DNA of 64,000 nt from Flavivirga eckloniae (lineage in GTDB: Bacteria > Bacteroidota > Bacteroidia > Flavobacteriales > Flavobacteriaceae). This document shows positions 1 to 64,000 of the stretch, in pieces. Location of the stretch: assembly GCF_002886045.1 (NCBI RefSeq), contig NZ_CP025791.1, forward strand, positions 4,355,001-4,419,000, in the 5' to 3' direction. Under the pieces are notes generated by a model that was not told the DNA's origin, searched no databases, and was given only the letters and a program-made list of their open reading frames with translations. The position numbers and the translations under genes were made by a program. The first letter of the stretch is position 1. Every line of letters starts with the position of its first letter.

Positions 1-2
1 AT

Positions 3-1436
3 GAGGCATTCGACGAGTGGATTAACCCTAAAGGAAAAAGTTTAAAGTATTTAGGAGATAATGCAGCACCAGAGGCAGCTGCAAAAGCATATCCCGAGCA
101 TTTTAAAGTATGGGCTGAACGAGATTTAAAAGATCTGGTTTTACGCGATTTTAATCATCCTTCTGTAATTTTATGGAGTATAGGTAATGAAATAGAGTGG
201 ACATTCCCATACTATTCTGGAACTTTTAACGATGTTAATACCGATGGTGCAGCTGGCTATGATGAGGTGCCTAATTACGATCCCGTAGCTATAAAAGAAG
301 CTTTTAAGAAAAACTTGAAAGGTCCGGATTCATTGGCAATTATAGCTAAGCAGTTGGTAAAATGGATTAAAGAAGTAGATACAAGTAGACCAACTATTGC
401 GGGTAGTGTATTACCTTCAATTAGTATGACGAGTGGTTATGGAGAGGCTGTAGATATTTTAGGATTCAATTACAGACAAGCAGACTACGATGCTGCCCAT
501 AAGCAATATCCCGATTTAAAAATTGTAGGCTCCGAAAACTGGGGCGCTTATAGCGAGTGGAAATCATGTATAGATAGGGAGTTTGTTGCTGGTATTTTTA
601 CATGGACAGGTTTCGCGTATCTAGGAGAAGCAGGACCATGGCCAAGAAAAGGCTTAGAGATTTCATTTTTCGATTATGCAGGGTTTAAAACACCAAGAGG
701 CCACTTTTTTGAATGTTTATGGAAAGAAGATCCGAAAGTATATATGGTTACAACACCATCTAACGAGTCTGAGTTTTCATTTACAGAAAAAGATGGTTGG
801 AAATTTGAAATGCAATTAACACCGCCTCCGGTATGGAATATGTTGCGTTTATGGGAATGGTACAAGGTGCATCCAAAATGGCAGTATAATGAAGAAGAGT
901 CAATCATTGTTCAAACGTATACTAACTGTGAAGAAGCTGAGTTGTTTTTAAACGGAACATCATTAGGAAAACAAAAACGTTCAGATTTTGATGAAGATAA
1001 CATTATCAAGTGGCTAGTGCCTTATGCTGAAGGTGAGCTGAAAGTTGTTGGGTTTAATAATGGAGAAAAAGCTGATGAATACACTTTAAGGTCTCAAGGA
1101 AAACTTTCAAAAATAGCGATATCATCTAATAAACAAACCATGAAAGCAGACGGTTATGATGTTGCTGTGGTTACTATTGAATTATTGGATGAGAAAGGCG
1201 AATTAATAACAGATGTTGAAGAAGATATTACTTTTACAGTTGAAGGTGACGCCAAAAACATTGGAGTAGATAACGGTTGGGAGAGAAATGTGTCTTCGCA
1301 TAAAGGCAATACAGTAAAAACACGTCTTGGTAAAGCCGTGGTCTTTGTTCAATCGACTAAGAAAAAAGGTGAAGTAAAAATAAAAGCATCATCTAGTAGC
1401 GTAGCATCTGAAGATCTAATTTTAATGATGAACTAA
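3..1436 (+). CDS. GH2 family glycosidase, C-terminal part (5' end outside window)
   Basis: The frame is open from base 3, reading EAFDEW, so this is the C-terminal part of a longer glycosidase. The acid/base Glu lies in SIGNEIEW (codon 189-191) and the nucleophile Glu in VGSENW (codon 534-536), both typical of GH2 beta-galactosidases and beta-glucuronidases. Beta-sandwich domains follow, including an Ig-like region near the C-terminus. It resembles the full GH2 at 49764-52298, for example in the region after the catalytic acid with the NYRQ/SYRQ motif. GH2 enzymes remove non-reducing beta-linked sugars by a retaining mechanism. The in-frame GTG at 267 lies inside the catalytic domain and is not the true start. 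The exact sugar specificity cannot be read. Confidence 0.93.
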   Translation, partial: EAFDEWINPKGKSLKYLGDNAAPEAAAKAYPEHFKVWAERDLKDLVLRDFNHPSVILWSIGNEIEWTFPYYSGTFNDVNTDGAAGYDEVPNYDPVAIKEAFKKNLKGPDSLAIIAKQLVKWIKEVDTSRPTIAGSVLPSISMTSGYGEAVDILGFNYRQADYDAAHKQYPDLKIVGSENWGAYSEWKSCIDREFVAGIFTWTGFAYLGEAGPWPRKGLEISFFDYAGFKTPRGHFFECLWKEDPKVYMVTTPSNESEFSFTEKDGWKFEMQLTPPPVWNMLRLWEWYKVHPKWQYNEEESIIVQTYTNCEEAELFLNGTSLGKQKRSDFDEDNIIKWLVPYAEGELKVVGFNNGEKADEYTLRSQGKLSKIAISSNKQTMKADGYDVAVVTIELLDEKGELITDVEEDITFTVEGDAKNIGVDNGWERNVSSHKGNTVKTRLGKAVVFVQSTKKKGEVKIKASSSSVASEDLILMMN

Positions 1437-1510
1437 AATATTTTATAAGTTTAACAATCAGTACTTCGCAGTGAAGTTAAATAATTTAAGTTAAACTCAC
1501 GATAAAATAG

Positions 1511-1566
1511 AAACACCTTTTATATCGGAAATGTGGGAGGCACGTCTGCTAATAAAAGGTGTTTTT
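1511..1566. terminator. Bidirectional intrinsic terminator
   Basis: A 12-bp perfect stem (1511-1522 with 1553-1564, AAACACCTTTTA and its complement) is followed by a T run on the plus strand. It sits between the convergent GH2 and M16 peptidase genes and could end transcription from both sides, more clearly on the plus strand. Confidence 0.75.
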
Positions 1567-1633
1567 TGTAGCCATTTGTAAGATCTAGTTCCAAACAACT
1601 ACTTATGCAAGAGTGGTAATTATATGTTCTGCA

Positions 1634-4420
1634 TTAATTTATAGGTTTTCCATTTTCATCTAAAGAACCAGATTTGATAATTACAAGTCTGTCTGTATCG
1701 ATATATTTTTTAATACTAGCGTTTACCTGTTCTAAGGTTACTGCCTCAATATCTTTAGGGTATTGATCTATATAACTTGGTTCTTGTCCTCTTTCTACAA
1801 TACTTAAAATGCTATTGGCCATACCTTCAGTGGTTGCCATTCCCACCTTAAAACTTCCAATAAGGTTTGATTTTTTGGCTACCAGTTCTTCCGCAGTAAT
1901 GCCTTTATCTACCCATTTTTGAAGTTGCACCATCGTGGCATCCAACCCTTTTTGAAAGAGTTCGGGCGCAAAAGATGCACTAATGGACCAATGTCCTCCG
2001 GAATAAGTATGTCCCGAATGTTTAGAGCCAATACTATAGGTTAACCCGTCTTCGTCTCTAACCGTTCTCATTAGTCTACCGGAAAAACCACTTCCCAGAG
2101 TACTATTTGCTATGTAAAAAGAGAGATAATCGGCATCCATTCTTTTTAAGCCGGTGTACAGACCAATTAATAGTTGGGCACTTGGTTTTTCGGGTATGCT
2201 TACGACCTTGTTAAGTGGTTTAGTTTGTTCGGGCTCTGTATATTTAGCTTTGTTAGTAGTGCCGCCAGACCAATTTTTAAAGGCTTTTTTCAATGAAGTA
2301 TATAATGCCTTTGTATCCACATCACCAACAGCGACTAGATGCATTCCAGCAGATCCGAAATAGGTTTTATGAAATGCTTTTAAATCATTAATGGTGGCTT
2401 TTTCTATATTTTCTATGGTGGTATTTATGTTGGCCTCATAGTTAGGATGTCCTTTAGGGTAAATAGCCTGCGTCATGGTTAAACTTGCCATGGTTGAGGG
2501 ATCTGAAAGCCCTTGTCGGATACTCCCTATTAATTGTTGTTTTAGAAGATCTAATTCTTTGGTGTCAAACAGTGGGAAACGCAATGCTTCCGCTAATAAG
2601 TTAATAACAGGTGTAAGATCTTTTTTCAAACATTTAAACCCGATAGAAATATTATGAGTCCCTGCATTAATTGAAATATCTACGCCTAATTTTTCTAAAG
2701 CTTGCGAAAACTCAAACTTGTCTTTTTTAGTAGTTCCTTTACTTAATAAAGACGTAACCAGGCTTGGTACCATTTCATTTCCCTTAGAATTTAAATAATT
2801 TGCAATGGGAAAACTAGCAGATACTGTAACAAAATCTTTAGCCCCGGTTTTCACAGAGATCACATCTATTCCAGACACTTTTTTTCTTACAAATCGTTCT
2901 CCTTTTACCGTTTTTATGCTTTCATAGGCAGTAGCTTCTTTTTCAAATGTTACTGTGTTTTCAGTATTTGATGAGGTATTATGTTGGATGGTATGAGATG
3001 GATCTCTAAAAAAATATTTTCCATTTTCTACTTCATAAAAATTGCTTGGAGCTTCCGTTTCTGGTTTTGTACTACCAGATGTTTTAGGAATAAAATAACC
3101 TGTGGTACTTTGGTCTTCTAACAAGTATTTATTTGCCACACGCTTTACATCTGCTGCGGTAACTTTTTTAAGTTTTTCACTATCGTTAATAAAGTCTTTC
3201 CAATCTCCACCCGCAATGGCTTCTGTTAAAGCAGCAGCTATGCTACCGGAACCATCTCTGGATAAAATATTTTGCGCATTAAGTTTTGCAACAATCCTAT
3301 CTACATCTTTCTGTAAAACACCTTCTTTCTTAATCTTTTCCAGTGCATCAATGACTTGTTTATTAATGGTTTCGTGTTTGTTAGATGGATCGAAGCCTAA
3401 GCCTATAGAAAATAAACCTACTTCTCTAAATTCGGAAGCATAGGCATAACCGTAATAAGCCAAACCTTTATCTACAAATTCTTTGCTTAATAAAGAAGAA
3501 GTACCTGAACCTATAAGGTCTCCTAAGACCTTTAATGCGCTTATATCTTCATGTGATTTACCAGGAATTTTGTAAGCGATATTAAGCACCCCCATTTCTC
3601 CGGGTTTCTTTATAACTACACGTCTTGGACCATATTGAGTAGGTTCTTCCGTGTATGGTTGTGGCATGGCGTTGGGAGCTTTGGTGATTTTACCAAAGTA
3701 TTTATCAACTAGCTTAAACAAGTTGTCTTTTTGAAAATCGCCTATAATGGTAAGTGTGGCATTATCTGGCCAGTAATAGGTGTTGTAAAAATCTCGGAGC
3801 ACTTCTATAGGCATTTTTTCAATATCTGAACGCCAGCCAATCGTAGAATGATGATAAGTGTGCGCCATATAAGCTGTAGCCCAGATCTCTTTACTTAAAA
3901 GGCTATTTGGATTATTTTCTCCACGTTCAAACTCATTACGTACTACAGTCATCTCTGCGTCTTTATCTTCTTTAAGAAGTAATGAATTTCGCATTCTGTC
4001 TGCCTCAATTTCTAATGCAATCTCTATTTTATCGCTAGGTATGGTTTCATAGTAGTTGGTACGGTCATTCCATGTTGTAGCATTCATTCGAGCGCCTATA
4101 GTATTAAGCTTACCATCTATAGAAGTCCCTTTTCGCTTATTGAATTTTTCGGTACCCTTAAACATTAAATGTTCTAGTAGATGTGTACTGCCTGTATTAC
4201 CAGAAACTTCGTGTCTTGAGCCCACATTATACACAATTTGAACGGTAACCACTGGGGCGGAATTATCTTGCATTAACAAGATGTTCATGTTGTTTGGGGT
4301 ATATTGATATGCTTCTATGCCTCCTAATTCATCTGTTTTGATGAATTTTGATGTACTATCTTGGGCATTAATGCATTGTATTGAAAATAGTATTACAAGA
4401 ATGTAAATGATTTTTGTCAT
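1634..4420 (-). CDS. M16 family zinc metallopeptidase, two-domain, exported
   Basis: The 928-residue protein has a signal peptide ending near INAQ (residue 20). The inverted zinc motif HxxEH is seen as H80-L-L-E83-H84, followed by a downstream RNEFERGENN segment that probably carries the third ligand. A second M16 half, without the zinc motif, makes up the C-terminal part, as in pitrilysin-like fused proteins. M16 enzymes cut peptides and small proteins inside a closed chamber. It is the last gene of the SusC/SusD block, about 180 bp beyond the thioredoxin gene and a terminator, so it probably has its own promoter. With the thioredoxin-fold neighbours it suggests peptide handling in the periplasm; that role is inference. 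Confidence 0.93.
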   Translation of the reverse strand: MTKIIYILVILFSIQCINAQDSTSKFIKTDELGGIEAYQYTPNNMNILLMQDNSAPVVTVQIVYNVGSRHEVSGNTGSTHLLEHLMFKGTEKFNKRKGTSIDGKLNTIGARMNATTWNDRTNYYETIPSDKIEIALEIEADRMRNSLLLKEDKDAEMTVVRNEFERGENNPNSLLSKEIWATAYMAHTYHHSTIGWRSDIEKMPIEVLRDFYNTYYWPDNATLTIIGDFQKDNLFKLVDKYFGKITKAPNAMPQPYTEEPTQYGPRRVVIKKPGEMGVLNIAYKIPGKSHEDISALKVLGDLIGSGTSSLLSKEFVDKGLAYYGYAYASEFREVGLFSIGLGFDPSNKHETINKQVIDALEKIKKEGVLQKDVDRIVAKLNAQNILSRDGSGSIAAALTEAIAGGDWKDFINDSEKLKKVTAADVKRVANKYLLEDQSTTGYFIPKTSGSTKPETEAPSNFYEVENGKYFFRDPSHTIQHNTSSNTENTVTFEKEATAYESIKTVKGERFVRKKVSGIDVISVKTGAKDFVTVSASFPIANYLNSKGNEMVPSLVTSLLSKGTTKKDKFEFSQALEKLGVDISINAGTHNISIGFKCLKKDLTPVINLLAEALRFPLFDTKELDLLKQQLIGSIRQGLSDPSTMASLTMTQAIYPKGHPNYEANINTTIENIEKATINDLKAFHKTYFGSAGMHLVAVGDVDTKALYTSLKKAFKNWSGGTTNKAKYTEPEQTKPLNKVVSIPEKPSAQLLIGLYTGLKRMDADYLSFYIANSTLGSGFSGRLMRTVRDEDGLTYSIGSKHSGHTYSGGHWSISASFAPELFQKGLDATMVQLQKWVDKGITAEELVAKKSNLIGSFKVGMATTEGMANSILSIVERGQEPSYIDQYPKDIEAVTLEQVNASIKKYIDTDRLVIIKSGSLDENGKPIN

Positions 4421-4533
4421 TGGTTTTGTTGTTTATATAGATTAAAGACGTCAGAAAATCAAGAATCCCCTATTAAGAAAATGTTAAAATAAGTTGGTGG
4501 TAAAAAGGGACAGATAATAAATCCGGGTTTTCA

Positions 4534-4569
4534 ATAAAAAACCGCTCTTATAATTTCTTTAGAGCGGTT
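4534..4569 (-). terminator. Intrinsic terminator after thioredoxin gene
   Basis: A 9-bp perfect stem (AACCGCTCT at 4540-4548 and AGAGCGGTT at 4561-4569), read on the minus strand, is followed by TTTTTTATT. It lies just downstream of the thioredoxin stop codon and ends that transcription unit before the M16 gene. Confidence 0.85.
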
Positions 4570-4601
4570 CTTAAACGAACTATTTCAAGTAAGATAAAAG
4601 G

Positions 4602-5021
4602 TTATTTTTTTAATCTTATAGCATCTCTTCCGGTCTCTATAAGGTTTTTAGCATCAAGAGAACCGGTATGATTTTTAAGAACATTACCTTCCGAATCTAA
4701 AAACAGAAGCGTTGGATAGGCATTAACGTTATAGTACTGGGCTAACTCAATACCTTCTCCTTTTTCCATATCCATTTTAATACTTATAAAGTTCTCATTA
4801 AAAAAAGCGCTCACTTCTGGTTGAGGGAAAACGTTTTTTGCTAATTGCTTACACGGACCGCACCAAACTGTGTAACAATCCATAAAAATAGGTTTGTTTT
4901 CTTGTTTTGCTAAAGCCATGATTTCTTCAAAGCTTCCGTCTTTAAAGTCAATATTTTGATCCTGCGAATAACTTATAAAACATATAGAAGCAAACACAAT
5001 TGTAATTAAAAATCTTTTCAT
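4602..5021 (-). CDS. Exported thioredoxin-fold protein with WCGPC motif
   Basis: The 139-residue protein has an N-terminal signal peptide ending near SYSQ (residue 20). A thioredoxin fold carries the active site C54-G-P-C57 within VWCGPCKQL, plus an extra Cys at 49. The cis-proline loop is visible as NAYPTLLFLD. It should act as a periplasmic thiol oxidoreductase. The DsbD-N-like gene starts 13 bp upstream and reads in the same direction, so the two are probably co-transcribed and may pass electrons between them. It could equally be called a DUF255/thioredoxin-7 type protein. The fold call is firm; the partner is inferred. Confidence 0.9.
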   Translation of the reverse strand: MKRFLITIVFASICFISYSQDQNIDFKDGSFEEIMALAKQENKPIFMDCYTVWCGPCKQLAKNVFPQPEVSAFFNENFISIKMDMEKGEGIELAQYYNVNAYPTLLFLDSEGNVLKNHTGSLDAKNLIETGRDAIRLKK

Positions 5022-5034
5022 TTTTTGATGTTTA

Positions 5035-5565
5035 TTATTTTATTAAATCTATCATTTTTGTTTTTGGAGGCATGCATTTAAAAGGATCACAGGCTTGATA
5101 ATACAATCCACATTTTAATGAGGTACTTGCATTAAATGTTTGATCTACCTTATAGTACCGTATAAAGAATAATTGGTCGCCTATATAAACACTAGAACTT
5201 TTATTATAAGCTTCTTCATTTGGCTTTTCCCAATCTGTTAGTGGTACTAAGCCTTTTTCTGGAAACTTTGTTTTTATTTTTGTAGCAATAAATGCTGATT
5301 TTTTAGTTACTGAAGCGTATATATGCCAATCGGTCAACAATTCAACTTTCATGACAACAGCTAGTTGTTTTTTATTTTCAGACCAAACAATGGCACCGTT
5401 TAATTGTAATGGATCAAACCTAGTAGGGCTTGGTGTTTCTAAGTCTTGTTTGGCTACAGAAACCATAAGTTCTAATGATTCGTCTATAGTTTGAGCACCT
5501 ACATTAGTTAATGCTAGAGTGATAAAAAAAGCATTAAATAAGTTTTTATAAAAGTGATGTCTCAT
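5035..5565 (-). CDS. DsbD N-terminal-domain-like exported protein
   Basis: I place the start at ATG 5563-5565 (MRHHFYK), nine codons inside the longest frame. This gives a clean signal peptide ending at VGAQ and leaves 2 bp after the upstream stop. The mature part resembles the immunoglobulin-like alpha domain of the disulfide reductase DsbD: it ends with a CGLYYQACDPFKCMPPKTK-type segment in which two Cys match the DsbD redox pair. The membrane and thioredoxin domains of DsbD are absent, so this is a stand-alone domain of about 176 residues. With the thioredoxin downstream and TlpA further upstream it suggests a periplasmic thiol relay. The electron source is not in the window. Confidence 0.78.
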   Translation of the reverse strand: MRHHFYKNLFNAFFITLALTNVGAQTIDESLELMVSVAKQDLETPSPTRFDPLQLNGAIVWSENKKQLAVVMKVELLTDWHIYASVTKKSAFIATKIKTKFPEKGLVPLTDWEKPNEEAYNKSSSVYIGDQLFFIRYYKVDQTFNASTSLKCGLYYQACDPFKCMPPKTKMIDLIK

Positions 5566-5567
5566 GA

Positions 5568-7100
5568 TTATTTGGTGGTATCTACAAGCCATTTATAACC
5601 GCCTGCTTCGGTAAAGAATAACTTGTTTCGATTTTCTTTAAACCAATTCTCCCATTCTTTTGGAGTTGTAAAGTTTTCTTCGGTATATCTTTTAAGAATG
5701 CGTTTGGCTCTTTCTAATTTCTTTCCGCCTTTTCCCAGATGGGCGATACTTTTTTCCAAAATTGCTATGTCACGATTAGAGATACCCATGGCTTTTACAT
5801 CTTCGTCTAAAACAAGTCTGTGTTCTTCACTATTAGTATAGTATTGAATATTGGTGTTTAAGAATTTAAGAAACCCTTCTATGTTTGTTCCAAACTGCTC
5901 AAAATGTTTTTCACCCATTTGTTCAGGTAACCAAGACGCTAGGGTAGGAGTTGCTGGAAATTTATCTAAAAATGATTGCTGAAATTTATTAAGTTTTTCA
6001 CCTTTTTTAAGTTTGGCTTCTAACTCTTTTTTTCTGGCAAAATCTCTAGACTTGTATGTAATCCATTGTTTTTTATATGTTTCAAAATTTTCAGTATTAA
6101 TATCTTTATTCATATAGTATAAATAGGTGTCTCGAATGGTAATGCCTTCATGCATTTTTTTTGCAATAAGCCCAGTACCATTAAATTGTTTCATATATAC
6201 AATGGCATTTGTAAAAACGTTTTGCGCCTCACTAGTCATATGGTCTGGTGATGCACTAAATCCCCATGAAAAAAAATTTCCGTGTCTACCAATGGCAATG
6301 GCTTCTATATTCTTACTACTTGCTCCTCCTGAAATATATTCTGCGTCGGGAGAATCAAGAAAACCATCGTTACGCGATATCATCCCCATAGGATATCCTG
6401 TAGTATAAGGATCTTGACTATTATCAATACCTAAACCTTGCACACGCCACATAGGTATTTGTTGCGGAATATTTTTAGAATTGGGGTATTCATAAAAATT
6501 TTCTGGGGTATCTTTTACTGTCATAGTTAACTCTACTTTTATAGGCGTATTAAAAATGGGATGTTCTGTTTGTACATCTAAAGCGTCTGCATCAAGGCAA
6601 TAACAATTCCAGTCTAGTTTAGACCCTAAAGATCTTCCTATGTCTGGTCCAACTCTTCCCACGAATATGGTAGCACTCTTATAATCGTTAGATAAATAAG
6701 CAGCAGGTTTATATTTAGTTACAATTTTTCCGTTTTCTTTCTTTTCTTCAACTAAATCCCTAATTGTAGAAGGAACCTGGTCAAAAATAGTAACATCATA
6801 ATTTGCCGACATATTTTCTTTATAGTCTCTAGCATCTATATTCTTTACGTTAGAAAAACGGTTTTCAAGAAAAATTTTAAAGGCATACCATCTAGTTACA
6901 TATTCTATTTTAAATCGCTCTCCTTCGGTGAAAGTATAATTAGATTCTTTTGGCATAGGCTTTTCTGGGTTGTAGCCTACATATAATACGTTCATTTTAA
7001 TTTTATCTTTATTTTCACTATCCTGTGCATTTCCTGAAAGGGAGAAAAGCGTAAGCCCTAAGACTAATAAGCTTAATACTAATTTTTTAACTGATTTCAT
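5568..7100 (-). CDS. Exported protein with ThuA/glutamine-amidotransferase-like domain, function unknown
   Basis: The 510-residue protein has a signal peptide ending near GNAQ. Residues 35-310 resemble a class I amidotransferase-like (ThuA-type) fold: an opening VLYVGYNP strand, a central TIFDQVP segment and the late GRHGNFFSWGFSASP stretch leading to a helix. I see no convincing Cys-His-Glu triad. The C-terminal 180 residues are Lys/Glu-rich, probably helical, and resemble nothing I know. It lies between TlpA and the DsbD-N-like gene in the same direction. The fold call is tentative; the function is unknown. Confidence 0.7.
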   Translation of the reverse strand: MKSVKKLVLSLLVLGLTLFSLSGNAQDSENKDKIKMNVLYVGYNPEKPMPKESNYTFTEGERFKIEYVTRWYAFKIFLENRFSNVKNIDARDYKENMSANYDVTIFDQVPSTIRDLVEEKKENGKIVTKYKPAAYLSNDYKSATIFVGRVGPDIGRSLGSKLDWNCYCLDADALDVQTEHPIFNTPIKVELTMTVKDTPENFYEYPNSKNIPQQIPMWRVQGLGIDNSQDPYTTGYPMGMISRNDGFLDSPDAEYISGGASSKNIEAIAIGRHGNFFSWGFSASPDHMTSEAQNVFTNAIVYMKQFNGTGLIAKKMHEGITIRDTYLYYMNKDINTENFETYKKQWITYKSRDFARKKELEAKLKKGEKLNKFQQSFLDKFPATPTLASWLPEQMGEKHFEQFGTNIEGFLKFLNTNIQYYTNSEEHRLVLDEDVKAMGISNRDIAILEKSIAHLGKGGKKLERAKRILKRYTEENFTTPKEWENWFKENRNKLFFTEAGGYKWLVDTTK

Positions 7101-7196
7101 TTTTTAATTGTTTGAATTTTGAATGTTTTATACTGGGGTTTAATTTATTTGTATTGCTTAGATCGTAAAAGCGTATAAGATGTTTTGAAGCATATT

Positions 7197-7228
7197 AAAA
7201 AGGAGGCTTAGTTATTCACCTCCTTTTT
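7197..7228. terminator. Bidirectional intrinsic terminator
   Basis: A 10-bp perfect stem AAAAAGGAGG (7197-7206) with CCTCCTTTTT (7219-7228) gives a T run on both strands. It lies 50 bp beyond the TlpA stop on the minus strand and separates TlpA from the ThuA-like gene. Confidence 0.82.
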
Positions 7229-7279
7229 ATTACTTTATTTTTCAATAAAGCTGACTAACTCAAAAAAATGAGCAATGGC

Positions 7280-8500
7280 TCAATATTTATCTCCAAACTT
7301 ATTGCCATACATTTCTATAAGACGTTTGTCCATATATGAGCCTCTCATGTTATCTGTTATAATCTTTCCATTAGGATCTATTAAGAAACAGGCGGGAATA
7401 CCAAATATTTTATATACTTCTGAAATAGCGCCATCAAAACCTTTGCCATCTGAAACCTGTAACCAAGGCATTTGTTCTTCCTCTATAGCTTGAAGCCATG
7501 CTTCATGATCTTCATCCATGGATACACTTATAATTTCGAAGCCTTCTTTATTATAAAGTTCGTAAACGTCCTTTAAATGTGGTATGTCTAATCTACAAGG
7601 GCCGCACCATGATGCCCAAAACTCTACTAGCACGTATTTACCTTTAGCTACGTAATCTGAGAGTTTTAAGGGATTTCCGTCTTTGTCATTAAATGATAGA
7701 TCCACGTATTGAGCTCCTGGAGCTACATGAGCAGCGCTGATGGCATTTTCTCTTAAAGCTATGGTGCCTGGAAAATCGTTTATATTGTCAGGAATACTAG
7801 CAATTAGTTCGTTAAATTGGTCTTTTGAAAACCCTACCTCTTGATTAATAATAGTAATATAGGCTACGTATTGTCCAACAATATTATTTATGTTGTTTTT
7901 TATAAAGTCTAGTAAGAAATCTTGTTTTAAAGTATTGCTCTTCTCAAACCTTGTAGCTAACTCTATGCCTTCTGAAATAGAGAGTTTTCGTTTTTCTTTA
8001 AAGTTTTTAGTGCTTTCTTCCCATAATAAATTTTCACTTTGCATGATTACCTGAAGTTTTTTCAGGTAGTCCTTATAATTTTTATGACTATCTGATCCCG
8101 TTATTTTTACCACATCGAAATCATAATTATAGTTGAAAATATTATCTAGAGTAGGTATCTTATCGATGTCTGTGAAAATTTCAATAGTTGAGTTTTCTAA
8201 AAAAATAGGAATTATTTTTTTTTCTAGCCTATCCTTTTCAGGTTCAAGAATGGTAATAGTATGCAGACGTGGCGTATCCATACCTCCAGTAAATTGAAAT
8301 TTACCGCCTTTTATTGTTGCTGTGTCTATGACTTTTTCTTGTTTACCTAAAAAGAACTCAGGGTCTTTTAATTTTAGTTCTACCAACGTTCCTTCTTTTA
8401 CACCTTCTATTTTGCCATTAATAACAAACGTGTTGGGGTTGGGTTGTTTACATGCGGTAAATGCTATAAATACCAATAGTAGGGCACAAATTTTTTTCAT
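7280..8500 (-). CDS. TlpA/ResA-type thiol-disulfide lipoprotein with DUF4369-like N-terminus
   Basis: The 406-residue protein has a lipobox (FTAC, Cys17). Residues 25-120 look like the beta-rich DUF4369 domain common in Bacteroidota TlpA proteins. A helical linker follows, then a redoxin domain with C299-G-P-C302 in FWASWCGPCR and the cis-Pro segment FGIPACFLID. Family members reduce or oxidise disulfides in the periplasm from an outer- or inner-membrane anchor. It lies 255 bp downstream of SusD on the same strand. TlpA proteins often accompany RagA/RagB-type pairs in peptide-linked loci, as far as I know. There are no oddities apart from an extra Cys in the IPAC motif. Confidence 0.9.
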   Translation of the reverse strand: MKKICALLLVFIAFTACKQPNPNTFVINGKIEGVKEGTLVELKLKDPEFFLGKQEKVIDTATIKGGKFQFTGGMDTPRLHTITILEPEKDRLEKKIIPIFLENSTIEIFTDIDKIPTLDNIFNYNYDFDVVKITGSDSHKNYKDYLKKLQVIMQSENLLWEESTKNFKEKRKLSISEGIELATRFEKSNTLKQDFLLDFIKNNINNIVGQYVAYITIINQEVGFSKDQFNELIASIPDNINDFPGTIALRENAISAAHVAPGAQYVDLSFNDKDGNPLKLSDYVAKGKYVLVEFWASWCGPCRLDIPHLKDVYELYNKEGFEIISVSMDEDHEAWLQAIEEEQMPWLQVSDGKGFDGAISEVYKIFGIPACFLIDPNGKIITDNMRGSYMDKRLIEMYGNKFGDKY

Positions 8501-8755
8501 GTTTTATTTTAAATTTTGTTAAAGTTTCTTTGCTAAATTTTTGATTGTATGAGATAATTTTGGTGGCGCATTTTATTCTTAAAGCATATATGTTTTGAAA
8601 AAGAATGAAACTGGGAGACTGAAAGACTTAATCTTTGTCCGTTCGAGCACAGTCAAGAACTATAACTGCTCATTAAATAAGGAGGGCGACTGCGCCCAAC
8701 CAGACATTCAATTTTTATTTGCCTTTTCAGACATTCTCTTTTTTAATCAGATTTT

Positions 8756-10225
8756 TTAGTAACTGGGATTTTGTTTTACGACACCACCTCCATTTTGAAT
8801 AGATTCTGGAGAAATTGGTAATATAAACTTATCTGGATTAGTAGCTGTAGCTTTTATGTCAGAGACCTGGAAACCAGACCCGAAACCATCAGCAAAGTCA
8901 TAGCGTACTAAGTCAAACCATTCTTCACTAACTTCGGTAGTTAATTCTATACTTTTTTCTATACGAACAGCTTCTAAAAATTGATCTAAAGACATGGTAT
9001 CCGGATAGGTTTCAAAACCATCTCCTCCAGTAGTTGTGGCACCAGCTCTTGTTCTAATGGTGTTCAATGAAGCAAGAGCATCTGCTGTAACGCTACTGTT
9101 GGCACGTGCATCTGCTTCTGCATGAATTAAATAAATTTCTGCCATTCTTAAATGGTAGATAACATCAATAATATCATCTGTATTTCTTCTAACATATTTC
9201 AACCCTGATCCTTCTTCAGAGAATGTATTAAACATTCTATTATCGGGAGCATCATAAGTAATTTCTTGACTACCTATTATTACAGAACCAGTATTAGCAA
9301 GCGTAACAAAATCAGGATTGCCTATTACAGCGGCTCCCCAAGTACCTCCTAGGCCTACTACTATATTATTCTCTCCTCTTGTTACAAAAAGTAATTCAGA
9401 ATTATTTAAAATATCTTCTGTTGTATTATCAAATAATTCTGCATGTGTTGGCGCTAAAGCAAATTCGGGAGCAGAGTTGTCAATAATATCTTTTGCCAAC
9501 ATAGCAGCTTCATTATAATTGCCCATGTATAATAATACCTTAGCCTTTAATCCTTTTGCTGCTGTTCTGCTTATAAAAAACTTCTCTTTTCCTTCTGGAG
9601 CATTAGCAATGGCGTTATCTAAATCTTCTAAGATAGCAGTATACGACTCTGCTACCGTATGTCTTGGAAATGCTTCATTAGATATTACTGGTGCTGTTCT
9701 TATATTTATACCAAATTCTGAATTCATATCATAAAATTGCCCCCAAAGACGTAAAAGGTAAAAATGGGCCAATGCTCGCATGGCTCTTGCTTCTGCAAGA
9801 ATCTCTGCTTTTCTTGTGTCTGTGGAAAAAGGAACTTGTATGTCTGCTACTTTTTGTATTAAAAAATTAACGTTATTAATAACGTCATACATGTTTGCGT
9901 AACCACCTTCATTCATTCTAATATTACCTGAGGTCGTAATGGGTAGATTTGCAACATAACTATTAAGTTCTGGTCTATTATCACCTTCTTCAAGTTGCCC
10001 TACATGGCTAAATAAAGAAGGTATAGCATACATTTCTGTGCCGTCAAAGGTTCTAAATCTCGCATAAATAGCAGCTAGTGCTAAATCTGCAGATCCTTCG
10101 TTAGTTATAGCTTCATCTGCATCTAACAAAAAAACAGGATCTATATCATCTAATTTGCCACAAGATGTACTCATTAAGGTGATAACACCTAAAAGAGCAA
10201 CGTATATATATATTACATTTTTCAT
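8756..10225 (-). CDS. susD-like: SusD/RagB-type outer-membrane substrate-binding lipoprotein
   Basis: The 489-residue protein has a lipobox at STSC (Cys22). It is a typical SusD family protein: TPR-like helices with ARAMRALAHFYLLRLWGQ, a segment with AKGLKAKVLLYMGNYNEA, and the C-terminal region with ELTTEVSEEWFDLVRYD and a final QNPSY. SusD proteins sit on the cell surface and deliver substrate to the SusC barrel. The gene starts 19 bp after the SusC stop, as expected for a co-transcribed pair. The ligand cannot be predicted; the neighbouring peptidase and thioredoxin genes favour a peptide or protein substrate over the PUL glycan. Confidence 0.96.
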   Translation of the reverse strand: MKNVIYIYVALLGVITLMSTSCGKLDDIDPVFLLDADEAITNEGSADLALAAIYARFRTFDGTEMYAIPSLFSHVGQLEEGDNRPELNSYVANLPITTSGNIRMNEGGYANMYDVINNVNFLIQKVADIQVPFSTDTRKAEILAEARAMRALAHFYLLRLWGQFYDMNSEFGINIRTAPVISNEAFPRHTVAESYTAILEDLDNAIANAPEGKEKFFISRTAAKGLKAKVLLYMGNYNEAAMLAKDIIDNSAPEFALAPTHAELFDNTTEDILNNSELLFVTRGENNIVVGLGGTWGAAVIGNPDFVTLANTGSVIIGSQEITYDAPDNRMFNTFSEEGSGLKYVRRNTDDIIDVIYHLRMAEIYLIHAEADARANSSVTADALASLNTIRTRAGATTTGGDGFETYPDTMSLDQFLEAVRIEKSIELTTEVSEEWFDLVRYDFADGFGSGFQVSDIKATATNPDKFILPISPESIQNGGGVVKQNPSY

Positions 10226-10244
10226 ATTTTTCTATTTAAGGATG

Positions 10245-13200
10245 TTAAAAGTTTAATTTTAGTCCAAGGGTTACCGTTCTGGTCTGCGGATAAGATGTTC
10301 CTTCATCGTCAGTAAGTTCAGTACTACTATTTCCTCTACGAACTGGTATCACCGCTTCTGGATCTTGACCTGTATAGTCTGTAATAGTTAATAGGTTGTT
10401 TCCAGATAAAGTTAATCGTGCGCCACTTAATGCCGTATTTTTAAACAATTTACTTGGAAAATTATAGCCAATAGAAGCAGAACGTAATCTTATATAGGAT
10501 GCGTCTTCAACCATAGCACTACTAAACTCAAACAAAGAAAAGGAGTTTAATCTGGCGTATTTAGCATTGGGGTTTTCTGGTGTCCAGGTTTCTAAAGCTC
10601 TTGCGTATTGATTTTGATCTGTACTGAAGAAACCCAAATTTCCAACTTCTCTATTCAGTTTTTCTACGCCTTCAACAAATTGGAAGGTGAAAGATAGATC
10701 AAGGTTTTTATAGCTGAATTTGTTTGACCAACCACCATAGTAGTCTGGTGTAATGTTTCCTAAAACGACTTCATCATCTTCATTAATAATTTCTCCATCT
10801 CCATTAACATCCCTAAAAATATAATCTCCAGGTGCTTCTGTTCCAAAATAATAAAACCCAGCTAAGTCATTCAAAGCATCTATTTCTTCCTGTGTTTGGG
10901 CTATTTTAACCACATCAAACCCTCTAATAGCCCCAATAGGTTCTCCTTCAACAATTCCTAAAAGATCACTGCCTCCTCCATTTAAAGATTCTACTTTGTT
11001 TTTTATACTGGAGATATTAAAAGAGGTATCCCATCTAAAGTTTTCAGACTGAATTACCGTAGCAATTAAGTTTAATTCCCATCCTTTGTTGGAAACATCT
11101 GCAATGTTAGTATCGAAATTTCTGAAACCCGTTTCTAAAACGGCTGGAGCATTTGTGATGAGTCCCGAAGTATTTTTTTCAAAATAAACAACTTCTGCAT
11201 TTATGCGGTTATTAAACAAACTAAACTCTAACCCTAGATCTAATTGCTCTGTTTCTTCCCATCGAATATTTGGGTTTGGGAGCCCAAATATTTCTATACC
11301 ATTAATGCCATTATAAACAGTATTATCAAACCTACCCCCAGTTGCATAAGAAGGGCGGTAGGTAAATGCAGGTAGATTATCTAATCCAGTAAGTCCCCAA
11401 CTGGCTCTAAGTTTAAGGCTACTTATTAAATTATTGTCTTTTAAAAAAGATTCGTTGTGCATATTCCATGCCGCTGCTGCTGATGGAAAAAAACCAGTTC
11501 TATTACCTGGGCCAAATTTAATTGAAGTATCAGATCGACCTGTTAGGGTAACAAGATATCTGTCTTTATAGTTATAGTTAACTCTTCCTATAAGTGAATT
11601 AAGAGCCAATATGCTAGCGTCACTATCGGCTTCTGTTAAGTTTGTGGCATTACCGATTCCTACTAAAAGGTTATCGTCTGGAAAACCAACGTATTTATTT
11701 GCTTGTAAATCAAAACGTGATCTATCCCAGGTTATACCTGCTAAAACATCAATAGTATGCCCACCTTTAAAAGTGTTTTTATAGTTTAACGTATTTGCCA
11801 ATGTTGTGGATACACTTTGCCCAGCATTAGTATTTAAAACAGCTCCGGAGTTTCCGCTAAAAAAAATCTCAGAAAATGCAGTTTCTGTTGTAGATGGCGA
11901 AAAGGTTTCTCCTCTACTATCGCTTACATTTATACTTATTTGCGACTTGAATTTTAAATTATTAAAAATGCTGTACTCACCGTAAAAGGATGCATTTAAG
12001 TTTTGGGAGGTGCCTCGGTCCCTAACGGTTGCTTCATCACCAAGTGGGTTTAATAAAATATTTCCATCAAAATCAGGTAATCCCGTAAATGTGCCATCAT
12101 CATTAAAAACAGGGAGATCTGGTCTTGTTAAAGCGGCTTCTCTAAGGCTTGTAATTCCCGATTCTTTACGTAAAGAATAATTATAGCTTAAGTTAGCTCC
12201 TAATTTTAGATTTTTCATAACGTCGGAGTCGAGTCTGATATTCATACCATATCTGTTAAACCTGGTTCCAATTAAAACCCCTTCTTGCTCAGAAAAATTG
12301 GTAGATGCATAATAACTTGTTTTAGAAGTACCGCCAGATATGCTTAGGTTTAATTGGTTCCATAACGCATTATCGTTGGTAACCAAATCTTGCCAATTGG
12401 TATTAGCATCTAAAAGATTTGCAGGATCGTTACCGTTATCTTCAAAGAATTGTCTGTATTGACTTGTATTTAGTACATCAAAATTTTGAGTTGTATTTAG
12501 TACGGTTGCATTGTAACTTATATTGAACCTAGGGGCTTGATTTCTTTTACCTTGTTTTGTTGTAATAATAACAACACCGTTTGCCGCTCTAGAACCATAA
12601 ATAGCTGCTGCAGATGCATCTTTTAATACATCGATACGTTCTACATCATTGGGGTTTATAGAAAGTAAAGGGTTTTCTTGTTCTTGAAAAAAACCTAAGC
12701 CTCCAGAATCATAGCTAGGCGTTATTATTATAGGAACGCCATCTATAATATATAGAGGTTGGTTACTACCTGTTAAAGAGGTAAGTCCTCTAATATTTAC
12801 AATGGCTGCAGAGCCTGGTGCTCCGCCTCCAGAATTTACGAATACTCCAGATAGTTGGCCCACTAGTGCTTGGTCTATGGTTTGCGTTTGTATTCTGGTT
12901 AAATCTTCAGACTCTACGGTACCAACAGAACCTGTAAGGTTCTTTTTAGTAGTGGCACCATAACCAATTATCACAACTTCTTCAAGATTACTGGTCTCTT
13001 CTTCAAGCGTTATATTAATAGTAGTTTGATCGCCTACTGTGATTTCGGTAGTTTTATAACCTAGAGAAGAAATTATTAAAACGTTTTCTGGCGCAGGTAC
13101 TACTAGGCTAAAGGAGCCGTCGAAGTCTGTAGCTACACCTATACTAGTTCCTTTTACTAATACTGTAACACCAGCTATTGAGGTTCCTGATTCGTCTGTA

Positions 13201-13598
13201 ACTATACCAGAAACTATTTTTTGCTGATTTTCACCTTTTTGTTTTATAAGGATGGTATTATCAATAGATAAGATATATTTAAAATTATTATTGGATAATC
13301 CTTTTTTTAAGAGTTTATCAATACTAATAACACCTTTTTTTAATTGTACATCGGGAAGGTTTCTAAATATACCTTTTTCATAGATAAATGTATATTCTGT
13401 TTGCTGTTTTATGAGTTTAAAGATTTCATCAACAGGTACAGTTTTGTCTACATCTATTCTTATTTTTCCTTGAGAGAATGTGCTTGCGGGAGAGAGTGCA
13501 AGAACGGTAGAACATAATAAAAAAATGAAGGTTTTCATAATTACCTTTAAAAGTGCTTTTCGGAAATGAAAAACAGCATTGGTTAATTTAATTTCCAT
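10245..13598 (-). CDS. susC-like: SusC-type TonB-dependent outer-membrane transporter with STN domain
   Basis: The 1117-residue protein starts with the extended leader usual for these proteins (FRKALLKVIMKTFIFLL), cleaved near STFSQ. Domains in order: an STN secretin/TonB short domain (about 45-110) that talks to FecR anti-sigma factors, a CarboxypepD-reg-like domain (about 125-205), a plug (about 215-330 with the PLYIIDGVP motif), and a 22-strand barrel ending in LGLKLNF. It imports substrate handed over by SusD with TonB energy. The STN domain and the fecR gene 181 bp upstream show regulation by a trans-envelope signal. A second Met 20 codons in is possible, but the longer start fits the family. 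Confidence 0.97.
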   Translation of the reverse strand: MEIKLTNAVFHFRKALLKVIMKTFIFLLCSTVLALSPASTFSQGKIRIDVDKTVPVDEIFKLIKQQTEYTFIYEKGIFRNLPDVQLKKGVISIDKLLKKGLSNNNFKYILSIDNTILIKQKGENQQKIVSGIVTDESGTSIAGVTVLVKGTSIGVATDFDGSFSLVVPAPENVLIISSLGYKTTEITVGDQTTINITLEEETSNLEEVVIIGYGATTKKNLTGSVGTVESEDLTRIQTQTIDQALVGQLSGVFVNSGGGAPGSAAIVNIRGLTSLTGSNQPLYIIDGVPIIITPSYDSGGLGFFQEQENPLLSINPNDVERIDVLKDASAAAIYGSRAANGVVIITTKQGKRNQAPRFNISYNATVLNTTQNFDVLNTSQYRQFFEDNGNDPANLLDANTNWQDLVTNDNALWNQLNLSISGGTSKTSYYASTNFSEQEGVLIGTRFNRYGMNIRLDSDVMKNLKLGANLSYNYSLRKESGITSLREAALTRPDLPVFNDDGTFTGLPDFDGNILLNPLGDEATVRDRGTSQNLNASFYGEYSIFNNLKFKSQISINVSDSRGETFSPSTTETAFSEIFFSGNSGAVLNTNAGQSVSTTLANTLNYKNTFKGGHTIDVLAGITWDRSRFDLQANKYVGFPDDNLLVGIGNATNLTEADSDASILALNSLIGRVNYNYKDRYLVTLTGRSDTSIKFGPGNRTGFFPSAAAAWNMHNESFLKDNNLISSLKLRASWGLTGLDNLPAFTYRPSYATGGRFDNTVYNGINGIEIFGLPNPNIRWEETEQLDLGLEFSLFNNRINAEVVYFEKNTSGLITNAPAVLETGFRNFDTNIADVSNKGWELNLIATVIQSENFRWDTSFNISSIKNKVESLNGGGSDLLGIVEGEPIGAIRGFDVVKIAQTQEEIDALNDLAGFYYFGTEAPGDYIFRDVNGDGEIINEDDEVVLGNITPDYYGGWSNKFSYKNLDLSFTFQFVEGVEKLNREVGNLGFFSTDQNQYARALETWTPENPNAKYARLNSFSLFEFSSAMVEDASYIRLRSASIGYNFPSKLFKNTALSGARLTLSGNNLLTITDYTGQDPEAVIPVRRGNSSTELTDDEGTSYPQTRTVTLGLKLNF

Positions 13599-13651
13599 AA
13601 ATTTGTTAATTATTAGTTGGTTAATATTTAATTGATTAATAATTACTTACA

Positions 13652-13702
13652 AAGGGAGATGAAGCCTTACATTTTTTCCGAGATATAAACTTCGCTCCCT
13701 TA
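13652..13702 (-). promoter_or_regulatory. Hairpin between fecR and susC
   Basis: Imperfect arms AAGGGAGATGAAG (13652-13664) and CTTCGCTCCCTT (13690-13701) can pair with one bulge in the 181-bp gap between fecR and susC. It could be a partial terminator of fecR or a leader hairpin of susC mRNA. There is no long T run on the minus strand. Nothing else is recognisable in this gap. Confidence 0.4.
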
Positions 13703-13779
13703 TTTAGTTATTTTGAGTCATTTGTTTTCTTATAGATTTTATTGTTTTAGTTATACTTGATTTTATAATTAGTTGTTGT

Positions 13780-14922
13780 TTATTTTATTATGACAGTTTT
13801 ATTATTTATTTCATAACTGTTTATTGAACTTGAGCTCTTAATAGCATTTAGGATATTTTCAATACTTTGACCTTTTTTTAGTTTTCCAAAAAACAATATG
13901 TTTTCGAGAGCTTTATTTTCGAAAACAACGTCTATATCGTACCAACGCGATAAAACCTTCATGATGTCTTTTAAAGGTTTGTCCTCGAAACCGAAATACC
14001 CAAACTTCCATGATACTTCATTATTTACATCTACATTATAAATACTAATATCATTATTGATAATATCCAGGTTAGATTGCTCACCAGGAGCAAGCATCTC
14101 GTTTTTGTTAGAAAGATTAATAGCTACTTTACCTTCAACTAAGGTTGTATAAACGTGGGTTTCATCTTTATAAGCTTTAAGATTAAACTCAGTACCTAAA
14201 ACCTCAATCTCTTGAGTTTGGTTAAGAACTTTAAATTTGGAGCCACGGTGTGCCGTGCTAGGCGAAACCTCAAAATAAGCTTCCCCGTAAATAAGTTCTA
14301 CTTGTCGTGTGGCACCGTCAATAAATGTTTCTGGGTATTTTATTTGGGACTCGGAGTTTAACCATACTTTGGTATTATCAGAAAGTTTAACAAAGAACTG
14401 GCCTCCTCGAGGTACGGTTAAAGTGTTATAGGCAATCTCTTTTTTAGCTACCTGTTTGGTAGGTAGATAGGTAATTTCTTTACCATCACTAATTATCTTT
14501 TCAGTTTTATATTCTTGCCCTGTTTTTAATTCTATATTACTACCATTGGCCAAAGTAAGCACCGCTTTGTCTGTACCGGTTTGTATAGTGTTATTGGTAA
14601 CTATAACAGGTATGTTCTTTTCATTTAATTTATCCTTCTTTAAGAAGAAATAACCTCCAGAAATAAAGATTAAAATAGCAGCTGCGTATTTTAATACAGA
14701 CCTTAACTTAACCCCTTTGCTATTGGCCTTAGCTTTAAATTGGTTTAGTTCTTTCTCATAATTAAATGTTGTTTTGGAATTTATGAGATGTTTTAAATGA
14801 ACAAATTCTTTAAAAAGAGCTTTGTTCTCATCTTTTTCAAGTAATTCTTTGAGGTGTTCGGTTTCCTCATGGGTTAAATTACCTTCAAGATATTTTATTA
14901 TTAATGGTTCTAAATTTTTCAT
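13780..14922 (-). CDS. fecR-like: FecR-type anti-sigma factor
   Basis: The 380-residue protein has an N-terminal cytoplasmic helical region (about 1-70) with ITEETEHLKELLE-like content, one membrane segment (about 76-96, AAAILIFISGGYFFL), a FecR domain (about 165-270 with TVPRGGQFFVKLSDNTKVWLN), and a C-terminal DUF4974 domain (about 305-375) that contacts the transporter STN domain. FecR proteins hold an ECF sigma factor until substrate binds the outer-membrane transporter. The usual order is sigma-fecR-susC on one strand; here the sigma gene is divergent. The regulated transporter is almost surely the susC gene downstream. Confidence 0.94.
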   Translation of the reverse strand: MKNLEPLIIKYLEGNLTHEETEHLKELLEKDENKALFKEFVHLKHLINSKTTFNYEKELNQFKAKANSKGVKLRSVLKYAAAILIFISGGYFFLKKDKLNEKNIPVIVTNNTIQTGTDKAVLTLANGSNIELKTGQEYKTEKIISDGKEITYLPTKQVAKKEIAYNTLTVPRGGQFFVKLSDNTKVWLNSESQIKYPETFIDGATRQVELIYGEAYFEVSPSTAHRGSKFKVLNQTQEIEVLGTEFNLKAYKDETHVYTTLVEGKVAINLSNKNEMLAPGEQSNLDIINNDISIYNVDVNNEVSWKFGYFGFEDKPLKDIMKVLSRWYDIDVVFENKALENILFFGKLKKGQSIENILNAIKSSSSINSYEINNKTVIIK

Positions 14923-15008
14923 TTGTATGACATGGGCTTTACATTAATATGTAGTAAAAAAAGCAAAAAACCCTATGTTTTGTTTTTTTTTATCATTTTT
15001 GTAAATGG

Positions 15009-15563
15009 ATGGGGGACAAAAAATCAAATAATATTCACAAATCTTTAAGAGATGGGGGGACTCCTTTTTTCGAGGAATTATACTCAGATCATTTTGAAAA
15101 GTTATGCGTGTATCTGTTGAATTTTACATCAGATAAACATGTTATAAATGATGTTGTTCAAGATTCATTTTTATACCTATGGACCCATAGGAAAAAGATT
15201 CTTATCACCGATTCTATAAAGAGTTACCTCTATAGAATGGCTTATAATAAATTAATGGATTTTTTTAGAAAAAACACTAAAAGGAAAGATGTTCTTTTGT
15301 CTTACCATAAAACGATTCTTGATGAGGTTATACAAAATGAAAATGATGTAAAAGAAGAACGTCTAAAGAAGTTAGATAAATGTATTGAGTTACTTCCAAA
15401 AAAATGTAAAGACGTTTTTTATAATAAAAAGATCAAGGGCTTAAAGAGTAAAGAAGTAGCAATTAATCTTAATATATCTATAAAAACTGTTGAGGCCCAT
15501 ATTACTAAAGCTTATATTTTAATTAGAAGGTGTTTAAAACAGGAAAAAGAATCGATTCTATAA
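15009..15563 (+). CDS. ECF sigma-70 family RNA polymerase sigma factor
   Basis: The 184-residue protein has sigma region 2 (about 20-85, with VVQDSFLYLWTHR and SYLYRMAYNKLMDFFR) and region 4 (about 120-175, with LPKKCKDVFYNKKIKGLKSKEVAINLNIS and TVEAHITKA), without region 3. It matches FecI-like ECF sigma factors of Bacteroidota. It recruits RNA polymerase to the susC promoter when released by FecR. The gene is transcribed away from fecR, with 86 bp between the starts. The ATG at 15009 is chosen because the nearby ATG at 15005 runs into a stop within a few codons. Confidence 0.94.
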   Translation: MGDKKSNNIHKSLRDGGTPFFEELYSDHFEKLCVYLLNFTSDKHVINDVVQDSFLYLWTHRKKILITDSIKSYLYRMAYNKLMDFFRKNTKRKDVLLSYHKTILDEVIQNENDVKEERLKKLDKCIELLPKKCKDVFYNKKIKGLKSKEVAINLNISIKTVEAHITKAYILIRRCLKQEKESIL

Positions 15564-15621
15564 ACTATTTTCTTTTTAATTCATAACTAAGTTCAAGACA
15601 GTATTCAAATAATTTAAACCA

Positions 15622-15676
15622 AAAAGAGACTGTCTAAAAGCGTCATTCTAAATGAACAATTTAAACAGCCTCTTTT
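15622..15676. terminator. Long imperfect hairpin between convergent genes
   Basis: Arms 15622-15638 and 15660-15676 pair over 17 bp with two G-T type mismatches and end in T runs on both strands. It separates the sigma factor from the convergent Cys-rich lipoprotein gene. The loop contains a GTCATTCT segment also seen at 25428 and 32305, so this is also a short member of an intergenic hairpin family. Confidence 0.75.
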
Positions 15677-15693
15677 GAGAGAGAGTGATATAG

Positions 15694-16488
15694 TTAGGGT
15701 TTTTGTTGCGTTAACTTAAAAGAATCGATAGCATGAAAATCCGATCGTGCTGCAATCTCTACAGTATATTCTTTTGCTTCATTAAAAGTGACATAAACCT
15801 GATGGGCATCACTATCTGAAGTGCTACTTATCATAGACCATTTGTCGACATCGTTCATATAAATTTTAAAAAAGCCGTTTCCATTTTCGCCAGCTGGATT
15901 TGGTGATTTACCTGATCCTTTAGGGTAAATGTCAATAGTACTGCCTGCTTTTCTTCCGAAGAAATCATCAGCATCAGGAAATTTAAGCCAAGTGTCATTA
16001 TGTTCTGCCCATGGATCTACAGCTGCTTTTTTTGCTATGTAAGACCGCCACTGAAACAAGTAAGTACCCGTTTTTTCAATGTTAATCTTGTAGGTTAGCT
16101 TGCCAACTTCTCCTACAGTACCTTTCCATGTTTGCCCTGGACCTTCCCAAACGATGTATCCTTCACCTGTGTAGCCATCAATAGTTGTCCGTTTTTTCCA
16201 ATCCCCGACTAAGGTTACATCAGAAGCATCTACTTCTACAACCGCAGCAATAAACTCTTCACACTCGCAAGTGTCTTCATTTAAAATAAAATTACCATCA
16301 CATGTTTTGGTGCAAGCCTCCTTTTCACATTCGCAATCATCTGCATTAAGTATAAAACCATCTTCACAAGTTTTGGTGCAAGTTTCCAATTTAGGGTCTG
16401 GATCCGAATCGTTACTGGAACACGATAGAGCTATTAAAAATCCTGATAAAATACTAAGTGTTGCTAAAAATGTTCTTAATTTTTTCAT
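15694..16488 (-). CDS. Lipoprotein with duplicated Cys-rich repeat and jelly-roll, CBM-like domain
   Basis: The 264-residue protein has a lipobox (ALSC, Cys23) followed by an acidic DSDPDP linker. Two tandem Cys-rich repeats (about 37-75) share the pattern CTKTC-x(n)-FILN-x(n)-C-x-C. They resemble small disulfide knots of the EGF or metallothionein-like kind. Residues 85-264 form a beta-rich domain with KTGTYLFQWRSY, WLKFPDAD and a final EYTVEIAARSDFHAIDSFKL, reminiscent of a carbohydrate-binding jelly roll. It is likely a surface glycan-binding or structural lipoprotein. It stands alone between convergent and same-strand genes. The CBM call is tentative; I know no characterised homologue. 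Confidence 0.75.
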   Translation of the reverse strand: MKKLRTFLATLSILSGFLIALSCSSNDSDPDPKLETCTKTCEDGFILNADDCECEKEACTKTCDGNFILNEDTCECEEFIAAVVEVDASDVTLVGDWKKRTTIDGYTGEGYIVWEGPGQTWKGTVGEVGKLTYKINIEKTGTYLFQWRSYIAKKAAVDPWAEHNDTWLKFPDADDFFGRKAGSTIDIYPKGSGKSPNPAGENGNGFFKIYMNDVDKWSMISSTSDSDAHQVYVTFNEAKEYTVEIAARSDFHAIDSFKLTQQKP

Positions 16489-16588
16489 TTTGAGTTTGAG
16501 GTTTTAGTTCAAAAATAAAATTAAGAAAGTGAGCGTGTTAAGTAAATAACATTTGTTTTAAATAGGAATGCATATGGTTTTTAGCTTG

Positions 16589-17359
16589 TTAGGCCCCTAT
16601 CAATTTATTTATCTCAAGTTGTGCCTTTTTTAGTGTATTTAATAAGGTGTCAATATTGGTACTATCCTCTAAACTGGAAGAAAAAATGGAAATAGCCAGA
16701 ACAGCAATTATGTTAGCGTTTTTCGATCCTATTGGAACAGCTAGATCTGTAACACCACTGGTTAGTTTACTTTTAGAGCATCGGTAGCCGTCTTGTTCTA
16801 TGTCATCAATAATGGCGAGAAGCTTGTCTTTTTGTTTTTTGTTCCATGTTTTATAATGCTTATCCCTCGATAAAATATCGAGTCTTTTTTCTTCAGATAG
16901 CATCGCCAATAAAACCCTTCCCGAAGTCGTCATTGATAAAGAAAAGTGGGTTCCCTCCTCAATGGATAAGGATACAGGACTAGGACTCCTCATTTGATAA
17001 ATTACCAATAACTGATCGTTATTTATAATGCTTAAGTGGCAGGACTGCCTTGTGGCTTCAGATAAGTTTTGCATGGGGTATCTGGCAACACGTTTCAGCT
17101 CATCAAACGGCGTGTGCGTGTGCGAGAGGTTGTACATTTTTAACGACAATCTATATTTACCAGCATTAGCACCACGTATTAAATACCCGCGTTCTTCCAG
17201 GCATATAAGCATTCTGTATATTTCACTAGGAGTCCTATCTATACCCTGCGCAATTTCTGCCTGGGTTAAAGGAACAGCCTCTTGAGATAAATACTCTATG
17301 ATGTCAAGACCTTTATCTAATGCCGGAGCGTTGTATTTTGTTGATGTCGTTTTGGTCAT
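16589..17359 (-). CDS. IclR family transcriptional regulator
   Basis: The 256-residue protein has an N-terminal winged helix-turn-helix (about 10-65, with VPLTQAEIAQGIDRTPSEIYRML) and a C-terminal effector-binding IclR domain (about 80-250, with SCHLSIINNDQLLVIYQ and the TSGRVLLAMLSEEKR and GVTDLAVPIG segments). IclR proteins commonly repress catabolic operons for small acids or sugar acids. It is divergent from the RhaT-CoA-transferase operon with 113 bp between starts, and that gap holds two inverted repeats. It is therefore the probable regulator of that operon. The effector is unknown. Confidence 0.95.
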   Translation of the reverse strand: MTKTTSTKYNAPALDKGLDIIEYLSQEAVPLTQAEIAQGIDRTPSEIYRMLICLEERGYLIRGANAGKYRLSLKMYNLSHTHTPFDELKRVARYPMQNLSEATRQSCHLSIINNDQLLVIYQMRSPSPVSLSIEEGTHFSLSMTTSGRVLLAMLSEEKRLDILSRDKHYKTWNKKQKDKLLAIIDDIEQDGYRCSKSKLTSGVTDLAVPIGSKNANIIAVLAISIFSSSLEDSTNIDTLLNTLKKAQLEINKLIGA

Positions 17360-17362
17360 GTT

Positions 17363-17385
17363 TTAATATTAGAATACAATATTAA
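17363..17385. promoter_or_regulatory. Palindrome at the iclR start, candidate operator
   Basis: A perfect 8-bp inverted repeat TTAATATT (17363-17370) and AATATTAA (17378-17385) with a 7-bp spacer lies just upstream of the iclR start codon. Its place fits autoregulation by IclR. AT-rich palindromes also arise by chance. Confidence 0.45.
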
Positions 17386-17401
17386 TAAAAACTATTTGGT
17401 T

Positions 17402-17442
17402 CTTGCGTTTTTCATATATAAAATATATTTTTGTATATGAAA
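17402..17442 (+). promoter_or_regulatory. Promoter of rhaT operon with overlapping palindromic operator
   Basis: TATTTTTG at 17426-17433 matches the Bacteroidota -7 consensus TAnnTTTG exactly. CTTG at 17402-17405 fits the -33 element with 20 bp between. A perfect 9-bp inverted repeat, TTTCATATA (17410-17418) and TATATGAAA (17434-17442), straddles the -7 element. Repressor binding there would block transcription, so it is a candidate IclR site. The expected transcript start is about 30 bases before the rhaT start codon. Confidence 0.62.
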
Positions 17443-17472
17443 TATTTAAACTAATCTAAAAACTAAGTAATT

Positions 17473-18540
17473 ATGGCAAATCCAATATTAGGTACCTTAA
17501 TCCATGCAGTAGGGGGCGTAGCAGCTTCTACATGTTATGTTCCTTTTCAAAAAGTTAAAAAATGGTCATGGGACTCATATTGGCTGGTGCAAGCTTCTTT
17601 CGCTTGGTTTATTTTTCCTTTTTTAATTGGATTTTTAACCGTTCCTAATTTATTGGATGTATTTAGCGATGCTTCAACAGAGGTGTTGTTTAACGCAACT
17701 GTTTTAGGGGCTATTTACGGTTTTGGGGGAATGTGTTTTGGTTTTGCGATCAGACATATAGGATACTCTTTAACGTATACTATTTCGATAGGTATTTCGG
17801 CAATTTTAGGAACCATTGTTCCTTTAATTATGCATAATGAATTATTGCAGAAGTTCAATGCTCCTGGAGGATATACGATCTTTTTCGGAATGGGATTGGC
17901 ACTTGTAGGGATTATAATTTGCGGTGTTGCAGGCTATAGAAAGGAGAAGGATTTAAAAAATAATAATAACGGCGGAGAACCTTTAACATTTAATATGAAA
18001 AAAGGGTTAACGCTTACATTGATTGCGGGTGTTTTATCTGCTGTTTTTGGAATCTCGTTAGAGGTTGGTGCACCAGTAGCTGAAATTGCAGGAAATTATG
18101 GAGCAGGAAATTTTGAAGGGAATGCGAACCTAATCTTATCAACAGGAGGTGCTTTTATTACAAACTTTATTTGGTTTACAATTGTAGGGTATAAGAAAGG
18201 TACTCTTAAAGAAATTGTTAGTGTAAATGGCATAGGGAAAAAAGCGTTTTATCTTAACATGGGGATGTCCGTTTTAAGTGGCGCATTATGGTACGGACAG
18301 TTTTTCTTTTATGGTATAGGTCACGTACAGATGGGGGCTTATAAGTTTGCGAGTTGGGTATTACACATGTCTATGTTAATATTCTTTAGTTATGTAGTAG
18401 GTATAGTCATGAAAGAATGGAAACAAGTAACAAAAAGAACTTACTTCACGCTTGTTTTAGCTCTTATCGTATTGGTCGTTTCATTTATTATAATGGCATA
18501 CGGAAGTAAATTAGGAACAGATATCGCATCAGGTCACTAA
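17473..18540 (+). CDS. RhaT-type L-rhamnose/proton symporter family permease
   Basis: The 355-residue membrane protein has about ten hydrophobic segments and the RhaT-family pattern: an N-terminal GTLIHAVGGVAASTCYVPFQKVKKWSWD segment, GFGGMCFGFAIRHIGYSL and a long hydrophobic C-terminus. RhaT of enterics imports L-rhamnose with protons; relatives may carry other deoxy- or branched sugars. It is the first gene of the operon behind the IclR-controlled promoter, and 19 bp separate it from the first SBP-fold gene. The two fucosidases in the locus make L-fucose or a modified deoxy-sugar possible substrates. The family call is firm; the sugar is inferred. Confidence 0.88.
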   Translation: MANPILGTLIHAVGGVAASTCYVPFQKVKKWSWDSYWLVQASFAWFIFPFLIGFLTVPNLLDVFSDASTEVLFNATVLGAIYGFGGMCFGFAIRHIGYSLTYTISIGISAILGTIVPLIMHNELLQKFNAPGGYTIFFGMGLALVGIIICGVAGYRKEKDLKNNNNGGEPLTFNMKKGLTLTLIAGVLSAVFGISLEVGAPVAEIAGNYGAGNFEGNANLILSTGGAFITNFIWFTIVGYKKGTLKEIVSVNGIGKKAFYLNMGMSVLSGALWYGQFFFYGIGHVQMGAYKFASWVLHMSMLIFFSYVVGIVMKEWKQVTKRTYFTLVLALIVLVVSFIIMAYGSKLGTDIASGH

Positions 18541-18559
18541 ATAGAATCAAAATATAAAA

Positions 18560-19711
18560 ATGAGTTCAAAAAGAATACAATTAAAAGGAATTACATGGAA
18601 CCATAGTAGAGGATTTACATCTATGGTAGCCACAGCACAACGTTTTTCAGAGTTAAACCCTAATGTTGATATTACTTGGGAAAAAAGGTCGTTACAAGCT
18701 TTTGCAGACGAACCGATAAACGAATTGGCAAAACGATACGACTTGCTTATTATAGATCACCCATGGGCTGGATTTGCTGGTAAAAACCATGTGATTTTAC
18801 CTTTAGATAAGCATTTGCCTAAAGCATTTATGGACGATTTAGCCGAAAATACTGTTGGACGTTCTCATGAGAGTTATTCGTCAAATGGTCATCAGTGGGC
18901 ATTGGCGGTAGATGCAGCAACACCAGTGGCATCGAGCAGACCGGATATTTTTGAAGAAAAAGGTTTAAAGCTACCAGAAACATACGATGATTTATTGGCT
19001 TTAGCTAAAAAAGGATTGGTTATTATGCCTGGAATTCCACAGGATACATTAATGAACTTTTACATGATGTGCTGTAATTTAGGTGAAGAAGTTTGTGTTT
19101 CTAAAGAACATGTAGTTAGTCAAGAAGTTGGTGTTAAAGCACTGCAAATGTTACGAGCGTTGGCTGTAGAAATGGATCCTCAAATTTACGATTGGAATCC
19201 AATTCAAATATATGAAGCCATGACGCTTACCGATAAATATGCGTATTGTCCTTGGGCCTATGGTTATACAAATTATAGTAGAAATGGTTATGCACGTAAG
19301 CTGTTGCATTTTCATGATATGGTAGAGATTAATGGTGTAGGTGCCATTTCTACGTTAGGAGGAACAGGTTTAGCGGTTTCTGCAGAAACGAAAGAAATAG
19401 AAACGGTGATGAAATATGTAGAATATGTAGGGTCTGAAGCTTGTCAAAAAACAGTGTTTTTCGATAATGGCGGGCAACCGGGGCACAGAAAAGCTTGGAC
19501 AGACGATCATACGAATAGCCAAACAGCAAATTTCTTTAAGAATACATTACCTGGTTTAGACCGTGCATTTTTACGACCACGTTATAACGGACATATGTAT
19601 TTTCAAGATAGAGCAGGTGCACCGATTAGAAACTATTTAATGAATGGAGGTGATGAGAAAAGCCTACTTGCAGAAATGAATGAATTATATAAAAAATCAT
19701 TAGAGATTTAA
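18560..19711 (+). CDS. Leaderless extracellular-solute-binding-protein family 1-like protein
   Basis: The 383-residue protein has the class of ABC-transporter sugar-binding proteins: a first strand [38 protein letters not shown], the [15 protein letters not shown] hinge and the C-terminal [10 protein letters not shown] segment. There is no signal peptide or lipobox: the first beta strand starts about residue 8, so it should stay in the cytoplasm. No ABC permease or ATPase gene lies in the window. It ends 1 bp before a class III CoA-transferase start, so translation is probably coupled. It may be a ligand carrier, sensor or partner of the CoA-transferase. Function unknown. Confidence 0.82.
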
Positions 19712-19712
19712 T

Positions 19713-20855
19713 ATGAAACCATTAGAAGGTATTTTGGTACTTGAATTTTGTCAGTTTATGGCTGGGCCATCTGCTGGACTGCGATTAGCAGATTTAGGAG
19801 CCAGAGTCATAAAAATTGAAAGACCCGTTCATGGAGAAGGCGGCAGACAAATAGCGATTAAAAATTTGTTTGTAGACGGTAGCAGCTTGGTTTTTCAAAC
19901 AGTTAACAGGAATAAAGAATCCTATGCAGCGAATTTAAAAGATGCAGACGATTTAAATCGTGTTAAAGAGCTAATAAAACAAGCTGATGTTATGACCCAT
20001 AATTTCCGTCCTGGTGTGATGGAAAAGATAGGACTAGACTATAAAACAGTTCAGGCGATTAATCCGCAATTGGTTTATGCAACAGTTACGGGCTATGGAA
20101 CCGAAGGCCCTTGGGCTAAAAAACCAGGTCAGGATTTATTAGTACAATGCATGTCTGGTCTGGTTAATTTAACCGGGAATAAAAAAGACGAACCAGTTCC
20201 TATGGGATTAGCCACAGCCGATCTTATTACAGGAACACATTTAGTACACGGTATTTTAGCAGCGATTATAAAAAGAGGAAAAACCAATAAAGGATCTTTA
20301 GTTGAGGTAAGTTTGTTAGAGTCTATGCTAGATTTTCAGTTTGAGGTTATTACCACATATTTAAATGATGGAAAACAAGCCCCAAAAAGAGCAAAACAAG
20401 GCTCGGCACATGCCTATTTAGGAGCGCCTTATGGTGTTTACAAAACTAAAGACGGCTACATTTCTCTGGCTATGGGATCGTTAATAAATCTGGCAAAAAT
20501 TTTGGAGTGTACTGCGCTGGAATCTTATACAGATTCGAATTCCTGGTTTGAAAAACGCGATGAGATTATGGACATTCTTAGGGATTTTCTCATTAAGAGA
20601 AATACTAATGAATGGCTAACAATTTTAGAAGCAGGAGGTATTTGGTGTTCTGATGTTTATGATTACAAAACATTGTTAAATCATGAGGCGTATAAGGTTT
20701 TAGGAATGGATCAAAAACTAAAACTGAATTCTGGAGAAGACGTACATACAACAAGATGCCCGATTAGATTGAATGATGAAAAATTATATGCTTCAAAAGC
20801 AGCACCAAGAGTTGGCGAGCATACAGATGCATTAATAAAAGAGTTTAACTTGTAG
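19713..20855 (+). CDS. Class III CoA-transferase (CaiB/BaiF family), copy 1
   Basis: The 380-residue protein covers a full CaiB/BaiF domain: [33 protein letters not shown] at the start, [32 protein letters not shown] and [12 protein letters not shown]. Asp170 fits the catalytic Asp of formyl-CoA transferase (Asp169). These enzymes move CoA between carboxylic acids, for example in oxalate, carnitine and mesaconate pathways. It is closely paralogous to the next gene (same MKPLE start, same motif spacing). A CoA-transferase within a glycan locus is unusual. The likely substrate is a sugar-derived acid; this is inference from neighbours. Confidence 0.93.
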
Positions 20856-20907
20856 AATTTTTTACGATGAAACAATTAATCGTTTACGGCTGTTACACAA
20901 AAATAAA

Positions 20908-22053
20908 ATGAAACCATTAGAAGATATATTAATTATAGATTTAAGCCAATTTTTATCGGCACCTTCAGCTACATTACGATTAGCAGACTTAGGGGCACGT
21001 GTTATAAAAGTTGAGCGACCAGAAACAGGAGATATTTGCAGACAGTTATATGTTTCAAACGTTATTTTAAATGGAGAATCCTCTGTTTTTAGAGCTATTA
21101 ATAGAAATAAGGAAAGTTTTCAAGCCGATTTAAAAAACGATGTTGATAAACAGCGTGTTTTAAAACTAATTGAAAAAGCCGATGTGTTGATTCATAATTT
21201 TAGACCAGGCGTTATAGAGCGCCTGGGCTTTGATTATGATACGATAACAAAAATAAACCCATCCATTGTTTATGGTAACATTTCCGGTTATGGAAACGAA
21301 GGCCCATGGAAATCGAAACCAGGACAGGATTTATTGGTACAATCGCTATCAGGATTAACCTGGTTGAGCGGTAATGCAGGCAATGGACCAGTTCCTATGG
21401 GGTTAGCTATTGTAGACATTCTTTCGGGATCTCATCTGGCTCAGGGGATTTTAGCCGCTCTGGTAAAAAGAGCAAAAACAGGAGAAGGGTCGAAAGTATC
21501 GGTAAGTATGTTGGAGTCTATTCTGGATTTTCAATTCGAAACCATTACAACCTATTATCACGACGGAGGTCAACCAACAAAGCGTACTGCAAGTAACAAT
21601 GCACATGCCTATCTGGGAGCACCATATGGCGTTTACGAAACCAGCAATGGCTATTTAGCCTTAGCTATGGGAGCAATTCCGGTTCTGGGAGACTTATTAG
21701 GATGCGAAACATTAAAAAACTACCCAGAAGTAGCAAGTTGGTTTACCCAACGAGATGAAATAAAAGAAATACTGGCAACACATCTAAAAACAGATACCAC
21801 CGAAAAATGGTTGTCGGTTTTAGAACCTGCAGATATCTGGTGTGCTAGTGTTATGGATTGGGATACCTTATTCGATCATGATGGATTTAAGGTGTTGGAT
21901 ATGATCCAAACGGTTACCATGGGAGATGGTTTTGAGTATGAAACCACCCGTTGCCCAATTAAAATTGATGGTGAATTATTAAAATCGACATTAGGGTCGC
22001 CTTCGTTAGGAGAGCATACAGACGCCATTGTAAAGGAATTAATCACAGATTAA
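20908..22053 (+). CDS. Class III CoA-transferase (CaiB/BaiF family), copy 2
   Basis: The 381-residue paralogue of the preceding gene has all landmarks at the same positions: [45 protein letters not shown] and catalytic Asp170 in [12 protein letters not shown]. Both copies keep the catalytic residue, so they may form a heteromer or act on two related acids. A 52-bp gap holding no gene separates the copies. The stop codon abuts the ATG of the second SBP-fold gene directly (22053/22054), indicating coupled translation. Probable origin: tandem duplication inside the operon. Confidence 0.93.
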
Positions 22054-23289
22054 ATGGGACAAAATAAATTTAGAATAGCTGTTAGAAAATTTGATGCTTT
22101 TGAATCTGCAATAGATAAAATTTGGGCATCCTTTTGTAAAGAAACAGGTTGCGATCTTGAGTTAGAAGCTGTGCCTTTAGATTTACACCCATTATACGAT
22201 ACCATTTTAAAAGAAGATGGATTGGCTAACGGCACCTGGGATGTATCCTTAATAAATACAGATTGGATTACCGAAGCCTACGCTACCAATGCTGTTGAAG
22301 ATTTAACGCCCTATATTGCTAAAAATGCACCACTCGATTTTCCTAATGGGTGGTCACGGTCTTTATTGTATAAACAAGAATTTGAGAATAAAATAGTAGG
22401 ATTGCCGTTTCACGATGGTCCGGAATGTTTAATATATAGAAAAGATTTATTTCAATCTGCAGAAGAAGGAGCTGCCTTTCATAAAAAATATGGAAAGCCA
22501 TTAGTAGTACCCAAAACCTGGGATGATTTAATGGAAGTAGCAGAGTTTTTTAACAGGCCGGAAGACCATTTATATGGAACTACTTTTGCCGCTTATCCAG
22601 ATGGTCACAACACCGTGTTCGATTTCTGTTTACAATTATGGACACGAGGTGGTGAACTGTTTGATGATGATAAGAAAATCAAATTAAACTCAGAACAGGC
22701 AGCAGAAGGGATGACGTTTTATAGAAAAGCACTTCAAAATACCAAAGCCATCCATCCCGAATCGCGGGATTTCGATTCTGTAAAGTCAGGAATGGCCTTT
22801 GCCAATGGTAATTTGGCCATGATGGTAAACTGGTTCGGATTTGCATCCATGTGCGAGTTTTTAGAAGACTCGAAAGTTAAAGGAAAAGTAGATATCGCCA
22901 ACGTACCAGCCGGTCCTAATGGAGAAGGCACATCGTTAAATGCCTATTGGATGTATGTTATAGGAAGCGGTAGCAAAAATAAAGATCTGGCATACGAATT
23001 TATCAAATTCGCTGTAAATCAGGAGAATGATAAATTACTAACTTTAGAAGGTGCAATTGGTTGCCGTAAAACCACCTGGCACGACAAAGATGTTAATACC
23101 GAAGTGCCTTACTATTACAAATTAGAAGCGTTACATAAAAAAACACGATCACTTCCCCGAAAAAGTAATTGGTCTGAAATAGCCGATGTTATCGATCAGT
23201 TGGTGTTAGATGTTATAAACACCTCAAAAGAGATTACATCAATTTTGGATCATGCCCAAAACGAAGTAGATCGTATTGAAAATAATTAA
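22054..23289 (+). CDS. Leaderless extracellular-solute-binding-protein family 1-like protein, second type
   Basis: The 411-residue protein shows the sugar-binding SBP fold: IDKIWASFCKETGCDLE, GTWDVSLINTDWITEAYA, VEDLTPYIAKN, the hinge KTWDDLMEVAEFFN, and GNLAMMVNWFGFA followed by YWMYVIGSGSKNKDLAYEFIKF. It begins MGQNKFRIAVRKFDAF, with no signal peptide or lipobox. It is only distantly like the SBP-fold protein at 18560, so it is not a recent duplicate. The start codon follows the CoA-transferase stop without a gap, and the oxidoreductase gene begins 2 bp after its stop. A cytoplasmic binding role in the same pathway is likely; no transporter partner is seen. Confidence 0.84.
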   Translation: MGQNKFRIAVRKFDAFESAIDKIWASFCKETGCDLELEAVPLDLHPLYDTILKEDGLANGTWDVSLINTDWITEAYATNAVEDLTPYIAKNAPLDFPNGWSRSLLYKQEFENKIVGLPFHDGPECLIYRKDLFQSAEEGAAFHKKYGKPLVVPKTWDDLMEVAEFFNRPEDHLYGTTFAAYPDGHNTVFDFCLQLWTRGGELFDDDKKIKLNSEQAAEGMTFYRKALQNTKAIHPESRDFDSVKSGMAFANGNLAMMVNWFGFASMCEFLEDSKVKGKVDIANVPAGPNGEGTSLNAYWMYVIGSGSKNKDLAYEFIKFAVNQENDKLLTLEGAIGCRKTTWHDKDVNTEVPYYYKLEALHKKTRSLPRKSNWSEIADVIDQLVLDVINTSKEITSILDHAQNEVDRIENN

Positions 23290-23291
23290 TT

Positions 23292-24362
23292 ATGGAGATA
23301 GTTTACAAACCCGAATTACCAAAAGAAAAAAGACCAATATACATTATTGGAGCTGGGGGTATAGTTCGCGATGCACATTTACCTGCGTATAGAAATGCAG
23401 GATTTGTAGTTGAAGGAATTACTAACCGAACAAAACAAAGAGCAGAAGATCTAGCAGAAGCATTTAACATTCCTAATGTTTATGATAATGTTGAGGACAT
23501 GGTTGCAGCAGCACCAGAAAATGCTGTATTCGATTTAACACTCATGCCAAATCAATTTGTGGCTACTTTGGAATTATTACCAGACGACTCTGCTGTATTG
23601 ATTCAAAAACCAATGGGGGATTACTACGAGCAAACCCTTGAAATTTTAGAAGTTTGCCGTAGAAAAAAATTAAAAGCAGCCATTAACTGTCAGATGCGTT
23701 ATGCACCATACGTTATGGCGGCAAAGTATTTAATAGAACAAGGATTAATAGGCGAGTTGTACGATTTTGAAATTCGTTTAACAACCTATACCCCTTGGGA
23801 ATATTTCCCAAATGTGGTGAACCATCCGCGTTTAGAAATTCAACAGCACAGTATTCATTATATCGATTTAATTCGTTCGTTTTTAGGGAATCCAAAGAAG
23901 GTATATTCAAAAACGTTGAAGAATCCTGGAAAGCCAATGTCTTCGACACGTACCACAACAATTATGGATTATAACGATGCCATGCGAGCTATTATTAACA
24001 CCAATCACGATCATAACTTCGGCGAAAAAAACCAAGAAAGTTTCGTGAAGTGGGAAGGTACAAAAGGAGCTATTAAAGCAAGAATAGGGCTGTTGTTAGA
24101 TTACCCTAACGGTAAGCCGGATTTATTCCAATACTGTATCATTAAAGAAGGAGAAGAGCCGAAATGGGTTGAGGTGCCTTTAGAGGGATCCTGGTTCCCT
24201 GATGCTTTTGTGGGAACAATGGCATCTTTAATGCGATACGTTGAAGGGTCTACAGACGAACTTCCAACAAATGTTGAGGATGTAGTACACTCAATGGCAA
24301 TAGTTGAAGCTGCTTACGAATCTAATAATGATGGAGGTGTAACTCCAAACTACAATATTTAA
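23292..24362 (+). CDS. Gfo/Idh/MocA family NAD(P)-dependent oxidoreductase
   Basis: The 356-residue protein has an N-terminal Rossmann fold (IIGAGGIVRDAHLPAY, 18-33) and the C-terminal alpha/beta domain of the family, with QHSIHYIDLIRSFLG carrying the conserved His/Asp region. The usual EKP motif is QKP here (Q105-K106-P107), keeping the Lys. Members oxidise or reduce hydroxyls of sugars, inositols and sugar acids. Position in the operon suggests it oxidises the imported sugar or an intermediate. Spacing to both neighbours is short (2 and 28 bp). Substrate unknown. Confidence 0.92.
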   Translation: MEIVYKPELPKEKRPIYIIGAGGIVRDAHLPAYRNAGFVVEGITNRTKQRAEDLAEAFNIPNVYDNVEDMVAAAPENAVFDLTLMPNQFVATLELLPDDSAVLIQKPMGDYYEQTLEILEVCRRKKLKAAINCQMRYAPYVMAAKYLIEQGLIGELYDFEIRLTTYTPWEYFPNVVNHPRLEIQQHSIHYIDLIRSFLGNPKKVYSKTLKNPGKPMSSTRTTTIMDYNDAMRAIINTNHDHNFGEKNQESFVKWEGTKGAIKARIGLLLDYPNGKPDLFQYCIIKEGEEPKWVEVPLEGSWFPDAFVGTMASLMRYVEGSTDELPTNVEDVVHSMAIVEAAYESNNDGGVTPNYNI

Positions 24363-24390
24363 ACAAATATAAATTTTCATATTAACAAAA

Positions 24391-25407
24391 ATGAAAGCAA
24401 CAATTTATGAAGGTAATAAGACCTTCACGGTAATCGAAAAAGAAATCGAACAACCAGCAACAGGCGAAGTTAGAATAAAAGTAGCTTATGTAGGTGTTTG
24501 TGGAACAGATGTACATATATACCATGGTATGATGGATAAGCGCGTTAATATTCCTGAGACTATAGGTCATGAAATGTCGGGAGTTATTGATGCCGTTGGA
24601 GAAGGTGTGTCAGGCTATGCTGTTGGAGACAAGGTAGTCGTTCGTCCGTTAGATGATAGAAAAGTAAAACCATCAGATAAAGGGTTTAACCACATATGCG
24701 AAGAGTTAAAATTTATTGGAATCGATAGTCCGGGAGCCATGCAGGAATATTGGAATGTTCCAGCATTCACATTGCATAAATTAAAAGATAATACAGATTT
24801 AAAATTAGCAGCTCTAATTGAGCCTCTTTCTGTAGCAACACACGATGTTCGCTTAAGCGGATTGGTGCCAGGAGAAACAGCTGTTGTTTTAGGAGGCGGT
24901 CCTATAGGTTTATTAGTCGCTATGGTTGCTAAAGAAGCCGGGGCAAATGTTATCATTTCTGAAGTCAATGAAACACGTATTGCAAAAGCTAAAGAATTAG
25001 GGTTAACTGCTGTAAATCCTATGAATGTTGACTTGGTGGAATACGTAAGAGAACAAACAGAAGGCAGGTTGGCCGATGTCGTTTTTGAAGTAGCCGGAGT
25101 GCAACCAGCATTAGATGTAATGACGGAAGTAGCAGGTATTAGAGGAAGAATTGTAATGGTAGCCATTCATGGGCAAAAGAAAGAAGTAGATCTGTTTAAG
25201 TTCTTCTGGAAAGAATTAAAATTAATAGGTGCCCGTGTTTATGAAAAAGAAGATTACGAAAAATCCATTGCATTAATTACCGCTAATGAATTGCCTTTTG
25301 AAGAAATGATCACGGATGTACAACCATTAAGTAATATTCAACAAGTTTTTGAAAATATAGATAACAATCCCGATGGTATGAAAGTATTGATGGATTGTCA
25401 GTTGTAG
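24391..25407 (+). CDS. Zinc-type medium-chain alcohol/polyol dehydrogenase lacking the structural zinc lobe
   Basis: The 338-residue MDR protein has catalytic zinc ligands C37 (GVCGTDVH), H60-E61 (GHEMSG) and a later Glu in IEPLSVATHDV. An NAD-binding GGGPIGLLVAMVAKEAGA motif follows at about 170. It resembles L-threonine/sorbitol-type dehydrogenases. In the place of the four-Cys structural zinc loop there is RPLDDRKVKPSDKGFNHICEE with one Cys (C103), so the structural zinc is predicted to be absent. It probably oxidises a sugar or sugar acid hydroxyl to a ketone beside the Gfo/Idh/MocA enzyme. It ends the first run of pathway genes, before a hairpin element. Confidence 0.9.
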   Translation: MKATIYEGNKTFTVIEKEIEQPATGEVRIKVAYVGVCGTDVHIYHGMMDKRVNIPETIGHEMSGVIDAVGEGVSGYAVGDKVVVRPLDDRKVKPSDKGFNHICEELKFIGIDSPGAMQEYWNVPAFTLHKLKDNTDLKLAALIEPLSVATHDVRLSGLVPGETAVVLGGGPIGLLVAMVAKEAGANVIISEVNETRIAKAKELGLTAVNPMNVDLVEYVREQTEGRLADVVFEVAGVQPALDVMTEVAGIRGRIVMVAIHGQKKEVDLFKFFWKELKLIGARVYEKEDYEKSIALITANELPFEEMITDVQPLSNIQQVFENIDNNPDGMKVLMDCQL

Positions 25408-25410
25408 TAT

Positions 25411-25523
25411 AAGGCTATCTAAAAAGTGTCATTCAGAACGTAGTGAAGAATCTCTTAAAAGGTAAATATCTGTTTATTCGATTACGCTCAAAAAGACAAT
25501 TTGAGAATTTTTTAGATAACCTT
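25411..25523. repeat. Intergenic hairpin repeat inside the operon
   Basis: Arms AAGGCTATCTAAAAA (25411-25425) and TTTTTTAGATAACCTT (25508-25523) pair with one mismatch and enclose a GTCATTCAGAACG segment and a GATTACGCTC segment. The same GTCATTC core occurs in the hairpins at 15622 and 32281. It fills the only large gap between the dehydrogenase and the glucuronidase-like gene. It could weaken downstream transcription or be a dispersed repeat of the genome. Confidence 0.65.
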
Positions 25524-25528
25524 TTCAG

Positions 25529-27637
25529 ATGCTTAAAAAAATGATAAGAATAGTATTGATAGCAACCTGTTTTATTGTGTTTTTTGCGTGTAGCAATAAA
25601 GCAGGGACTATCAATATTTATGTAGATGAAGCCGTAAAAGAAGATGTTGATTATGCGCTTCAAGAATTAACACAAGAATTAAAAGCAAATAAGATTGATT
25701 TTAGCTTCTTAAAAAGTAAAGAGCACGCGCATTTAGTTGTTGAAACTAAAGAACGTATAAATAAAAAAAATGACGGTTTTAAGCTAGAAAAAGATAATGA
25801 AACCTTATTACTATCATCAGGAAACACAAGAGGTTTATTATATGGACTTCTTGATATTGCAGAACAGATAAAAATCAAAAAAAATTGGGGGACAATTAAA
25901 GTGAAATCCGTTTCTGCGCATTACCCATTTCGAGCCATAAAACTTAACCTACCATGGTTTCCGTATAGAGGAGGAGAAAATCTCTCGTTGCATTACGATA
26001 CATGCAAAGACCTCAAGTTTTGGGAGGCTTTTTTAGATATGATGGTAGCCAACAAGTTTAACACACTTACACTTTGGAACTTGCACCCATTTATGTATAT
26101 GGTACAATCTGATAAGTTTCCAGAAGCTTCACCCTTCACCAAAGAAGAAATGGCCGAGTGGCAAACATTTTGGAAAGCTATTTTTAAAATGGCTAAAGCC
26201 AGAGGTATAGACCCTTATATTTTTAACTGGAATATTTTTGTATCGGAAGAATTTGGTAAAGCATACAACGTAGCAGAATATTCTAAAGATGGTGGCTATT
26301 GGGGAGACGGAGAAACCAATGCGATTATTGAAGAATACACCAGGGAAATGGTGTCGAAAACGATTAATGAGTATGAGGATTTAGTAGGGATTGGGATTAC
26401 CCTTGGTGAACGTATGGGAGGGATGACTTCGGAAATACGCCGGGATTGGATCGATCGTACCCTAATTCAAGGCATTAAAGATGCCGATAGAAAAGTAAAG
26501 CTGTTTTACCGTGCTCCGCTTTCTGCAGGAACAACAAGTCATGGTACCGTTAGTAAAGCAACAGAAGTTATTACCCGCGAAGCCATAGAAAACATAGGTT
26601 TGGATGATGAGGTGCTTTTAGGATTTAAATTTAACTGGTCTCACGGGCATTCTTCTCCAAAATTATCCATAGTCCATGGAGGTATTTTAACAGATACTTA
26701 CTGGAAGCCTGAGCCAGCCAATTATAAAGGCGTATATACAGTAAGGAATGAAGATTTCTTCGTATTACGTTGGGGACAACCCGATTTTGTACGTGATTTT
26801 ATGAAGTACAATAGCGAGGATTATATAAATGGCGTTATTATAGGATCAGAAACCTATATTCCTGCTAAGGATTACACGACCAAAGAAACATATCGCACCT
26901 GGGATTATGCTTTCCAAAAGCAGTGGTTGTTCTATAAAACCTGGGGAAATCTATTATATAATAAAGAGACACCCGATACTTATTTCGCAGATGTCTTAGC
27001 TAATAAATATGGCATTACAGATGGAAGTAAGCTTGTGTCTGCCTGGAGAATGGCATCGCAAAACGCCAATAGTTTAGCCAGTTTTTACAGAGGGGAATGG
27101 GATGGTACTTTGTATACGGAAGGAATGACACGAGAAAAAGGTCAGTTTATAGGTGTAAATAAGGTAATATCACACCCCGTTTTAGATTCTTCATATGTTA
27201 ATATTGCAAATTATGTTAAAGGAGCATTTACAGAAGATCAAATAACCCCTTTGCAGTTTGCAGATGCTATGGAGGAAAAAAGTATAATGGCACAGAAAAT
27301 AGCCAAACAAATTATAAAAGAATACCCCGAAAAGGAACTATTAAAAATAGAAACTAACGATATTGATACCTGGGGACATTTCGGATTATATATAGCAGAT
27401 AAAGTTCGTGGCGGTGTTGCACTACAAACATACAGAGTTAAAGGTGATAAGCAGGCACAAAAGGAAGCCATATCGCATTTAACAAATGCGCTGCAACATT
27501 GGAAAGACTATGTTACAAGCATCGAAAAGTATAATGTAGAAGTGATGCCCCATCAGTTTAATAACAAGTTTTCATTTAGGGAGCATATAGCAGGAGCAGA
27601 GAGAGATATAGCCATTGCAAAACAGGAAATTAATTAG
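25529..27637 (+). CDS. Alpha-glucuronidase-like glycoside hydrolase lipoprotein, family uncertain
   Basis: The 702-residue protein begins MLKKMIR with a lipobox ending in FFAC (Cys21). Residues 27-125 look like the small alpha/beta domain (GH20b-like) found before GH67 and GH115 barrels, ending in NTRGLLYGLLDIAEQIK. A TIM-barrel region follows with FWEAFLDMMVANKFNTLTLWNLHPF, IDPYIFNWNIFV, VGIGITLGER and LLGFKFNWSHGH; acidic residues there may be catalytic. The C-terminal 150 residues are helical. The length fits GH67, but the standard GH67 catalytic segments are not obvious, so I leave the family open. Removal of a uronic acid side chain would fit the locus. Confidence 0.75.
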   Translation: MLKKMIRIVLIATCFIVFFACSNKAGTINIYVDEAVKEDVDYALQELTQELKANKIDFSFLKSKEHAHLVVETKERINKKNDGFKLEKDNETLLLSSGNTRGLLYGLLDIAEQIKIKKNWGTIKVKSVSAHYPFRAIKLNLPWFPYRGGENLSLHYDTCKDLKFWEAFLDMMVANKFNTLTLWNLHPFMYMVQSDKFPEASPFTKEEMAEWQTFWKAIFKMAKARGIDPYIFNWNIFVSEEFGKAYNVAEYSKDGGYWGDGETNAIIEEYTREMVSKTINEYEDLVGIGITLGERMGGMTSEIRRDWIDRTLIQGIKDADRKVKLFYRAPLSAGTTSHGTVSKATEVITREAIENIGLDDEVLLGFKFNWSHGHSSPKLSIVHGGILTDTYWKPEPANYKGVYTVRNEDFFVLRWGQPDFVRDFMKYNSEDYINGVIIGSETYIPAKDYTTKETYRTWDYAFQKQWLFYKTWGNLLYNKETPDTYFADVLANKYGITDGSKLVSAWRMASQNANSLASFYRGEWDGTLYTEGMTREKGQFIGVNKVISHPVLDSSYVNIANYVKGAFTEDQITPLQFADAMEEKSIMAQKIAKQIIKEYPEKELLKIETNDIDTWGHFGLYIADKVRGGVALQTYRVKGDKQAQKEAISHLTNALQHWKDYVTSIEKYNVEVMPHQFNNKFSFREHIAGAERDIAIAKQEIN

Positions 27638-27643
27638 TAAGAC

Positions 27644-29194
27644 ATGAAAGCAGCTCTTATAGCATTTTTTTTAATAGTTACATGTATAAGCCATGCTCAA
27701 GAAACATCAGAGCAAGTGGATAAAAACAGATACGAGGCCAATTGGGAATCTTTAAAAAAGCATAAAACCCCAGATTGGTATATTGATGGCAAGTTTGGTA
27801 TTTATTTCCATTGGGGTGTTTATTCCGTGCCGGCATTTGGAACCGAATGGTACCCAAGACATATGTACATTGATAATAAAGAAGGTTGGGGAAAAGAGGT
27901 GCGTCCTCATCATTTGGAAAAGTATGGTGCCGATTTCGATTACCATGAGTTTATTCCATCGTTTACCGCAGAACACTTCGATGCTAAAGAATGGGCTGCG
28001 CTTTTTAAAGCCTCAGGTGCTTCCTGGGCTGGTCCTGTAGCAGAACATTGCGATAATTTCTCCATGTGGGATAGTAAGATAAACCCGTGGAATGCTTCTA
28101 AAATGGGACCGAAACGCGACATAGTAGGAGCGTTGGAAAAGGCTATAAAAGGAGAAGGTTTAAAATTTACGACAACCTTTCACCATTCATGGAATTGGGC
28201 TTGGTATGATACCTGGAGTGGAAATATTGATGTTTCTACACCAGAATTAAGACAGTTTTATGGAGAGGAGGTTTTACCCGGAACTTTTAACAAAATGAGC
28301 AGTGGTTCTATGGGTAATGGGGCTGAAACTGGCAAAATTGAAGAAAAATACAAACCTTCTAAAAAATTCATTTCTACCTGGAGAACTAAAATAGATGAGG
28401 TGGTTGATACTTATAAACCAGATATGTTATGGTTTGATAGTAGGCTCTTCATAATACCGGAAAAAGAAAGACAGGAAATGGTAGCCCATTACTACAATAA
28501 AAGCCTTGAGTGGAATAAACCGGTAGTCTTAAATTATAAAAATAAAGATTTGGCAGAGGGAGCAGGCGTTATTGATCTGGAAAGAGGGCGGTTTGATGAA
28601 AAGACAGCATTCTACTGGCTAACCGACGATTCCTGGGATTGGTCTGGTTGGAACTATAAAGAAAATCACGATTATAAATCAGCAGATCGTATTCTAGATG
28701 GTCTTGTAGACATCGTTAGTAAAAATGGGTGCTTATTATTAAACATAGGGCCTAAGGCAGATGGTACCATACCTGAAGAAGTTAAAAAGGGATTGTTAGA
28801 ACTTGGTGGTTGGTTGAAAATTCATGGAGAGGCTATCTATAAAACACGCCCTTTTGTAACTTATGGAGAGGGAAAAACAAAACTTAAAAAAAATCATTGG
28901 GGAGGCGTTAATGATCGTGGCATCACTTACACTGCTAACGATTTTCGATTTACAACAAGGGATGGCTATTTGTATATTTTACAATTAGGCATGCCAAAAC
29001 CTAATAAAGAATTCAGATTAAAATCGTTTGCTAAGAATGGATTAGCTTCAGATGTGAAAATAGAATCATTAGAACTTTTGGGGAGTGTAAAAAACACAAA
29101 ATGGCACCAAAATTCTAAAGGACTTTATTTAACTTCGCCAGAAGTAAACCCTAATAAAATGGTTTTAGTTTATAAAGCAAAAATCAGTAACTAA
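27644..29194 (+). CDS. GH29 alpha-L-fucosidase-type glycosidase, copy 1
   Basis: The 516-residue protein has a signal peptide ending near SHAQ. GH29 landmarks: PDWYIDGKFGIYFHWGVYSVPAF at the start of the barrel, AKHHD-like region seen as PVAEHCDNF, nucleophile Asp265 in DMLWFDSR, and LLLNIGPKADGTIPEE with the WLKIHGEAIY region after. The usual family His before the Asp is a Cys in this copy (EHCDN). GH29 enzymes release alpha-L-fucose, and some subgroups act on alpha-L-galactose or alpha-L-glucose. It lies 6 bp after the glucuronidase-like gene, and the KduD-like gene follows 16 bp on. Confidence 0.94.
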   Translation: MKAALIAFFLIVTCISHAQETSEQVDKNRYEANWESLKKHKTPDWYIDGKFGIYFHWGVYSVPAFGTEWYPRHMYIDNKEGWGKEVRPHHLEKYGADFDYHEFIPSFTAEHFDAKEWAALFKASGASWAGPVAEHCDNFSMWDSKINPWNASKMGPKRDIVGALEKAIKGEGLKFTTTFHHSWNWAWYDTWSGNIDVSTPELRQFYGEEVLPGTFNKMSSGSMGNGAETGKIEEKYKPSKKFISTWRTKIDEVVDTYKPDMLWFDSRLFIIPEKERQEMVAHYYNKSLEWNKPVVLNYKNKDLAEGAGVIDLERGRFDEKTAFYWLTDDSWDWSGWNYKENHDYKSADRILDGLVDIVSKNGCLLLNIGPKADGTIPEEVKKGLLELGGWLKIHGEAIYKTRPFVTYGEGKTKLKKNHWGGVNDRGITYTANDFRFTTRDGYLYILQLGMPKPNKEFRLKSFAKNGLASDVKIESLELLGSVKNTKWHQNSKGLYLTSPEVNPNKMVLVYKAKISN

Positions 29195-29210
29195 TTATAA
29201 AAATAATAGA

Positions 29211-29981
29211 ATGAGTATTTTGAACAAATTTAGTCTAGAAGGAAAAACAGCTTTAGTAACAGGTTGTAAAAGAGGTATTGGTAAAGCTATGGCCGTAGGT
29301 TTGGCAGAAGCAGGAGCCAATATTATTGGAGTATCAGCTTCATTAGAATTAGAAGGTAGTGATGTTGAAAAAGCAGTACAAGCTACAGGTAAAAGTTTTA
29401 AAGCTTACCAGTGCGATTTTTCAAATAGAAAAGCCTTATATGCTTTTATAGCCGAAGCTAAAAAAGACAATCCAACCATAGATATTTTAGTAAACAATGC
29501 AGGAACTATTTTAAGAGCTCCAGCAGCAGAACATTCAGACGAATTATGGGATAAAGTGATTGAAGTTAACCAGAACGCTCAGTTTATTTTAACTAGAGAA
29601 TTTGGTAAAGAAATGATCGCCAGAGGTTCTGGAAAAGTGATATTTACGGCTTCGTTACTAACGTTCCAAGGTGGAATAACAGTACCGGGTTATGCTGCTA
29701 GTAAAGGCGCTATAGGTCAGTTAACCATGGCTTTTTCTAACGAATGGGCAGGTAAAGGCGTTAATGTAAATGCTATTGCACCTGGTTATATTTCAACAGA
29801 TAACACAGAAGCTTTAAGAAATGATCCAGCAAGAGCCGAATCTATTTTATCTCGTATTCCTGCAGGAAGATGGGGAGAAGCAGAAGATTTTGCCGGACCA
29901 ACAGTATTTTTAGCATCAGAAGCTGCAGCTTACATGAATGGCGCTGTTGTACTTGTTGACGGTGGATGGATGGGTAGATAA
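29211..29981 (+). CDS. kduD-like: KduD-like short-chain dehydrogenase (2-deoxy-D-gluconate 3-dehydrogenase type)
   Basis: The 256-residue SDR has the cofactor motif TGCKRGIG (residues 17-24), NNAGT, catalytic Ser in FTASLLTFQGG and YAASKGA with Tyr and Lys, and the C-terminal GAVVLVDGGWMGR typical of KduD. KduD interconverts 2,5-diketo-3-deoxygluconate and 2-keto-3-deoxygluconate in unsaturated uronate breakdown. A kduI gene occurs at 35209, supporting this role, though in another transcription unit. Given its neighbours it may instead oxidise an L-fuconate-type intermediate. The family is certain, the substrate less so. Confidence 0.88.
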   Translation: MSILNKFSLEGKTALVTGCKRGIGKAMAVGLAEAGANIIGVSASLELEGSDVEKAVQATGKSFKAYQCDFSNRKALYAFIAEAKKDNPTIDILVNNAGTILRAPAAEHSDELWDKVIEVNQNAQFILTREFGKEMIARGSGKVIFTASLLTFQGGITVPGYAASKGAIGQLTMAFSNEWAGKGVNVNAIAPGYISTDNTEALRNDPARAESILSRIPAGRWGEAEDFAGPTVFLASEAAAYMNGAVVLVDGGWMGR

Positions 29982-30005
29982 TTTTTATCATAAAAAATAT
30001 TAAAC

Positions 30006-30458
30006 ATGCATATTTTATCAAGATTTTATGAAGACTACGAATTAGGTAGTAAAAGAGAAACCTTAGGAAGAACGATTACAGAAACAGATTTTGTTGTTCA
30101 CGCTGGCCATACAGGCGATTATTTTCCACACCATATGGATGCCGAATGGTGCAAAACACAGCCTTTTAAAGAGCGAATAGCACATGGTACGCTTACGTTT
30201 GCCGTGGGTATTGGTATGACAGCAACAGAGATTAACCCTGAGGCTTTTTCTAAAGGATATGATAGATTACGTTTTATAAAACCAGTACACATAGGTGATA
30301 CCATTAGGGTTGTTGTAACTATTAGCGAAAAGAAAGAATCTAAACACCCTCATTTAGGCCATGTTAATGAGCATGTTGAAATATTCAACCAACGCGACGA
30401 ATTGGTTTTAGTTTGTGACCATATTTTACTGGCCAAGAAAAAAGAATTCGAGAGCTAA
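30006..30458 (+). CDS. MaoC-type (hot-dog fold) dehydratase/hydratase
   Basis: The 150-residue protein has the hydratase-2 motif: Asp38 and His43 ([12 protein letters not shown]) followed by [19 protein letters not shown]. Single-domain MaoC proteins add or remove water on enoyl-CoA or similar thioesters. Together with the two CoA-transferases it forms a pair known from mesaconyl-CoA and other CoA-ester pathways; in a sugar operon it suggests dehydration of a hydroxyacyl-CoA from a sugar acid. It is the last gene of the operon, 24 bp after the KduD-like gene. No thioesterase, thiolase or CoA-lyase gene is seen in the window. Confidence 0.9.
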
Positions 30459-30489
30459 ACTTTTTAAACAACTTGTTTAAAAGGGTTTT

Positions 30490-30589
30490 ATGTCAGTTCA
30501 AGCATAAGTTAGGAATAATTGTTATCCTTATTGGTCATATAGTAGTGATCGGTATTTGATCGTATTTTTAACTTTGCCTGAACTGACAT
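30490..30589. promoter_or_regulatory. Long-arm inverted repeat with a -7-like element before the sulfatase
   Basis: Arms of 11 bp match perfectly (ATGTCAGTTCA at 30490-30500 and TGAACTGACAT at 30579-30589), and the pairing continues imperfectly for about ten more bases. Between them TAACTTTG at 30569-30576 matches the TAnnTTTG -7 consensus, without a good -33 box. The element may end the operon to the left, or carry the promoter of the sulfatase gene starting at 30635. The TGTCAGTTCAAGC arms resemble repeats at 53760-54130. Confidence 0.4.
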
Positions 30590-30634
30590 TTATTTTATAT
30601 AAATTTTTAAGATATTTAAAACCCTAGATAAAGC

Positions 30635-32248
30635 ATGATAAAAAATAAATTTCCTATACTGGTTCTTGGATCATTATTTTGTGTATTGTCATTTGTTTCT
30701 TGTAAACAAGAAGAAAAGAAAGTTGCTAAAAAACCGAATATCATCTATATTATGACAGATGACCACACAGCCGGTGCAACTGGTATGTATGGAGGGCGTT
30801 TAGCAGGATTAAACCCAACACCAAATTTAGATAAGTTGGGAGACGAAGGGATGGTATTCAATAATTGTTTTGTTACAAATTCTATCTGTACACCAAGTAG
30901 AGCTTCTATAATGAGCGGTCAGTATAGTCAAACAAACGGCGTACTGGATTTGTGGAATGATTTAGATACTGAGAAGCAATATCTTCCACAGGAAATGAAA
31001 AAATTGGGGTACGAAACTGCCATGATTGGTAAGTGGCATTTACATATCGAACCTACAGCATTTGATTACTATAAAGTCTTGCCTGGCCAGGGAAGATATT
31101 TTGATCCGGTTTTTAGAGTACAAGGAGAAAAGGAATGGCCAAATAATACTGTTCAACATGAAGGACATACTTCTGATATCATCACTGATCAGGTATTGAA
31201 TTGGTTTGAGAATGTAAAAGGTCATGAAGCCCCTTTTTTCTTAATGTATCACTTCAAAGCACCACATGATATGTTTGAGTTCAATCCTAAATATGCCAAT
31301 TATTTAGAAAATGAATTTATTCCAGAACCAGAGAGTTTATACAATCAGCCACTTTGGGGGTCTGAAGCAACGCGCGGTAAAAATGACAGTTTAATAAATG
31401 TTATAGGGTCCTCTATTTCTAAAAGGCATCCCAACCGTAGTTATGTAGATATTTTCGAAATCGGAGATAAACCAACAGAAAAAGAAGCAACCAGTGCTGC
31501 ATATCAGGAATATTTAAAAAAATATTTAAGATGTGTAAAAGGTGTGGATGATAACTTAGGTCGCTTTTTTGATTATTTAAAAAAGAACGGTTTATGGGAA
31601 AACACCGTTATTGTTTATACATCAGATCAAGGAATGATGCTAGGAGAACATGATTTTGAAGACAAGCGATGGATGTATGAAGAATCGATGCGTATGCCTT
31701 TTATTGTGCGTTATCCAGAAATGGTAAAATCAGGTACCAGATCAGATTTAATAGTTAATAATACCGATTTTGCACCAACTTTAATTGAATTAGCTGGTGG
31801 TAAGAAGCCTGAATACATGCAAGGAGAAAGTATGACCGAAATATTAAAAGGTCATACACCAGCAGATTGGCGAACAAGTACCTATTATCGTTATTGGATG
31901 CATATGATTCATCATGACATTCCTGCTCATTTTGGCTTGAGAAGTAAAGACCATAAACTAATTTTCTTTTATGGAAGGCATTATAACTTAGAAAAAGAAG
32001 GTATACTTTCTATGCCTTGGAAAGGTGAAGGGAATTCTAATAAAGTGGAAATTACGCCAGCTGCCTGGGAGTTTTATGATTTAAAAAATGATCCTGAAGA
32101 ATTAGTAAATCAATACAACAATCCAGAATACAAAGAGATTATTGATAAGATGAAAGCTGAGTTGAAAGAAAAGAGAAAAACCTTGAATGAAGAAGATCAT
32201 GACTATCCCCATTTAAAGGAGATTATAGACAAGCACTGGAATGATTGA
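30635..32248 (+). CDS. Family S1 sulfatase lipoprotein, Cys type (CTPSR), copy 1
   Basis: The 537-residue protein has a lipobox FVSC (Cys23). The formylglycine signature is C85-T-P-S-R89; metal ligands include the Asp pair in YIMTDDH and the later YTSDQGMMLGEHD. MIGKWHLH supplies the usual Lys and His. S1 sulfatases hydrolyse sulfate esters of sugars after the Cys is turned to formylglycine, so a separate maturase is required; none is seen here. It heads the catabolic core, separated from the operon before by 176 bp, and ends in a convergent pair with GH43. Confidence 0.96.
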   Translation: MIKNKFPILVLGSLFCVLSFVSCKQEEKKVAKKPNIIYIMTDDHTAGATGMYGGRLAGLNPTPNLDKLGDEGMVFNNCFVTNSICTPSRASIMSGQYSQTNGVLDLWNDLDTEKQYLPQEMKKLGYETAMIGKWHLHIEPTAFDYYKVLPGQGRYFDPVFRVQGEKEWPNNTVQHEGHTSDIITDQVLNWFENVKGHEAPFFLMYHFKAPHDMFEFNPKYANYLENEFIPEPESLYNQPLWGSEATRGKNDSLINVIGSSISKRHPNRSYVDIFEIGDKPTEKEATSAAYQEYLKKYLRCVKGVDDNLGRFFDYLKKNGLWENTVIVYTSDQGMMLGEHDFEDKRWMYEESMRMPFIVRYPEMVKSGTRSDLIVNNTDFAPTLIELAGGKKPEYMQGESMTEILKGHTPADWRTSTYYRYWMHMIHHDIPAHFGLRSKDHKLIFFYGRHYNLEKEGILSMPWKGEGNSNKVEITPAAWEFYDLKNDPEELVNQYNNPEYKEIIDKMKAELKEKRKTLNEEDHDYPHLKEIIDKHWND

Positions 32249-32280
32249 TTAACTATCTTTATTGAAGAAAAGAAAAAAGA

Positions 32281-32414
32281 GGCTAGTAAAAAGTTTAATT
32301 CAGTGTCATTCTGAGGAGCACATAAGTGCGACGCGAGAATCTATTTTAATTAGTAAACAGATTGCTATGGTTGTTCTTTCCTCACAATGACAGTTTATTT
32401 TAACTTTTAAAGCC
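32281..32414. repeat. Large imperfect inverted repeat between convergent genes
   Basis: Arms 32281-32316 and 32380-32414 can pair over about 35 bases with several mismatches. They share GTCATT and TGAGG blocks at the inner ends. The loop holds GGAGCACATAAGTGCGACG-type sequence. It is placed between the sulfatase and GH43 genes and can act as a terminator for both. It shares core motifs with hairpins at 15622 and 25411. Confidence 0.7.
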
Positions 32415-32448
32415 CCTTTTTCATTGTTAGAGTAGTGTATAATATTGT

Positions 32449-33777
32449 TTATTCAAATTGAATCCAGTCTATATTCATTAAGTTGTCGCTTTCGCCTTCA
32501 AAAACTAACTTAATAGTCTTAATACCTTTTATTTTTTTGTTTATTGGTGTTTCAATGGTTTTCCAGTTATCCCAACCCCCAGTATTCGATACTAGAGTAG
32601 AGGTTATTAATTCATTATCTAGAAATAGCTTTATAGTTCCTCCATTGGTTCCCGAAGACACCTTATAAGCTACGCTCTTAATTTTTTTGGAGTCAAAATC
32701 GACCGAATTATAAGTTACACATGCATTAGGTTTAATATACTCTAATTGCCATCCAACTACGCTTTTATCATTTAGCCTATTTACTTTTAAGTCTTGCGAT
32801 GTAGAAAACCTATCGATTTGAATTGGCTTATCAATTTTTGTAATCCCGATACCTCTTAAAGTGGCCTTTTTCTCTTTTATTAAACCTTTACTGTCAAAAA
32901 ACAAGCTATCGGCTCGCATTGATCTTAAATGCTGGTTTTTTGAAATATCATGATGATGATAGAATATGTACCATTGCTTTTTGTACTCTAAAATAGAGTG
33001 GTGGTTAGTCCAGATACCGTCTTTCCAACGCTCCATAATACGACCTTGATATTCAAATGGTCCCATTGGGTTTTTTCCTGTAGCATAAGCGATTTCCTCA
33101 GAGCCAGACTTATCATGTGGAAAGGTGAAATAATAAACCCCATCTTTTTTAAACATAAAAGAGCCCTCTTTATAACCTTCAGGTAGATTTTCTATCTTTT
33201 TGGCAGTGCCTTTAATAGATTTCATGTCTTCATTAAGTTCGGCAACAAATAAAGTTTTACCGCCCCCGAAATATAAATAAGCACGTCCGTCATCATCAAT
33301 TAAAACATTCGGATCAATACCATTAACCCCTTTTATATAGTCTTTTTCAAGAGTATATGGCCCTTCTGGAGATGTAGCTGTAGCAACACCAACCCGTCTA
33401 AACCCACTTTTATCTAATGGTGGTGCAGGGTAGTAATAGTAGTAAACCCCATCTTTTTCTACACAATCGGGTGCCCACATGCCAAAACCATCTTTTTTAC
33501 CCCAGGGAACATCTGTCTGGTCAATAATTTTTCCATGATCTGTCCAAGTTGTTAAATCCGTTGTAGAAAAAACGTTATACGAAGGCATGCAAAAACCATT
33601 TTCACCTTTACCTTCCTCGCAAACTATATCTGTTGAAGGAAATACGTATAATTTTTTATTAAAAACCCTGGCAGTTGGATCTGCTGTATACATATGCGTT
33701 ACCAATGGGTTTTGTGAGGTGCTTTGAAAGCTAATTAATAAGGCTATTAAACCAATAAATGTGTTACTCTTATTCAT
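32449..33777 (-). CDS. GH43 family glycosidase with C-terminal CBM6-like domain
   Basis: The 442-residue protein has a signal peptide ending near TSQ (residue 22). Five-bladed propeller features: catalytic base Asp33 (TADPTA), pKa-modulating Asp155 (NGIDPNVLIDDDG) and acid Glu204 (GYKEGSFMFK). The C-terminal 130 residues (VGWQLEYIKPNACVTYNSVDF to NLMNIDWIQFE) resemble a CBM6 jelly roll. GH43 enzymes act on arabinofuranosides, xylosides and galactans. It is on the minus strand, apart from KduI/DUF4861 by 221 bp and a terminator. Substrate could be a beta-xylose or arabinose side chain; unknown. Confidence 0.94.
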   Translation of the reverse strand: MNKSNTFIGLIALLISFQSTSQNPLVTHMYTADPTARVFNKKLYVFPSTDIVCEEGKGENGFCMPSYNVFSTTDLTTWTDHGKIIDQTDVPWGKKDGFGMWAPDCVEKDGVYYYYYPAPPLDKSGFRRVGVATATSPEGPYTLEKDYIKGVNGIDPNVLIDDDGRAYLYFGGGKTLFVAELNEDMKSIKGTAKKIENLPEGYKEGSFMFKKDGVYYFTFPHDKSGSEEIAYATGKNPMGPFEYQGRIMERWKDGIWTNHHSILEYKKQWYIFYHHHDISKNQHLRSMRADSLFFDSKGLIKEKKATLRGIGITKIDKPIQIDRFSTSQDLKVNRLNDKSVVGWQLEYIKPNACVTYNSVDFDSKKIKSVAYKVSSGTNGGTIKLFLDNELITSTLVSNTGGWDNWKTIETPINKKIKGIKTIKLVFEGESDNLMNIDWIQFE

Positions 33778-33926
33778 GTACTCTATATTGAATGGGTAAA
33801 ACTAACCTTTCAATAAAAGAGTCATTAGATCAATTGATTTTATTTACACAACATATGATTTTTCTAATAAAAGAAGATCGAGTAAAATTAAAATAGTAGA
33901 ACTGTGTAATGCTTGTGGGTATTGAA

Positions 33927-33966
33927 AACCAGTCTATTAGAGGTGGTGTGCTCCAAGAGACTGGTT
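33927..33966 (-). terminator. Intrinsic terminator after DUF4861
   Basis: A perfect 9-bp stem AACCAGTCT (33927-33935) and AGACTGGTT (33958-33966) is followed on the minus strand by TTTTC. It lies 33 bp beyond the DUF4861 stop and closes the kduI-DUF4861 unit. Confidence 0.7.
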
Positions 33967-33998
33967 GCTTTTTAAATGTTTTGGGTAATTCCTTGAAT

Positions 33999-35171
33999 TT
34001 ATTCTAGTGTAACAATTAAAGGATTATTGATTTTTAATGAAAACTGTTTCAAATAATTTTCCCAAGCTTCCTTGTTTTTGAATTGTCCACTTTCTTTCCA
34101 ACCAAATCCGGCGTAATATTCAACTATATTATTTACAACATTCAAGTTGGCAAATGCATGGCTTAAATCTACTTGATCCGTAATGTATTTCTCAGAACTC
34201 ATAAAATACTTTTTGGTAGAAACTATAGCTGTTCCAAGTTCGGAATTGCCATGTGGTTGCCAGTAGCTCACCCAGTTACTATCATCATTACTGGTAACTT
34301 CACCATCTTTCTCATGCAAAGTTAAACCTGCCGAAATCGTATCGGTTCCATCAATAGTTATTTCGAATTTTGATAAATTACTTCCATAATCCAAGGTAAT
34401 AACTCTAGATTCTTTTATCTTATTTCCATTAGCATCCCAGTCTTTATATTTTAAAAAGAAACTCGTTCTAATAGGACCTGTAGTAATCGTTTTCCAGTTA
34501 GCGAAATTTTTAGAGACGTAATAGGAGCTATCACTTTTAATTGCAATTCCTCCAACACCTCTACTAATTCCAACATGAAAGTTATCTAGACCTTCGCCAG
34601 TATCTTCATGATAAGAAGGCGTGTTGGGGTCTTCATTTTTCTTGTACCATTTATTTATAATGGGGTAATCTACTTTTTTAAGCCATAAATCTACACCACT
34701 AGATAGAGTACCTCCTGGAATACTATCTTCAATCATTTTTTGAGCCGTAGGACCAAAAACACGAAAAGCAACTTTATTATTCTCCCAGGTGTAATCGTCG
34801 GTACGTTCTGGAACAAAACGGGAATAGCAATAGTTTTCCGTTTTTGGCTTCGATGCTTCCGAAATAGACACGATTTCATATTTTTTATGAGACTGGGCTG
34901 GTACTATTGGCTGAAATAATAAAACATCCCATATACCATCCTCATTATTGTCAATAAGTTGAGAAACCATGAGTTCATTCGAATCCATGTCTTTTATACC
35001 TATATTATCTAAGGAGTCAACTTTTAAAAATTCCTTTGTTAATTCAATGGTTTCAAAAGTTCGTTCAATATCTAACGTGTTTTTAACAGAGATTACCTTA
35101 TGAGTTTCGTTATTGCAAGACGAAAAAAGCAACATAAAGCAACATAAGATAGAAAGCTTTTTAATGATCAT
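33999..35171 (-). CDS. DUF4861-type lipoprotein, uronate-locus associated
   Basis: The 390-residue protein has a lipobox SSC (Cys19). The sequence matches what I recall of DUF4861: FVPERTDDYTWENNKVAFRVFGP near residue 125, then DLWLKKVDYPIINKWY, GLDNFHVGISRGVGG and a late YYAGFGWKESGQF. The function is not established as far as I know; the family commonly sits beside KduI and unsaturated-uronate enzymes. Here kduI ends 37 bp upstream on the same strand, in line with that. Possible role: sugar-acid isomerase, lyase or binding protein. The family call is from memory. Confidence 0.82.
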   Translation of the reverse strand: MIIKKLSILCCFMLLFSSCNNETHKVISVKNTLDIERTFETIELTKEFLKVDSLDNIGIKDMDSNELMVSQLIDNNEDGIWDVLLFQPIVPAQSHKKYEIVSISEASKPKTENYCYSRFVPERTDDYTWENNKVAFRVFGPTAQKMIEDSIPGGTLSSGVDLWLKKVDYPIINKWYKKNEDPNTPSYHEDTGEGLDNFHVGISRGVGGIAIKSDSSYYVSKNFANWKTITTGPIRTSFFLKYKDWDANGNKIKESRVITLDYGSNLSKFEITIDGTDTISAGLTLHEKDGEVTSNDDSNWVSYWQPHGNSELGTAIVSTKKYFMSSEKYITDQVDLSHAFANLNVVNNIVEYYAGFGWKESGQFKNKEAWENYLKQFSLKINNPLIVTLE

Positions 35172-35208
35172 ACTTAAGGGGGATTATGATGGTTAAAGAG
35201 ATACTATT

Positions 35209-36051
35209 TTATCTCAATTCATTTATTTTACAAATATCCATATCGCTATAATCTAAGTTTTCGCCGGCCATTCCCCATAAAAATGTATAGTTACTGGTTC
35301 CAGATCCTGAGTGAATAGACCATGGCGGAGAAATTACAGCTTGGTTGTTAGCCATCCAGATATGTCTTGTTTCATTAGGTTGTCCCATAAAATGACATAC
35401 GGCTTGATCTTCCGGTACTTCAATATAAAAATACACTTCCATTCTTCTGTCGTGCACATGTGCAGGCATGGTATTCCAAACACTTCCTTGTTTTATAGAG
35501 GTCATCCCCATTTGTAACTGACACACATCAACAATACTATTTACAATGTATTTCTTTAGAGTACGTGCGTTAGCCTTTTCTGGAGAACCTAATTCAACAA
35601 CTTCAACATCGTTAAGTCCAATTTTTTTGTTAGGAAAAGCCTTGTTGGCTGGTGTTGAGTTTAAATAAAACTGAGCAGGGTTATCGCCCGAATTACTAGA
35701 AAATACTACATTTTTATTACCCTGGCCTAAATAAAGAGCCTCTTTATGCTCAAGGGTATATTCCGTTCCATCTGCTGTTACCGTTCCAGTACCGCCAATA
35801 TTTATAATACCAAGTTCTCTTCTATCTAAAAAGTTTTCAGATTTTAAAGGATCTACCGATACAAGTTCAACAGATTTGGTAACAGGAACAACGCCGCTAA
35901 TCATGTATCTGTCGTAATGGGAATAAACCCATTTTAGGGCATCTTTTGTCATAACATTTTCTACTAAAAACTCTTTACGTAAAGCCTCAGTATCATATTG
36001 TTTTACTGCTTCAGGACTTGAAGCGTATCTAACTTCATAAGTGTTGTTCAT
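35209..36051 (-). CDS. kduI: 5-dehydro-4-deoxy-D-glucuronate isomerase
   Basis: The 280-residue protein is collinear with KduI. Zinc ligands H198, H200, E205 and H247 match the E. coli positions 196, 198, 203 and 245 (segments MPAHVHDRRMEVYFY and PPWSIHSG). It converts 4-deoxy-L-threo-5-hexosulose uronate to 2,5-diketo-3-deoxygluconate in the cytoplasm, after lyases or unsaturated glucuronyl hydrolases act. No recognisable polysaccharide lyase, GH88 or GH105 gene is in this window, so the enzyme making its substrate lies elsewhere. The KduD-like SDR at 29211 is the natural next step. Confidence 0.96.
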   Translation of the reverse strand: MNNTYEVRYASSPEAVKQYDTEALRKEFLVENVMTKDALKWVYSHYDRYMISGVVPVTKSVELVSVDPLKSENFLDRRELGIINIGGTGTVTADGTEYTLEHKEALYLGQGNKNVVFSSNSGDNPAQFYLNSTPANKAFPNKKIGLNDVEVVELGSPEKANARTLKKYIVNSIVDVCQLQMGMTSIKQGSVWNTMPAHVHDRRMEVYFYIEVPEDQAVCHFMGQPNETRHIWMANNQAVISPPWSIHSGSGTSNYTFLWGMAGENLDYSDMDICKINELR

Positions 36052-36474
36052 TTCTGTTTTTTTTGTTTAAAAATTTGTTACTTATTTTAACCTTACTAAA
36101 ATACTATATTGTTTATTTAGCAGATTACTCCAATAGGCCAAATCTATAAGAATGGTCTATTTTTACACGTATTTAGAACTATTTCACCCGTTCTTAATTT
36201 TTTTTCAGGAGCCAAATTTTTTTGAAGACATAATTATTAAGCCAATTAATAATAATCAATCAATAATTTTAATTTTTAGTCTTAAAAAAATATTTTACCT
36301 CACATCCCCGCTTCGCCAAAATTATCCCTATTTAAGCCTATGGATTAAACCAAGTGTTTTTTTTTACATAACAAATGTGTTTTTCGGGAAAATTGTATCT
36401 GTTATTTTTTATCAGAGTTTGCGTATAAATTATATTTATGATAAATGTATTTACCTCGTTTAAAACTAACACAT
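36052..36474. promoter_or_regulatory. 423-bp divergent control region between kduI and GH2
   Basis: No gene is convincing here; the one long open frame (36152-36463) is low-complexity and Phe/Ile-rich. The region is very AT-rich and must hold the promoters of kduI (minus) and of the GH2 run (plus). I find no exact TAnnTTTG element. An imperfect 8-bp inverted repeat, AATAGGCC (36132-36139) and GGTCTATT (36154-36161), is a possible operator about 80 bp upstream of kduI. Confidence 0.4.
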
Positions 36475-38964
36475 ATGAAAATTATAAAATGGGTTTGTTC
36501 TATAGTTTTATTAGTAACAATAACCTCAATTCTTTCGTGTAAAGAAACTTCAAAAAGATCTGCTTCAATAGAAGATCAAAACTTTAATAAAGGTTGGCTG
36601 TTTAAAAAGGATACCATTGTAGGAGCCGAAGCTATTAACTTTAAAGATACAGAATGGCGAAAATTAGATTTGCCGCACGATTGGGCCATCGAAGGTCCTT
36701 TTAGCAATGTTAATAACGCAAGAACAGGAGGGTTGCCTATAGACGGAGAGGTTTGGTACAGAAAACATTTTAATTTAGATCGTTCTTATTCAAACAAACA
36801 GGTGTCTATTGAGTTTGATGGTGCCATGGCCAATGCTAAAGTTTGGTTAAATGGCGAGTATGTTGGAGAAAGACCATATGGTTATATTGGTTTTGAACTA
36901 GACTTAACACCTTATGCTAAGTTTGGCGAAGAAAATGTCATTGCAGTAAAACTTGTTACTAAACATTTATCGGCACGTTGGTATCCAGGAGCTGGAATTT
37001 ATAGAAATGTTCGATTAAAGATTAATGATGCGATTCATATTCCGCAATACGGAACTTACATAACAACACCAAATGTTTCCAAAGAGCGCGCAGAAGTATC
37101 CATAGAAACTAAAATTAAAAACAGGAGTTCAAGTCATTCAGAAGCTATACTTAATACAATTATAAAGAATGATAAAGGGATGGTAGTTTCAGAAACCAAA
37201 ACGAATGTTTCAATTGAAAAAGAATCTGAAGCAGTAGCCAATGTCTCTTTAAATGTAGAAAATCCGAAGCTATGGGATATTATAAATCCGGTACTTTATG
37301 AAGCTACTAGTACCGTAATTGTAGAAGGTACCATTGTAGATCGATATATAACCAGTTTTGGAATTAGAACCATTGAATTTGATAGAGAAAAAGGGTTTCT
37401 GCTAAATGGAAATGCAGTAAAACTAAATGGTGTTTGCATGCACCATGACCAAGGCCCTTTGGGGAGTGCAATTAATTTTAGAGCAAAACAACGCCAGATG
37501 CAGATTATGCAGAGTATGGGGGTAAATGCATTGAGAACAAGTCATAACCCACCTTCCCCAGAAATATTGAAAGCTTGTGATGAATTGGGTATTGTTGTTA
37601 TTGTTGAAGCTTTTGATGAATGGAAAATAGGAAAAGTAGAAAATGGTTACAATAAGCATTTTGATGAATGGCATGAAATAGATTTACGAGATATGATTAA
37701 GCGGGATCGTAACCACCCGTCTGTTATTATGTGGAGCATTGGTAATGAGATTTTAGAACAGTCGCAAAAAGACGGATGGAAAATTACTAAACGTTTAAAT
37801 GATATTTGCCACGATGAAGATAATACGAGACCCACTACTGTAGGGTTTAATTATTTTCCTGCTCCTTTTGAAAACAAATTAGCAGAGTATGTAGATGTAG
37901 TAGGGATGAACTACTGGCCAGAAAACTATAAAGAAATTTTAGATAATAACCCGGAAATGATTGTTTATGGGTCGGAAACATCTTCAATGACCAGTAGTCG
38001 TGGTGTTTACCATTTACCAATTGAATACACCGAAAAGCATGAAACCAATCACGTTACCAGTTACGATGCCATAGTAGGTCCGCCTTGGGCTTATTTGCCA
38101 GATGCAGAGTTTGATGCATTGGCTAAAGAGCCAAGGTCTTTAGGAGAATTTATATGGACAGGTTTCGATTATCTGGGAGAACCAACACCTTATGGTGGTC
38201 GGGATAATTCAACAAATGGGTATTGGAATGATGATTGGCCATCGCGCTCATCGTATTTTGGACCCGTTGATTTATGCGGATTCCCTAAAGATAGATACTA
38301 TTTATACCAAAGTCAGTGGACAACAAAACCTATGGTACATGTGTTGCCACATTGGAATTGGGAAGGTAAAGAGGGCGAAAAAATACCTGTATTTGCTTAT
38401 ACCAATGCAGAAGAAGTAGAATTATTTGTAAATGGTAAATCTTATGGTAAAAAAGTAAAAGGAAAAGATATTACTGAAATTCCAGCAGAGTATCATGAGT
38501 TTGAAAAAGGTATGTATAAATCTAAGTATCGTCTTTCTTGGCAAGTACCATACCAACCAGGAGCATTAAAGGTAGTAGCCTTTAAAGGTGGAAAAGAAGT
38601 CGCTACCAAAGAAATAAAAACTGCTGGCGCTCCAGCAAAAGTGACATTAATAGCCGATAGAACTGAAATTGATGCAGACGGTAATGATTTATCTTTTATA
38701 ACGGTTAGGATCGAAGATAAAGATGGGAATATTTGCCCTCTTGCAGACAATTTAGTGAATTTCGATATTCAAGGAGCAGGTGTTTTAGCAGCTGTTGGTA
38801 ATGGGGACCAAACATCGTTAGCATCTTTTCAAGCAACTAACAGAAAAGCATTTAATGGGCTATGTATGTTTATTGTAAAATCTACTGAAACAGCTGGGGA
38901 AATAAAAATTACAGCTTCCTCTAAAGAGCTAGCTTCAGAAACTATTACGGTTAGCACGAATTAA
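36475..38964 (+). CDS. GH2 family glycosidase lipoprotein
   Basis: I choose ATG 36475 (MKIIKWVCS), which gives a lipobox ILSC (Cys22); the longer frame from 36445 adds only MYLPRLKLTH. The 829-residue protein has the sugar-binding domain (about 35-195), an Ig-like domain, the TIM barrel with acid/base Glu425 (SIGNEILEQ) and nucleophile Glu501 (VYGSETSS), and two C-terminal Ig-like domains. Beta-galactosidase or beta-glucuronidase activity is likely. It opens the run of eight degradative genes, with the sulfatase start 12 bp after its stop. Confidence 0.95.
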   Translation: MKIIKWVCSIVLLVTITSILSCKETSKRSASIEDQNFNKGWLFKKDTIVGAEAINFKDTEWRKLDLPHDWAIEGPFSNVNNARTGGLPIDGEVWYRKHFNLDRSYSNKQVSIEFDGAMANAKVWLNGEYVGERPYGYIGFELDLTPYAKFGEENVIAVKLVTKHLSARWYPGAGIYRNVRLKINDAIHIPQYGTYITTPNVSKERAEVSIETKIKNRSSSHSEAILNTIIKNDKGMVVSETKTNVSIEKESEAVANVSLNVENPKLWDIINPVLYEATSTVIVEGTIVDRYITSFGIRTIEFDREKGFLLNGNAVKLNGVCMHHDQGPLGSAINFRAKQRQMQIMQSMGVNALRTSHNPPSPEILKACDELGIVVIVEAFDEWKIGKVENGYNKHFDEWHEIDLRDMIKRDRNHPSVIMWSIGNEILEQSQKDGWKITKRLNDICHDEDNTRPTTVGFNYFPAPFENKLAEYVDVVGMNYWPENYKEILDNNPEMIVYGSETSSMTSSRGVYHLPIEYTEKHETNHVTSYDAIVGPPWAYLPDAEFDALAKEPRSLGEFIWTGFDYLGEPTPYGGRDNSTNGYWNDDWPSRSSYFGPVDLCGFPKDRYYLYQSQWTTKPMVHVLPHWNWEGKEGEKIPVFAYTNAEEVELFVNGKSYGKKVKGKDITEIPAEYHEFEKGMYKSKYRLSWQVPYQPGALKVVAFKGGKEVATKEIKTAGAPAKVTLIADRTEIDADGNDLSFITVRIEDKDGNICPLADNLVNFDIQGAGVLAAVGNGDQTSLASFQATNRKAFNGLCMFIVKSTETAGEIKITASSKELASETITVSTN

Positions 38965-38976
38965 TAAAATTTTAAA

Positions 38977-40641
38977 ATGAGACATAAAGTTCTTGTACTA
39001 TCATTTTTATGTTCTTTCATTATTAATGGATTGATTGGGCAAGAACGCCCTAATATTATTTTCATTTTAACAGACGATCAATCGTACGGGTTAATGGGAT
39101 GTACGGGAAATGACATTGTAAAGACACCTCATATAGACAAACTTGCAAATGAAGGCAGCCTGTTTACTAATGCCCATATAACAAGTGCGATATGCACACC
39201 AAGCAGAATTTCTATTCTGTTAAGTCAGTTTGAACGTAAACATGGTGTTAATTTTAATTCAGGAACCAGTGTTTCCAATGAAGCTTGGGAGCAATCTTAT
39301 CCAGTGGTTATGCGGAAATCTGGGTATTACACGGGGTGGATTGGGAAAAATCACGCGCCAATTGGCAAAGGAGGGTACCAAAGCGGACTTATGGAAAAAA
39401 GCTTTGATTATTGGTATGCCGGTCACGGTCATTTAAGCTTTTATCCCAAAGAAAGGCATGCTATTTTTAACGATGCCACGGCACATACCCAACCAGAAAT
39501 TATTAACGAAGGCATTAATGACTTTATAGATAATAATGAAAGAAGGCTAAAAGGAGCCATAGAGTTTTTAAATGAAAGGCCTGAAGGCAAACCCTTCCTA
39601 TTATCAATTAACTTCAACTTGCCACATGGTGCTAGTACAAGTACTATGAAGTTAAAAGACAATGATGATGCCATTTACAAAACACTTTATCGCGATTTAA
39701 ATATACCGTTACCCGATAATTATGTGGCCAAAGCAGATATAAAAACACCTAAGTTGCCAGCAGATTTGTTAAGAACTGAGGATAGGCAGACAGGCTATAA
39801 TTATGTAGATGTTCCAGAACAAACAAAAGAAAGATATATACGCCAATTACAGGCTATGACAGGAATAGATCATTTAGTAGGTAATTTAAGAAGTAAACTA
39901 AAGGCGTTGAAACTGGATAAAAATACAGTTATCATTTTTACATCAGACCATGGTTTGTTTATGGGAGAACAAGGGCTAGGAGGAAAAGCACTTTGCTATG
40001 AAAAAACAACGCATGTTCCGCTTATTGTATTAGATCCTAGGGTTAAACGAAAATTTAAAGGGATTAAAACCGATGCCTTGGTACAATCTATCGATATAGC
40101 GCCAACCATGCTAAAAATAGGAGGTGTAGAAGCTCCGAAAACCTTTCAGGGAAAAGATATTTGGTCGTTGGTTAAAGGGGATAAAACCGAAGTTAGGGAT
40201 TATCTGTTTACAGAAAACCTATGGTCTACACAATTTGGAAACCCGCGATGCGAGGCTATTCAAAATAAAGAATGGAAATATATAAGGTACTATAAGAACG
40301 ATAATCTATCAGCTTTAAAAAAAATAGAAATAGCCAAAGAGCTAGGCATGGATGTAAACAAAATGTTGTATGCCGTTCACGATACAGATATAGCGTATTA
40401 CAGGAATTTCGTTGAATCTCCTTTAGAAGGAGAATCCCCGGTTTACGAAGAATTGTATCATTTAAAAAAGGACCCCAATGAGCTTAATAATTTAATTAAC
40501 GACAATCAATTCCAAAGTGTTTTAGAGAATTTAAAAGAAGTTTGGGAAGTAAAGATTCGAAAAGCAAGAGGGAAAGAAGCTCCAAAAGTGTATAGATATA
40601 CCTTTGATAGTGAAACGACCTCAAATTATAAAAGTCATTAA
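38977..40641 (+). CDS. Family S1 sulfatase, Cys type (CTPSR), copy 2
   Basis: The 554-residue protein has a signal peptide ending near LIGQ. The formylglycine motif is C73-T-P-S-R77, metal ligands start with LTDDQS and continue at FTSDHGLFMGEQG. WIGKNHAPIG replaces the usual GKWHLG, with Lys and His kept. It removes sulfate from the glycan, as exo-enzyme after or before GH2 action. It lies between the GH2 and the first GH28 gene in the same direction. The subfamily cannot be assigned without comparison. Confidence 0.95.
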   Translation: MRHKVLVLSFLCSFIINGLIGQERPNIIFILTDDQSYGLMGCTGNDIVKTPHIDKLANEGSLFTNAHITSAICTPSRISILLSQFERKHGVNFNSGTSVSNEAWEQSYPVVMRKSGYYTGWIGKNHAPIGKGGYQSGLMEKSFDYWYAGHGHLSFYPKERHAIFNDATAHTQPEIINEGINDFIDNNERRLKGAIEFLNERPEGKPFLLSINFNLPHGASTSTMKLKDNDDAIYKTLYRDLNIPLPDNYVAKADIKTPKLPADLLRTEDRQTGYNYVDVPEQTKERYIRQLQAMTGIDHLVGNLRSKLKALKLDKNTVIIFTSDHGLFMGEQGLGGKALCYEKTTHVPLIVLDPRVKRKFKGIKTDALVQSIDIAPTMLKIGGVEAPKTFQGKDIWSLVKGDKTEVRDYLFTENLWSTQFGNPRCEAIQNKEWKYIRYYKNDNLSALKKIEIAKELGMDVNKMLYAVHDTDIAYYRNFVESPLEGESPVYEELYHLKKDPNELNNLINDNQFQSVLENLKEVWEVKIRKARGKEAPKVYRYTFDSETTSNYKSH

Positions 40642-40671
40642 CAGCAATTAACCGTTAAGGGGGGACGTCAT

Positions 40672-42069
40672 ATGAAGAACTGTTATAATTTATTTATTCT
40701 TTTTGTATTGGGAGTATGCTCACAAATGAGTGCTACCGAGTATAATGTGATGGCGTTTGGCGCAAAAGGCGATGGTATTACAAAAGACACGAAAGCAGTT
40801 CAGGATGCAATAAATGCATGTTCGACCAATGGAGGCGGTACCGTATTAATACCAGCAGGGAAAACAGTCGTTATAGGCACCATTTATATAAAAGATTTTG
40901 TAACCCTTCATGTTGAAAATGGAGCTGTTTTAATGGGAAGCCCCGATATTGAAGACTATACCACCGACACGCATAAGAATATGTATAAAAACGAGCCGCA
41001 TATGGATCGTTGTTTAATCTTTGCTAAAAATGCTAAGTCCTTTGCTTTGGAAGGCTATGGGACTATTGATGGTAATGGGCATCCAAAGAATTTTACAAAT
41101 AAAGTAGGTAGACCAATGTTGATGCGGTTTATGAATTGCCAAGATATTCATTTAAAAAATCTAACCATTAAAAATCCTGCGGCTTGGGTCTCTGCCTGGC
41201 TATACTGTGACGAAATTGTAGTAGATGGAATTAGGATTCACAGCCGTGTAAACCATAATGGAGATGGTTTAGATTTTGATGGATGCACGAATGTTAGGGT
41301 GTCCAATAGTTCATTTGATACCAGCGACGACTCTATATGTATTCAGGCATCGCTTATAAGTACTCCAAGTAAAAATATAGTAGTAACCAATTGCACATTT
41401 AAAAGTAAATGGGCGGGCATGCGTATAGGTTTGTTATCCAGAGGCGATATAGAATCTGTTACAGTGAGCAACTGCACATTTAACGATATTCAGGATTCAG
41501 GTTTAAAGATTCAGCTGAATGAAGGCGGCGAAATGAAAAACATGACCTTTTCAAATTTGGTGATGAATAATGTGCCAAGACCTATTTTTATGACGTTTGC
41601 GCAGCAAAAAGCCTGTGTTGATGCACCGGAAGAGATGTATCCCATGAAAGCGATGCACGATTTTATTTTTAATGGTATGGTAGTAGACAATTCAAAAGCG
41701 GATAAGAATTCAGCCATTTTTATTACAGGAATGCCAGAGCATGATATAACCGATATTCAGTTGTCTAATATACAATTTACGGTGTCTGGAGGAGGTACAG
41801 CCAAAGATGCTAACAAAGACGAGATAAAGGAATACACTCTGGAAACACTTAGTGGTTGGTGGCCAGAATTTCATTTAGTAGGCACATTACCAGCCTATGG
41901 TATTTATGCGAGACATATAAATGGATTATTGATTAGTAATGTTCAGATTAATACGGTTGAAAAAGATGAAAGACCTCCAATTGTATTTGACGATGTAAAA
42001 AACGCTTATATAAACTCGGTTTATAGTAACAGAAAAATTATTTCAGAAAACGATTTGATTAAACGATAA
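40672..42069 (+). CDS. GH28 family glycosidase, exported, copy 1
   Basis: The 465-residue right-handed beta-helix protein has a signal peptide ending near SAT (residue 22). Catalytic Asp candidates are D198 in NGDGLDFDG and the pair D219-D220 in TSDDSICIQ, matching the NTDG and DD motifs of GH28. The GHG motif is not seen at its usual place (SKWAGMRIG instead), and the RIK motif is LKIQ. GH28 includes polygalacturonases, rhamnogalacturonan and other uronate hydrolases. A strong purine run (AAGGGGGGAC) lies just before the start, unusual in this phylum. Four bases separate it from the next gene. Confidence 0.92.
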   Translation: MKNCYNLFILFVLGVCSQMSATEYNVMAFGAKGDGITKDTKAVQDAINACSTNGGGTVLIPAGKTVVIGTIYIKDFVTLHVENGAVLMGSPDIEDYTTDTHKNMYKNEPHMDRCLIFAKNAKSFALEGYGTIDGNGHPKNFTNKVGRPMLMRFMNCQDIHLKNLTIKNPAAWVSAWLYCDEIVVDGIRIHSRVNHNGDGLDFDGCTNVRVSNSSFDTSDDSICIQASLISTPSKNIVVTNCTFKSKWAGMRIGLLSRGDIESVTVSNCTFNDIQDSGLKIQLNEGGEMKNMTFSNLVMNNVPRPIFMTFAQQKACVDAPEEMYPMKAMHDFIFNGMVVDNSKADKNSAIFITGMPEHDITDIQLSNIQFTVSGGGTAKDANKDEIKEYTLETLSGWWPEFHLVGTLPAYGIYARHINGLLISNVQINTVEKDERPPIVFDDVKNAYINSVYSNRKIISENDLIKR

Positions 42070-42073
42070 CTCC

Positions 42074-43915
42074 ATGGTTAAAAGGTTGAATGTATTGGTG
42101 TTTGGTTTTTTGCTGACGGTTCTTACAATTGAAGGGCAACGTCCTAATATTGTTTGGATAACATCAGAAGATAACTCAAAACATTATTTAAAGCTATTTG
42201 ACCCAAATGGCGTTGAAACCCCTCATATTGAAAGCTTGGCAAAAAAAGGAATTCAATTTAATCGCGCCTTTTCGAATGCACCTGTATGCAGCGCAGCCAG
42301 ATCAACATTAATAACGTCTGTTTATGGTCCCAGACTGGCTTCACATTATCACAGAGCAGAGGGAAAAATACAACTGCCCGAAGGCTTCGAAATGTTCCCA
42401 GCATTTCTTCGGCGTGCGGGATATTATACCACGAATAATTCCAAGGAAGATTATAATATTATTAAGTCCGATTCAGTTTGGGATGCATCTTCAAAAAAAG
42501 CCTCTTGGAGAAACAGGAATGTCGGACAGCCATTTTTTCATGTACATAACATGCATACCACACATGAAGGAAGGCTTCATTTTTCAAAAGAAGACATCGA
42601 TATTGAACGCTTAAAAGTTCAAGGAAGCCTTGTTTTTGTGCAACCCAATCATCCGCAAACTGAAACTTTTAAGTATTCTAACCTGCTTTATCGAGACAAG
42701 ATTCAGGCTATGGATAAAGAGGTAGGGGTGGTCATTGAAGCATTAAAGAAAGACGGACTTTTAGAAGATACCATAATTTTTTACTTCTCAGATCACGGCG
42801 GCGTATTACCAGATAGTAAAGGGTATTTAAAAGAAACAGGATTGCATGTACCCTTGGTTGTTCAAGTACCATCAAAATACCAGGAACTTTCTAACTTCAA
42901 ACCCGGATCGAAAACCGATCGCTTTGTGAGTTTTGTAGATTTTGGAGCAACCGTTTTAAGTTTGGCAGGTATTGATATTCCTAAGTTTATGGACGGTGAA
43001 CCCTTTATGGGTAAACATGCTAAAAATAAGGTAAGCAAAGAACATGAGGGAACGTTGGGGTATGCCGATAGATTTGATGAGAAGTACGATATGGTAAGAA
43101 GCCTTCGAAAAGGTACATATAAATACATAAGAAACTTTCAGCCATTCCATGTTAACGGATTAATGAATGCTTATAGGTATAAACAATTAGCCTATGCCGA
43201 ATGGCAAACGTTGTATGAAAGCGGGCAATTGACTAAAGTACAATCGCAATTTTTCGAGCCTAAACAGCCAGAAGAACTGTATGACGTTAATCAGGATCCT
43301 TTCGAAACCAAGGATTTATCTAAAGATCCTAATTTTAAAACGATTTTAAGGTCTATGAGAATGGACATGAAATCGAGATTAACGTCAATGTCGGATTTAT
43401 CATTTTACCCCGAGTTTTATTTATTGCAGCATGCTAAAAACGATCCCATTGCATTTGGCAGGCAGCATAAAAAAGACATAGAGCGGTATTTAAAGATTGC
43501 GAATTTGTCGTTCGAGACCGTTGAGAGTGCCACTCCAAAAGTTAAAAAGCATTTAAAATCCAACGACCCTTGGGAAAGATATTGGGCGCTTACTGTATGT
43601 AGTGGTTTTGGAAAATCGATTGAAAAATTACGTCCCATAATCGAAGACATAAGCGAGAATGATTTAGAGTTGATCAATAAAGTTAGAGCGGCAGAGTACT
43701 TGGCCATTATAGGGCATAAGAACCCCGAAACGATAATGTGTCAAGCCCTATACCAATCTAACCATGCCATAGAAGCATTACAAATATTGAATGCTATAGT
43801 GCTTATGAGGGATTTTTATAATACCTATTCATTCAATATACAATTAAATCATATTCAAGAGGCCGTTAAAAGTAACAAACTGGTACAAGAACGTTTAAAA
43901 TATTTAACCCAATAA
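42074..43915 (+). CDS. Family S1 sulfatase, Cys type (CSAAR variant), with C-terminal helical repeat region
   Basis: The 613-residue protein has a signal peptide ending near EGQ. The activation motif is C72-S-A-A-R76, the C-x-A-x-R variant in place of CxPSR, which maturases still accept in known subfamilies. Metal ligands begin WITSEDNS, and YFSDHGG follows. The C-terminal 130 residues (DPWERYWALTVCSGFG to QALYQSNHAIEAL) look like a HEAT-like helical repeat, seen in some S1 subgroups. The overall plan matches the heparan N-sulfatase-like S1_8 type, but that is a weak assignment. Genes on each side are GH28, 4 bp away. Confidence 0.93.
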   Translation: MVKRLNVLVFGFLLTVLTIEGQRPNIVWITSEDNSKHYLKLFDPNGVETPHIESLAKKGIQFNRAFSNAPVCSAARSTLITSVYGPRLASHYHRAEGKIQLPEGFEMFPAFLRRAGYYTTNNSKEDYNIIKSDSVWDASSKKASWRNRNVGQPFFHVHNMHTTHEGRLHFSKEDIDIERLKVQGSLVFVQPNHPQTETFKYSNLLYRDKIQAMDKEVGVVIEALKKDGLLEDTIIFYFSDHGGVLPDSKGYLKETGLHVPLVVQVPSKYQELSNFKPGSKTDRFVSFVDFGATVLSLAGIDIPKFMDGEPFMGKHAKNKVSKEHEGTLGYADRFDEKYDMVRSLRKGTYKYIRNFQPFHVNGLMNAYRYKQLAYAEWQTLYESGQLTKVQSQFFEPKQPEELYDVNQDPFETKDLSKDPNFKTILRSMRMDMKSRLTSMSDLSFYPEFYLLQHAKNDPIAFGRQHKKDIERYLKIANLSFETVESATPKVKKHLKSNDPWERYWALTVCSGFGKSIEKLRPIIEDISENDLELINKVRAAEYLAIIGHKNPETIMCQALYQSNHAIEALQILNAIVLMRDFYNTYSFNIQLNHIQEAVKSNKLVQERLKYLTQ

Positions 43916-43919
43916 CCCC

Positions 43920-45326
43920 ATGCAGAAGACATTTAAAATAAAACTAAATAAGCTATTTATAAGCGCAATCATTGCAACACTGTTATTTAACTGTAATAAA
44001 GAAACCCGCGAGTTTAAGATTCAGGATTTTGGAGCAGTAGGAGATAGTTTAACAGTAAATACAGAGGCGATTCAAAAAGCTATCGATGCCTGTTCGGAAA
44101 AAGGAGGCGGTGAAGTGGTCGTGACAGATGGCGTTTATATAACAGGAACCATTATTTTAAAAGATAGTGTTACGCTACGCATTGATGAAAATTCAAAACT
44201 GGTAGGAAGCTCAAACCCGCAAGACTATAAAAGTATTGATGCCTTTGTTGATGCTACCGGACAAACACGAGGAAATTGTCTTATAGGTTCTAAAAATGCA
44301 AAAAATATAGCCATAATAGGAAAGGGCATAATCGATGGAAATGGGGAAGCCTTTCTGGCAAAGAACCTGAGTTTAAAAATGGAAGAAATTAAATTGCCTT
44401 CAAATGAGAGAAAAGGCTTTGGAACTAACCGTCCATTTTTATTACGATTTGTAGAATCTTCCCAAATCACATTGAAAGATGTTAATTTAAGACAAGCCGC
44501 CGCATGGGCATGTCATTTTTATCAATCAAAAGATATAATAGTGGACGCTATTTCTATATACAATCATGCCAATAAAAACAACGATGGTATCGATCTGGAT
44601 TCTAGCCATAATATAACTATTAAAAACTGCGACATCAATACAGAAGATGATGCAGTTTGTATAAAATCTACAAGCCCATTACCAACCCATAATGTTGCCG
44701 TAAAGGATTGTAAACTAAAAAGCGATTGGGGCGCCATAAAGTTTGGAACCGAGTCTATGGGAGACTTTTTCAATATAAAAATTAGTAACTGCAAAATTTA
44801 TGATACCCGCGGCGGCGGTATTAAACTATTGAGTGTAGATGGTGCCAAGATGTACGATGTTACTATTGATAGTATTGATATGGACAATGTGGACATGCCA
44901 ATTTTTATTAGACTTGGGGAGCGACTACGCACTTACAGAAATGCAGAAAAACAAGAAGTAGGAAGTATTGACAACATTGTAATTAAGAACATTAATGCTA
45001 CAACCAGAAGTTTGGAAAACTCAAGAGTGTCATCGCCCTCAGGGATTTTCATTACCGGTACCCCAAATCATAAAATAAGTTCTGTATTATTAGAAAATAT
45101 TTCAATCACGCTTCCAGGAAGTGAAGAAAACCTAATTCTTAAAGAAGTAGAAGAACAAGAAACTGCCTATCCCGAGTTTAGTTTCTTTAAAGTTTTACCA
45201 GCCTATGGTTTATATGGAAGACACATTGAAAATCTCGAATTAAGCAAAGTAACATTTAACCTTTTATCTAAAGACACCAGAGAAGAAATGGTGTTAAACG
45301 ATGTCGATAATCAAAATATTAAATAA
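43920..45326 (+). CDS. GH28 family glycosidase lipoprotein, copy 2
   Basis: The 468-residue protein starts with a signal and lipobox LFNC (Cys25), then the beta-helix N-cap FKIQDFGAVGDSLTVNTEAIQKAI. Catalytic residues: D222 in NNDGIDLD and D243-D244 in TEDDAVCIK. The GHG position reads DWGAIKFG and the RIK position GGGIKLLS. It is distinct from the preceding GH28, so the two may cut different linkages. Being lipid-anchored, it may act on oligosaccharides at the membrane. It starts 5 bp after the sulfatase stop. Confidence 0.93.
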   Translation: MQKTFKIKLNKLFISAIIATLLFNCNKETREFKIQDFGAVGDSLTVNTEAIQKAIDACSEKGGGEVVVTDGVYITGTIILKDSVTLRIDENSKLVGSSNPQDYKSIDAFVDATGQTRGNCLIGSKNAKNIAIIGKGIIDGNGEAFLAKNLSLKMEEIKLPSNERKGFGTNRPFLLRFVESSQITLKDVNLRQAAAWACHFYQSKDIIVDAISIYNHANKNNDGIDLDSSHNITIKNCDINTEDDAVCIKSTSPLPTHNVAVKDCKLKSDWGAIKFGTESMGDFFNIKISNCKIYDTRGGGIKLLSVDGAKMYDVTIDSIDMDNVDMPIFIRLGERLRTYRNAEKQEVGSIDNIVIKNINATTRSLENSRVSSPSGIFITGTPNHKISSVLLENISITLPGSEENLILKEVEEQETAYPEFSFFKVLPAYGLYGRHIENLELSKVTFNLLSKDTREEMVLNDVDNQNIK

Positions 45327-45342
45327 CAAATAAAAGTATATT

Positions 45343-46920
45343 ATGAGAAGAATTAAAACAGCCTCCCTTTTTTTATTGGTCTTGTTTTTAAGTTGTAAGG
45401 AAAAGCCAGTTAATGATAAAGTAGAGAAAAGCGAAGCTTCGGTAGCTTTTGAAGCAGATTGGAAATCACTGGAAAAAGTAAACCCAACACCTGATTGGTT
45501 TCAAGATGCTAAGTTTGGTATTTATGCGCATTGGGGACCAGTATCTGGAGCTTTTGAAGGAACAGATCCCGAAAAGTACTATGCAGGATGGCACGGTATG
45601 AAGATGTATGAGGATGGTACCAAAGTAGAAACAAAAAATGGAAAACCAACAAGTAATTTTTTACACCATAAAGAAAAATATGGAGACCCTGCAGAATTCG
45701 GCTATAAGCATATTATAGAACAATTTAAGCCTACAAAATTTAATGCCAAGGAATGGGCTGAGTTATTTAAAAAGTCCGGTGCAAAATTTGCCGGTCCTGT
45801 AGCAATGCACCACGATAACTTTGCGATGTGGAATAGCAAAGCCACCCGATGGAACTCTATGAATTATGGAGGTATAGACCCATCTGCAGAGCTTAAAAAA
45901 GAAATAGAAGAAAGAGGAATGAAATTTCTGGGGTCGTTTCATCATGCCTTCACCTGGAAGTATTTTGCTCCAGCCCATAAATATGGAGGTGTAGATAAAA
46001 GTGATTATGATTTATATACCAATCCACACGATTTAGATTCTACCGAGCCCGATAAAGACTTCTATGACCAGTGGTGGGCAAAATTAAAAGAGTTTATTGA
46101 TGTGTACCAACCAGATGTTATTTGGTTCGATTGGTGGTTGGAAAATATGACAGAAGAATCACGTCAGAAATTTTTAGCCTATTATTACAATAAAGGACTC
46201 GAATGGGGAAAAGACGTTGTAGTTTGCTATAAGGAAACCACATTTCCCGAAAAGGTAGCCGTTAGAGACTATGAAAGAGGACGACCAAACCAACCTAAGG
46301 AGCAACTTTGGTTAACAGATACATCGCCAGGTGCATGGTTTTACAGACCGGGCGCAATATTTAAAACATCCAACGATATTGTAGATATATTGGTAGATAT
46401 TGTTAGTAAAAATGGTTCTATGCTCTTAAATGTTCCTCCAAATCCGGACGGTTCAATTCCGCAGGAAATGAAAGATCTGTTAGTAGATATTGGAGCTTGG
46501 TTAGACGTTAATGGTGAGGCTATTTATGGAACAAGACCTTGGACCGTTTTTGGTGAAGGACCAACCAGATTGGCCGAAGGAGGGCATAAAGTTGAAAAAC
46601 ATAAAATTGAATACACGAATAAGGATATTCGGTTCACTAAAAAATCTGAAAAAGAATTTTTTGCCATTGTTCTAGATAAGCCAGAGGGCGAGATAGTCAT
46701 TAAATCCTTAAGTACGGCATTAGGCATCCTTAATTCTAAAATAGAAACGATTAAACTTTTGGGTAGTGATGAGAAGATTGAATGGACAAGAGGTGATCGA
46801 GGTTTGGTTATAAAAACACCAAAAAACCTTGAAAACAAAGAAGCTTACGTGTTTAAAGTTCAAATAGAAGGTTATAAAGAGAATGATATAGGTGGAGATA
46901 CCGCCGCTCACGAAGATTAA
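45343..46920 (+). CDS. GH29 alpha-L-fucosidase-type glycosidase lipoprotein, copy 2
   Basis: The 525-residue protein has a lipobox FLSC (Cys18). GH29 barrel motifs: PDWFQDAKFGIYAHWGPVSGAF, PVAMHHDNFAMW with both His present, nucleophile Asp263 in DVIWFDWW, and LLNVPPNPDGSIPQE. It differs from copy 1 at 27644 in length and in the His pair, so they are not recent duplicates. It releases alpha-L-fucose or a related sugar. The signal peptide and lipid anchor place it in the periplasm or outer surface. The following sulfatase starts 13 bp after its stop. Confidence 0.95.
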   Translation: MRRIKTASLFLLVLFLSCKEKPVNDKVEKSEASVAFEADWKSLEKVNPTPDWFQDAKFGIYAHWGPVSGAFEGTDPEKYYAGWHGMKMYEDGTKVETKNGKPTSNFLHHKEKYGDPAEFGYKHIIEQFKPTKFNAKEWAELFKKSGAKFAGPVAMHHDNFAMWNSKATRWNSMNYGGIDPSAELKKEIEERGMKFLGSFHHAFTWKYFAPAHKYGGVDKSDYDLYTNPHDLDSTEPDKDFYDQWWAKLKEFIDVYQPDVIWFDWWLENMTEESRQKFLAYYYNKGLEWGKDVVVCYKETTFPEKVAVRDYERGRPNQPKEQLWLTDTSPGAWFYRPGAIFKTSNDIVDILVDIVSKNGSMLLNVPPNPDGSIPQEMKDLLVDIGAWLDVNGEAIYGTRPWTVFGEGPTRLAEGGHKVEKHKIEYTNKDIRFTKKSEKEFFAIVLDKPEGEIVIKSLSTALGILNSKIETIKLLGSDEKIEWTRGDRGLVIKTPKNLENKEAYVFKVQIEGYKENDIGGDTAAHED

Positions 46921-46933
46921 ACTTGTGAATTTA

Positions 46934-48484
46934 ATGCATGTTTTATCAAAAATAATTATTGTAACGGCCATTCTTTTGGCTTCGGGGAACAGTTTGGCCC
47001 AGAAGAAAAAAGAACGGCCTAATGTTCTCGTTATTTATACCGATGACCACCGTTTTTCAGGAGTTCATGCCCTAGGAGGTATGGAGGTAAAAACACCAAA
47101 TATGGATGCTTTGGTAAACGATGGGATTGCTTTTACGAATACTTATTTAATGGGAGCATTTTCTGGAGCTACTTGTATTCCAAGTCGAGCTATGCTACAT
47201 TCTGGGAGGCATTTGTTTAGTCTGGAAGGACAAGGACATAGCATTCCCGATGAACACATAACTATTGGAGAGACTTTTAAAAAAGCAGGGTATAATACCC
47301 ACATTATAGGAAAGTGGCACAACGATAATAAATCGTTAGTACGTTCTTTCGATTCGGGGCAAAAGATCATGGGGCGCAGTGTGTACTTAACAGATCATTT
47401 TAGAATGCCTTATCACGATTGGGATAAAGCAGGTGCTTTTAAGAAAGAAGATGCCTATTTACTGAGCTATGATGATAAAGGGAAGGAAGTAAGAAGAGCA
47501 ATAACCAAGGCAGATAAGAAAGGACCATTTGGAACAGAACAAGATGGCCCTCATACATCGGAGGTTTTTGCACATGAAGCCGTACAATATTTAAAGAACG
47601 CGAAAAAGAAGAAACCGTTTTTTATGTATGTCGCCTTTCATGCCCCTCACGACCCGAGGCAGGCTCCAAAACAATATCGGGATATCTACACACCAGAAAA
47701 CATAACCCTACCACCATCATACATGGCACAACACCCTTTCGATAATGGACACATGTACTTAAGGGATGAGAGACTGGGACCGTGGCCTAGAACCAAGGGC
47801 GTGGCTAAACAACATTTAGCCGATTATTATGCAATCATCACGCACTTAGATGACCAGATAGGAAAAATAATAAAAGCGCTAAAGGACAGTGGTGCTTATA
47901 AAAATACCTTAATTGTTTTTGCAGGAGATAGCGGTTTAGCCGTTGGGAACCATGGTTTACTAGGAAAGCAAAATATTTACGATGAAGACGGTATTCATGT
48001 ACCGTTCATGCTTTCGGGTAACTTGATTAAGGACAAAGGAAGAAAGATTAATGCGTTAAGCTATATTCATGATATTTTTCCAACAGTTTGTGAGTTGGCT
48101 CATGTTGAGGCACCGCATTCGGTAAACGGAAAAAGTTTGCTGCCCGTTATTGAGCATATGACAGATGAAGTAAGGAGTACAACCTATCATGCTTATAAGC
48201 AATTTCAAAGAGCCTATCGAAAAGGAGATTATAAACTTATCGAATACGTAAGAGCAAACGATTTACACTGGAAATATGGAGAACAAATTAGAGGATCCAG
48301 AGTCACGCAGCTTTTCAATATAAAAAACGATCCTTGGGAAACTCAAGATATCTCTTTCTTTCTAGAAAACAAGGAGCTACTCTTAAGCATGCAAAAGGAA
48401 ATGAAAGCAAAAGCATTAGAGCTAGGCGATAAAAAAGAAAACATCAAAGGAGAAAAATACGATTTCTGGAGTTTTTATTATTAA
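46934..48484 (+). CDS. Family S1 sulfatase, Cys type (CIPSR), copy 4
   Basis: I choose ATG 46934 (MHVLSKIII), giving a clean signal peptide ending near SLAQ; the longer frame would overlap the GH29 gene. The 516-residue protein has C81-I-P-S-R85, metal ligands in IYTDDH and VFAGDSGLAVGNHG, and IIGKWHN. The family hydrolyses sugar sulfates after formylglycine formation. It is in line with the GH29 gene and 79 bp before the DUF6786-like gene. Fourth S1 sulfatase in the window, each of a different type. Confidence 0.95.
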   Translation: MHVLSKIIIVTAILLASGNSLAQKKKERPNVLVIYTDDHRFSGVHALGGMEVKTPNMDALVNDGIAFTNTYLMGAFSGATCIPSRAMLHSGRHLFSLEGQGHSIPDEHITIGETFKKAGYNTHIIGKWHNDNKSLVRSFDSGQKIMGRSVYLTDHFRMPYHDWDKAGAFKKEDAYLLSYDDKGKEVRRAITKADKKGPFGTEQDGPHTSEVFAHEAVQYLKNAKKKKPFFMYVAFHAPHDPRQAPKQYRDIYTPENITLPPSYMAQHPFDNGHMYLRDERLGPWPRTKGVAKQHLADYYAIITHLDDQIGKIIKALKDSGAYKNTLIVFAGDSGLAVGNHGLLGKQNIYDEDGIHVPFMLSGNLIKDKGRKINALSYIHDIFPTVCELAHVEAPHSVNGKSLLPVIEHMTDEVRSTTYHAYKQFQRAYRKGDYKLIEYVRANDLHWKYGEQIRGSRVTQLFNIKNDPWETQDISFFLENKELLLSMQKEMKAKALELGDKKENIKGEKYDFWSFYY

Positions 48485-48563
48485 AGATGATTTATAAACA
48501 AATATTAGGATAATTAAGAAGGACATGAATTAAAAGTTTATTGTCAATAATTAAAGTATTAAA

Positions 48564-49745
48564 ATGAAATTTATTAGGTGCATTATTGGTTTACTAATCA
48601 TTTCTGGTTGCAGCAGTAACACGAAAGCACGAACGTACATGGAGGATGTTGAACTTATTGCAAAAAAAACAAAAATTATAGAATTGCTTTCCGATAATGG
48701 GAAAGGAAGAATCGCTATTGCTCCAGAAATTCAAGGCAAGGTTTTAACCACCACTTATGGTGGAAAAAATGGCATGGGTAATGGTTGGTTAAATACATCG
48801 GCATTTCAGGGAGAAGATTTAGATGTTGCAGGTATAGGAGGAGAAGATCGGGTTTGGGTTGGTCCTCTGGGAAGCCAGCATTCATTTTACTTCCAGCAAA
48901 TAAAACCCTTGAATGAAGCTAATTGGCTGGTGCCTCCAAGCTTAAGTTCGGAGCCCTATAAACTAAAAAAGGTTGTTTTAAAAGAAGTGATAATGTCTAA
49001 GGAGATGACGCTTACAAACTTTATAGGAACCGAGTTTAAACTTGAAATGTTGAGAAAAGTCATGCTTTTGGAAAAGGAAGAAGTAGAAAGCAACCTCAAT
49101 ATAACTTTTGATGAAAAACTTGACTACGTGGCCTACCAGAGTTCCCATAGTGTAGAAAATAAAGGGGATAATATATGGAAAAAAGAAACCGGGCTAATCT
49201 CTATATGGAGCGCAGGGATGTTTGAAGGCACCGATAAATCTGTAGTTATCATACCAGTAAGGGAAAAGACTTCATTAGATAGTATATATCAATATTTAGG
49301 ACCACTGGATTCCAACAGACTTCAGTTAAAAAATAATACAATACTCTTTAAGGCAGATGGGAAGTATAGAAGTAAAATAGGGATCCCTCATACAATTGCG
49401 CCTAGTGTTTATGGTTGCTATTCAAAAGATAAGAATAGGTTAACCATTGTACAGTACAGGAAAACGGAAGAAGTAATGTATTCAAACTCTGAAGTTAGTG
49501 TACAGGAGAATCCTTATGAAGGTGAAATAATTCCAATTTACAATAATGGGAATATGGATTATACAGAGGCAAATGAAGCTACTTTTTTTGAGTTAGAATC
49601 CACTTCGGCATTTGTAGAATTACCCCCTAATAGGTCTATAGAACATTACCATAGCGTATATCATTTTTCGGGAGAAGAGGATGAACTCAATAAACTATCG
49701 GAAAAATTATTAGGAATAAGCTTAAAAGCATGTGTTTTAGAGTAG
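48564..49745 (+). CDS. Lipoprotein of DUF6786-like / mutarotase-like type, function unknown
   Basis: The 393-residue protein has a lipobox ISGC (Cys16). The N-terminal region (IELLSDNGKGRIAIAPEIQGKVLTTTYGG) and the beta-sandwich pattern with EDRVWVGPLGSQHSFYF resemble galactose-mutarotase-like domains; the family I recall is DUF6786, found in Bacteroidota glycan loci. No catalytic pair is clear, although several His and Glu near HTIAPSVYGCYS could serve. It precedes the GH2 gene by 18 bp. Either an epimerase/mutarotase-like enzyme or a binding protein is possible. Confidence 0.75.
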   Translation: MKFIRCIIGLLIISGCSSNTKARTYMEDVELIAKKTKIIELLSDNGKGRIAIAPEIQGKVLTTTYGGKNGMGNGWLNTSAFQGEDLDVAGIGGEDRVWVGPLGSQHSFYFQQIKPLNEANWLVPPSLSSEPYKLKKVVLKEVIMSKEMTLTNFIGTEFKLEMLRKVMLLEKEEVESNLNITFDEKLDYVAYQSSHSVENKGDNIWKKETGLISIWSAGMFEGTDKSVVIIPVREKTSLDSIYQYLGPLDSNRLQLKNNTILFKADGKYRSKIGIPHTIAPSVYGCYSKDKNRLTIVQYRKTEEVMYSNSEVSVQENPYEGEIIPIYNNGNMDYTEANEATFFELESTSAFVELPPNRSIEHYHSVYHFSGEEDELNKLSEKLLGISLKACVLE

Positions 49746-49763
49746 ATAAATTAAGGTATTAAT

Positions 49764-52298
49764 ATGAGAGTAAATTTTCAAAATCTGTTTTTAATAGTAT
49801 TAGCAACATGCCTAACAGCTTGTGTGTCCTCACCAAAAAACAGTGGGCGAGTGGTTGAAGATTTTAATTTTGGATGGAAATTTCATTTAGGAACTGTTGA
49901 TAAGGCAAGTAGCACCGATTTTGACGATACCCAATGGAGAAAAATTAGACTACCACACGATTGGAGCGTTGAGCATTCGTTTACACAAGAAAACGCCGCT
50001 GGAGCCACAGCTTTTTTACCCGGAGGGATAGGCTGGTACAGAAAGACCTTTGAAGTACCGGAAACAACAAAAGATAAAACGACCTGGATTGAATTTGATG
50101 GTGCTTATTCAAATTCCGAGGTATGGATAAATGGCCATTATTTAGGCAAACATCCTTATGGTTACACACCTTTTAAATATAATTTAAGTGAGCATTTAAA
50201 ATATGGTGAAAAGAACTTAATAGCCATAAAAATAGATAGGTCTGCCTATATAGATAACAGGTGGTATCCGGGGTCTGGTATTTACAGACATGTAAAACTG
50301 GTTTCGGCACATAAGCTTCATATTCCACAATGGGGTGTTTTTGTTTCTACGCCGAATGTATCAGAAGAAAGTGCAGACGTTCTTGTTCAAACCAACATTG
50401 AAAACCAATTCGATACTCATAAACAAGCCGTTGTTGAAACCAGCGTTTATTTCAATACCTTAAAAGTTGCTTCAAAAAGCTACGATTTGAGCATTGATGG
50501 AAATAAAGCACAAAGTCTGGATCAATTAATCAGAATTGAGAAACCAAACCTGTGGGATACAGAAAATCCACATTTGTATCAGGCTGTTTCTAAAGTATAT
50601 GTAGAAGATATTTTAGTAGATACTTATGAAACAACGTTTGGAATTCGTGATATAAAGTTCGATAAGGATACCGGTTTTTATTTAAATGGAAAAAACACGT
50701 TGATTAAAGGGGTTTGCCTTCATCATGATGGCGGATTGGTTGGCGCAGCTGTGCCGAAAGGTGTTTGGGAACGCCGTTTAAAAAAGCTTAAGGAAAGTGG
50801 TTGCAATGCCATTAGGACGGCGCATAACCCACCATCGGAGGAATTTTTGGACATCTGTGATGCATTGGGTTTTCTAGTTCAGGATGAAGCTTTTGATGAG
50901 TGGAACAATCCGAAAGACAAAAGACATAATTATAATCAGCAAGAAGCTAGTCCTTTAACCAGAGGGTATACAGAGCATTTTACCGAGTGGGCAGAGCGCG
51001 ATTTAAAAAGTATGATTTTAAGAGATAGAAACCATCCTTCGATTATTATGTGGAGTATTGGAAACGAAATTGAATGGACTTATAAACGATACGGGCAATC
51101 CACAGGGTATTGGGGCGAAACCAAAGTTGGAGATGTAGATTATTATTGGGATGAACCGCCTTTATCTGTAGAACAAATTAAAACTAATTTCAATAAAGCA
51201 GAAGCAGGGTCGTATAATTTGGCTGAAACTGCTAAAAAGCTTTCAAAGTGGGTGAAGGAGGTTGATACAACCAGACCGGTAACTGCAAACTTGGTAATTC
51301 CTTCGGTAAGTAATTTTTCAGGATATGCCGAGGCTTTAGATATTGTTGGTCTTAGTTACAGACAATCTGTTTACGATTATTGCCGTAAGCATTACCCGGA
51401 TATGACCTTTCTGGGTACAGAAAATTGGACGCGTTACCACGAATGGAAACCGGTTTTAGAGAAACCATTTATTTCTGGAATTTTTATGTGGACAGGAATC
51501 AATTATATGGGAGAGTCGAACAATTGGCCTAGAAGAGGCAGTGGCAGCGGATTACTTGATTTTGCCGGTTTTGAAAAACCAAGCTACCAGATGTTTAAAT
51601 CGCTTTGGTCCGACGAGCCTCATATTCATATAACGACGCAAACTTTAGAAAAATCACCTTATAAATTAAATAAATCAACCAATCAGCTTGTTGAAAAAAC
51701 ACCACTATGGTCAGCAAGACAAACATGGGGATGGCAAAATGTAAATGAACATTGGAACTATGAAGCTGGTAATAACATTGTTGTTGAGGTATATACCAAT
51801 CAGCCCGAAGTTGAGTTGTTTTTAGATAATGAGTCATTAGGAACGAAAAAACTATCTGATTTTAACGATCATATTTTAAAATGGTTGGTACCATACAAAG
51901 GAGGAAAACTCAGAGCTAAAAGTACCGGAGTACGAGTTGAAACAACAGTTCAAACTGCTGGCGCTGTTTCACAATTACTACTTGAAGCAGACAAAAAGGA
52001 CATTAATGCAAATGCTTATGATGTGGTACATTTTACCGTACAACTAGCAGACGAACTAGGGCATGTTATTAAAAATGAGGAAAGAGAAGTAACATTTCAC
52101 ATAGAAGGTGATGCGAGATTGTTGGGTGTAGATAATGGTTCTCCTGCCAGTGTTCAGGATTATCAAAATAATAGTTTAACGACATCAAACGGGAAGGCTT
52201 TAATGATTCTACAGTCTAATTTAAACCCTTCTACCCTTAAGGTTAAAGTTAGTTCTGGTAACATTGAAAGTAAAACGATTGAATTAAAAATCAATTAG
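49764..52298 (+). CDS. GH2 family glycosidase lipoprotein, copy like the left-edge gene
   Basis: The 844-residue protein has a lipobox LTAC (Cys20). Domains: sugar-binding (about 28-185), Ig-like, TIM barrel with acid/base Glu435 (SIGNEIEW) and nucleophile Glu553 (LGTENW), then beta domains with a final Ig-like segment. It matches the partial GH2 at 3-1436 closely in motif order and in the C-terminal segments, suggesting a family expansion in this PUL. The motifs place it with beta-galactosidase/beta-glucuronidase enzymes. It is separated from the SGNH esterase by 75 bp. Confidence 0.95.
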   Translation: MRVNFQNLFLIVLATCLTACVSSPKNSGRVVEDFNFGWKFHLGTVDKASSTDFDDTQWRKIRLPHDWSVEHSFTQENAAGATAFLPGGIGWYRKTFEVPETTKDKTTWIEFDGAYSNSEVWINGHYLGKHPYGYTPFKYNLSEHLKYGEKNLIAIKIDRSAYIDNRWYPGSGIYRHVKLVSAHKLHIPQWGVFVSTPNVSEESADVLVQTNIENQFDTHKQAVVETSVYFNTLKVASKSYDLSIDGNKAQSLDQLIRIEKPNLWDTENPHLYQAVSKVYVEDILVDTYETTFGIRDIKFDKDTGFYLNGKNTLIKGVCLHHDGGLVGAAVPKGVWERRLKKLKESGCNAIRTAHNPPSEEFLDICDALGFLVQDEAFDEWNNPKDKRHNYNQQEASPLTRGYTEHFTEWAERDLKSMILRDRNHPSIIMWSIGNEIEWTYKRYGQSTGYWGETKVGDVDYYWDEPPLSVEQIKTNFNKAEAGSYNLAETAKKLSKWVKEVDTTRPVTANLVIPSVSNFSGYAEALDIVGLSYRQSVYDYCRKHYPDMTFLGTENWTRYHEWKPVLEKPFISGIFMWTGINYMGESNNWPRRGSGSGLLDFAGFEKPSYQMFKSLWSDEPHIHITTQTLEKSPYKLNKSTNQLVEKTPLWSARQTWGWQNVNEHWNYEAGNNIVVEVYTNQPEVELFLDNESLGTKKLSDFNDHILKWLVPYKGGKLRAKSTGVRVETTVQTAGAVSQLLLEADKKDINANAYDVVHFTVQLADELGHVIKNEEREVTFHIEGDARLLGVDNGSPASVQDYQNNSLTTSNGKALMILQSNLNPSTLKVKVSSGNIESKTIELKIN

Positions 52299-52373
52299 GC
52301 ATTACTTAATAATTTGAACTCGATTAACGTGAGTTTTAAAACAGATATATTTTAACGATAAATACGCTAATAA

Positions 52374-53756
52374 ATGGAAAAAGTTTACATAAAGCTTTTA
52401 GGTATTATTCTCTTTTTAGGTTTTTTCATTCAACAAAACCATGCACAAACTCTCCCAGTTTTTAAAGAAAACGATAAGGTTTGTTTTATAGGGAACAGTA
52501 TTACACAGGATGGTAGGTACCATATGTTGTTTCAAACGTATTTTGCGACCCAATTTCCTGGTAACAACGTATCGTTTTATAACTGTGGTGTTTCCGGTGA
52601 TGTTACCGAAGGTGTTTTATATAGATTAGATAAGGATATATTATCACTAAAACCTGATTATGCCTTTGTGATGTTAGGGATGAATGATATTCAATTGGGA
52701 TTATATGAATCAGGGGTAACGGTAGATTCAACGTTAATAGCAAAACGAAAAAATGCTTTAAACAGATATTATGAGCTTACCGAAGAATTATCAGGTCTAT
52801 TGAAAAAGAATGATATTAAAACCATCTTTTTTACACCTACGATTTACGATCAAACGTCAAAAATAGAATGTCCTAATAAGTTTGGAGGAAACGATGCTTT
52901 AGCCGATTGTGCAGTACACATTAGAAAATTAGCTAAAAAATATAATGCGCCACTTGTTGATTTTCATCCATTAATGAGCGAAATAAATGCAAAAGGGCAG
53001 GAGAGGGATTCAACATTTACAATTATTGGACATGACAGGGTTCACCCGGGAGATGTTGGGCATTTTATTATGGCTAGTGAAATAATAAAGACGATTTATC
53101 CACCAGATGTTGTTTCGAAAATTCATATAAATGCTAAAGAGAATACTATAACACAATCAGTTAATTGCGACGTTACTATTATTGCAAATCCATCTAAACT
53201 TAAATTTCACGTTCTGGAAAAATCACTTCCTTTTCCCGTTGCAAGTAAATATGATGATGCCTTGGATTTAATTTCTTTTCCAGAAAATTTCAACAAACAG
53301 ATTATAAAAGTTGATGGTCTTAAAAAAAGAAGCTACCGATTAAAAATAGATGGTATAAGCATTGGGGAATTTTCTAAAAAGGAACTTGAAGGTGGCATTG
53401 ATTTATCAAAGTATAAGAAGACGCCTCAATACAAACAAGCGTTGGACGTGTTCAACCTATGTGAAGCATATCATAAGGTTAATGGTAAACTTAGAACGAT
53501 AGCACTTATCGAATATAAAAACTTACGAAAGTATAAAGGGCCAAATATCAATAAAGATAAAAGAGCTTATTTAGACGAAGAACTTAAAAAACAAGAAGGA
53601 AAACCTTGGCATCCGTACTTGGTTAAAATGTGTAATCAATATTTTGAGGTACTGCCAAAACAAGATGCACTTTGGCAAGAACTAAAAGATGTTAGAGGTA
53701 AGATTTATCAGCAAAATGTACCAGTAAGTCACACATATGAATTGATAAAAATATAG
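52374..53756 (+). CDS. SGNH/GDSL family hydrolase, putative carbohydrate esterase
   Basis: The 460-residue protein has a signal peptide ending near NHAQ. SGNH blocks: catalytic Ser42 in FIGNSIT, Gly in NCGVSGD, Asn104 in VMLGMNDI, and Asp221/His224 in HDRVHPGD. About 230 residues of C-terminal beta-rich and helical sequence follow. SGNH enzymes in glycan loci remove acetyl or methyl esters; this one could deacetylate the polysaccharide. It is the last gene of the degradative run. Its stop codon TAG is the first part of a 13-bp direct repeat bordering a MITE-like element. Confidence 0.92.
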   Translation: MEKVYIKLLGIILFLGFFIQQNHAQTLPVFKENDKVCFIGNSITQDGRYHMLFQTYFATQFPGNNVSFYNCGVSGDVTEGVLYRLDKDILSLKPDYAFVMLGMNDIQLGLYESGVTVDSTLIAKRKNALNRYYELTEELSGLLKKNDIKTIFFTPTIYDQTSKIECPNKFGGNDALADCAVHIRKLAKKYNAPLVDFHPLMSEINAKGQERDSTFTIIGHDRVHPGDVGHFIMASEIIKTIYPPDVVSKIHINAKENTITQSVNCDVTIIANPSKLKFHVLEKSLPFPVASKYDDALDLISFPENFNKQIIKVDGLKKRSYRLKIDGISIGEFSKKELEGGIDLSKYKKTPQYKQALDVFNLCEAYHKVNGKLRTIALIEYKNLRKYKGPNINKDKRAYLDEELKKQEGKPWHPYLVKMCNQYFEVLPKQDALWQELKDVRGKIYQQNVPVSHTYELIKI

Positions 53757-53966
53757 ATTACTCTAACGTGAATCTTGCTTAAGAGCTCGAAAGTCACTTC
53801 GAGTAAAATTCTGGAAGAATTTAGCACTTCGACTACGCTCAGCGGAGCTATCGAGAAGCTTTTTTAGTCAAAAATTTACTTGTTTTCGATACGATCCCGA
53901 AGAAAATCGGGATCACTCAAACTGACATAAATTTTCTTATCCAAGATTCACGCTAGATTACTCTAA
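53754..53966. mobile_element. MITE-like palindromic element with 13-bp direct repeats
   Basis: The 13-bp sequence TAGATTACTCTAA occurs at 53754-53766 and again at 53954-53966, exactly 200 bp apart. Inside, 21-bp imperfect inverted arms lie at 53763-53783 and 53936-53956 (18 of 21 match). The interior holds CTTCGACTACGCTCAG and CCCGATTTTCTTCGGGA-type hairpin segments of the kind dispersed in this family of bacteria. The layout is that of a small insertion with target duplication at the esterase stop codon. No gene is present. Confidence 0.65.
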
Positions 53967-53970
53967 ATAG

Positions 53971-54127
53971 CAATGTCATTTAGTTAAGGCAATTTATGTC
54001 TGTTCTAGCGCAGTCGAGAACTTTTTAGCATCAATGAATAAAGAGGTTTCGACTTTAGCCTGTCTTGAGCGTAGACGAAAGGCTCCTGGCTATTGAGAAC
54101 TTAAAAACTCTTAACTAAACGACGTTG
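53971..54127. repeat. Second nested inverted repeat in the same gap
   Basis: Arms of 18 bp (53971-53988, CAATGTCATTTAGTTAAG, and 54110-54127) match except for two bases. The interior holds TAGCGCAGTCGAGAAC and a GAGCGTAGACGAAAG segment, again typical dispersed-repeat sequence. With the previous element it fills almost all of the 428-bp gap between the esterase and the next gene. Confidence 0.65.
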
Positions 54128-54184
54128 CCCTAAATAGACGTGTACAGCTAAACTTTTTAGGTAGTATAGCCGGAATAAAGTGTT

Positions 54185-54643
54185 TTATAAATTTAAATCA
54201 AAAAGGTATTCAATCTCTATTTCGGTTTGTTCGGGTTTTGGATCCCAAAGAATTTTGAAAAATTCTGTCTCTTTTGAAGTAAATACTTTTTCGTTAACGG
54301 CATGAAATACTATAGTAATCAAGGCTTCTTCAAAATATCCTTTTTTAACATTAATTGGAATTTTTGAAAGACTTAAGATTAATTTATTTGTACCATTTTT
54401 TAGTTGTTCTAGCTCTAAATTTCTACTAAGTTGAGTCATTTCCTTATTAAAATCATGAATTTTTTCTCCGTTAAGCATAATTTTACCAACTACTCCTTGG
54501 CCAGTTGAGACTTCTATTTGATAATATTTGTAGGTATTTTTATTTTTAGTTTCAACTTGAACGGCTTGATTATTAGATTGTCCCATAGATTTAAATATAG
54601 CTAAGCTGAAACATAGAAGTAATGTTGTTCTGAGAATATTCAT
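54185..54643 (-). CDS. Small exported protein, function unknown
   Basis: I choose ATG 54641-54643 (MNILRTTLLLCFS), giving a signal peptide ending at SMGQ; the longer frame lacks a normal leader. The mature part of about 130 residues is beta-rich, with KYYQIEVSTGQGVVGKIMLNGEKI and VKKGYFEEALITIVFHAV, and ends in FDLNL. I recognise no family. It is the first gene of the accessory stretch in which all genes are on the minus strand. Confidence 0.7.
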   Translation of the reverse strand: MNILRTTLLLCFSLAIFKSMGQSNNQAVQVETKNKNTYKYYQIEVSTGQGVVGKIMLNGEKIHDFNKEMTQLSRNLELEQLKNGTNKLILSLSKIPINVKKGYFEEALITIVFHAVNEKVFTSKETEFFKILWDPKPEQTEIEIEYLFDLNL

Positions 54644-54915
54644 TTTGCGACTTATAATTATTGCAATATTATATAATGTGTAGATATATTCTACTATTTT
54701 TTTGAGGTGAAATAAATAAACTGAAGAAAATATTTTAAGCAAGTACTTTATTTAAATTCGAGCAAGTTTATAGTTGAAGTAACATCCAAATTGCAATGCT
54801 ATTCGATTTGTAGCCTATCTCATTTGCTACAATAGGGGATAAACATAAAAATCCTTAATAGGACTTCGAATAACCCTTTTTAAGCCCTCCTGAACTACCT
54901 GTGTTAACCACTATT

Positions 54916-55395
54916 TTATTTCATTTTTTCTATTATCCAATAAATAAAATAGCCAACAAGAAATATACGAATTGCTATACTGAATAAAGAGAACTTTAAT
55001 TTTCCTTTTTCTAAAGTCAACGGTAGAACTGATTGTTCAATCCATTCTCGGTTCATTTGCATTCCGAATTGAAAATTATTTTGGTCTTTTGTCGTGATTT
55101 TCAATACTTGTCCAGATCCAAAAGTTGTATTGATTTTAACTAGTTGAGCAGACGATATGTTATCAAGAGGAATATCCCATTTTCCGCATTTTATTCTTTT
55201 GTCAGTTAGCAGGACAACAGCTCTTTGTGAATTTACCCAACCAAAATCTCGTTTAATTTCCGTGTTCCCTTTAGTCATAATTCCTTTTGATGCGTCTGCC
55301 GCAAGAATTTTTTCGTTAGGATTATCAGATGAGTATTTTTCTCTTACCTGTCTTGTTCCGTAAATAAAGTCTGTTATTTTTTTTAAAATTTCCAT
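54916..55395 (-). CDS. PH-like (bPH/GRAM-type) domain protein with C-terminal membrane segment
   Basis: The 159-residue protein has a beta-rich central part (about 28-125) with RAVVLLTDKRIKCGKWDIPLDNISSAQLVK, typical of small bacterial pleckstrin-like domains. A hydrophobic segment (about 138-155, FSIAIRIFLVGYFIYWII) ends in KMK, so it is likely a tail-anchored membrane protein. The role of this family is poorly known. The 272 bp upstream of the next gene (54644-54915) holds no clear gene or repeat. Confidence 0.75.
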   Translation of the reverse strand: MEILKKITDFIYGTRQVREKYSSDNPNEKILAADASKGIMTKGNTEIKRDFGWVNSQRAVVLLTDKRIKCGKWDIPLDNISSAQLVKINTTFGSGQVLKITTKDQNNFQFGMQMNREWIEQSVLPLTLEKGKLKFSLFSIAIRIFLVGYFIYWIIEKMK

Positions 55396-55412
55396 AGTAG
55401 GTTCAATGTGGC

Positions 55413-55597
55413 TAATAAATATATGGCATTTAGGGCAGAGAACAAGCTATTAATTTCGATCATGCACTAAACCAGACTTTTGCATTTTGATTTATTTTTT
55501 TCATAAAGCTAAATCAAAAGATGTGGTGACACGACAAATAAGTACAGGCTTTTCGAATCGTCTTAAACCGCCCTATTTACTATATATATAGTGTTAT
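55413..55597. repeat. Cassette-border repeat (type 1), copy 1
   Basis: The left arm AATAAATATATGGCATTTAGGGC (near 55415-55436) and right arm GCCCTATTTACTATATATATAGTGTTATA (near 55570-55597) pair imperfectly. The inner AAAGCTAAATCAAAAGATGTGG segment matches the element at 62953. It separates the PH-like gene from DUF1330. Confidence 0.65.
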
Positions 55598-55639
55598 AAA
55601 CTTATTTTGGTTTAGCTCTTGCTAGCTATTTTTTATCAA

Positions 55640-55927
55640 TTAAACTCCATCAACGATTATTACATTTGTATCAGCTCCTTTTTTTCGTAATTCAGTTGCT
55701 ATTTTATATTCATCAGAGTTCCACCAATTATTAGCAGTTTCATAATTCGGAAATTCGATCATTACAATTCTTTCCGGATTCCAATTTCCTTCTACGGTGT
55801 TTGATTCACCTCCGCGAATAATAATTTTTCCTCCAAATTTTTTAATGATTTCAGGAGCTACGTTTTTATATTCCTGTAATTTTTCTTTGTTAAATACTTT
55901 TAAGTCTAATATTGCGTATGCAGGCAT
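55640..55927 (-). CDS. DUF1330 family protein
   Basis: The 95-residue protein is full length for DUF1330: MPAYAILDLKVFNKEKLQEYK, KKFGGKIIIRGGESNTVEGNW, PERIVMIEFPNYETANNWWNSDEYK and a final NVIIVDGV. These small ferredoxin-like fold proteins are cytoplasmic with no settled function. It stands alone, with repeats on both sides. Single-gene placement between repeats supports a cassette view of this region. Confidence 0.93.
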   Translation of the reverse strand: MPAYAILDLKVFNKEKLQEYKNVAPEIIKKFGGKIIIRGGESNTVEGNWNPERIVMIEFPNYETANNWWNSDEYKIATELRKKGADTNVIIVDGV

Positions 55928-55944
55928 TTCTATTTGGGGTTAAT

Positions 55945-56138
55945 TGTTAACGTTTCGTATAAAAAAAACGTAGGGTAGAGAATAAGTACTACGTTTCGAA
56001 TTATTACTAAGTCAAATTTACATATTTTGCTTTTATTTTTTCTAAATACGAAATTAAAAATTAGGCGACTTTATAAATAATTATAAGTTTTCAAATTAGC
56101 CCTAAACCGTCCTATGTTTTTATACTGTGCTGTAAGTA
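55945..56138. repeat. Cassette-border repeat (type 1), copy 2
   Basis: The left arm TTAACGTTTCGTATAAAAAAAACGTAGGG begins at about 55948, and the right arm CCGTCCTATGTTTTTATACTGTGCTG ends near 56132. They pair imperfectly with extra bases in one arm. The inner AAATTAAAAATTAGGCGACTTTATAAAT lines up with the inner part of the copy at 62953. It separates DUF1330 from the alpha/beta hydrolase. Confidence 0.65.
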
Positions 56139-56218
56139 GGCTTTTTATTCGTTTTACAAAGAAGTATTACTGTCCTGTCCTGAAATATGGCTACAGTTTG
56201 CGTTTAGTAACTATAGCC

Positions 56219-56935
56219 TTAGCTATCGTTTTTATTTTTTATGTAATTATTGATTATTTCTGCTAATTCTTTGGGTTTACCTATCATAGGTAAATGTCCG
56301 CTATTGAATTCAATTACTTCTTTGCAGTTAAGATTATTTATCATTTCATTTTGCATGTTTTGAGTAATCGATTTATCATTTAAGAGCTTAATGAACAAAC
56401 TCATTTTTGGTAACGAGTTATAATTAATTTTAGTTGTATACAATTTCACCGATTCTGCTGTAAACTTTCTGACTATTTCTTTCGATTGAGAAAGTTCTAA
56501 ATCGTTGCAAAGTTCATTTATAATTGATTTTTCAGGTGGCTTAGTTCCAAATAATTTCAGTACTAACGGTAAAATTATTTTCATAGGAATAGGGAAGCAG
56601 CTCGTAAACGATTTCCCTTTTTTGGGGATTATGGCACTTATCCCAATAAACCCATTCACTCTTTCTTTAAAATGATCGTTTAGTTTTAGACCAATGCAAC
56701 CTCCAATTGAATGAGCAATAATTACAAATTGATTTATTTCCCAATTATTGATTTGATCAATTGCCGAGTTAAGATAATCTTCAAATAAAAGTTTATCATT
56801 GGTTTTGTCTCCAATTTCTCTATTTGGAAACTCTATTGGAAGAATTTGATTATTTAAATATTGATTGGTTTCATTCCAAATATACTTGCCTAATCCGGCT
56901 CCATGAATTAAAACTATTCCAGTGTTATTTTTCAT
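56219..56935 (-). CDS. Alpha/beta hydrolase
   Basis: The 238-residue protein opens with GIVLIHGAGLGKYIW (oxyanion region) and has the nucleophile elbow AHSIGGCIG, so Ser is the catalytic nucleophile. A late Asp-like loop and the closing SGHLPMIGKP give the His. The family includes esterases and C-C hydrolases, and the substrate is open. Its ATG overlaps the stop of a 38-codon zinc-ribbon-like fragment, so its start may be coupled to that fragment. Confidence 0.88.
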   Translation of the reverse strand: MKNNTGIVLIHGAGLGKYIWNETNQYLNNQILPIEFPNREIGDKTNDKLLFEDYLNSAIDQINNWEINQFVIIAHSIGGCIGLKLNDHFKERVNGFIGISAIIPKKGKSFTSCFPIPMKIILPLVLKLFGTKPPEKSIINELCNDLELSQSKEIVRKFTAESVKLYTTKINYNSLPKMSLFIKLLNDKSITQNMQNEMINNLNCKEVIEFNSGHLPMIGKPKELAEIINNYIKNKNDS

Positions 56936-57041
56936 CGTTTTTTAATTCTTCTTTGGTCAAGTTTTTACCGCAATTTAAACAAAAGTATTTTTTTGCAATA
57001 AAATGGTAAAGGGTTCCAAAGAAGATTTTCTGTTTAATAAT
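56925..57041 (-). pseudogene. Zinc-ribbon-like ORF fragment upstream of the hydrolase
   Basis: An open frame without ATG, GTG or TTG start reads FFGTLYHFIAKKYFCLNCGK and continues KNLTKEELKNDEK to a TAA at 56925-56927. The CLNCGK knuckle looks like half of a zinc ribbon. It overlaps the hydrolase ATG by several bases. It seems to be the end of a gene whose start was lost, or a very small protein with an unusual start. Confidence 0.5.
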
Positions 57042-57103
57042 TTAACTTTATTATTTGTTTTTTTCTGAATTACACACAACAGGCAATGTTGGATGTGGCT
57101 TTT

Positions 57104-57538
57104 TTATTTTTCTAAATAATCTTTAAGACTCTTCTTTATGAACCATTTCCAACCTTCAATACAGCTTTCTCTTTTGAATTCCTCAATATTTTGAGGAAAA
57201 TTTTCTGTCACTTGATGAGTCAATGTTAATTTAGAGACTTTTTTATCTTCAGACAATTCAAAAATTACAAAGGAATTTCCTTCGTATCCTTCATATTTCC
57301 AGTTGTAGGCTATTCTTTTTTCTGGATTGACTTCTGTTATCTTCCAGAGATGTGGAAATATCCTATCTTCATTTTTAACGATAAAGCGTGTTTCAAATCC
57401 AACTTTTGGTTCAAAAGATTCAATATTTTCAAAAAACCATTTTTTCATACGATTTAATTCAGTTATCGCACTCCAGATTTCACGTATTGAAACATTAAAA
57501 GTCTGTTCTACAACAATAGGTTCATCAGTATTTTTCAT
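57104..57538 (-). CDS. SRPBCC/AHSA1-like domain protein
   Basis: I choose ATG 57536-57538 (MKNTDEPIVVEQTF), since the preceding broken frame ends in a TGA overlapping this ATG. The 144-residue protein fits the AHSA1 group: EQTFNVSIREIWSAITELNRMKKWFF, IAYNWKYEGYEGNSFVIFELS and EGWKWFIKKSLKDYLEK at the end. These START-like domains bind hydrophobic ligands or act on Hsp90-like partners. Full length. It lies next to a truncated VOC fragment, a sign of past rearrangement. Confidence 0.9.
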   Translation of the reverse strand: MKNTDEPIVVEQTFNVSIREIWSAITELNRMKKWFFENIESFEPKVGFETRFIVKNEDRIFPHLWKITEVNPEKRIAYNWKYEGYEGNSFVIFELSEDKKVSKLTLTHQVTENFPQNIEEFKRESCIEGWKWFIKKSLKDYLEK

Positions 57539-57669
57539 TTTTTGTGAATTATTTGTGCTGGTTGTTTCAAAATGCACCACAATCGTTTTTTTGTGTACCC
57601 CATATCTGTAACTCGAATTGCTACGTGGTCCAAAAATTCAATCGTTATTTCATTGTCTATTACAGTCAT
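57535..57669 (-). pseudogene. Truncated glyoxalase/VOC-family fragment
   Basis: A 44-codon frame (ATG at 57667-57669) reads ITIEFLDHVAIRVTDMG, typical of the first beta strand of VOC-family enzymes, then changes to a non-family tail GYTKKRLWCILKQ and stops in TGA (57535-57537), overlapping the SRPBCC start. The rest of the VOC gene is missing. The breakpoint after DM suggests deletion or recombination fused it to upstream sequence of the SRPBCC gene. Confidence 0.65.
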
Positions 57670-57883
57670 TTATCAAATTACACCTAACGCTTCAAATAAT
57701 TTTTCTTCAGAAAATCTTGTCCTATAATATAATTACATGACAATACTACTAGTATTGTGAAAGTTAGAAATAGTTTCATGATTCTTATCTAATGTTTTTG
57801 AAATAATAAAGATATATATTCGATTACTTAAAGCACCCTGTTTTCAGGGAAAATCAGTGTTGGATGACTGTTGGTGTAAGAGA

Positions 57884-58849
57884 CTAGTTGGCATCCTGCT
57901 TTTCCAGCCATTTTAAAATTATTTGGTTTGTTTCTTCTGGCATTTCTTGCTGGATCCAATGACCACAATCCAGATTGACTACTTCTACATTGGGCACGAA
58001 GTCTGCTAAATTTTTAGACTTCGCGACCGCGTCCCTATCGCCATAGATCATGAGTGCAGGCTGCTGGATGATTGGATCAACGTCTGCCAGTAAGTGCCAG
58101 TTTCGATCAAGGTTTCTATACCAATTTACACTACCAGTGAACCCTGATGCTTTGAAGGCGGAAACGAAAACTGCCAGTTCGCTATCGCTCATTATTGGCT
58201 CTCCGAGTGGTTTTTCTGCTCTTGCGAGATTGATCATCATCATTCCTGGCTCAGGCTCTGCAATAAAGTGGTTCTTCCGGAACATGTTGCGAAGGAATTG
58301 GAATGTATTTTCTTCGAATATAGCGTCTGCAACGCCTGGCTGTCGATTGAAGTGGACAAAATAGAAGTCGCCACCAAACATAACTTCCATTAATTCAATC
58401 CAAGGCTTTTCCCAGCGCTCTTGGTAAGGTACGCTCAGATTTATCAGTTTATTTACACGGCTTGGATGCAATAAGGTTAGCCACCATACGACCATTGCAC
58501 CCCAATCATGACCGACAAAGGTGGCATTTTCGTATCCGTAGTGATCGAGAAGTGCGACGAGATCACCCGACAAGTGTTCAATGTCGTATTCAGTTACTTC
58601 GGTCGGACTGGATGAGTTTCCATAACCTCTCTGGTTTGGGACGATGACATGGTAGCCCGCTGCAACAAGAGCTGGCATTTGATGGCGCCAAGAAAAAGCA
58701 TGTTCAGGCCAACCGTGACAGAGTACAATAGGTTTTCCTACATTTTGTTGACCTGCTTCAAAGACTTCGAGTTTCACACCGTTGACCGAAATAAGAGTGG
58801 GCTTGGGAAAATCGGTTGGATTAAACATAGTATTAATTACGTTTGTCAT
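57884..58849 (-). CDS. Epoxide hydrolase-like alpha/beta hydrolase
   Basis: The 321-residue protein has HGWPEHAFSWRHQMPAL (oxyanion loop), the nucleophile Asp in GHDWGAMVVWW, an acid in YGDRDAV and the base His in DCGHWIQQEMPEE. The pattern matches soluble epoxide hydrolases and related dehalogenase-like enzymes. It contains more G and C, and more GC-ending codons, than its neighbours, so it may have come from a different bacterial group. It follows the WYL regulator by 77 bp on the same strand without a repeat between, so the two form a likely unit. Confidence 0.92.
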   Translation of the reverse strand: MTNVINTMFNPTDFPKPTLISVNGVKLEVFEAGQQNVGKPIVLCHGWPEHAFSWRHQMPALVAAGYHVIVPNQRGYGNSSSPTEVTEYDIEHLSGDLVALLDHYGYENATFVGHDWGAMVVWWLTLLHPSRVNKLINLSVPYQERWEKPWIELMEVMFGGDFYFVHFNRQPGVADAIFEENTFQFLRNMFRKNHFIAEPEPGMMMINLARAEKPLGEPIMSDSELAVFVSAFKASGFTGSVNWYRNLDRNWHLLADVDPIIQQPALMIYGDRDAVAKSKNLADFVPNVEVVNLDCGHWIQQEMPEETNQIILKWLEKQDAN

Positions 58850-58926
58850 TTTTATGTGTTTTAAATATTAATTTATGCAAATAAATATCTGACAAGCGAC
58901 AGCCCTATGGCAAGGGTGAAAAATAA

Positions 58927-59619
58927 TTAATGATATTTATCAAAAAACTCCTGTAAGGACATTTTGTGAGGTTCAAAGTATTCTGATAGAATTTCTGTTT
59001 TTTGAATTCTATCTAATCGAAAAAATCGAAACTCCTTACGCAAACGACACCATGCAATTAAATACCAATTTTCTGAATTCAATAGTGCAAATGGCTCTAT
59101 CTGTCTGCTCGTTGCAGTTCCCTCCTTATTAACATATTGTATCTTGACAAGATTATAATTGGTAAGTGCATTTTGCAAATCTGACAAATTGTTACTATTT
59201 CTTTCTTGATTTATAACCTGGTTATACTGAGTTCTATTAGCAAGTAAATTAGCTTTGTCTTTGGTGCTATATCTTAGAATTGATTTTATTTTATCAATTG
59301 CTTCTGAGTAATCTTTTATAAATGAGGCATCTTTGTTTTTTAACACTAATTGTTCTGCAAGAATTAAGGCGTTTGCTTGGCTTTCAGTAAACATTACGGG
59401 AGGAACTTTATATCCATCCATTAGTGTATAGCCCTTTCCTTCTTCTGTTAGTACGGGAACACCAGATTGTTCCAATGCTTTTATATCTCTGTAGATGGTT
59501 CTTTTACTAACATCAAATTTACTCGCTAATTCTGAAGCAGTCACAATTCGTTTAGTCTGTAATTGAATTAAGATTGCTGTTAATCTAGATAGTCTATTAG
59601 TTTCGGTATAATTCATCAA
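58927..59619 (-). CDS. YafY-type HTH-WYL transcriptional regulator
   Basis: The 230-residue protein has an HTH_11 domain (about 8-62, with RLSRLTAILIQLQTKR and KFDVSKRTIYRDIKALE) and a WYL domain (about 140-210, with IEPFALLNSENWYLIAWCRLRKEFRFFRLDRI). WYL regulators often sense nucleic-acid or small ligands and control defence or detoxification genes. The epoxide hydrolase next to it is the natural target. A repeat lies just upstream of its start. Confidence 0.93.
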   Translation of the reverse strand: MMNYTETNRLSRLTAILIQLQTKRIVTASELASKFDVSKRTIYRDIKALEQSGVPVLTEEGKGYTLMDGYKVPPVMFTESQANALILAEQLVLKNKDASFIKDYSEAIDKIKSILRYSTKDKANLLANRTQYNQVINQERNSNNLSDLQNALTNYNLVKIQYVNKEGTATSRQIEPFALLNSENWYLIAWCRLRKEFRFFRLDRIQKTEILSEYFEPHKMSLQEFFDKYH

Positions 59620-59656
59620 TTCTATATGTGCAATCAGCTTTTTCGAATGGTTTACT

Positions 59657-59774
59657 AAGGTTTGTATATGATTTGTTACGTGTTATAAGTACTTAATTTA
59701 GCAAACATAGGCCGAATAGAAAATCCGCGAGGGTTTCCTAAGTAGGCTTACACTAACAATTAATTTTATGCGGC
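59657..59774. repeat. Cassette-border repeat (type 2), copy A
   Basis: The sequence from AAGGTTTGTATATGATTTGTTA through GCCGAATAGAAAATCCGCGAGG to CAATTAATTTTAT closely matches a second copy at 60657-60773. The two copies flank the CPBP gene as direct repeats. In this copy the end of the repeat supplies the TAA stop of the CPBP gene (59766-59768). Confidence 0.8.
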
Positions 59775-60623
59775 ATTATTGCTTATTTTTACTATTTTCT
59801 TCTGTCTAATTGATAATCTCAAAAAGATAATACATACTATAAGTAATAAAATTATAGACAAAATAGAATCTTCTATTCCGAATTCACTTCCTATTAATAA
59901 AATAGGGCCATCAAAGTTTGAATTGATTATATGTCCCTCTTCTGTTCCAGATAGATTAGAACCATAAAAAGGCTGTGCAAAGTTCCACCCCAAATGGAAT
60001 GCAAAAGGTAACCATAACCTTTTCGTATAGGTATACATAATACTATGTGCAAATCCAAAGGTTAATAATAGTAGAACGGATAATAATGTAACATTATCAT
60101 TCAATAAATGTGGCACTGTAAAAATTATAGATATAATTATCAAAGCCAAATAAGTTCCTAACCATTTTTCAATAATTCTATATATAATTAGCCTGAAAAA
60201 AACCTCTTCTATTAAAGCTGCAATTACCAGAAATGAAAACGGGGCTAATAGATAAGAAAAGTCAGAAATACTAACAACTGTATAGTGACCTAGTAAATAA
60301 AGAGTTAATATAACCAAGGATAAAACCAAAAAACCAAATAGAAAACCACCTAATAACTCTGTTTTTAAATTCGTTTTAGATAGTTCTTTAATGTCTCTTT
60401 TTTCATATAGTTTAAAAAAATAAAAATAGCTCAGTAATAAGGTAATAACAGAGAAATAATTTATTATTGTATCTCCAGTTGGCTTATTATCGATAAGGTA
60501 GTAAACGATTGGTTTTGTAACCAGATTTTGAACTCCAATTAGAACTCCAAGGCAAATTGCAATTCCTAAAACTATTTTTATTAAAGGAAAATGAATTATT
60601 TTTTTTAGGGTGGGTTTCATCAA
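59766..60623 (-). CDS. CPBP family intramembrane metalloprotease
   Basis: The 285-residue membrane protein has about eight hydrophobic segments. CPBP (CAAX prenyl protease/ABI) motifs are visible: EEVFFRLIIYR (EExxxR), and downstream FAHSIMYTYT and PFAFHLGWNF for the metal His residues. These glutamic-type proteases process prenylated or bacteriocin-like peptides and sometimes give immunity. It is bracketed by direct repeats of about 115 bp, so this gene with one repeat makes a unit of about 1 kb. Confidence 0.92.
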   Translation of the reverse strand: MMKPTLKKIIHFPLIKIVLGIAICLGVLIGVQNLVTKPIVYYLIDNKPTGDTIINYFSVITLLLSYFYFFKLYEKRDIKELSKTNLKTELLGGFLFGFLVLSLVILTLYLLGHYTVVSISDFSYLLAPFSFLVIAALIEEVFFRLIIYRIIEKWLGTYLALIIISIIFTVPHLLNDNVTLLSVLLLLTFGFAHSIMYTYTKRLWLPFAFHLGWNFAQPFYGSNLSGTEEGHIINSNFDGPILLIGSEFGIEDSILSIILLLIVCIIFLRLSIRQKKIVKISNNAA

Positions 60624-60656
60624 TAAATTTCAGGTTTTATATAAATAAGCTACATC

Positions 60657-60773
60657 GTATTTGTGTATGGTTTGTTTTAAGCATCTAATTTAACAAATAC
60701 AAACCGAATAGAAAATCCGCGAGGATTTTCGTGAGTGGACTTATACCAGCAATTAATTTTATACTGTGTTACC
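60657..60773. repeat. Cassette-border repeat (type 2), copy B
   Basis: Runs from TTTGTGTATGGTTTGTTTTA through CCGAATAGAAAATCCGCGAGG to CAATTAATTTTATACTGTGTTA. It is the direct-repeat partner of the copy at 59657. Its right end TATACTGTGTTA matches the right end of the type 1 copies (56122 region and 63129 region). The rest of the 293-bp gap up to 60916 holds no gene I can support. Confidence 0.8.
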
Positions 60774-60916
60774 CATTGGTTCTATTATTCATTGTTTAAA
60801 TACCTAAATAAATTAAAACCAAAATGATTTACAAGGTTAGCGTTTGAAAAGATTATTAGCCCCCACATCTTTTGTATGAAGAAAAGATAGCCAGGAGCCA
60901 TTGTTGTGCTTCGTTT

Positions 60917-61225
60917 TTAATATCGATCTGCTCTATCAACCTCTTGTATCTTTTTTGTGTAGATGGAAAATTCTGATTTATCCTCTAAAATTAACTTTAA
61001 ATGATTGTCGTTTTTGTCTACTTCATATTCTAAATGTGAAACTATCCCAATAACTATCTCATTGTTCTTTTTAAGTACAATTCTTGTCTGAATTTTATCC
61101 ATTTGCATTATACTTAATCTCATTCTAATTTTCTCTACATCTACTTTATCCTTTTTTATCTTATTCGTTTTAGTTCCTAGAAACTGGTAATAAGTTTCTA
61201 TCTTATATTGTGATCTTGGTAACAA
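60917..61225 (-). pseudogene. 3' half of a frameshifted gene, function unknown
   Basis: The frame reads MLPRSQYKIETYYQFLG (TTG start in the track) to VDRADRY. Coding potential continues upstream of 61225 as KKDANAVAKKLQDLLPRS, in phase with nothing but a preceding TAA. Adding one A to the A5 run at 61259-61263 fuses it to the frame at 61251-61526 to make a protein of about 200 residues. No family is recognised. It is therefore a broken gene unless slippage restores the frame. Confidence 0.72.
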
Positions 61226-61250
61226 ATCTTGTAGTTTTTTTGCTACGGCA

Positions 61251-61526
61251 TTAGCATCTTTTTAATTCGACTTCCATGTGCCAATTGCAATCTTCTTTAG
61301 TTCCGTAGTGATTAGATAATACAAAATTTATTGCGACAATTGTACCAGATTGGGAATCCTTTGTCTTACCAAGCCTGAATAAATAATTCTCACCTAATGA
61401 GTTTTTTAGATCAATAAAAATCTTCTTTAATTCGTCATTTGTTTTTTGAAGACCTTCAAACTCCGAGTCTGTGAATTGTTGGTTGTTTAGTTTTTCAACT
61501 GATATTTCTGCGCCAAAACCTCCCAT
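61251..61526 (-). pseudogene. 5' half of the frameshifted gene
   Basis: Starts MGGFGAEISVEKLNNQQF, which looks like a real start, and stops in TGC TAA just after MEVELKRC. The predicted continuation without the missing A is MEVELKKDANAVAKKL. It is likely a small cytoplasmic protein; no family is recognised. The frame break lies in a homopolymer, so a sequencing error, true mutation or programmed slippage are each possible. Confidence 0.7.
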
Positions 61527-61543
61527 ATATTATTTTAATTAAG

Positions 61544-61611
61544 TACAACGTTTCTTGTATGGTGCGTTTGCATCCCATAGGGTGCATATGCATTATACAA
61601 ATTGTTATCTG
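61544..61611. repeat. Short cassette-border hairpin, attC-like shape
   Basis: Left arm ACAACGTTTCTTGTATGGTGCG (61544-61565) and right arm GTGCATATGCATTATACAAATTGTTAT pair imperfectly, with extra bases in one arm only. The start AACGTTTCTTGTATGG matches the left ends of the other border repeats. It lies between the broken gene and the beta-helix protein gene. Confidence 0.6.
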
Positions 61612-61619
61612 TTTTTTTA

Positions 61620-62921
61620 TTAATCACATAAAACGGAGTTCTGATACTCCTCGCTTAATAATTCAATATCCTTGGTTGTATGACCTGTCAAAACATTAAA
61701 ATAATTTAAAGTAGCTTTATTAGCATTATCACAACCTGTACATAGAAAACCATATTTCCCATTTAGTATTACATTATTATTTCTTATTGTATAGTTAAGA
61801 ATATTTGTATCATGGATTTGTATACCAGCTAATTTGTTGTTTACTATTTGATTTTCAGTAACTATAGCGTTGTTAGTTCTAGTAAGTTTTATACCTACCC
61901 ATTTGTTTAGGATTACTTGGTTATTTGATATTATGTTATTATAAGATGTTTGAGTAGATGTAAAATTTTCTTCTTCAAAATAACTAATACCATAATAATT
62001 ATTTCTAACAAAATTGTTAGTTATTATATTTTTCTGAGCTCCATTTCCAATATATATACCAGCGTAATCCTGGCGAAAATCATTGCTCGGTTCGTTAGTA
62101 TTTGGATCTGTAAAACAACCTTTTCTATCTGAATTAGCATTATTTTTAACTATATTGTTAGATATTACACAGTTTTGAGAACCAGTGCCTATATCATTGG
62201 AGCCATCTACAGATCCATCCAAAGCGATTCCAGCAATTATGTTGTCCACAACTATATTACTATTAACAACCACCTCAAAAGATCTATTTAAAGTAATTCC
62301 AATTCTAGAATTACTAATAAAGTTTGATGAAATATTACTTAAAGATGATCCTCCTTTGTAATTTGTTCCTCCAAACAAGGCATCTGTAATGGCAATTCCT
62401 GCACCCGAACTGCTATCTGATCCGGTTATTTTGTTATCTCTAATCGTTACATTAGTACTATTCACTACTTCAATTCCTTTGTTTTTAAAGCTATTAATAT
62501 TCAATCCTGTAATATTAATATTATCCGAATCAATAATAAGAATACCTTTGTTTCCAAGGTTAGTGGGGAAATTAGTATCCTCTGCTAAATAGCCTATCTT
62601 ATCTCCAATTATACTTATATTCTTAACTCCGTTGAGATAAAAAATTATCCATTTTGAGTATAGCTTACCATAATTTTTGATAACTACATTATCTTTAGGT
62701 ATTATAAATTGATTACTTCCGTTTCCATTTCCAACTATTAATTGGTTTAGATAGTAATCTCCAGGGGTAATTTCAATACACCCACCTCCACTAGCAGAAA
62801 GAGTATTAATTATATCGTTAATTTCCCACATATTGGCCGAGTTTATTTGTGTGCAATTTTGAGCGGATAAATTTGAAATAAATATTGATAAAAAAAGGGT
62901 TGTAGCAAATTTGAGGTTCAT
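61620..62921 (-). CDS. Exported right-handed beta-helix protein (parallel beta-helix repeats)
   Basis: The 433-residue protein has a signal peptide ending near LSAQ. It carries many PbH1-type repeats with N-rich ladders (NVTIRDNKITGS, NIVVDNIIAGIALDG, NNFVRNNYYGISYF, NNAIVTENQIVNNKLAGIQIH). This shape is shared by pectate-lyase-like and CASH-domain proteins. Lyase-type catalytic residues are not obvious. It may be a secreted adhesin or carbohydrate-binding protein. The four Cys suggest local disulfides. Single gene between two border repeats. Confidence 0.85.
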   Translation of the reverse strand: MNLKFATTLFLSIFISNLSAQNCTQINSANMWEINDIINTLSASGGGCIEITPGDYYLNQLIVGNGNGSNQFIIPKDNVVIKNYGKLYSKWIIFYLNGVKNISIIGDKIGYLAEDTNFPTNLGNKGILIIDSDNINITGLNINSFKNKGIEVVNSTNVTIRDNKITGSDSSSGAGIAITDALFGGTNYKGGSSLSNISSNFISNSRIGITLNRSFEVVVNSNIVVDNIIAGIALDGSVDGSNDIGTGSQNCVISNNIVKNNANSDRKGCFTDPNTNEPSNDFRQDYAGIYIGNGAQKNIITNNFVRNNYYGISYFEEENFTSTQTSYNNIISNNQVILNKWVGIKLTRTNNAIVTENQIVNNKLAGIQIHDTNILNYTIRNNNVILNGKYGFLCTGCDNANKATLNYFNVLTGHTTKDIELLSEEYQNSVLCD

Positions 62922-62952
62922 ATTCTAGTAGTTTAATTTTTTGGTTGATTAC

Positions 62953-63142
62953 AGATAACGTTTAGTATATGGCAAATAGGGAAGTAGAAAGCGATAAACC
63001 TTCAAGTTTGCACTGAGCCAAAACGTTGTTTTTGTTTTTAATTTATTCATTCTTAAAAGCCAAATCAACGATTTGGCGTGTTGGTAAATAACACTAATTT
63101 TCGTAAACTACCGAACGCCCTATTTGTTATACACCGTGTTGT
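62953..63142. repeat. Cassette-border repeat (type 1), copy 3
   Basis: Left arm AGATAACGTTTAGTATATGG (62953-62972) with AAATAGGG next; right arm GCCCTATTTGTTATACACCG then TGTTGTAGC (63116-63144). The arms pair imperfectly. An inner perfect 8-bp hairpin GCCAAATC AAC GATTTGGC lies near 63057-63075. It separates the beta-helix protein from the tail-fibre-like protein. Confidence 0.72.
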
Positions 63143-63172
63143 AGCAAATTGTTTCTTTAATAATCAAATAAT

Positions 63173-63853
63173 TCAAATTTGATTATTCTTTTCTAATCTT
63201 TTTTGTAATTCTAGAAATTTAGTTGTTAGCAATTTTAAGGATTCGATTTCCTTTTTTAGCACTTGAATTTCTTTATCTTGAGTTTTTAATTGTTTTTCCT
63301 GTTCAATAGTATAAAGAGTTAATTCTTCAATTTTTTGCAATAACTTTGAGTCCATTTCACCGAGATAAATTCCGTTTTTTTCAACTTCTTTAGCACTTGG
63401 GATATCTTTTAAATGACCTTTTTCTTTAATATGGCTTTCTACTTCTTCTAATGTGGGTAATTTGTAATCTTTAAAAAACACAAAGTCTGACCATCCAGTT
63501 TCTACTTTTATTTCTTTAGCTCTAATATTCCCATTGACTGCTAATTTCCAAGAACCGGGATTATTTGTTCCAATTCCAATATTTCCATTTTCTTTAATTA
63601 ATAATCCAATAGTATTTCCATTTCCATGAGTGCCATTTGATACAAAAAATTTATAGTTTCCTGTGGCATAATAATTTCTAAATTCAGTATGTCCACTAGT
63701 TGTAAAAGGAGTTAATTCGAATTTAAAAGGTTCTACGGATACACTATATATTTTATTATTATATCCAATTTGTAAATTGCCATTAGAGTCAATTTGCGCT
63801 TTAACTTTTAGACTAATTGAAATTAATACAATTAATAAGAATGTTTTCTTCAT
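63173..63853 (-). CDS. Exported tail-fibre-like protein with C-terminal coiled coil
   Basis: The 226-residue protein has a signal peptide ending near VKAQ. A NGNIGIGTNNPGSWKLAVNG segment (about 88-107) is typical of trimeric fibre repeats, followed by AKEIKVETGWSDFVF and LPTLEEVESHIKEKGHLKDIPS, a module I know from many Bacteroidota fibre-like surface proteins. The last 70 residues form a coiled coil (EQEKQLKTQDKEIQVLKKEIESL). Role: surface fibre; the endosialidase-like chaperone domain of longer relatives is missing. Confidence 0.85.
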   Translation of the reverse strand: MKKTFLLIVLISISLKVKAQIDSNGNLQIGYNNKIYSVSVEPFKFELTPFTTSGHTEFRNYYATGNYKFFVSNGTHGNGNTIGLLIKENGNIGIGTNNPGSWKLAVNGNIRAKEIKVETGWSDFVFFKDYKLPTLEEVESHIKEKGHLKDIPSAKEVEKNGIYLGEMDSKLLQKIEELTLYTIEQEKQLKTQDKEIQVLKKEIESLKLLTTKFLELQKRLEKNNQI

Positions 63854-63894
63854 AACAATTTTGTTTTATGATTTATATTCGCTTTTTTTAGCTT

Positions 63895-63949
63895 GTGCTT
63901 AACGTTTTGACTAAACTGCGTTTCGATGCAGTTTAGGTTTTGTTAGCAC
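63895..63949. repeat. Short attC-like hairpin at right edge
   Basis: GTGCTTAACGTTTTGACTAAACTGC pairs with GCAGTTTAGG TTTTGTTAGCAC across a TTTC loop, leaving extra bases in one arm. GCTTAAC at 63897-63903 fits the integron attC box RYYYAAC; the opposing GTTAGCA fits GTTRRRY only in part. It is the last border element before the window ends. Confidence 0.6.
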
Positions 63950-64000
63950 CAGTTTCTACTTTTTTTCTTCACGCAAAATTTTCTCCATTTCACGGCCTCT

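Follow-up and report, generated by a model that had tools for sequence, protein, structure and literature searches.

What is the role of two class III CoA-transferases, a MaoC hydratase and two receptor-fold proteins without leader in an operon that otherwise carries genes for sugar breakdown? The question arises from a window of 64,000 nucleotides of Flavivirga eckloniae (GCF_002886045.1, NZ_CP025791.1, 4,355,001 to 4,419,000, forward strand), the window being the whole stretch of DNA analysed here. An earlier note, made from the sequence, had read the operon as a route in which a sugar-derived acid is carried as CoA thioester, an overall interpretation that our analysis partly supports.

Gene content of the operon

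All named operon genes are open reading frames on one strand between 17473 and 30458 (Table 1). The intergenic gaps measure 0-52 bases from the RhaT-family permease to the alcohol dehydrogenase, 121 bases before the 25529 gene and 6-24 bases onward to MaoC, and the operon of the listed genes is confirmed. The gene order given in the earlier note stands, except that the first of its two glycosidases (25529-27637) shows no Pfam match and a lipoprotein-like N-terminus. The linked IclR regulator it had described is indeed present as a divergent gene, and a SusC/SusD-type pair lies near the operon. RhaT, both CoA-transferases and KduD all score under the NCBIfam equivalog cut-offs; for the permease the best RhaT model reaches 296.5 with a cut-off of 468. 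We propose that this permease is an importer of 6-deoxyhexoses.

Table 1. Features of the operon and its surroundings, in window positions.
Feature	Position	Strand	Support
SusD_RagB protein of the SusC/SusD-type pair	8756..10225		SusD_RagB
TonB receptor plug protein of the SusC/SusD-type pair	10245..13598		TonB receptor plug
IclR-family regulator, divergent from operon	16589..17359	-	IclR_C + HTH_IclR
RhaT-family permease	17473..18540	+	PF06379, 181.6 bits
SBP1, leaderless sugar-receptor-fold protein	18560..19711	+	SBP_bac_1, 37.1 bits
CaiB1, predicted class III CoA-transferase, catalytic Asp170	19713..20855	+	PF02515 (CoA_transf_3), 334.3 bits
CaiB2, predicted class III CoA-transferase, catalytic Asp170	20908..22053	+	PF02515 (CoA_transf_3), 325.4 bits
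SBP2, second leaderless sugar-receptor-family protein	22054..23289	+	SBP_bac_1, 103.5 bits
Gfo/Idh/MocA dehydrogenase	23292..24362	+	Pfam GFO_IDH_MocA
Zinc alcohol dehydrogenase, Tdh-like	24391..25407	+	ADH_N/ADH_zinc_N; NCBIfam models
Protein with lipoprotein-like N-terminus	25529..27637	+	no Pfam match
GH29 alpha-L-fucosidase with leader	27644..29194	+	PF01120 (Alpha_L_fucos), 319.4 bits
KduD-like SDR	29211..29981	+	TIGR01832, 320.8 bits, cut-off 338.85
MaoC (group I) hydratase	30006..30458	+	PF01575 (MaoC_dehydratas), 79.2 bits

Conservation of the block

Synteny of SBP, CaiB, CaiB and SBP had been named beforehand as the test on which the idea could fail, and the block is kept across Bacteroidota and part of the Pseudomonadota. 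The genome scan took one genome per species and retained the best 80 of at least 576 SBP1 relatives; genes in G+C-rich loci were located by tblastn, and the co-occurrence counts omit L019, a CaiB locus without SBP1. One alignment took 44 of the best 80 SBP1 relatives together with the window. At least two CaiB matches are present in 80/80 of the best scan loci, with the nearest CaiB within 100 bases of SBP1 and on the same strand in 70. SBP1 is accompanied by CaiB in 20/20 Pseudomonadota loci, 10/10 plasmid loci and 11/14 loci of relatives, and the corresponding numbers of loci with MaoC or crotonase are 75 (of the 80 scan loci), 20, 9 and 11. The CaiB nearest to CaiB2 of the window sits in the SBP1 locus in every one of the 10 proteobacterial genomes or records picked for SBP1. 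An IclR match is found within 10 kb in 37/80 best scan loci. The operon of the window exemplifies a module of wide distribution.

Receptor-fold proteins without leader

The two proteins flanking the CaiB pair had been described as leaderless members of the SBP fold, and both parts of this description hold. SBP1 belongs to it by its AlphaFold model (pLDDT 92.6), whose nearest folds are sugar receptors, and SBP2 by its Pfam family. Upstream of the start there is room for 5 in-frame codons in SBP1 and 0 in SBP2. N-terminal hydropathy, a crude measure on which the cytosolic CaiB1 scores 1.92, is 0.46 for SBP1 and 0.73 for SBP2 versus 3.14 for GH29 and 2.93 for a sulfatase. Examination of the upstream room and of hydrophobicity at the N-terminus revealed no export signal or lipobox on either window protein. 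Among 80 SBP1 frames, two lie above the hydropathy mark, owing to starts far upstream, and one carries a lipobox-like pattern; among 57 SBP2 frames none lies above the mark, 11 have a lipobox-like pattern without hydrophobic stretch, and a start without leader is also seen in L186 and L187. No cognate ABC permease or ATPase is found among the operon genes. Because leader and permease are missing, we reject a role of SBP1 and SBP2 in an ABC transporter, and they differ in both respects from ABC sugar receptors such as SmoF and the trehalose/maltose-binding protein. The proteobacterial loci possess a separate solute receptor of their own, which does have a leader. Fusions of SBP1 with CaiB were not seen in the open-frame lengths, where some of the long frames were inspected, those in G+C-rich loci being read-through. 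Within the module, the SBPs form a family that is conserved and without leader.

MqnA (chorismate dehydratase) and cyclohexadienyl dehydratase are enzymes built on the SBP fold, and the cleft of the present proteins may have turned into an active site for elimination, epimerisation or lactone opening of a sugar acid or its CoA ester. This is suggested by 30 positions that never vary among 17 SBP1 homologues whose loci differ in their sugar genes, many of these positions being located at loops following strands in the AlphaFold model. It is also suggested by the distant SBP1 relatives L020, L032 and L033, which lie among genes for sugar dehydrogenase, lactonase, epimerase and dehydratase and have no CaiB within a 20 kb stretch, an absence that counts against our best explanation. 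However, the predicted fold of SBP1 is that of an undisturbed sugar receptor with no known catalytic motif, and the near-constant pairing with CaiB suits a partner role equally well. We consider that the SBPs are unlikely to be enzymes.

Linkage to fucose and other sugars

The deoxy-sugar link suggested earlier has become strong, as the block is linked to genes for 6-deoxyhexose uptake and for fucose oxidation. FucP or RhaT permeases are present in 54/54 MaoC-type (type-A) loci and 0/21 crotonase-type loci of the best 80. L-fucose dehydrogenase, for which six candidates were scored per genome, occurs in 17/19 SBP1-positive vs 38/376 SBP1-negative Bacteroidota genomes (p 3.5e-14) and, counted by genus, in 8/10 vs 24/161 (p 2.3e-5). 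SBP1-positive here denotes an SBP1 profile match at E 1e-30, and within these 19 genomes the whole block was seen only in G000, G079, G227, G258 and G399, with a type-B block in G012. L-fucose dehydrogenase and fuconolactonase adjoin the block in 13/80 loci, joined by the diketo-acid hydrolase in 12 of these 13, and an SDR homologue of the oxidative L-fucose pathway stands beside it in 9 loci. CaiB-SBP1 is found next to annotated L-fuconate dehydratase clusters, which we count in favour of our best explanation; clusters of alphaproteobacteria contain both FucD and the pair, which we list against it. MaoC and Gfo/Idh of the window share 65% and 45% identity, respectively, with their counterparts in a fucose-type cluster of Roseibium. 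In locus L112, Gfo/Idh is kept although L-fucose dehydrogenase adjoins, which we list against our best explanation. The same locus has a GH141 protein with mutarotase domain adjoining the block.

The module may instead serve another sugar of the same polysaccharides, such as L-galactose, L-rhamnose or a methylated or branched sugar, the fucose genes being mere neighbours. Type-A loci also contain rhamnosidase-family genes (GH78 in 26/80, GH106 in 29/80), and OiaX/OiaK-like genes are found in 4/80 loci, scoring under the curated cut-offs in L104. F. eckloniae itself has an L-fucose dehydrogenase over the cut-off of NF052481 (genome positions 4306592-4307371, 48 kb before the window), which clusters with UxaA- and UxaB-like genes in an L-galactonate-type set, a location that also counts against our best explanation. 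In certain genomes the fucose cluster stands apart from the block. Yet FucP or RhaT is found throughout the type-A loci, and in Flavobacterium L-fucose dehydrogenase, lactonase and hydrolase directly adjoin the block. Service to a different sugar is in our judgement improbable.

FucI (PF07881) and RhaA (PF06134) gave no match in the F. eckloniae genome. A replacement of fucose isomerase by the block is unsupported by mutual exclusion in the phylum sample, FucI and the block occurring together in 1/19 SBP1-positive genomes with 0.77 expected. Among 40 relatives, none of the three FucI genomes has an SBP1 match, a number too small to carry weight.

The best 80 scan loci contain no dehydratase of FucD, UxaA or YagF type (0/80), IlvD/EDD-type enzymes having been sought with a single E. 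coli query, YagF. FucD, of the enolase superfamily, has no match in the F. eckloniae genome at E 1e-20 and none in the window at E 1e-5. A published reconstruction reports FucD as missing from an Algoriphagus fucose locus (PMC5507952). That the block replaces L-fuconate dehydratase everywhere is nevertheless too strong a reading, because an SBP1 match coexists with a second fucose cluster containing a UxaA-type dehydratase in G227, G278 and G372 and with FucD-like enzymes in G012, G342 and G207 (65, 61 and 43% identity). A further six of the 28 genomes checked for FucD gave partial matches only (28-33%). In the Flavobacterium-type G227, the two fucose clusters lie side by side, one with the UxaA-type dehydratase and the other with the block.

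CoA-transferases and hydratase

By domain and catalytic residue, CaiB1 and CaiB2 are predicted to be class III CoA-transferases, in line with the original assignment. Both match PF02515 over the full length and well over its cut-off of 23.3 bits. The catalytic Asp (Asp169 of E. coli formyl-CoA transferase Frc, residue 170 in the window) is kept in 61/61 rows of an alignment of CaiB sequences longer than 280 residues, taken from 37 selected loci, together with six reference or own rows. Two different CaiB-like subunits are also known from benzylsuccinate CoA-transferase BbsEF, whose chains A and B (PDB 9fn0) match CaiB1; unlike in BbsEF, which acts on an aromatic substrate, both subunits here keep the catalytic Asp. 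CaiB1 and CaiB2 share one open frame in 4/80 loci.

For MaoC, the proposed dehydratase assignment is upheld in that the window protein keeps the Asp/His catalytic pair; an obligatory part of the module it is not, since crotonase can stand in for it and does so in some loci. In the MaoC alignment, Asp is found in 17/17 rows and His in 12/17; the remaining five rows, all group II MaoCs, have Val instead.

The CoA-transferases and MaoC might act on a small downstream acid (lactate, glycolate, glycerate or similar) rather than on a sugar acid. The nearest characterised class III enzymes take small acids, and the crotonase-type loci contain an aldehyde dehydrogenase whose nearest model is the AldA type of E. 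coli. Against this, the named small-acid models score far under their cut-offs. CaiB1 and CaiB2 reach 96.7 and 83.4 bits on the model for carnitine CoA-transferase, whose cut-off is 413, and about 200 bits on the CoA:oxalate model, whose cut-off is 522; by family, oxalate is not a favoured substrate. In addition, one locus after another places the CaiB pair among sugar-receptor-fold proteins and upstream sugar dehydrogenases, and we think a small-acid substrate quite improbable. Finally, a chance collection of neighbours, each from a family common on its own, is hardly credible and is rejected because the block is conserved, SBP1 and CaiB staying together in all of the best scan and Pseudomonadota loci and CaiB1 and CaiB2 forming sister clades that each split into a Bacteroidota and a Pseudomonadota part.

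Proposed mechanism

Our preferred reading, held tentatively and with somewhat less than even confidence, is that SBP1, CaiB1, CaiB2, SBP2, Gfo/Idh and MaoC constitute a conserved catabolic module that carries a sugar acid as CoA thioester. We infer the chemical steps and the exact substrate as follows. Exported fucosidases would release from polysaccharide a 6-deoxyhexose, either L-fucose or a sugar closely derived from it, and RhaT or FucP would take it up. A dehydrogenase would then produce the aldonate; this would be Gfo/Idh here, joined in Flavobacterium by the adjacent L-fucose dehydrogenase and lactonase. CaiB1/CaiB2, probably as heterodimer, would place CoA on the aldonate (L-fuconate or a close relative). 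The thioester would raise the acidity of the C2 proton, and therefore MaoC, or crotonase in the other variant, could beta-eliminate the C3 substituent. CoA would be handed from the product to the next substrate, and the 2-keto-3-deoxy product would pass to SDR/ADH and a hydrolase. SBP1 and SBP2 would be former ABC sugar receptors that, retained in the cytosol, bind substrate for their partners, the CoA-transferase and the dehydrogenase.

The proposed chemistry resembles that of the E. coli caiTABCDE carnitine system, which pairs a class III CoA-transferase with a hydratase. CaiB and CaiD of that system handle a beta-hydroxy acid as CoA ester, and CaiB recycles CoA from product to substrate. 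In contrast to the module, the carnitine system has a single CaiB and neither SBP-fold partners nor sugar genes. The oxidative L-fucose pathway of Xanthomonas campestris is similar in that its L-fucose dehydrogenase, lactonase, SDR and hydrolase stand beside the block in some loci, but the 80 loci have CoA-transferase, MaoC and SBPs in place of a dehydratase of the FucD, UxaA or YagF type. The earlier note knew of no described PUL with this gene set. A full-text literature search, with most subscription journals outside its coverage, found no description of it and no account of a CoA-based route for sugar acids.

It is possible, if rather doubtful, that the module represents an undescribed branch of sugar catabolism in which the thioester permits beta-elimination from aldonates refractory to metal-dependent dehydratases, with cytosolic SBP-fold proteins specialised in handling substrate for the class III CoA-transferases. 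O-methylated fuconates without free C2 hydroxyl would be an example of such aldonates, a suggestion we make with comparable reserve. Rhamnogalacturonan II is a complex polysaccharide with modified sugars, and the double clusters of G227, the GH141 protein of L112 and the OiaX/OiaK-like genes would fit modified sugars of this kind.

Biological significance

A gene set common to distantly related bacteria appears to break down fucose-like sugars via a CoA-linked sugar acid. Should this hold, members of two bacterial phyla would use CoA to activate sugar acids, much as fatty and aromatic acids are activated, and sugar receptors once exported would have become cytosolic components of an enzyme system. 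The module would be a candidate for the L-fuconate dehydratase step reported as missing from a Bacteroidetes fucose locus in the reconstruction cited above (PMC5507952). It would bear on how algal and plant polysaccharides are turned over, and it would assign a new place and a new job to hundreds of proteins named extracellular solute-binding proteins, SBP1 having at least 576 relatives.

Operon organization

The Flavivirga eckloniae genome is a single contig of 5.67 Mb, of which the window covers bases 4355001–4419000. The gene list of the earlier note, running from RhaT through SBP1, CaiB1, CaiB2, SBP2, Gfo/Idh, ADH, two putative glycosidases and a KduD-like SDR to MaoC, is complete and correctly ordered, with all genes on the plus strand; the first glycosidase is an unassigned lipoprotein and the second GH29. 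Intergenic gaps from RhaT to ADH measure 0–52 bases. SBP1 and SBP2, the sugar-receptor-fold proteins described there as leaderless, have only 5 and 0 in-frame upstream codons, respectively, and their N-termini are not hydrophobic. No hydrolase gene near the block was found in the window.

A 264-residue protein adjoining the IclR gene is kept in six related loci (L021–L025, L027) at 68–78% identity. The gene set on the other side of the operon (32449–53756) resembles a locus directed at a sulfated polysaccharide containing fucose and uronic acid.

Coordinates of features in the window and in other loci
Feature	Record	Position	Content
Operon block	window	17473–30458	
Neighbor of IclR gene	window	15694–16488	264 residues, no Pfam match
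Unassigned lipoprotein	window	25529–27637	no match in Pfam search
Genes following the operon	window	32449–36051	GH43, DUF4861, KduI
Genes beside the operon	window	36445–53756	two GH2, three sulfatases, two GH28, second GH29, DUF6786, GDSL lipase
Locus L019	own genome	~3.785 Mb	third CaiB, SDR, GH20, transporters
Locus L020	own genome	~3.085 Mb	SDR, distant SBP1 relative, crotonase, lactonase-type protein, UxuA-family protein
UxaA-family dehydratase	L280	12413–14068	
UxaA-family dehydratase	L291	6500–8227	
SBP1-linked CoA-transferase	S. meliloti 1021 pSymB (L034)	731321–732447	two pieces in different frames

Conservation of the block

Gene content, linkage and key residues can be read directly from the records. 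SBP1 is distinctive, with 30 positions invariant in an alignment of 17 diverse homologues. This alignment was used to search one genome per species; the best 80 of at least 576 relatives were used, with up to 10 kb examined on either side of SBP1. All 80 loci contain at least two CaiB matches, the nearest lying on the same strand within 100 bases of SBP1 in 70. MaoC or crotonase is present in 75, SBP2 in 58 and Gfo/Idh in 57. The five loci with neither MaoC nor crotonase are L045, L047, L055, L068 and L081, the last three being stretches shortened by contig ends. CaiB and a hydratase occur in all 20 loci from sampled Pseudomonadota genomes (CaiB adjacent in 17), in 10 (7 adjacent) and 9 of ten plasmid loci, and in 11 each of 14 loci of relatives. 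The distant SBP1 relatives in L020, L032 and L033 have no CaiB within their 20 kb stretches. SBP1-profile matches were found in 19/395 Bacteroidota genomes and in 18/398 from the phylum to which Gilvimarinus belongs.

The SBP1 and CaiB1 genes overlap in most cases, the median gap over 76 pairs being −4 bases. In ten of ten proteobacterial genomes or records, picked for holding SBP1 and containing 2–12 CaiB matches each, the match nearest to CaiB2 of the window falls within the SBP1 locus. In a tree of 61 sequences, rooted at midpoint only and with the E. coli rows as long branches, CaiB1 (17 rows) and CaiB2 (18 rows) form sister clades, each of which splits between Bacteroidota and Pseudomonadota; CaiB sequences from the alphaproteobacterial plasmid loci fall outside both clades. 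The catalytic Asp is kept in all 61 aligned rows. In four of the best 80 loci, all from Hymenobacter, CaiB1–CaiB2 is a single open frame of 792–818 residues, which argues for a CaiB1/CaiB2 heterodimer. The split CoA-transferase of S. meliloti 1021 is either a frameshift or a sequencing error; strain ABS7 has one annotated CoA transferase gene at the equivalent site.

Two variants were distinguished among the best 80 loci. Type A (54 loci) has a group I MaoC and always a permease: FucP in 49, RhaT in 6, both in one. Type B (21 loci) has a crotonase, accompanied by an aldehyde dehydrogenase in 20, and yields neither permease at the thresholds applied; the Zobellia locus holds a RhaT relative at 25% identity. 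Four type B loci (L061, L074, L090, L108) belong to hosts named as agar degraders. MaoC of the window shares 65% identity with its counterpart in a fucose-type cluster of Roseibium. Relatives L021, L023 and L027 have a second MaoC between the two CaiB genes, with about 71–74% identity to the CaiB-adjacent MaoC of Roseibium. Through these likenesses two MaoC groups are common to both phyla; group I has the Asp/His pair and group II is without His at the aligned position.

Evidence on the sugar

On the Roseibium and Shinella plasmids, CaiB–SBP1 neighbors include IclR, a sugar ABC transporter, an enolase-family enzyme, a mutarotase, Gfo/Idh, MaoC and SDR, and an annotated L-fuconate dehydratase also adjoins. 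Thirteen of the best 80 loci, 12 from Flavobacterium and one from a Flavobacteriaceae bacterium, carry L-fucose dehydrogenase and fuconolactonase next to the block, and 12 of the 13 also have a diketo-acid hydrolase. In L112, the one locus scored, the dehydrogenase exceeds its curated cut-off (355.9 vs 300), and the lactonase (263.5 vs 400) and hydrolase (376 vs 500) fall short of theirs; a GH141 protein carrying an L-rhamnose-mutarotase domain is encoded nearby. Among the 395 Bacteroidota genomes, L-fucose dehydrogenase is found in 17/19 SBP1-positive vs 38/376 SBP1-negative ones (Fisher p 3.5e-14, inflated by relatedness), and by genus in 8/10 vs 24/161 (p 2.3e-5).

Dehydratases of the FucD or UxaA type are absent from all of the best 80 loci, as are relatives of YagF, a xylonate dehydratase; distant enolase-family matches (25–35%) occur only in type B loci L090, L099, L105 and L108 and in L033. 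The F. eckloniae genome has no match to FucI or RhaA, and none to FucD at E 1e-20, yet the window encodes two GH29 fucosidases. The 2017 reconstruction (PMC5507952), in its part on Algoriphagus, gives FucD as missing from a fucose locus with FucP.

In four of the best 80 loci (L098, L103, L104, L109), OiaX- and OiaK-like genes of the 3-oxo-isoapionate type follow the block, hinting at a downstream 3-oxo acid, or at apiose; the L104 copies score below curated cut-offs.

Proposed mechanism

After import, the sugar would be oxidized to an aldonate, to which CaiB1/CaiB2 would transfer CoA. MaoC or crotonase would then catalyze a β-elimination helped by the thioester, CoA would be returned, and SDR/ADH oxidation would precede cleavage by a hydrolase. 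Every chemical step and the role of the SBPs are what we infer; the strongest rival reading takes the SBP-fold proteins to be enzymes in their own right. The carnitine system is a chemical precedent for a CoA-transferase/hydratase scheme, and we observed the E. coli carnitine operon in its sequence record. The module consists of known families and the proposed chemistry is precedented. Within the portion of the full-text literature covered, no description was found of a pathway that handles sugar acids through CoA, nor of CaiB paired with cytosolic SBPs; a categorically new pathway would be the bold reading.

Relation to known dehydratases

Mutual exclusion of FucI and the block is not supported: they co-occur in 1/19 SBP1-positive Bacteroidota genomes, with 0.77 expected. 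Other findings stand against a simple replacement of the dehydratase. FucD-like enzymes are present in three SBP1-positive genomes (G012, G342, G207), and three genomes (G227, G278, G372) carry a UxaA-type dehydratase within a separate fucose cluster (Pfam checked on the G227 copy). In F. eckloniae, an L-fucose dehydrogenase gene 48 kb before the window lies among UxaA- and UxaB-like genes, a setting that matches an L-galactonate-type route.

The UxaA-family dehydratases of L280 and L291 have genes for L-fucose dehydrogenase, an SDR and a hydrolase around them but no FucD. They too may take the place of L-fuconate dehydratase, and may thus be a competing explanation for the FucD missing in the published reconstruction. 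L019 and L020, two further sugar loci of F. eckloniae, may be two halves of a related route.

Taken together, the FucD-like enzymes, the UxaA-type clusters, the FucI overlap and the CaiB-less SBP1 relatives suggest that the block either provides an additional route of fuconate dehydration or handles a relative of fuconate beyond the ordinary dehydratases.
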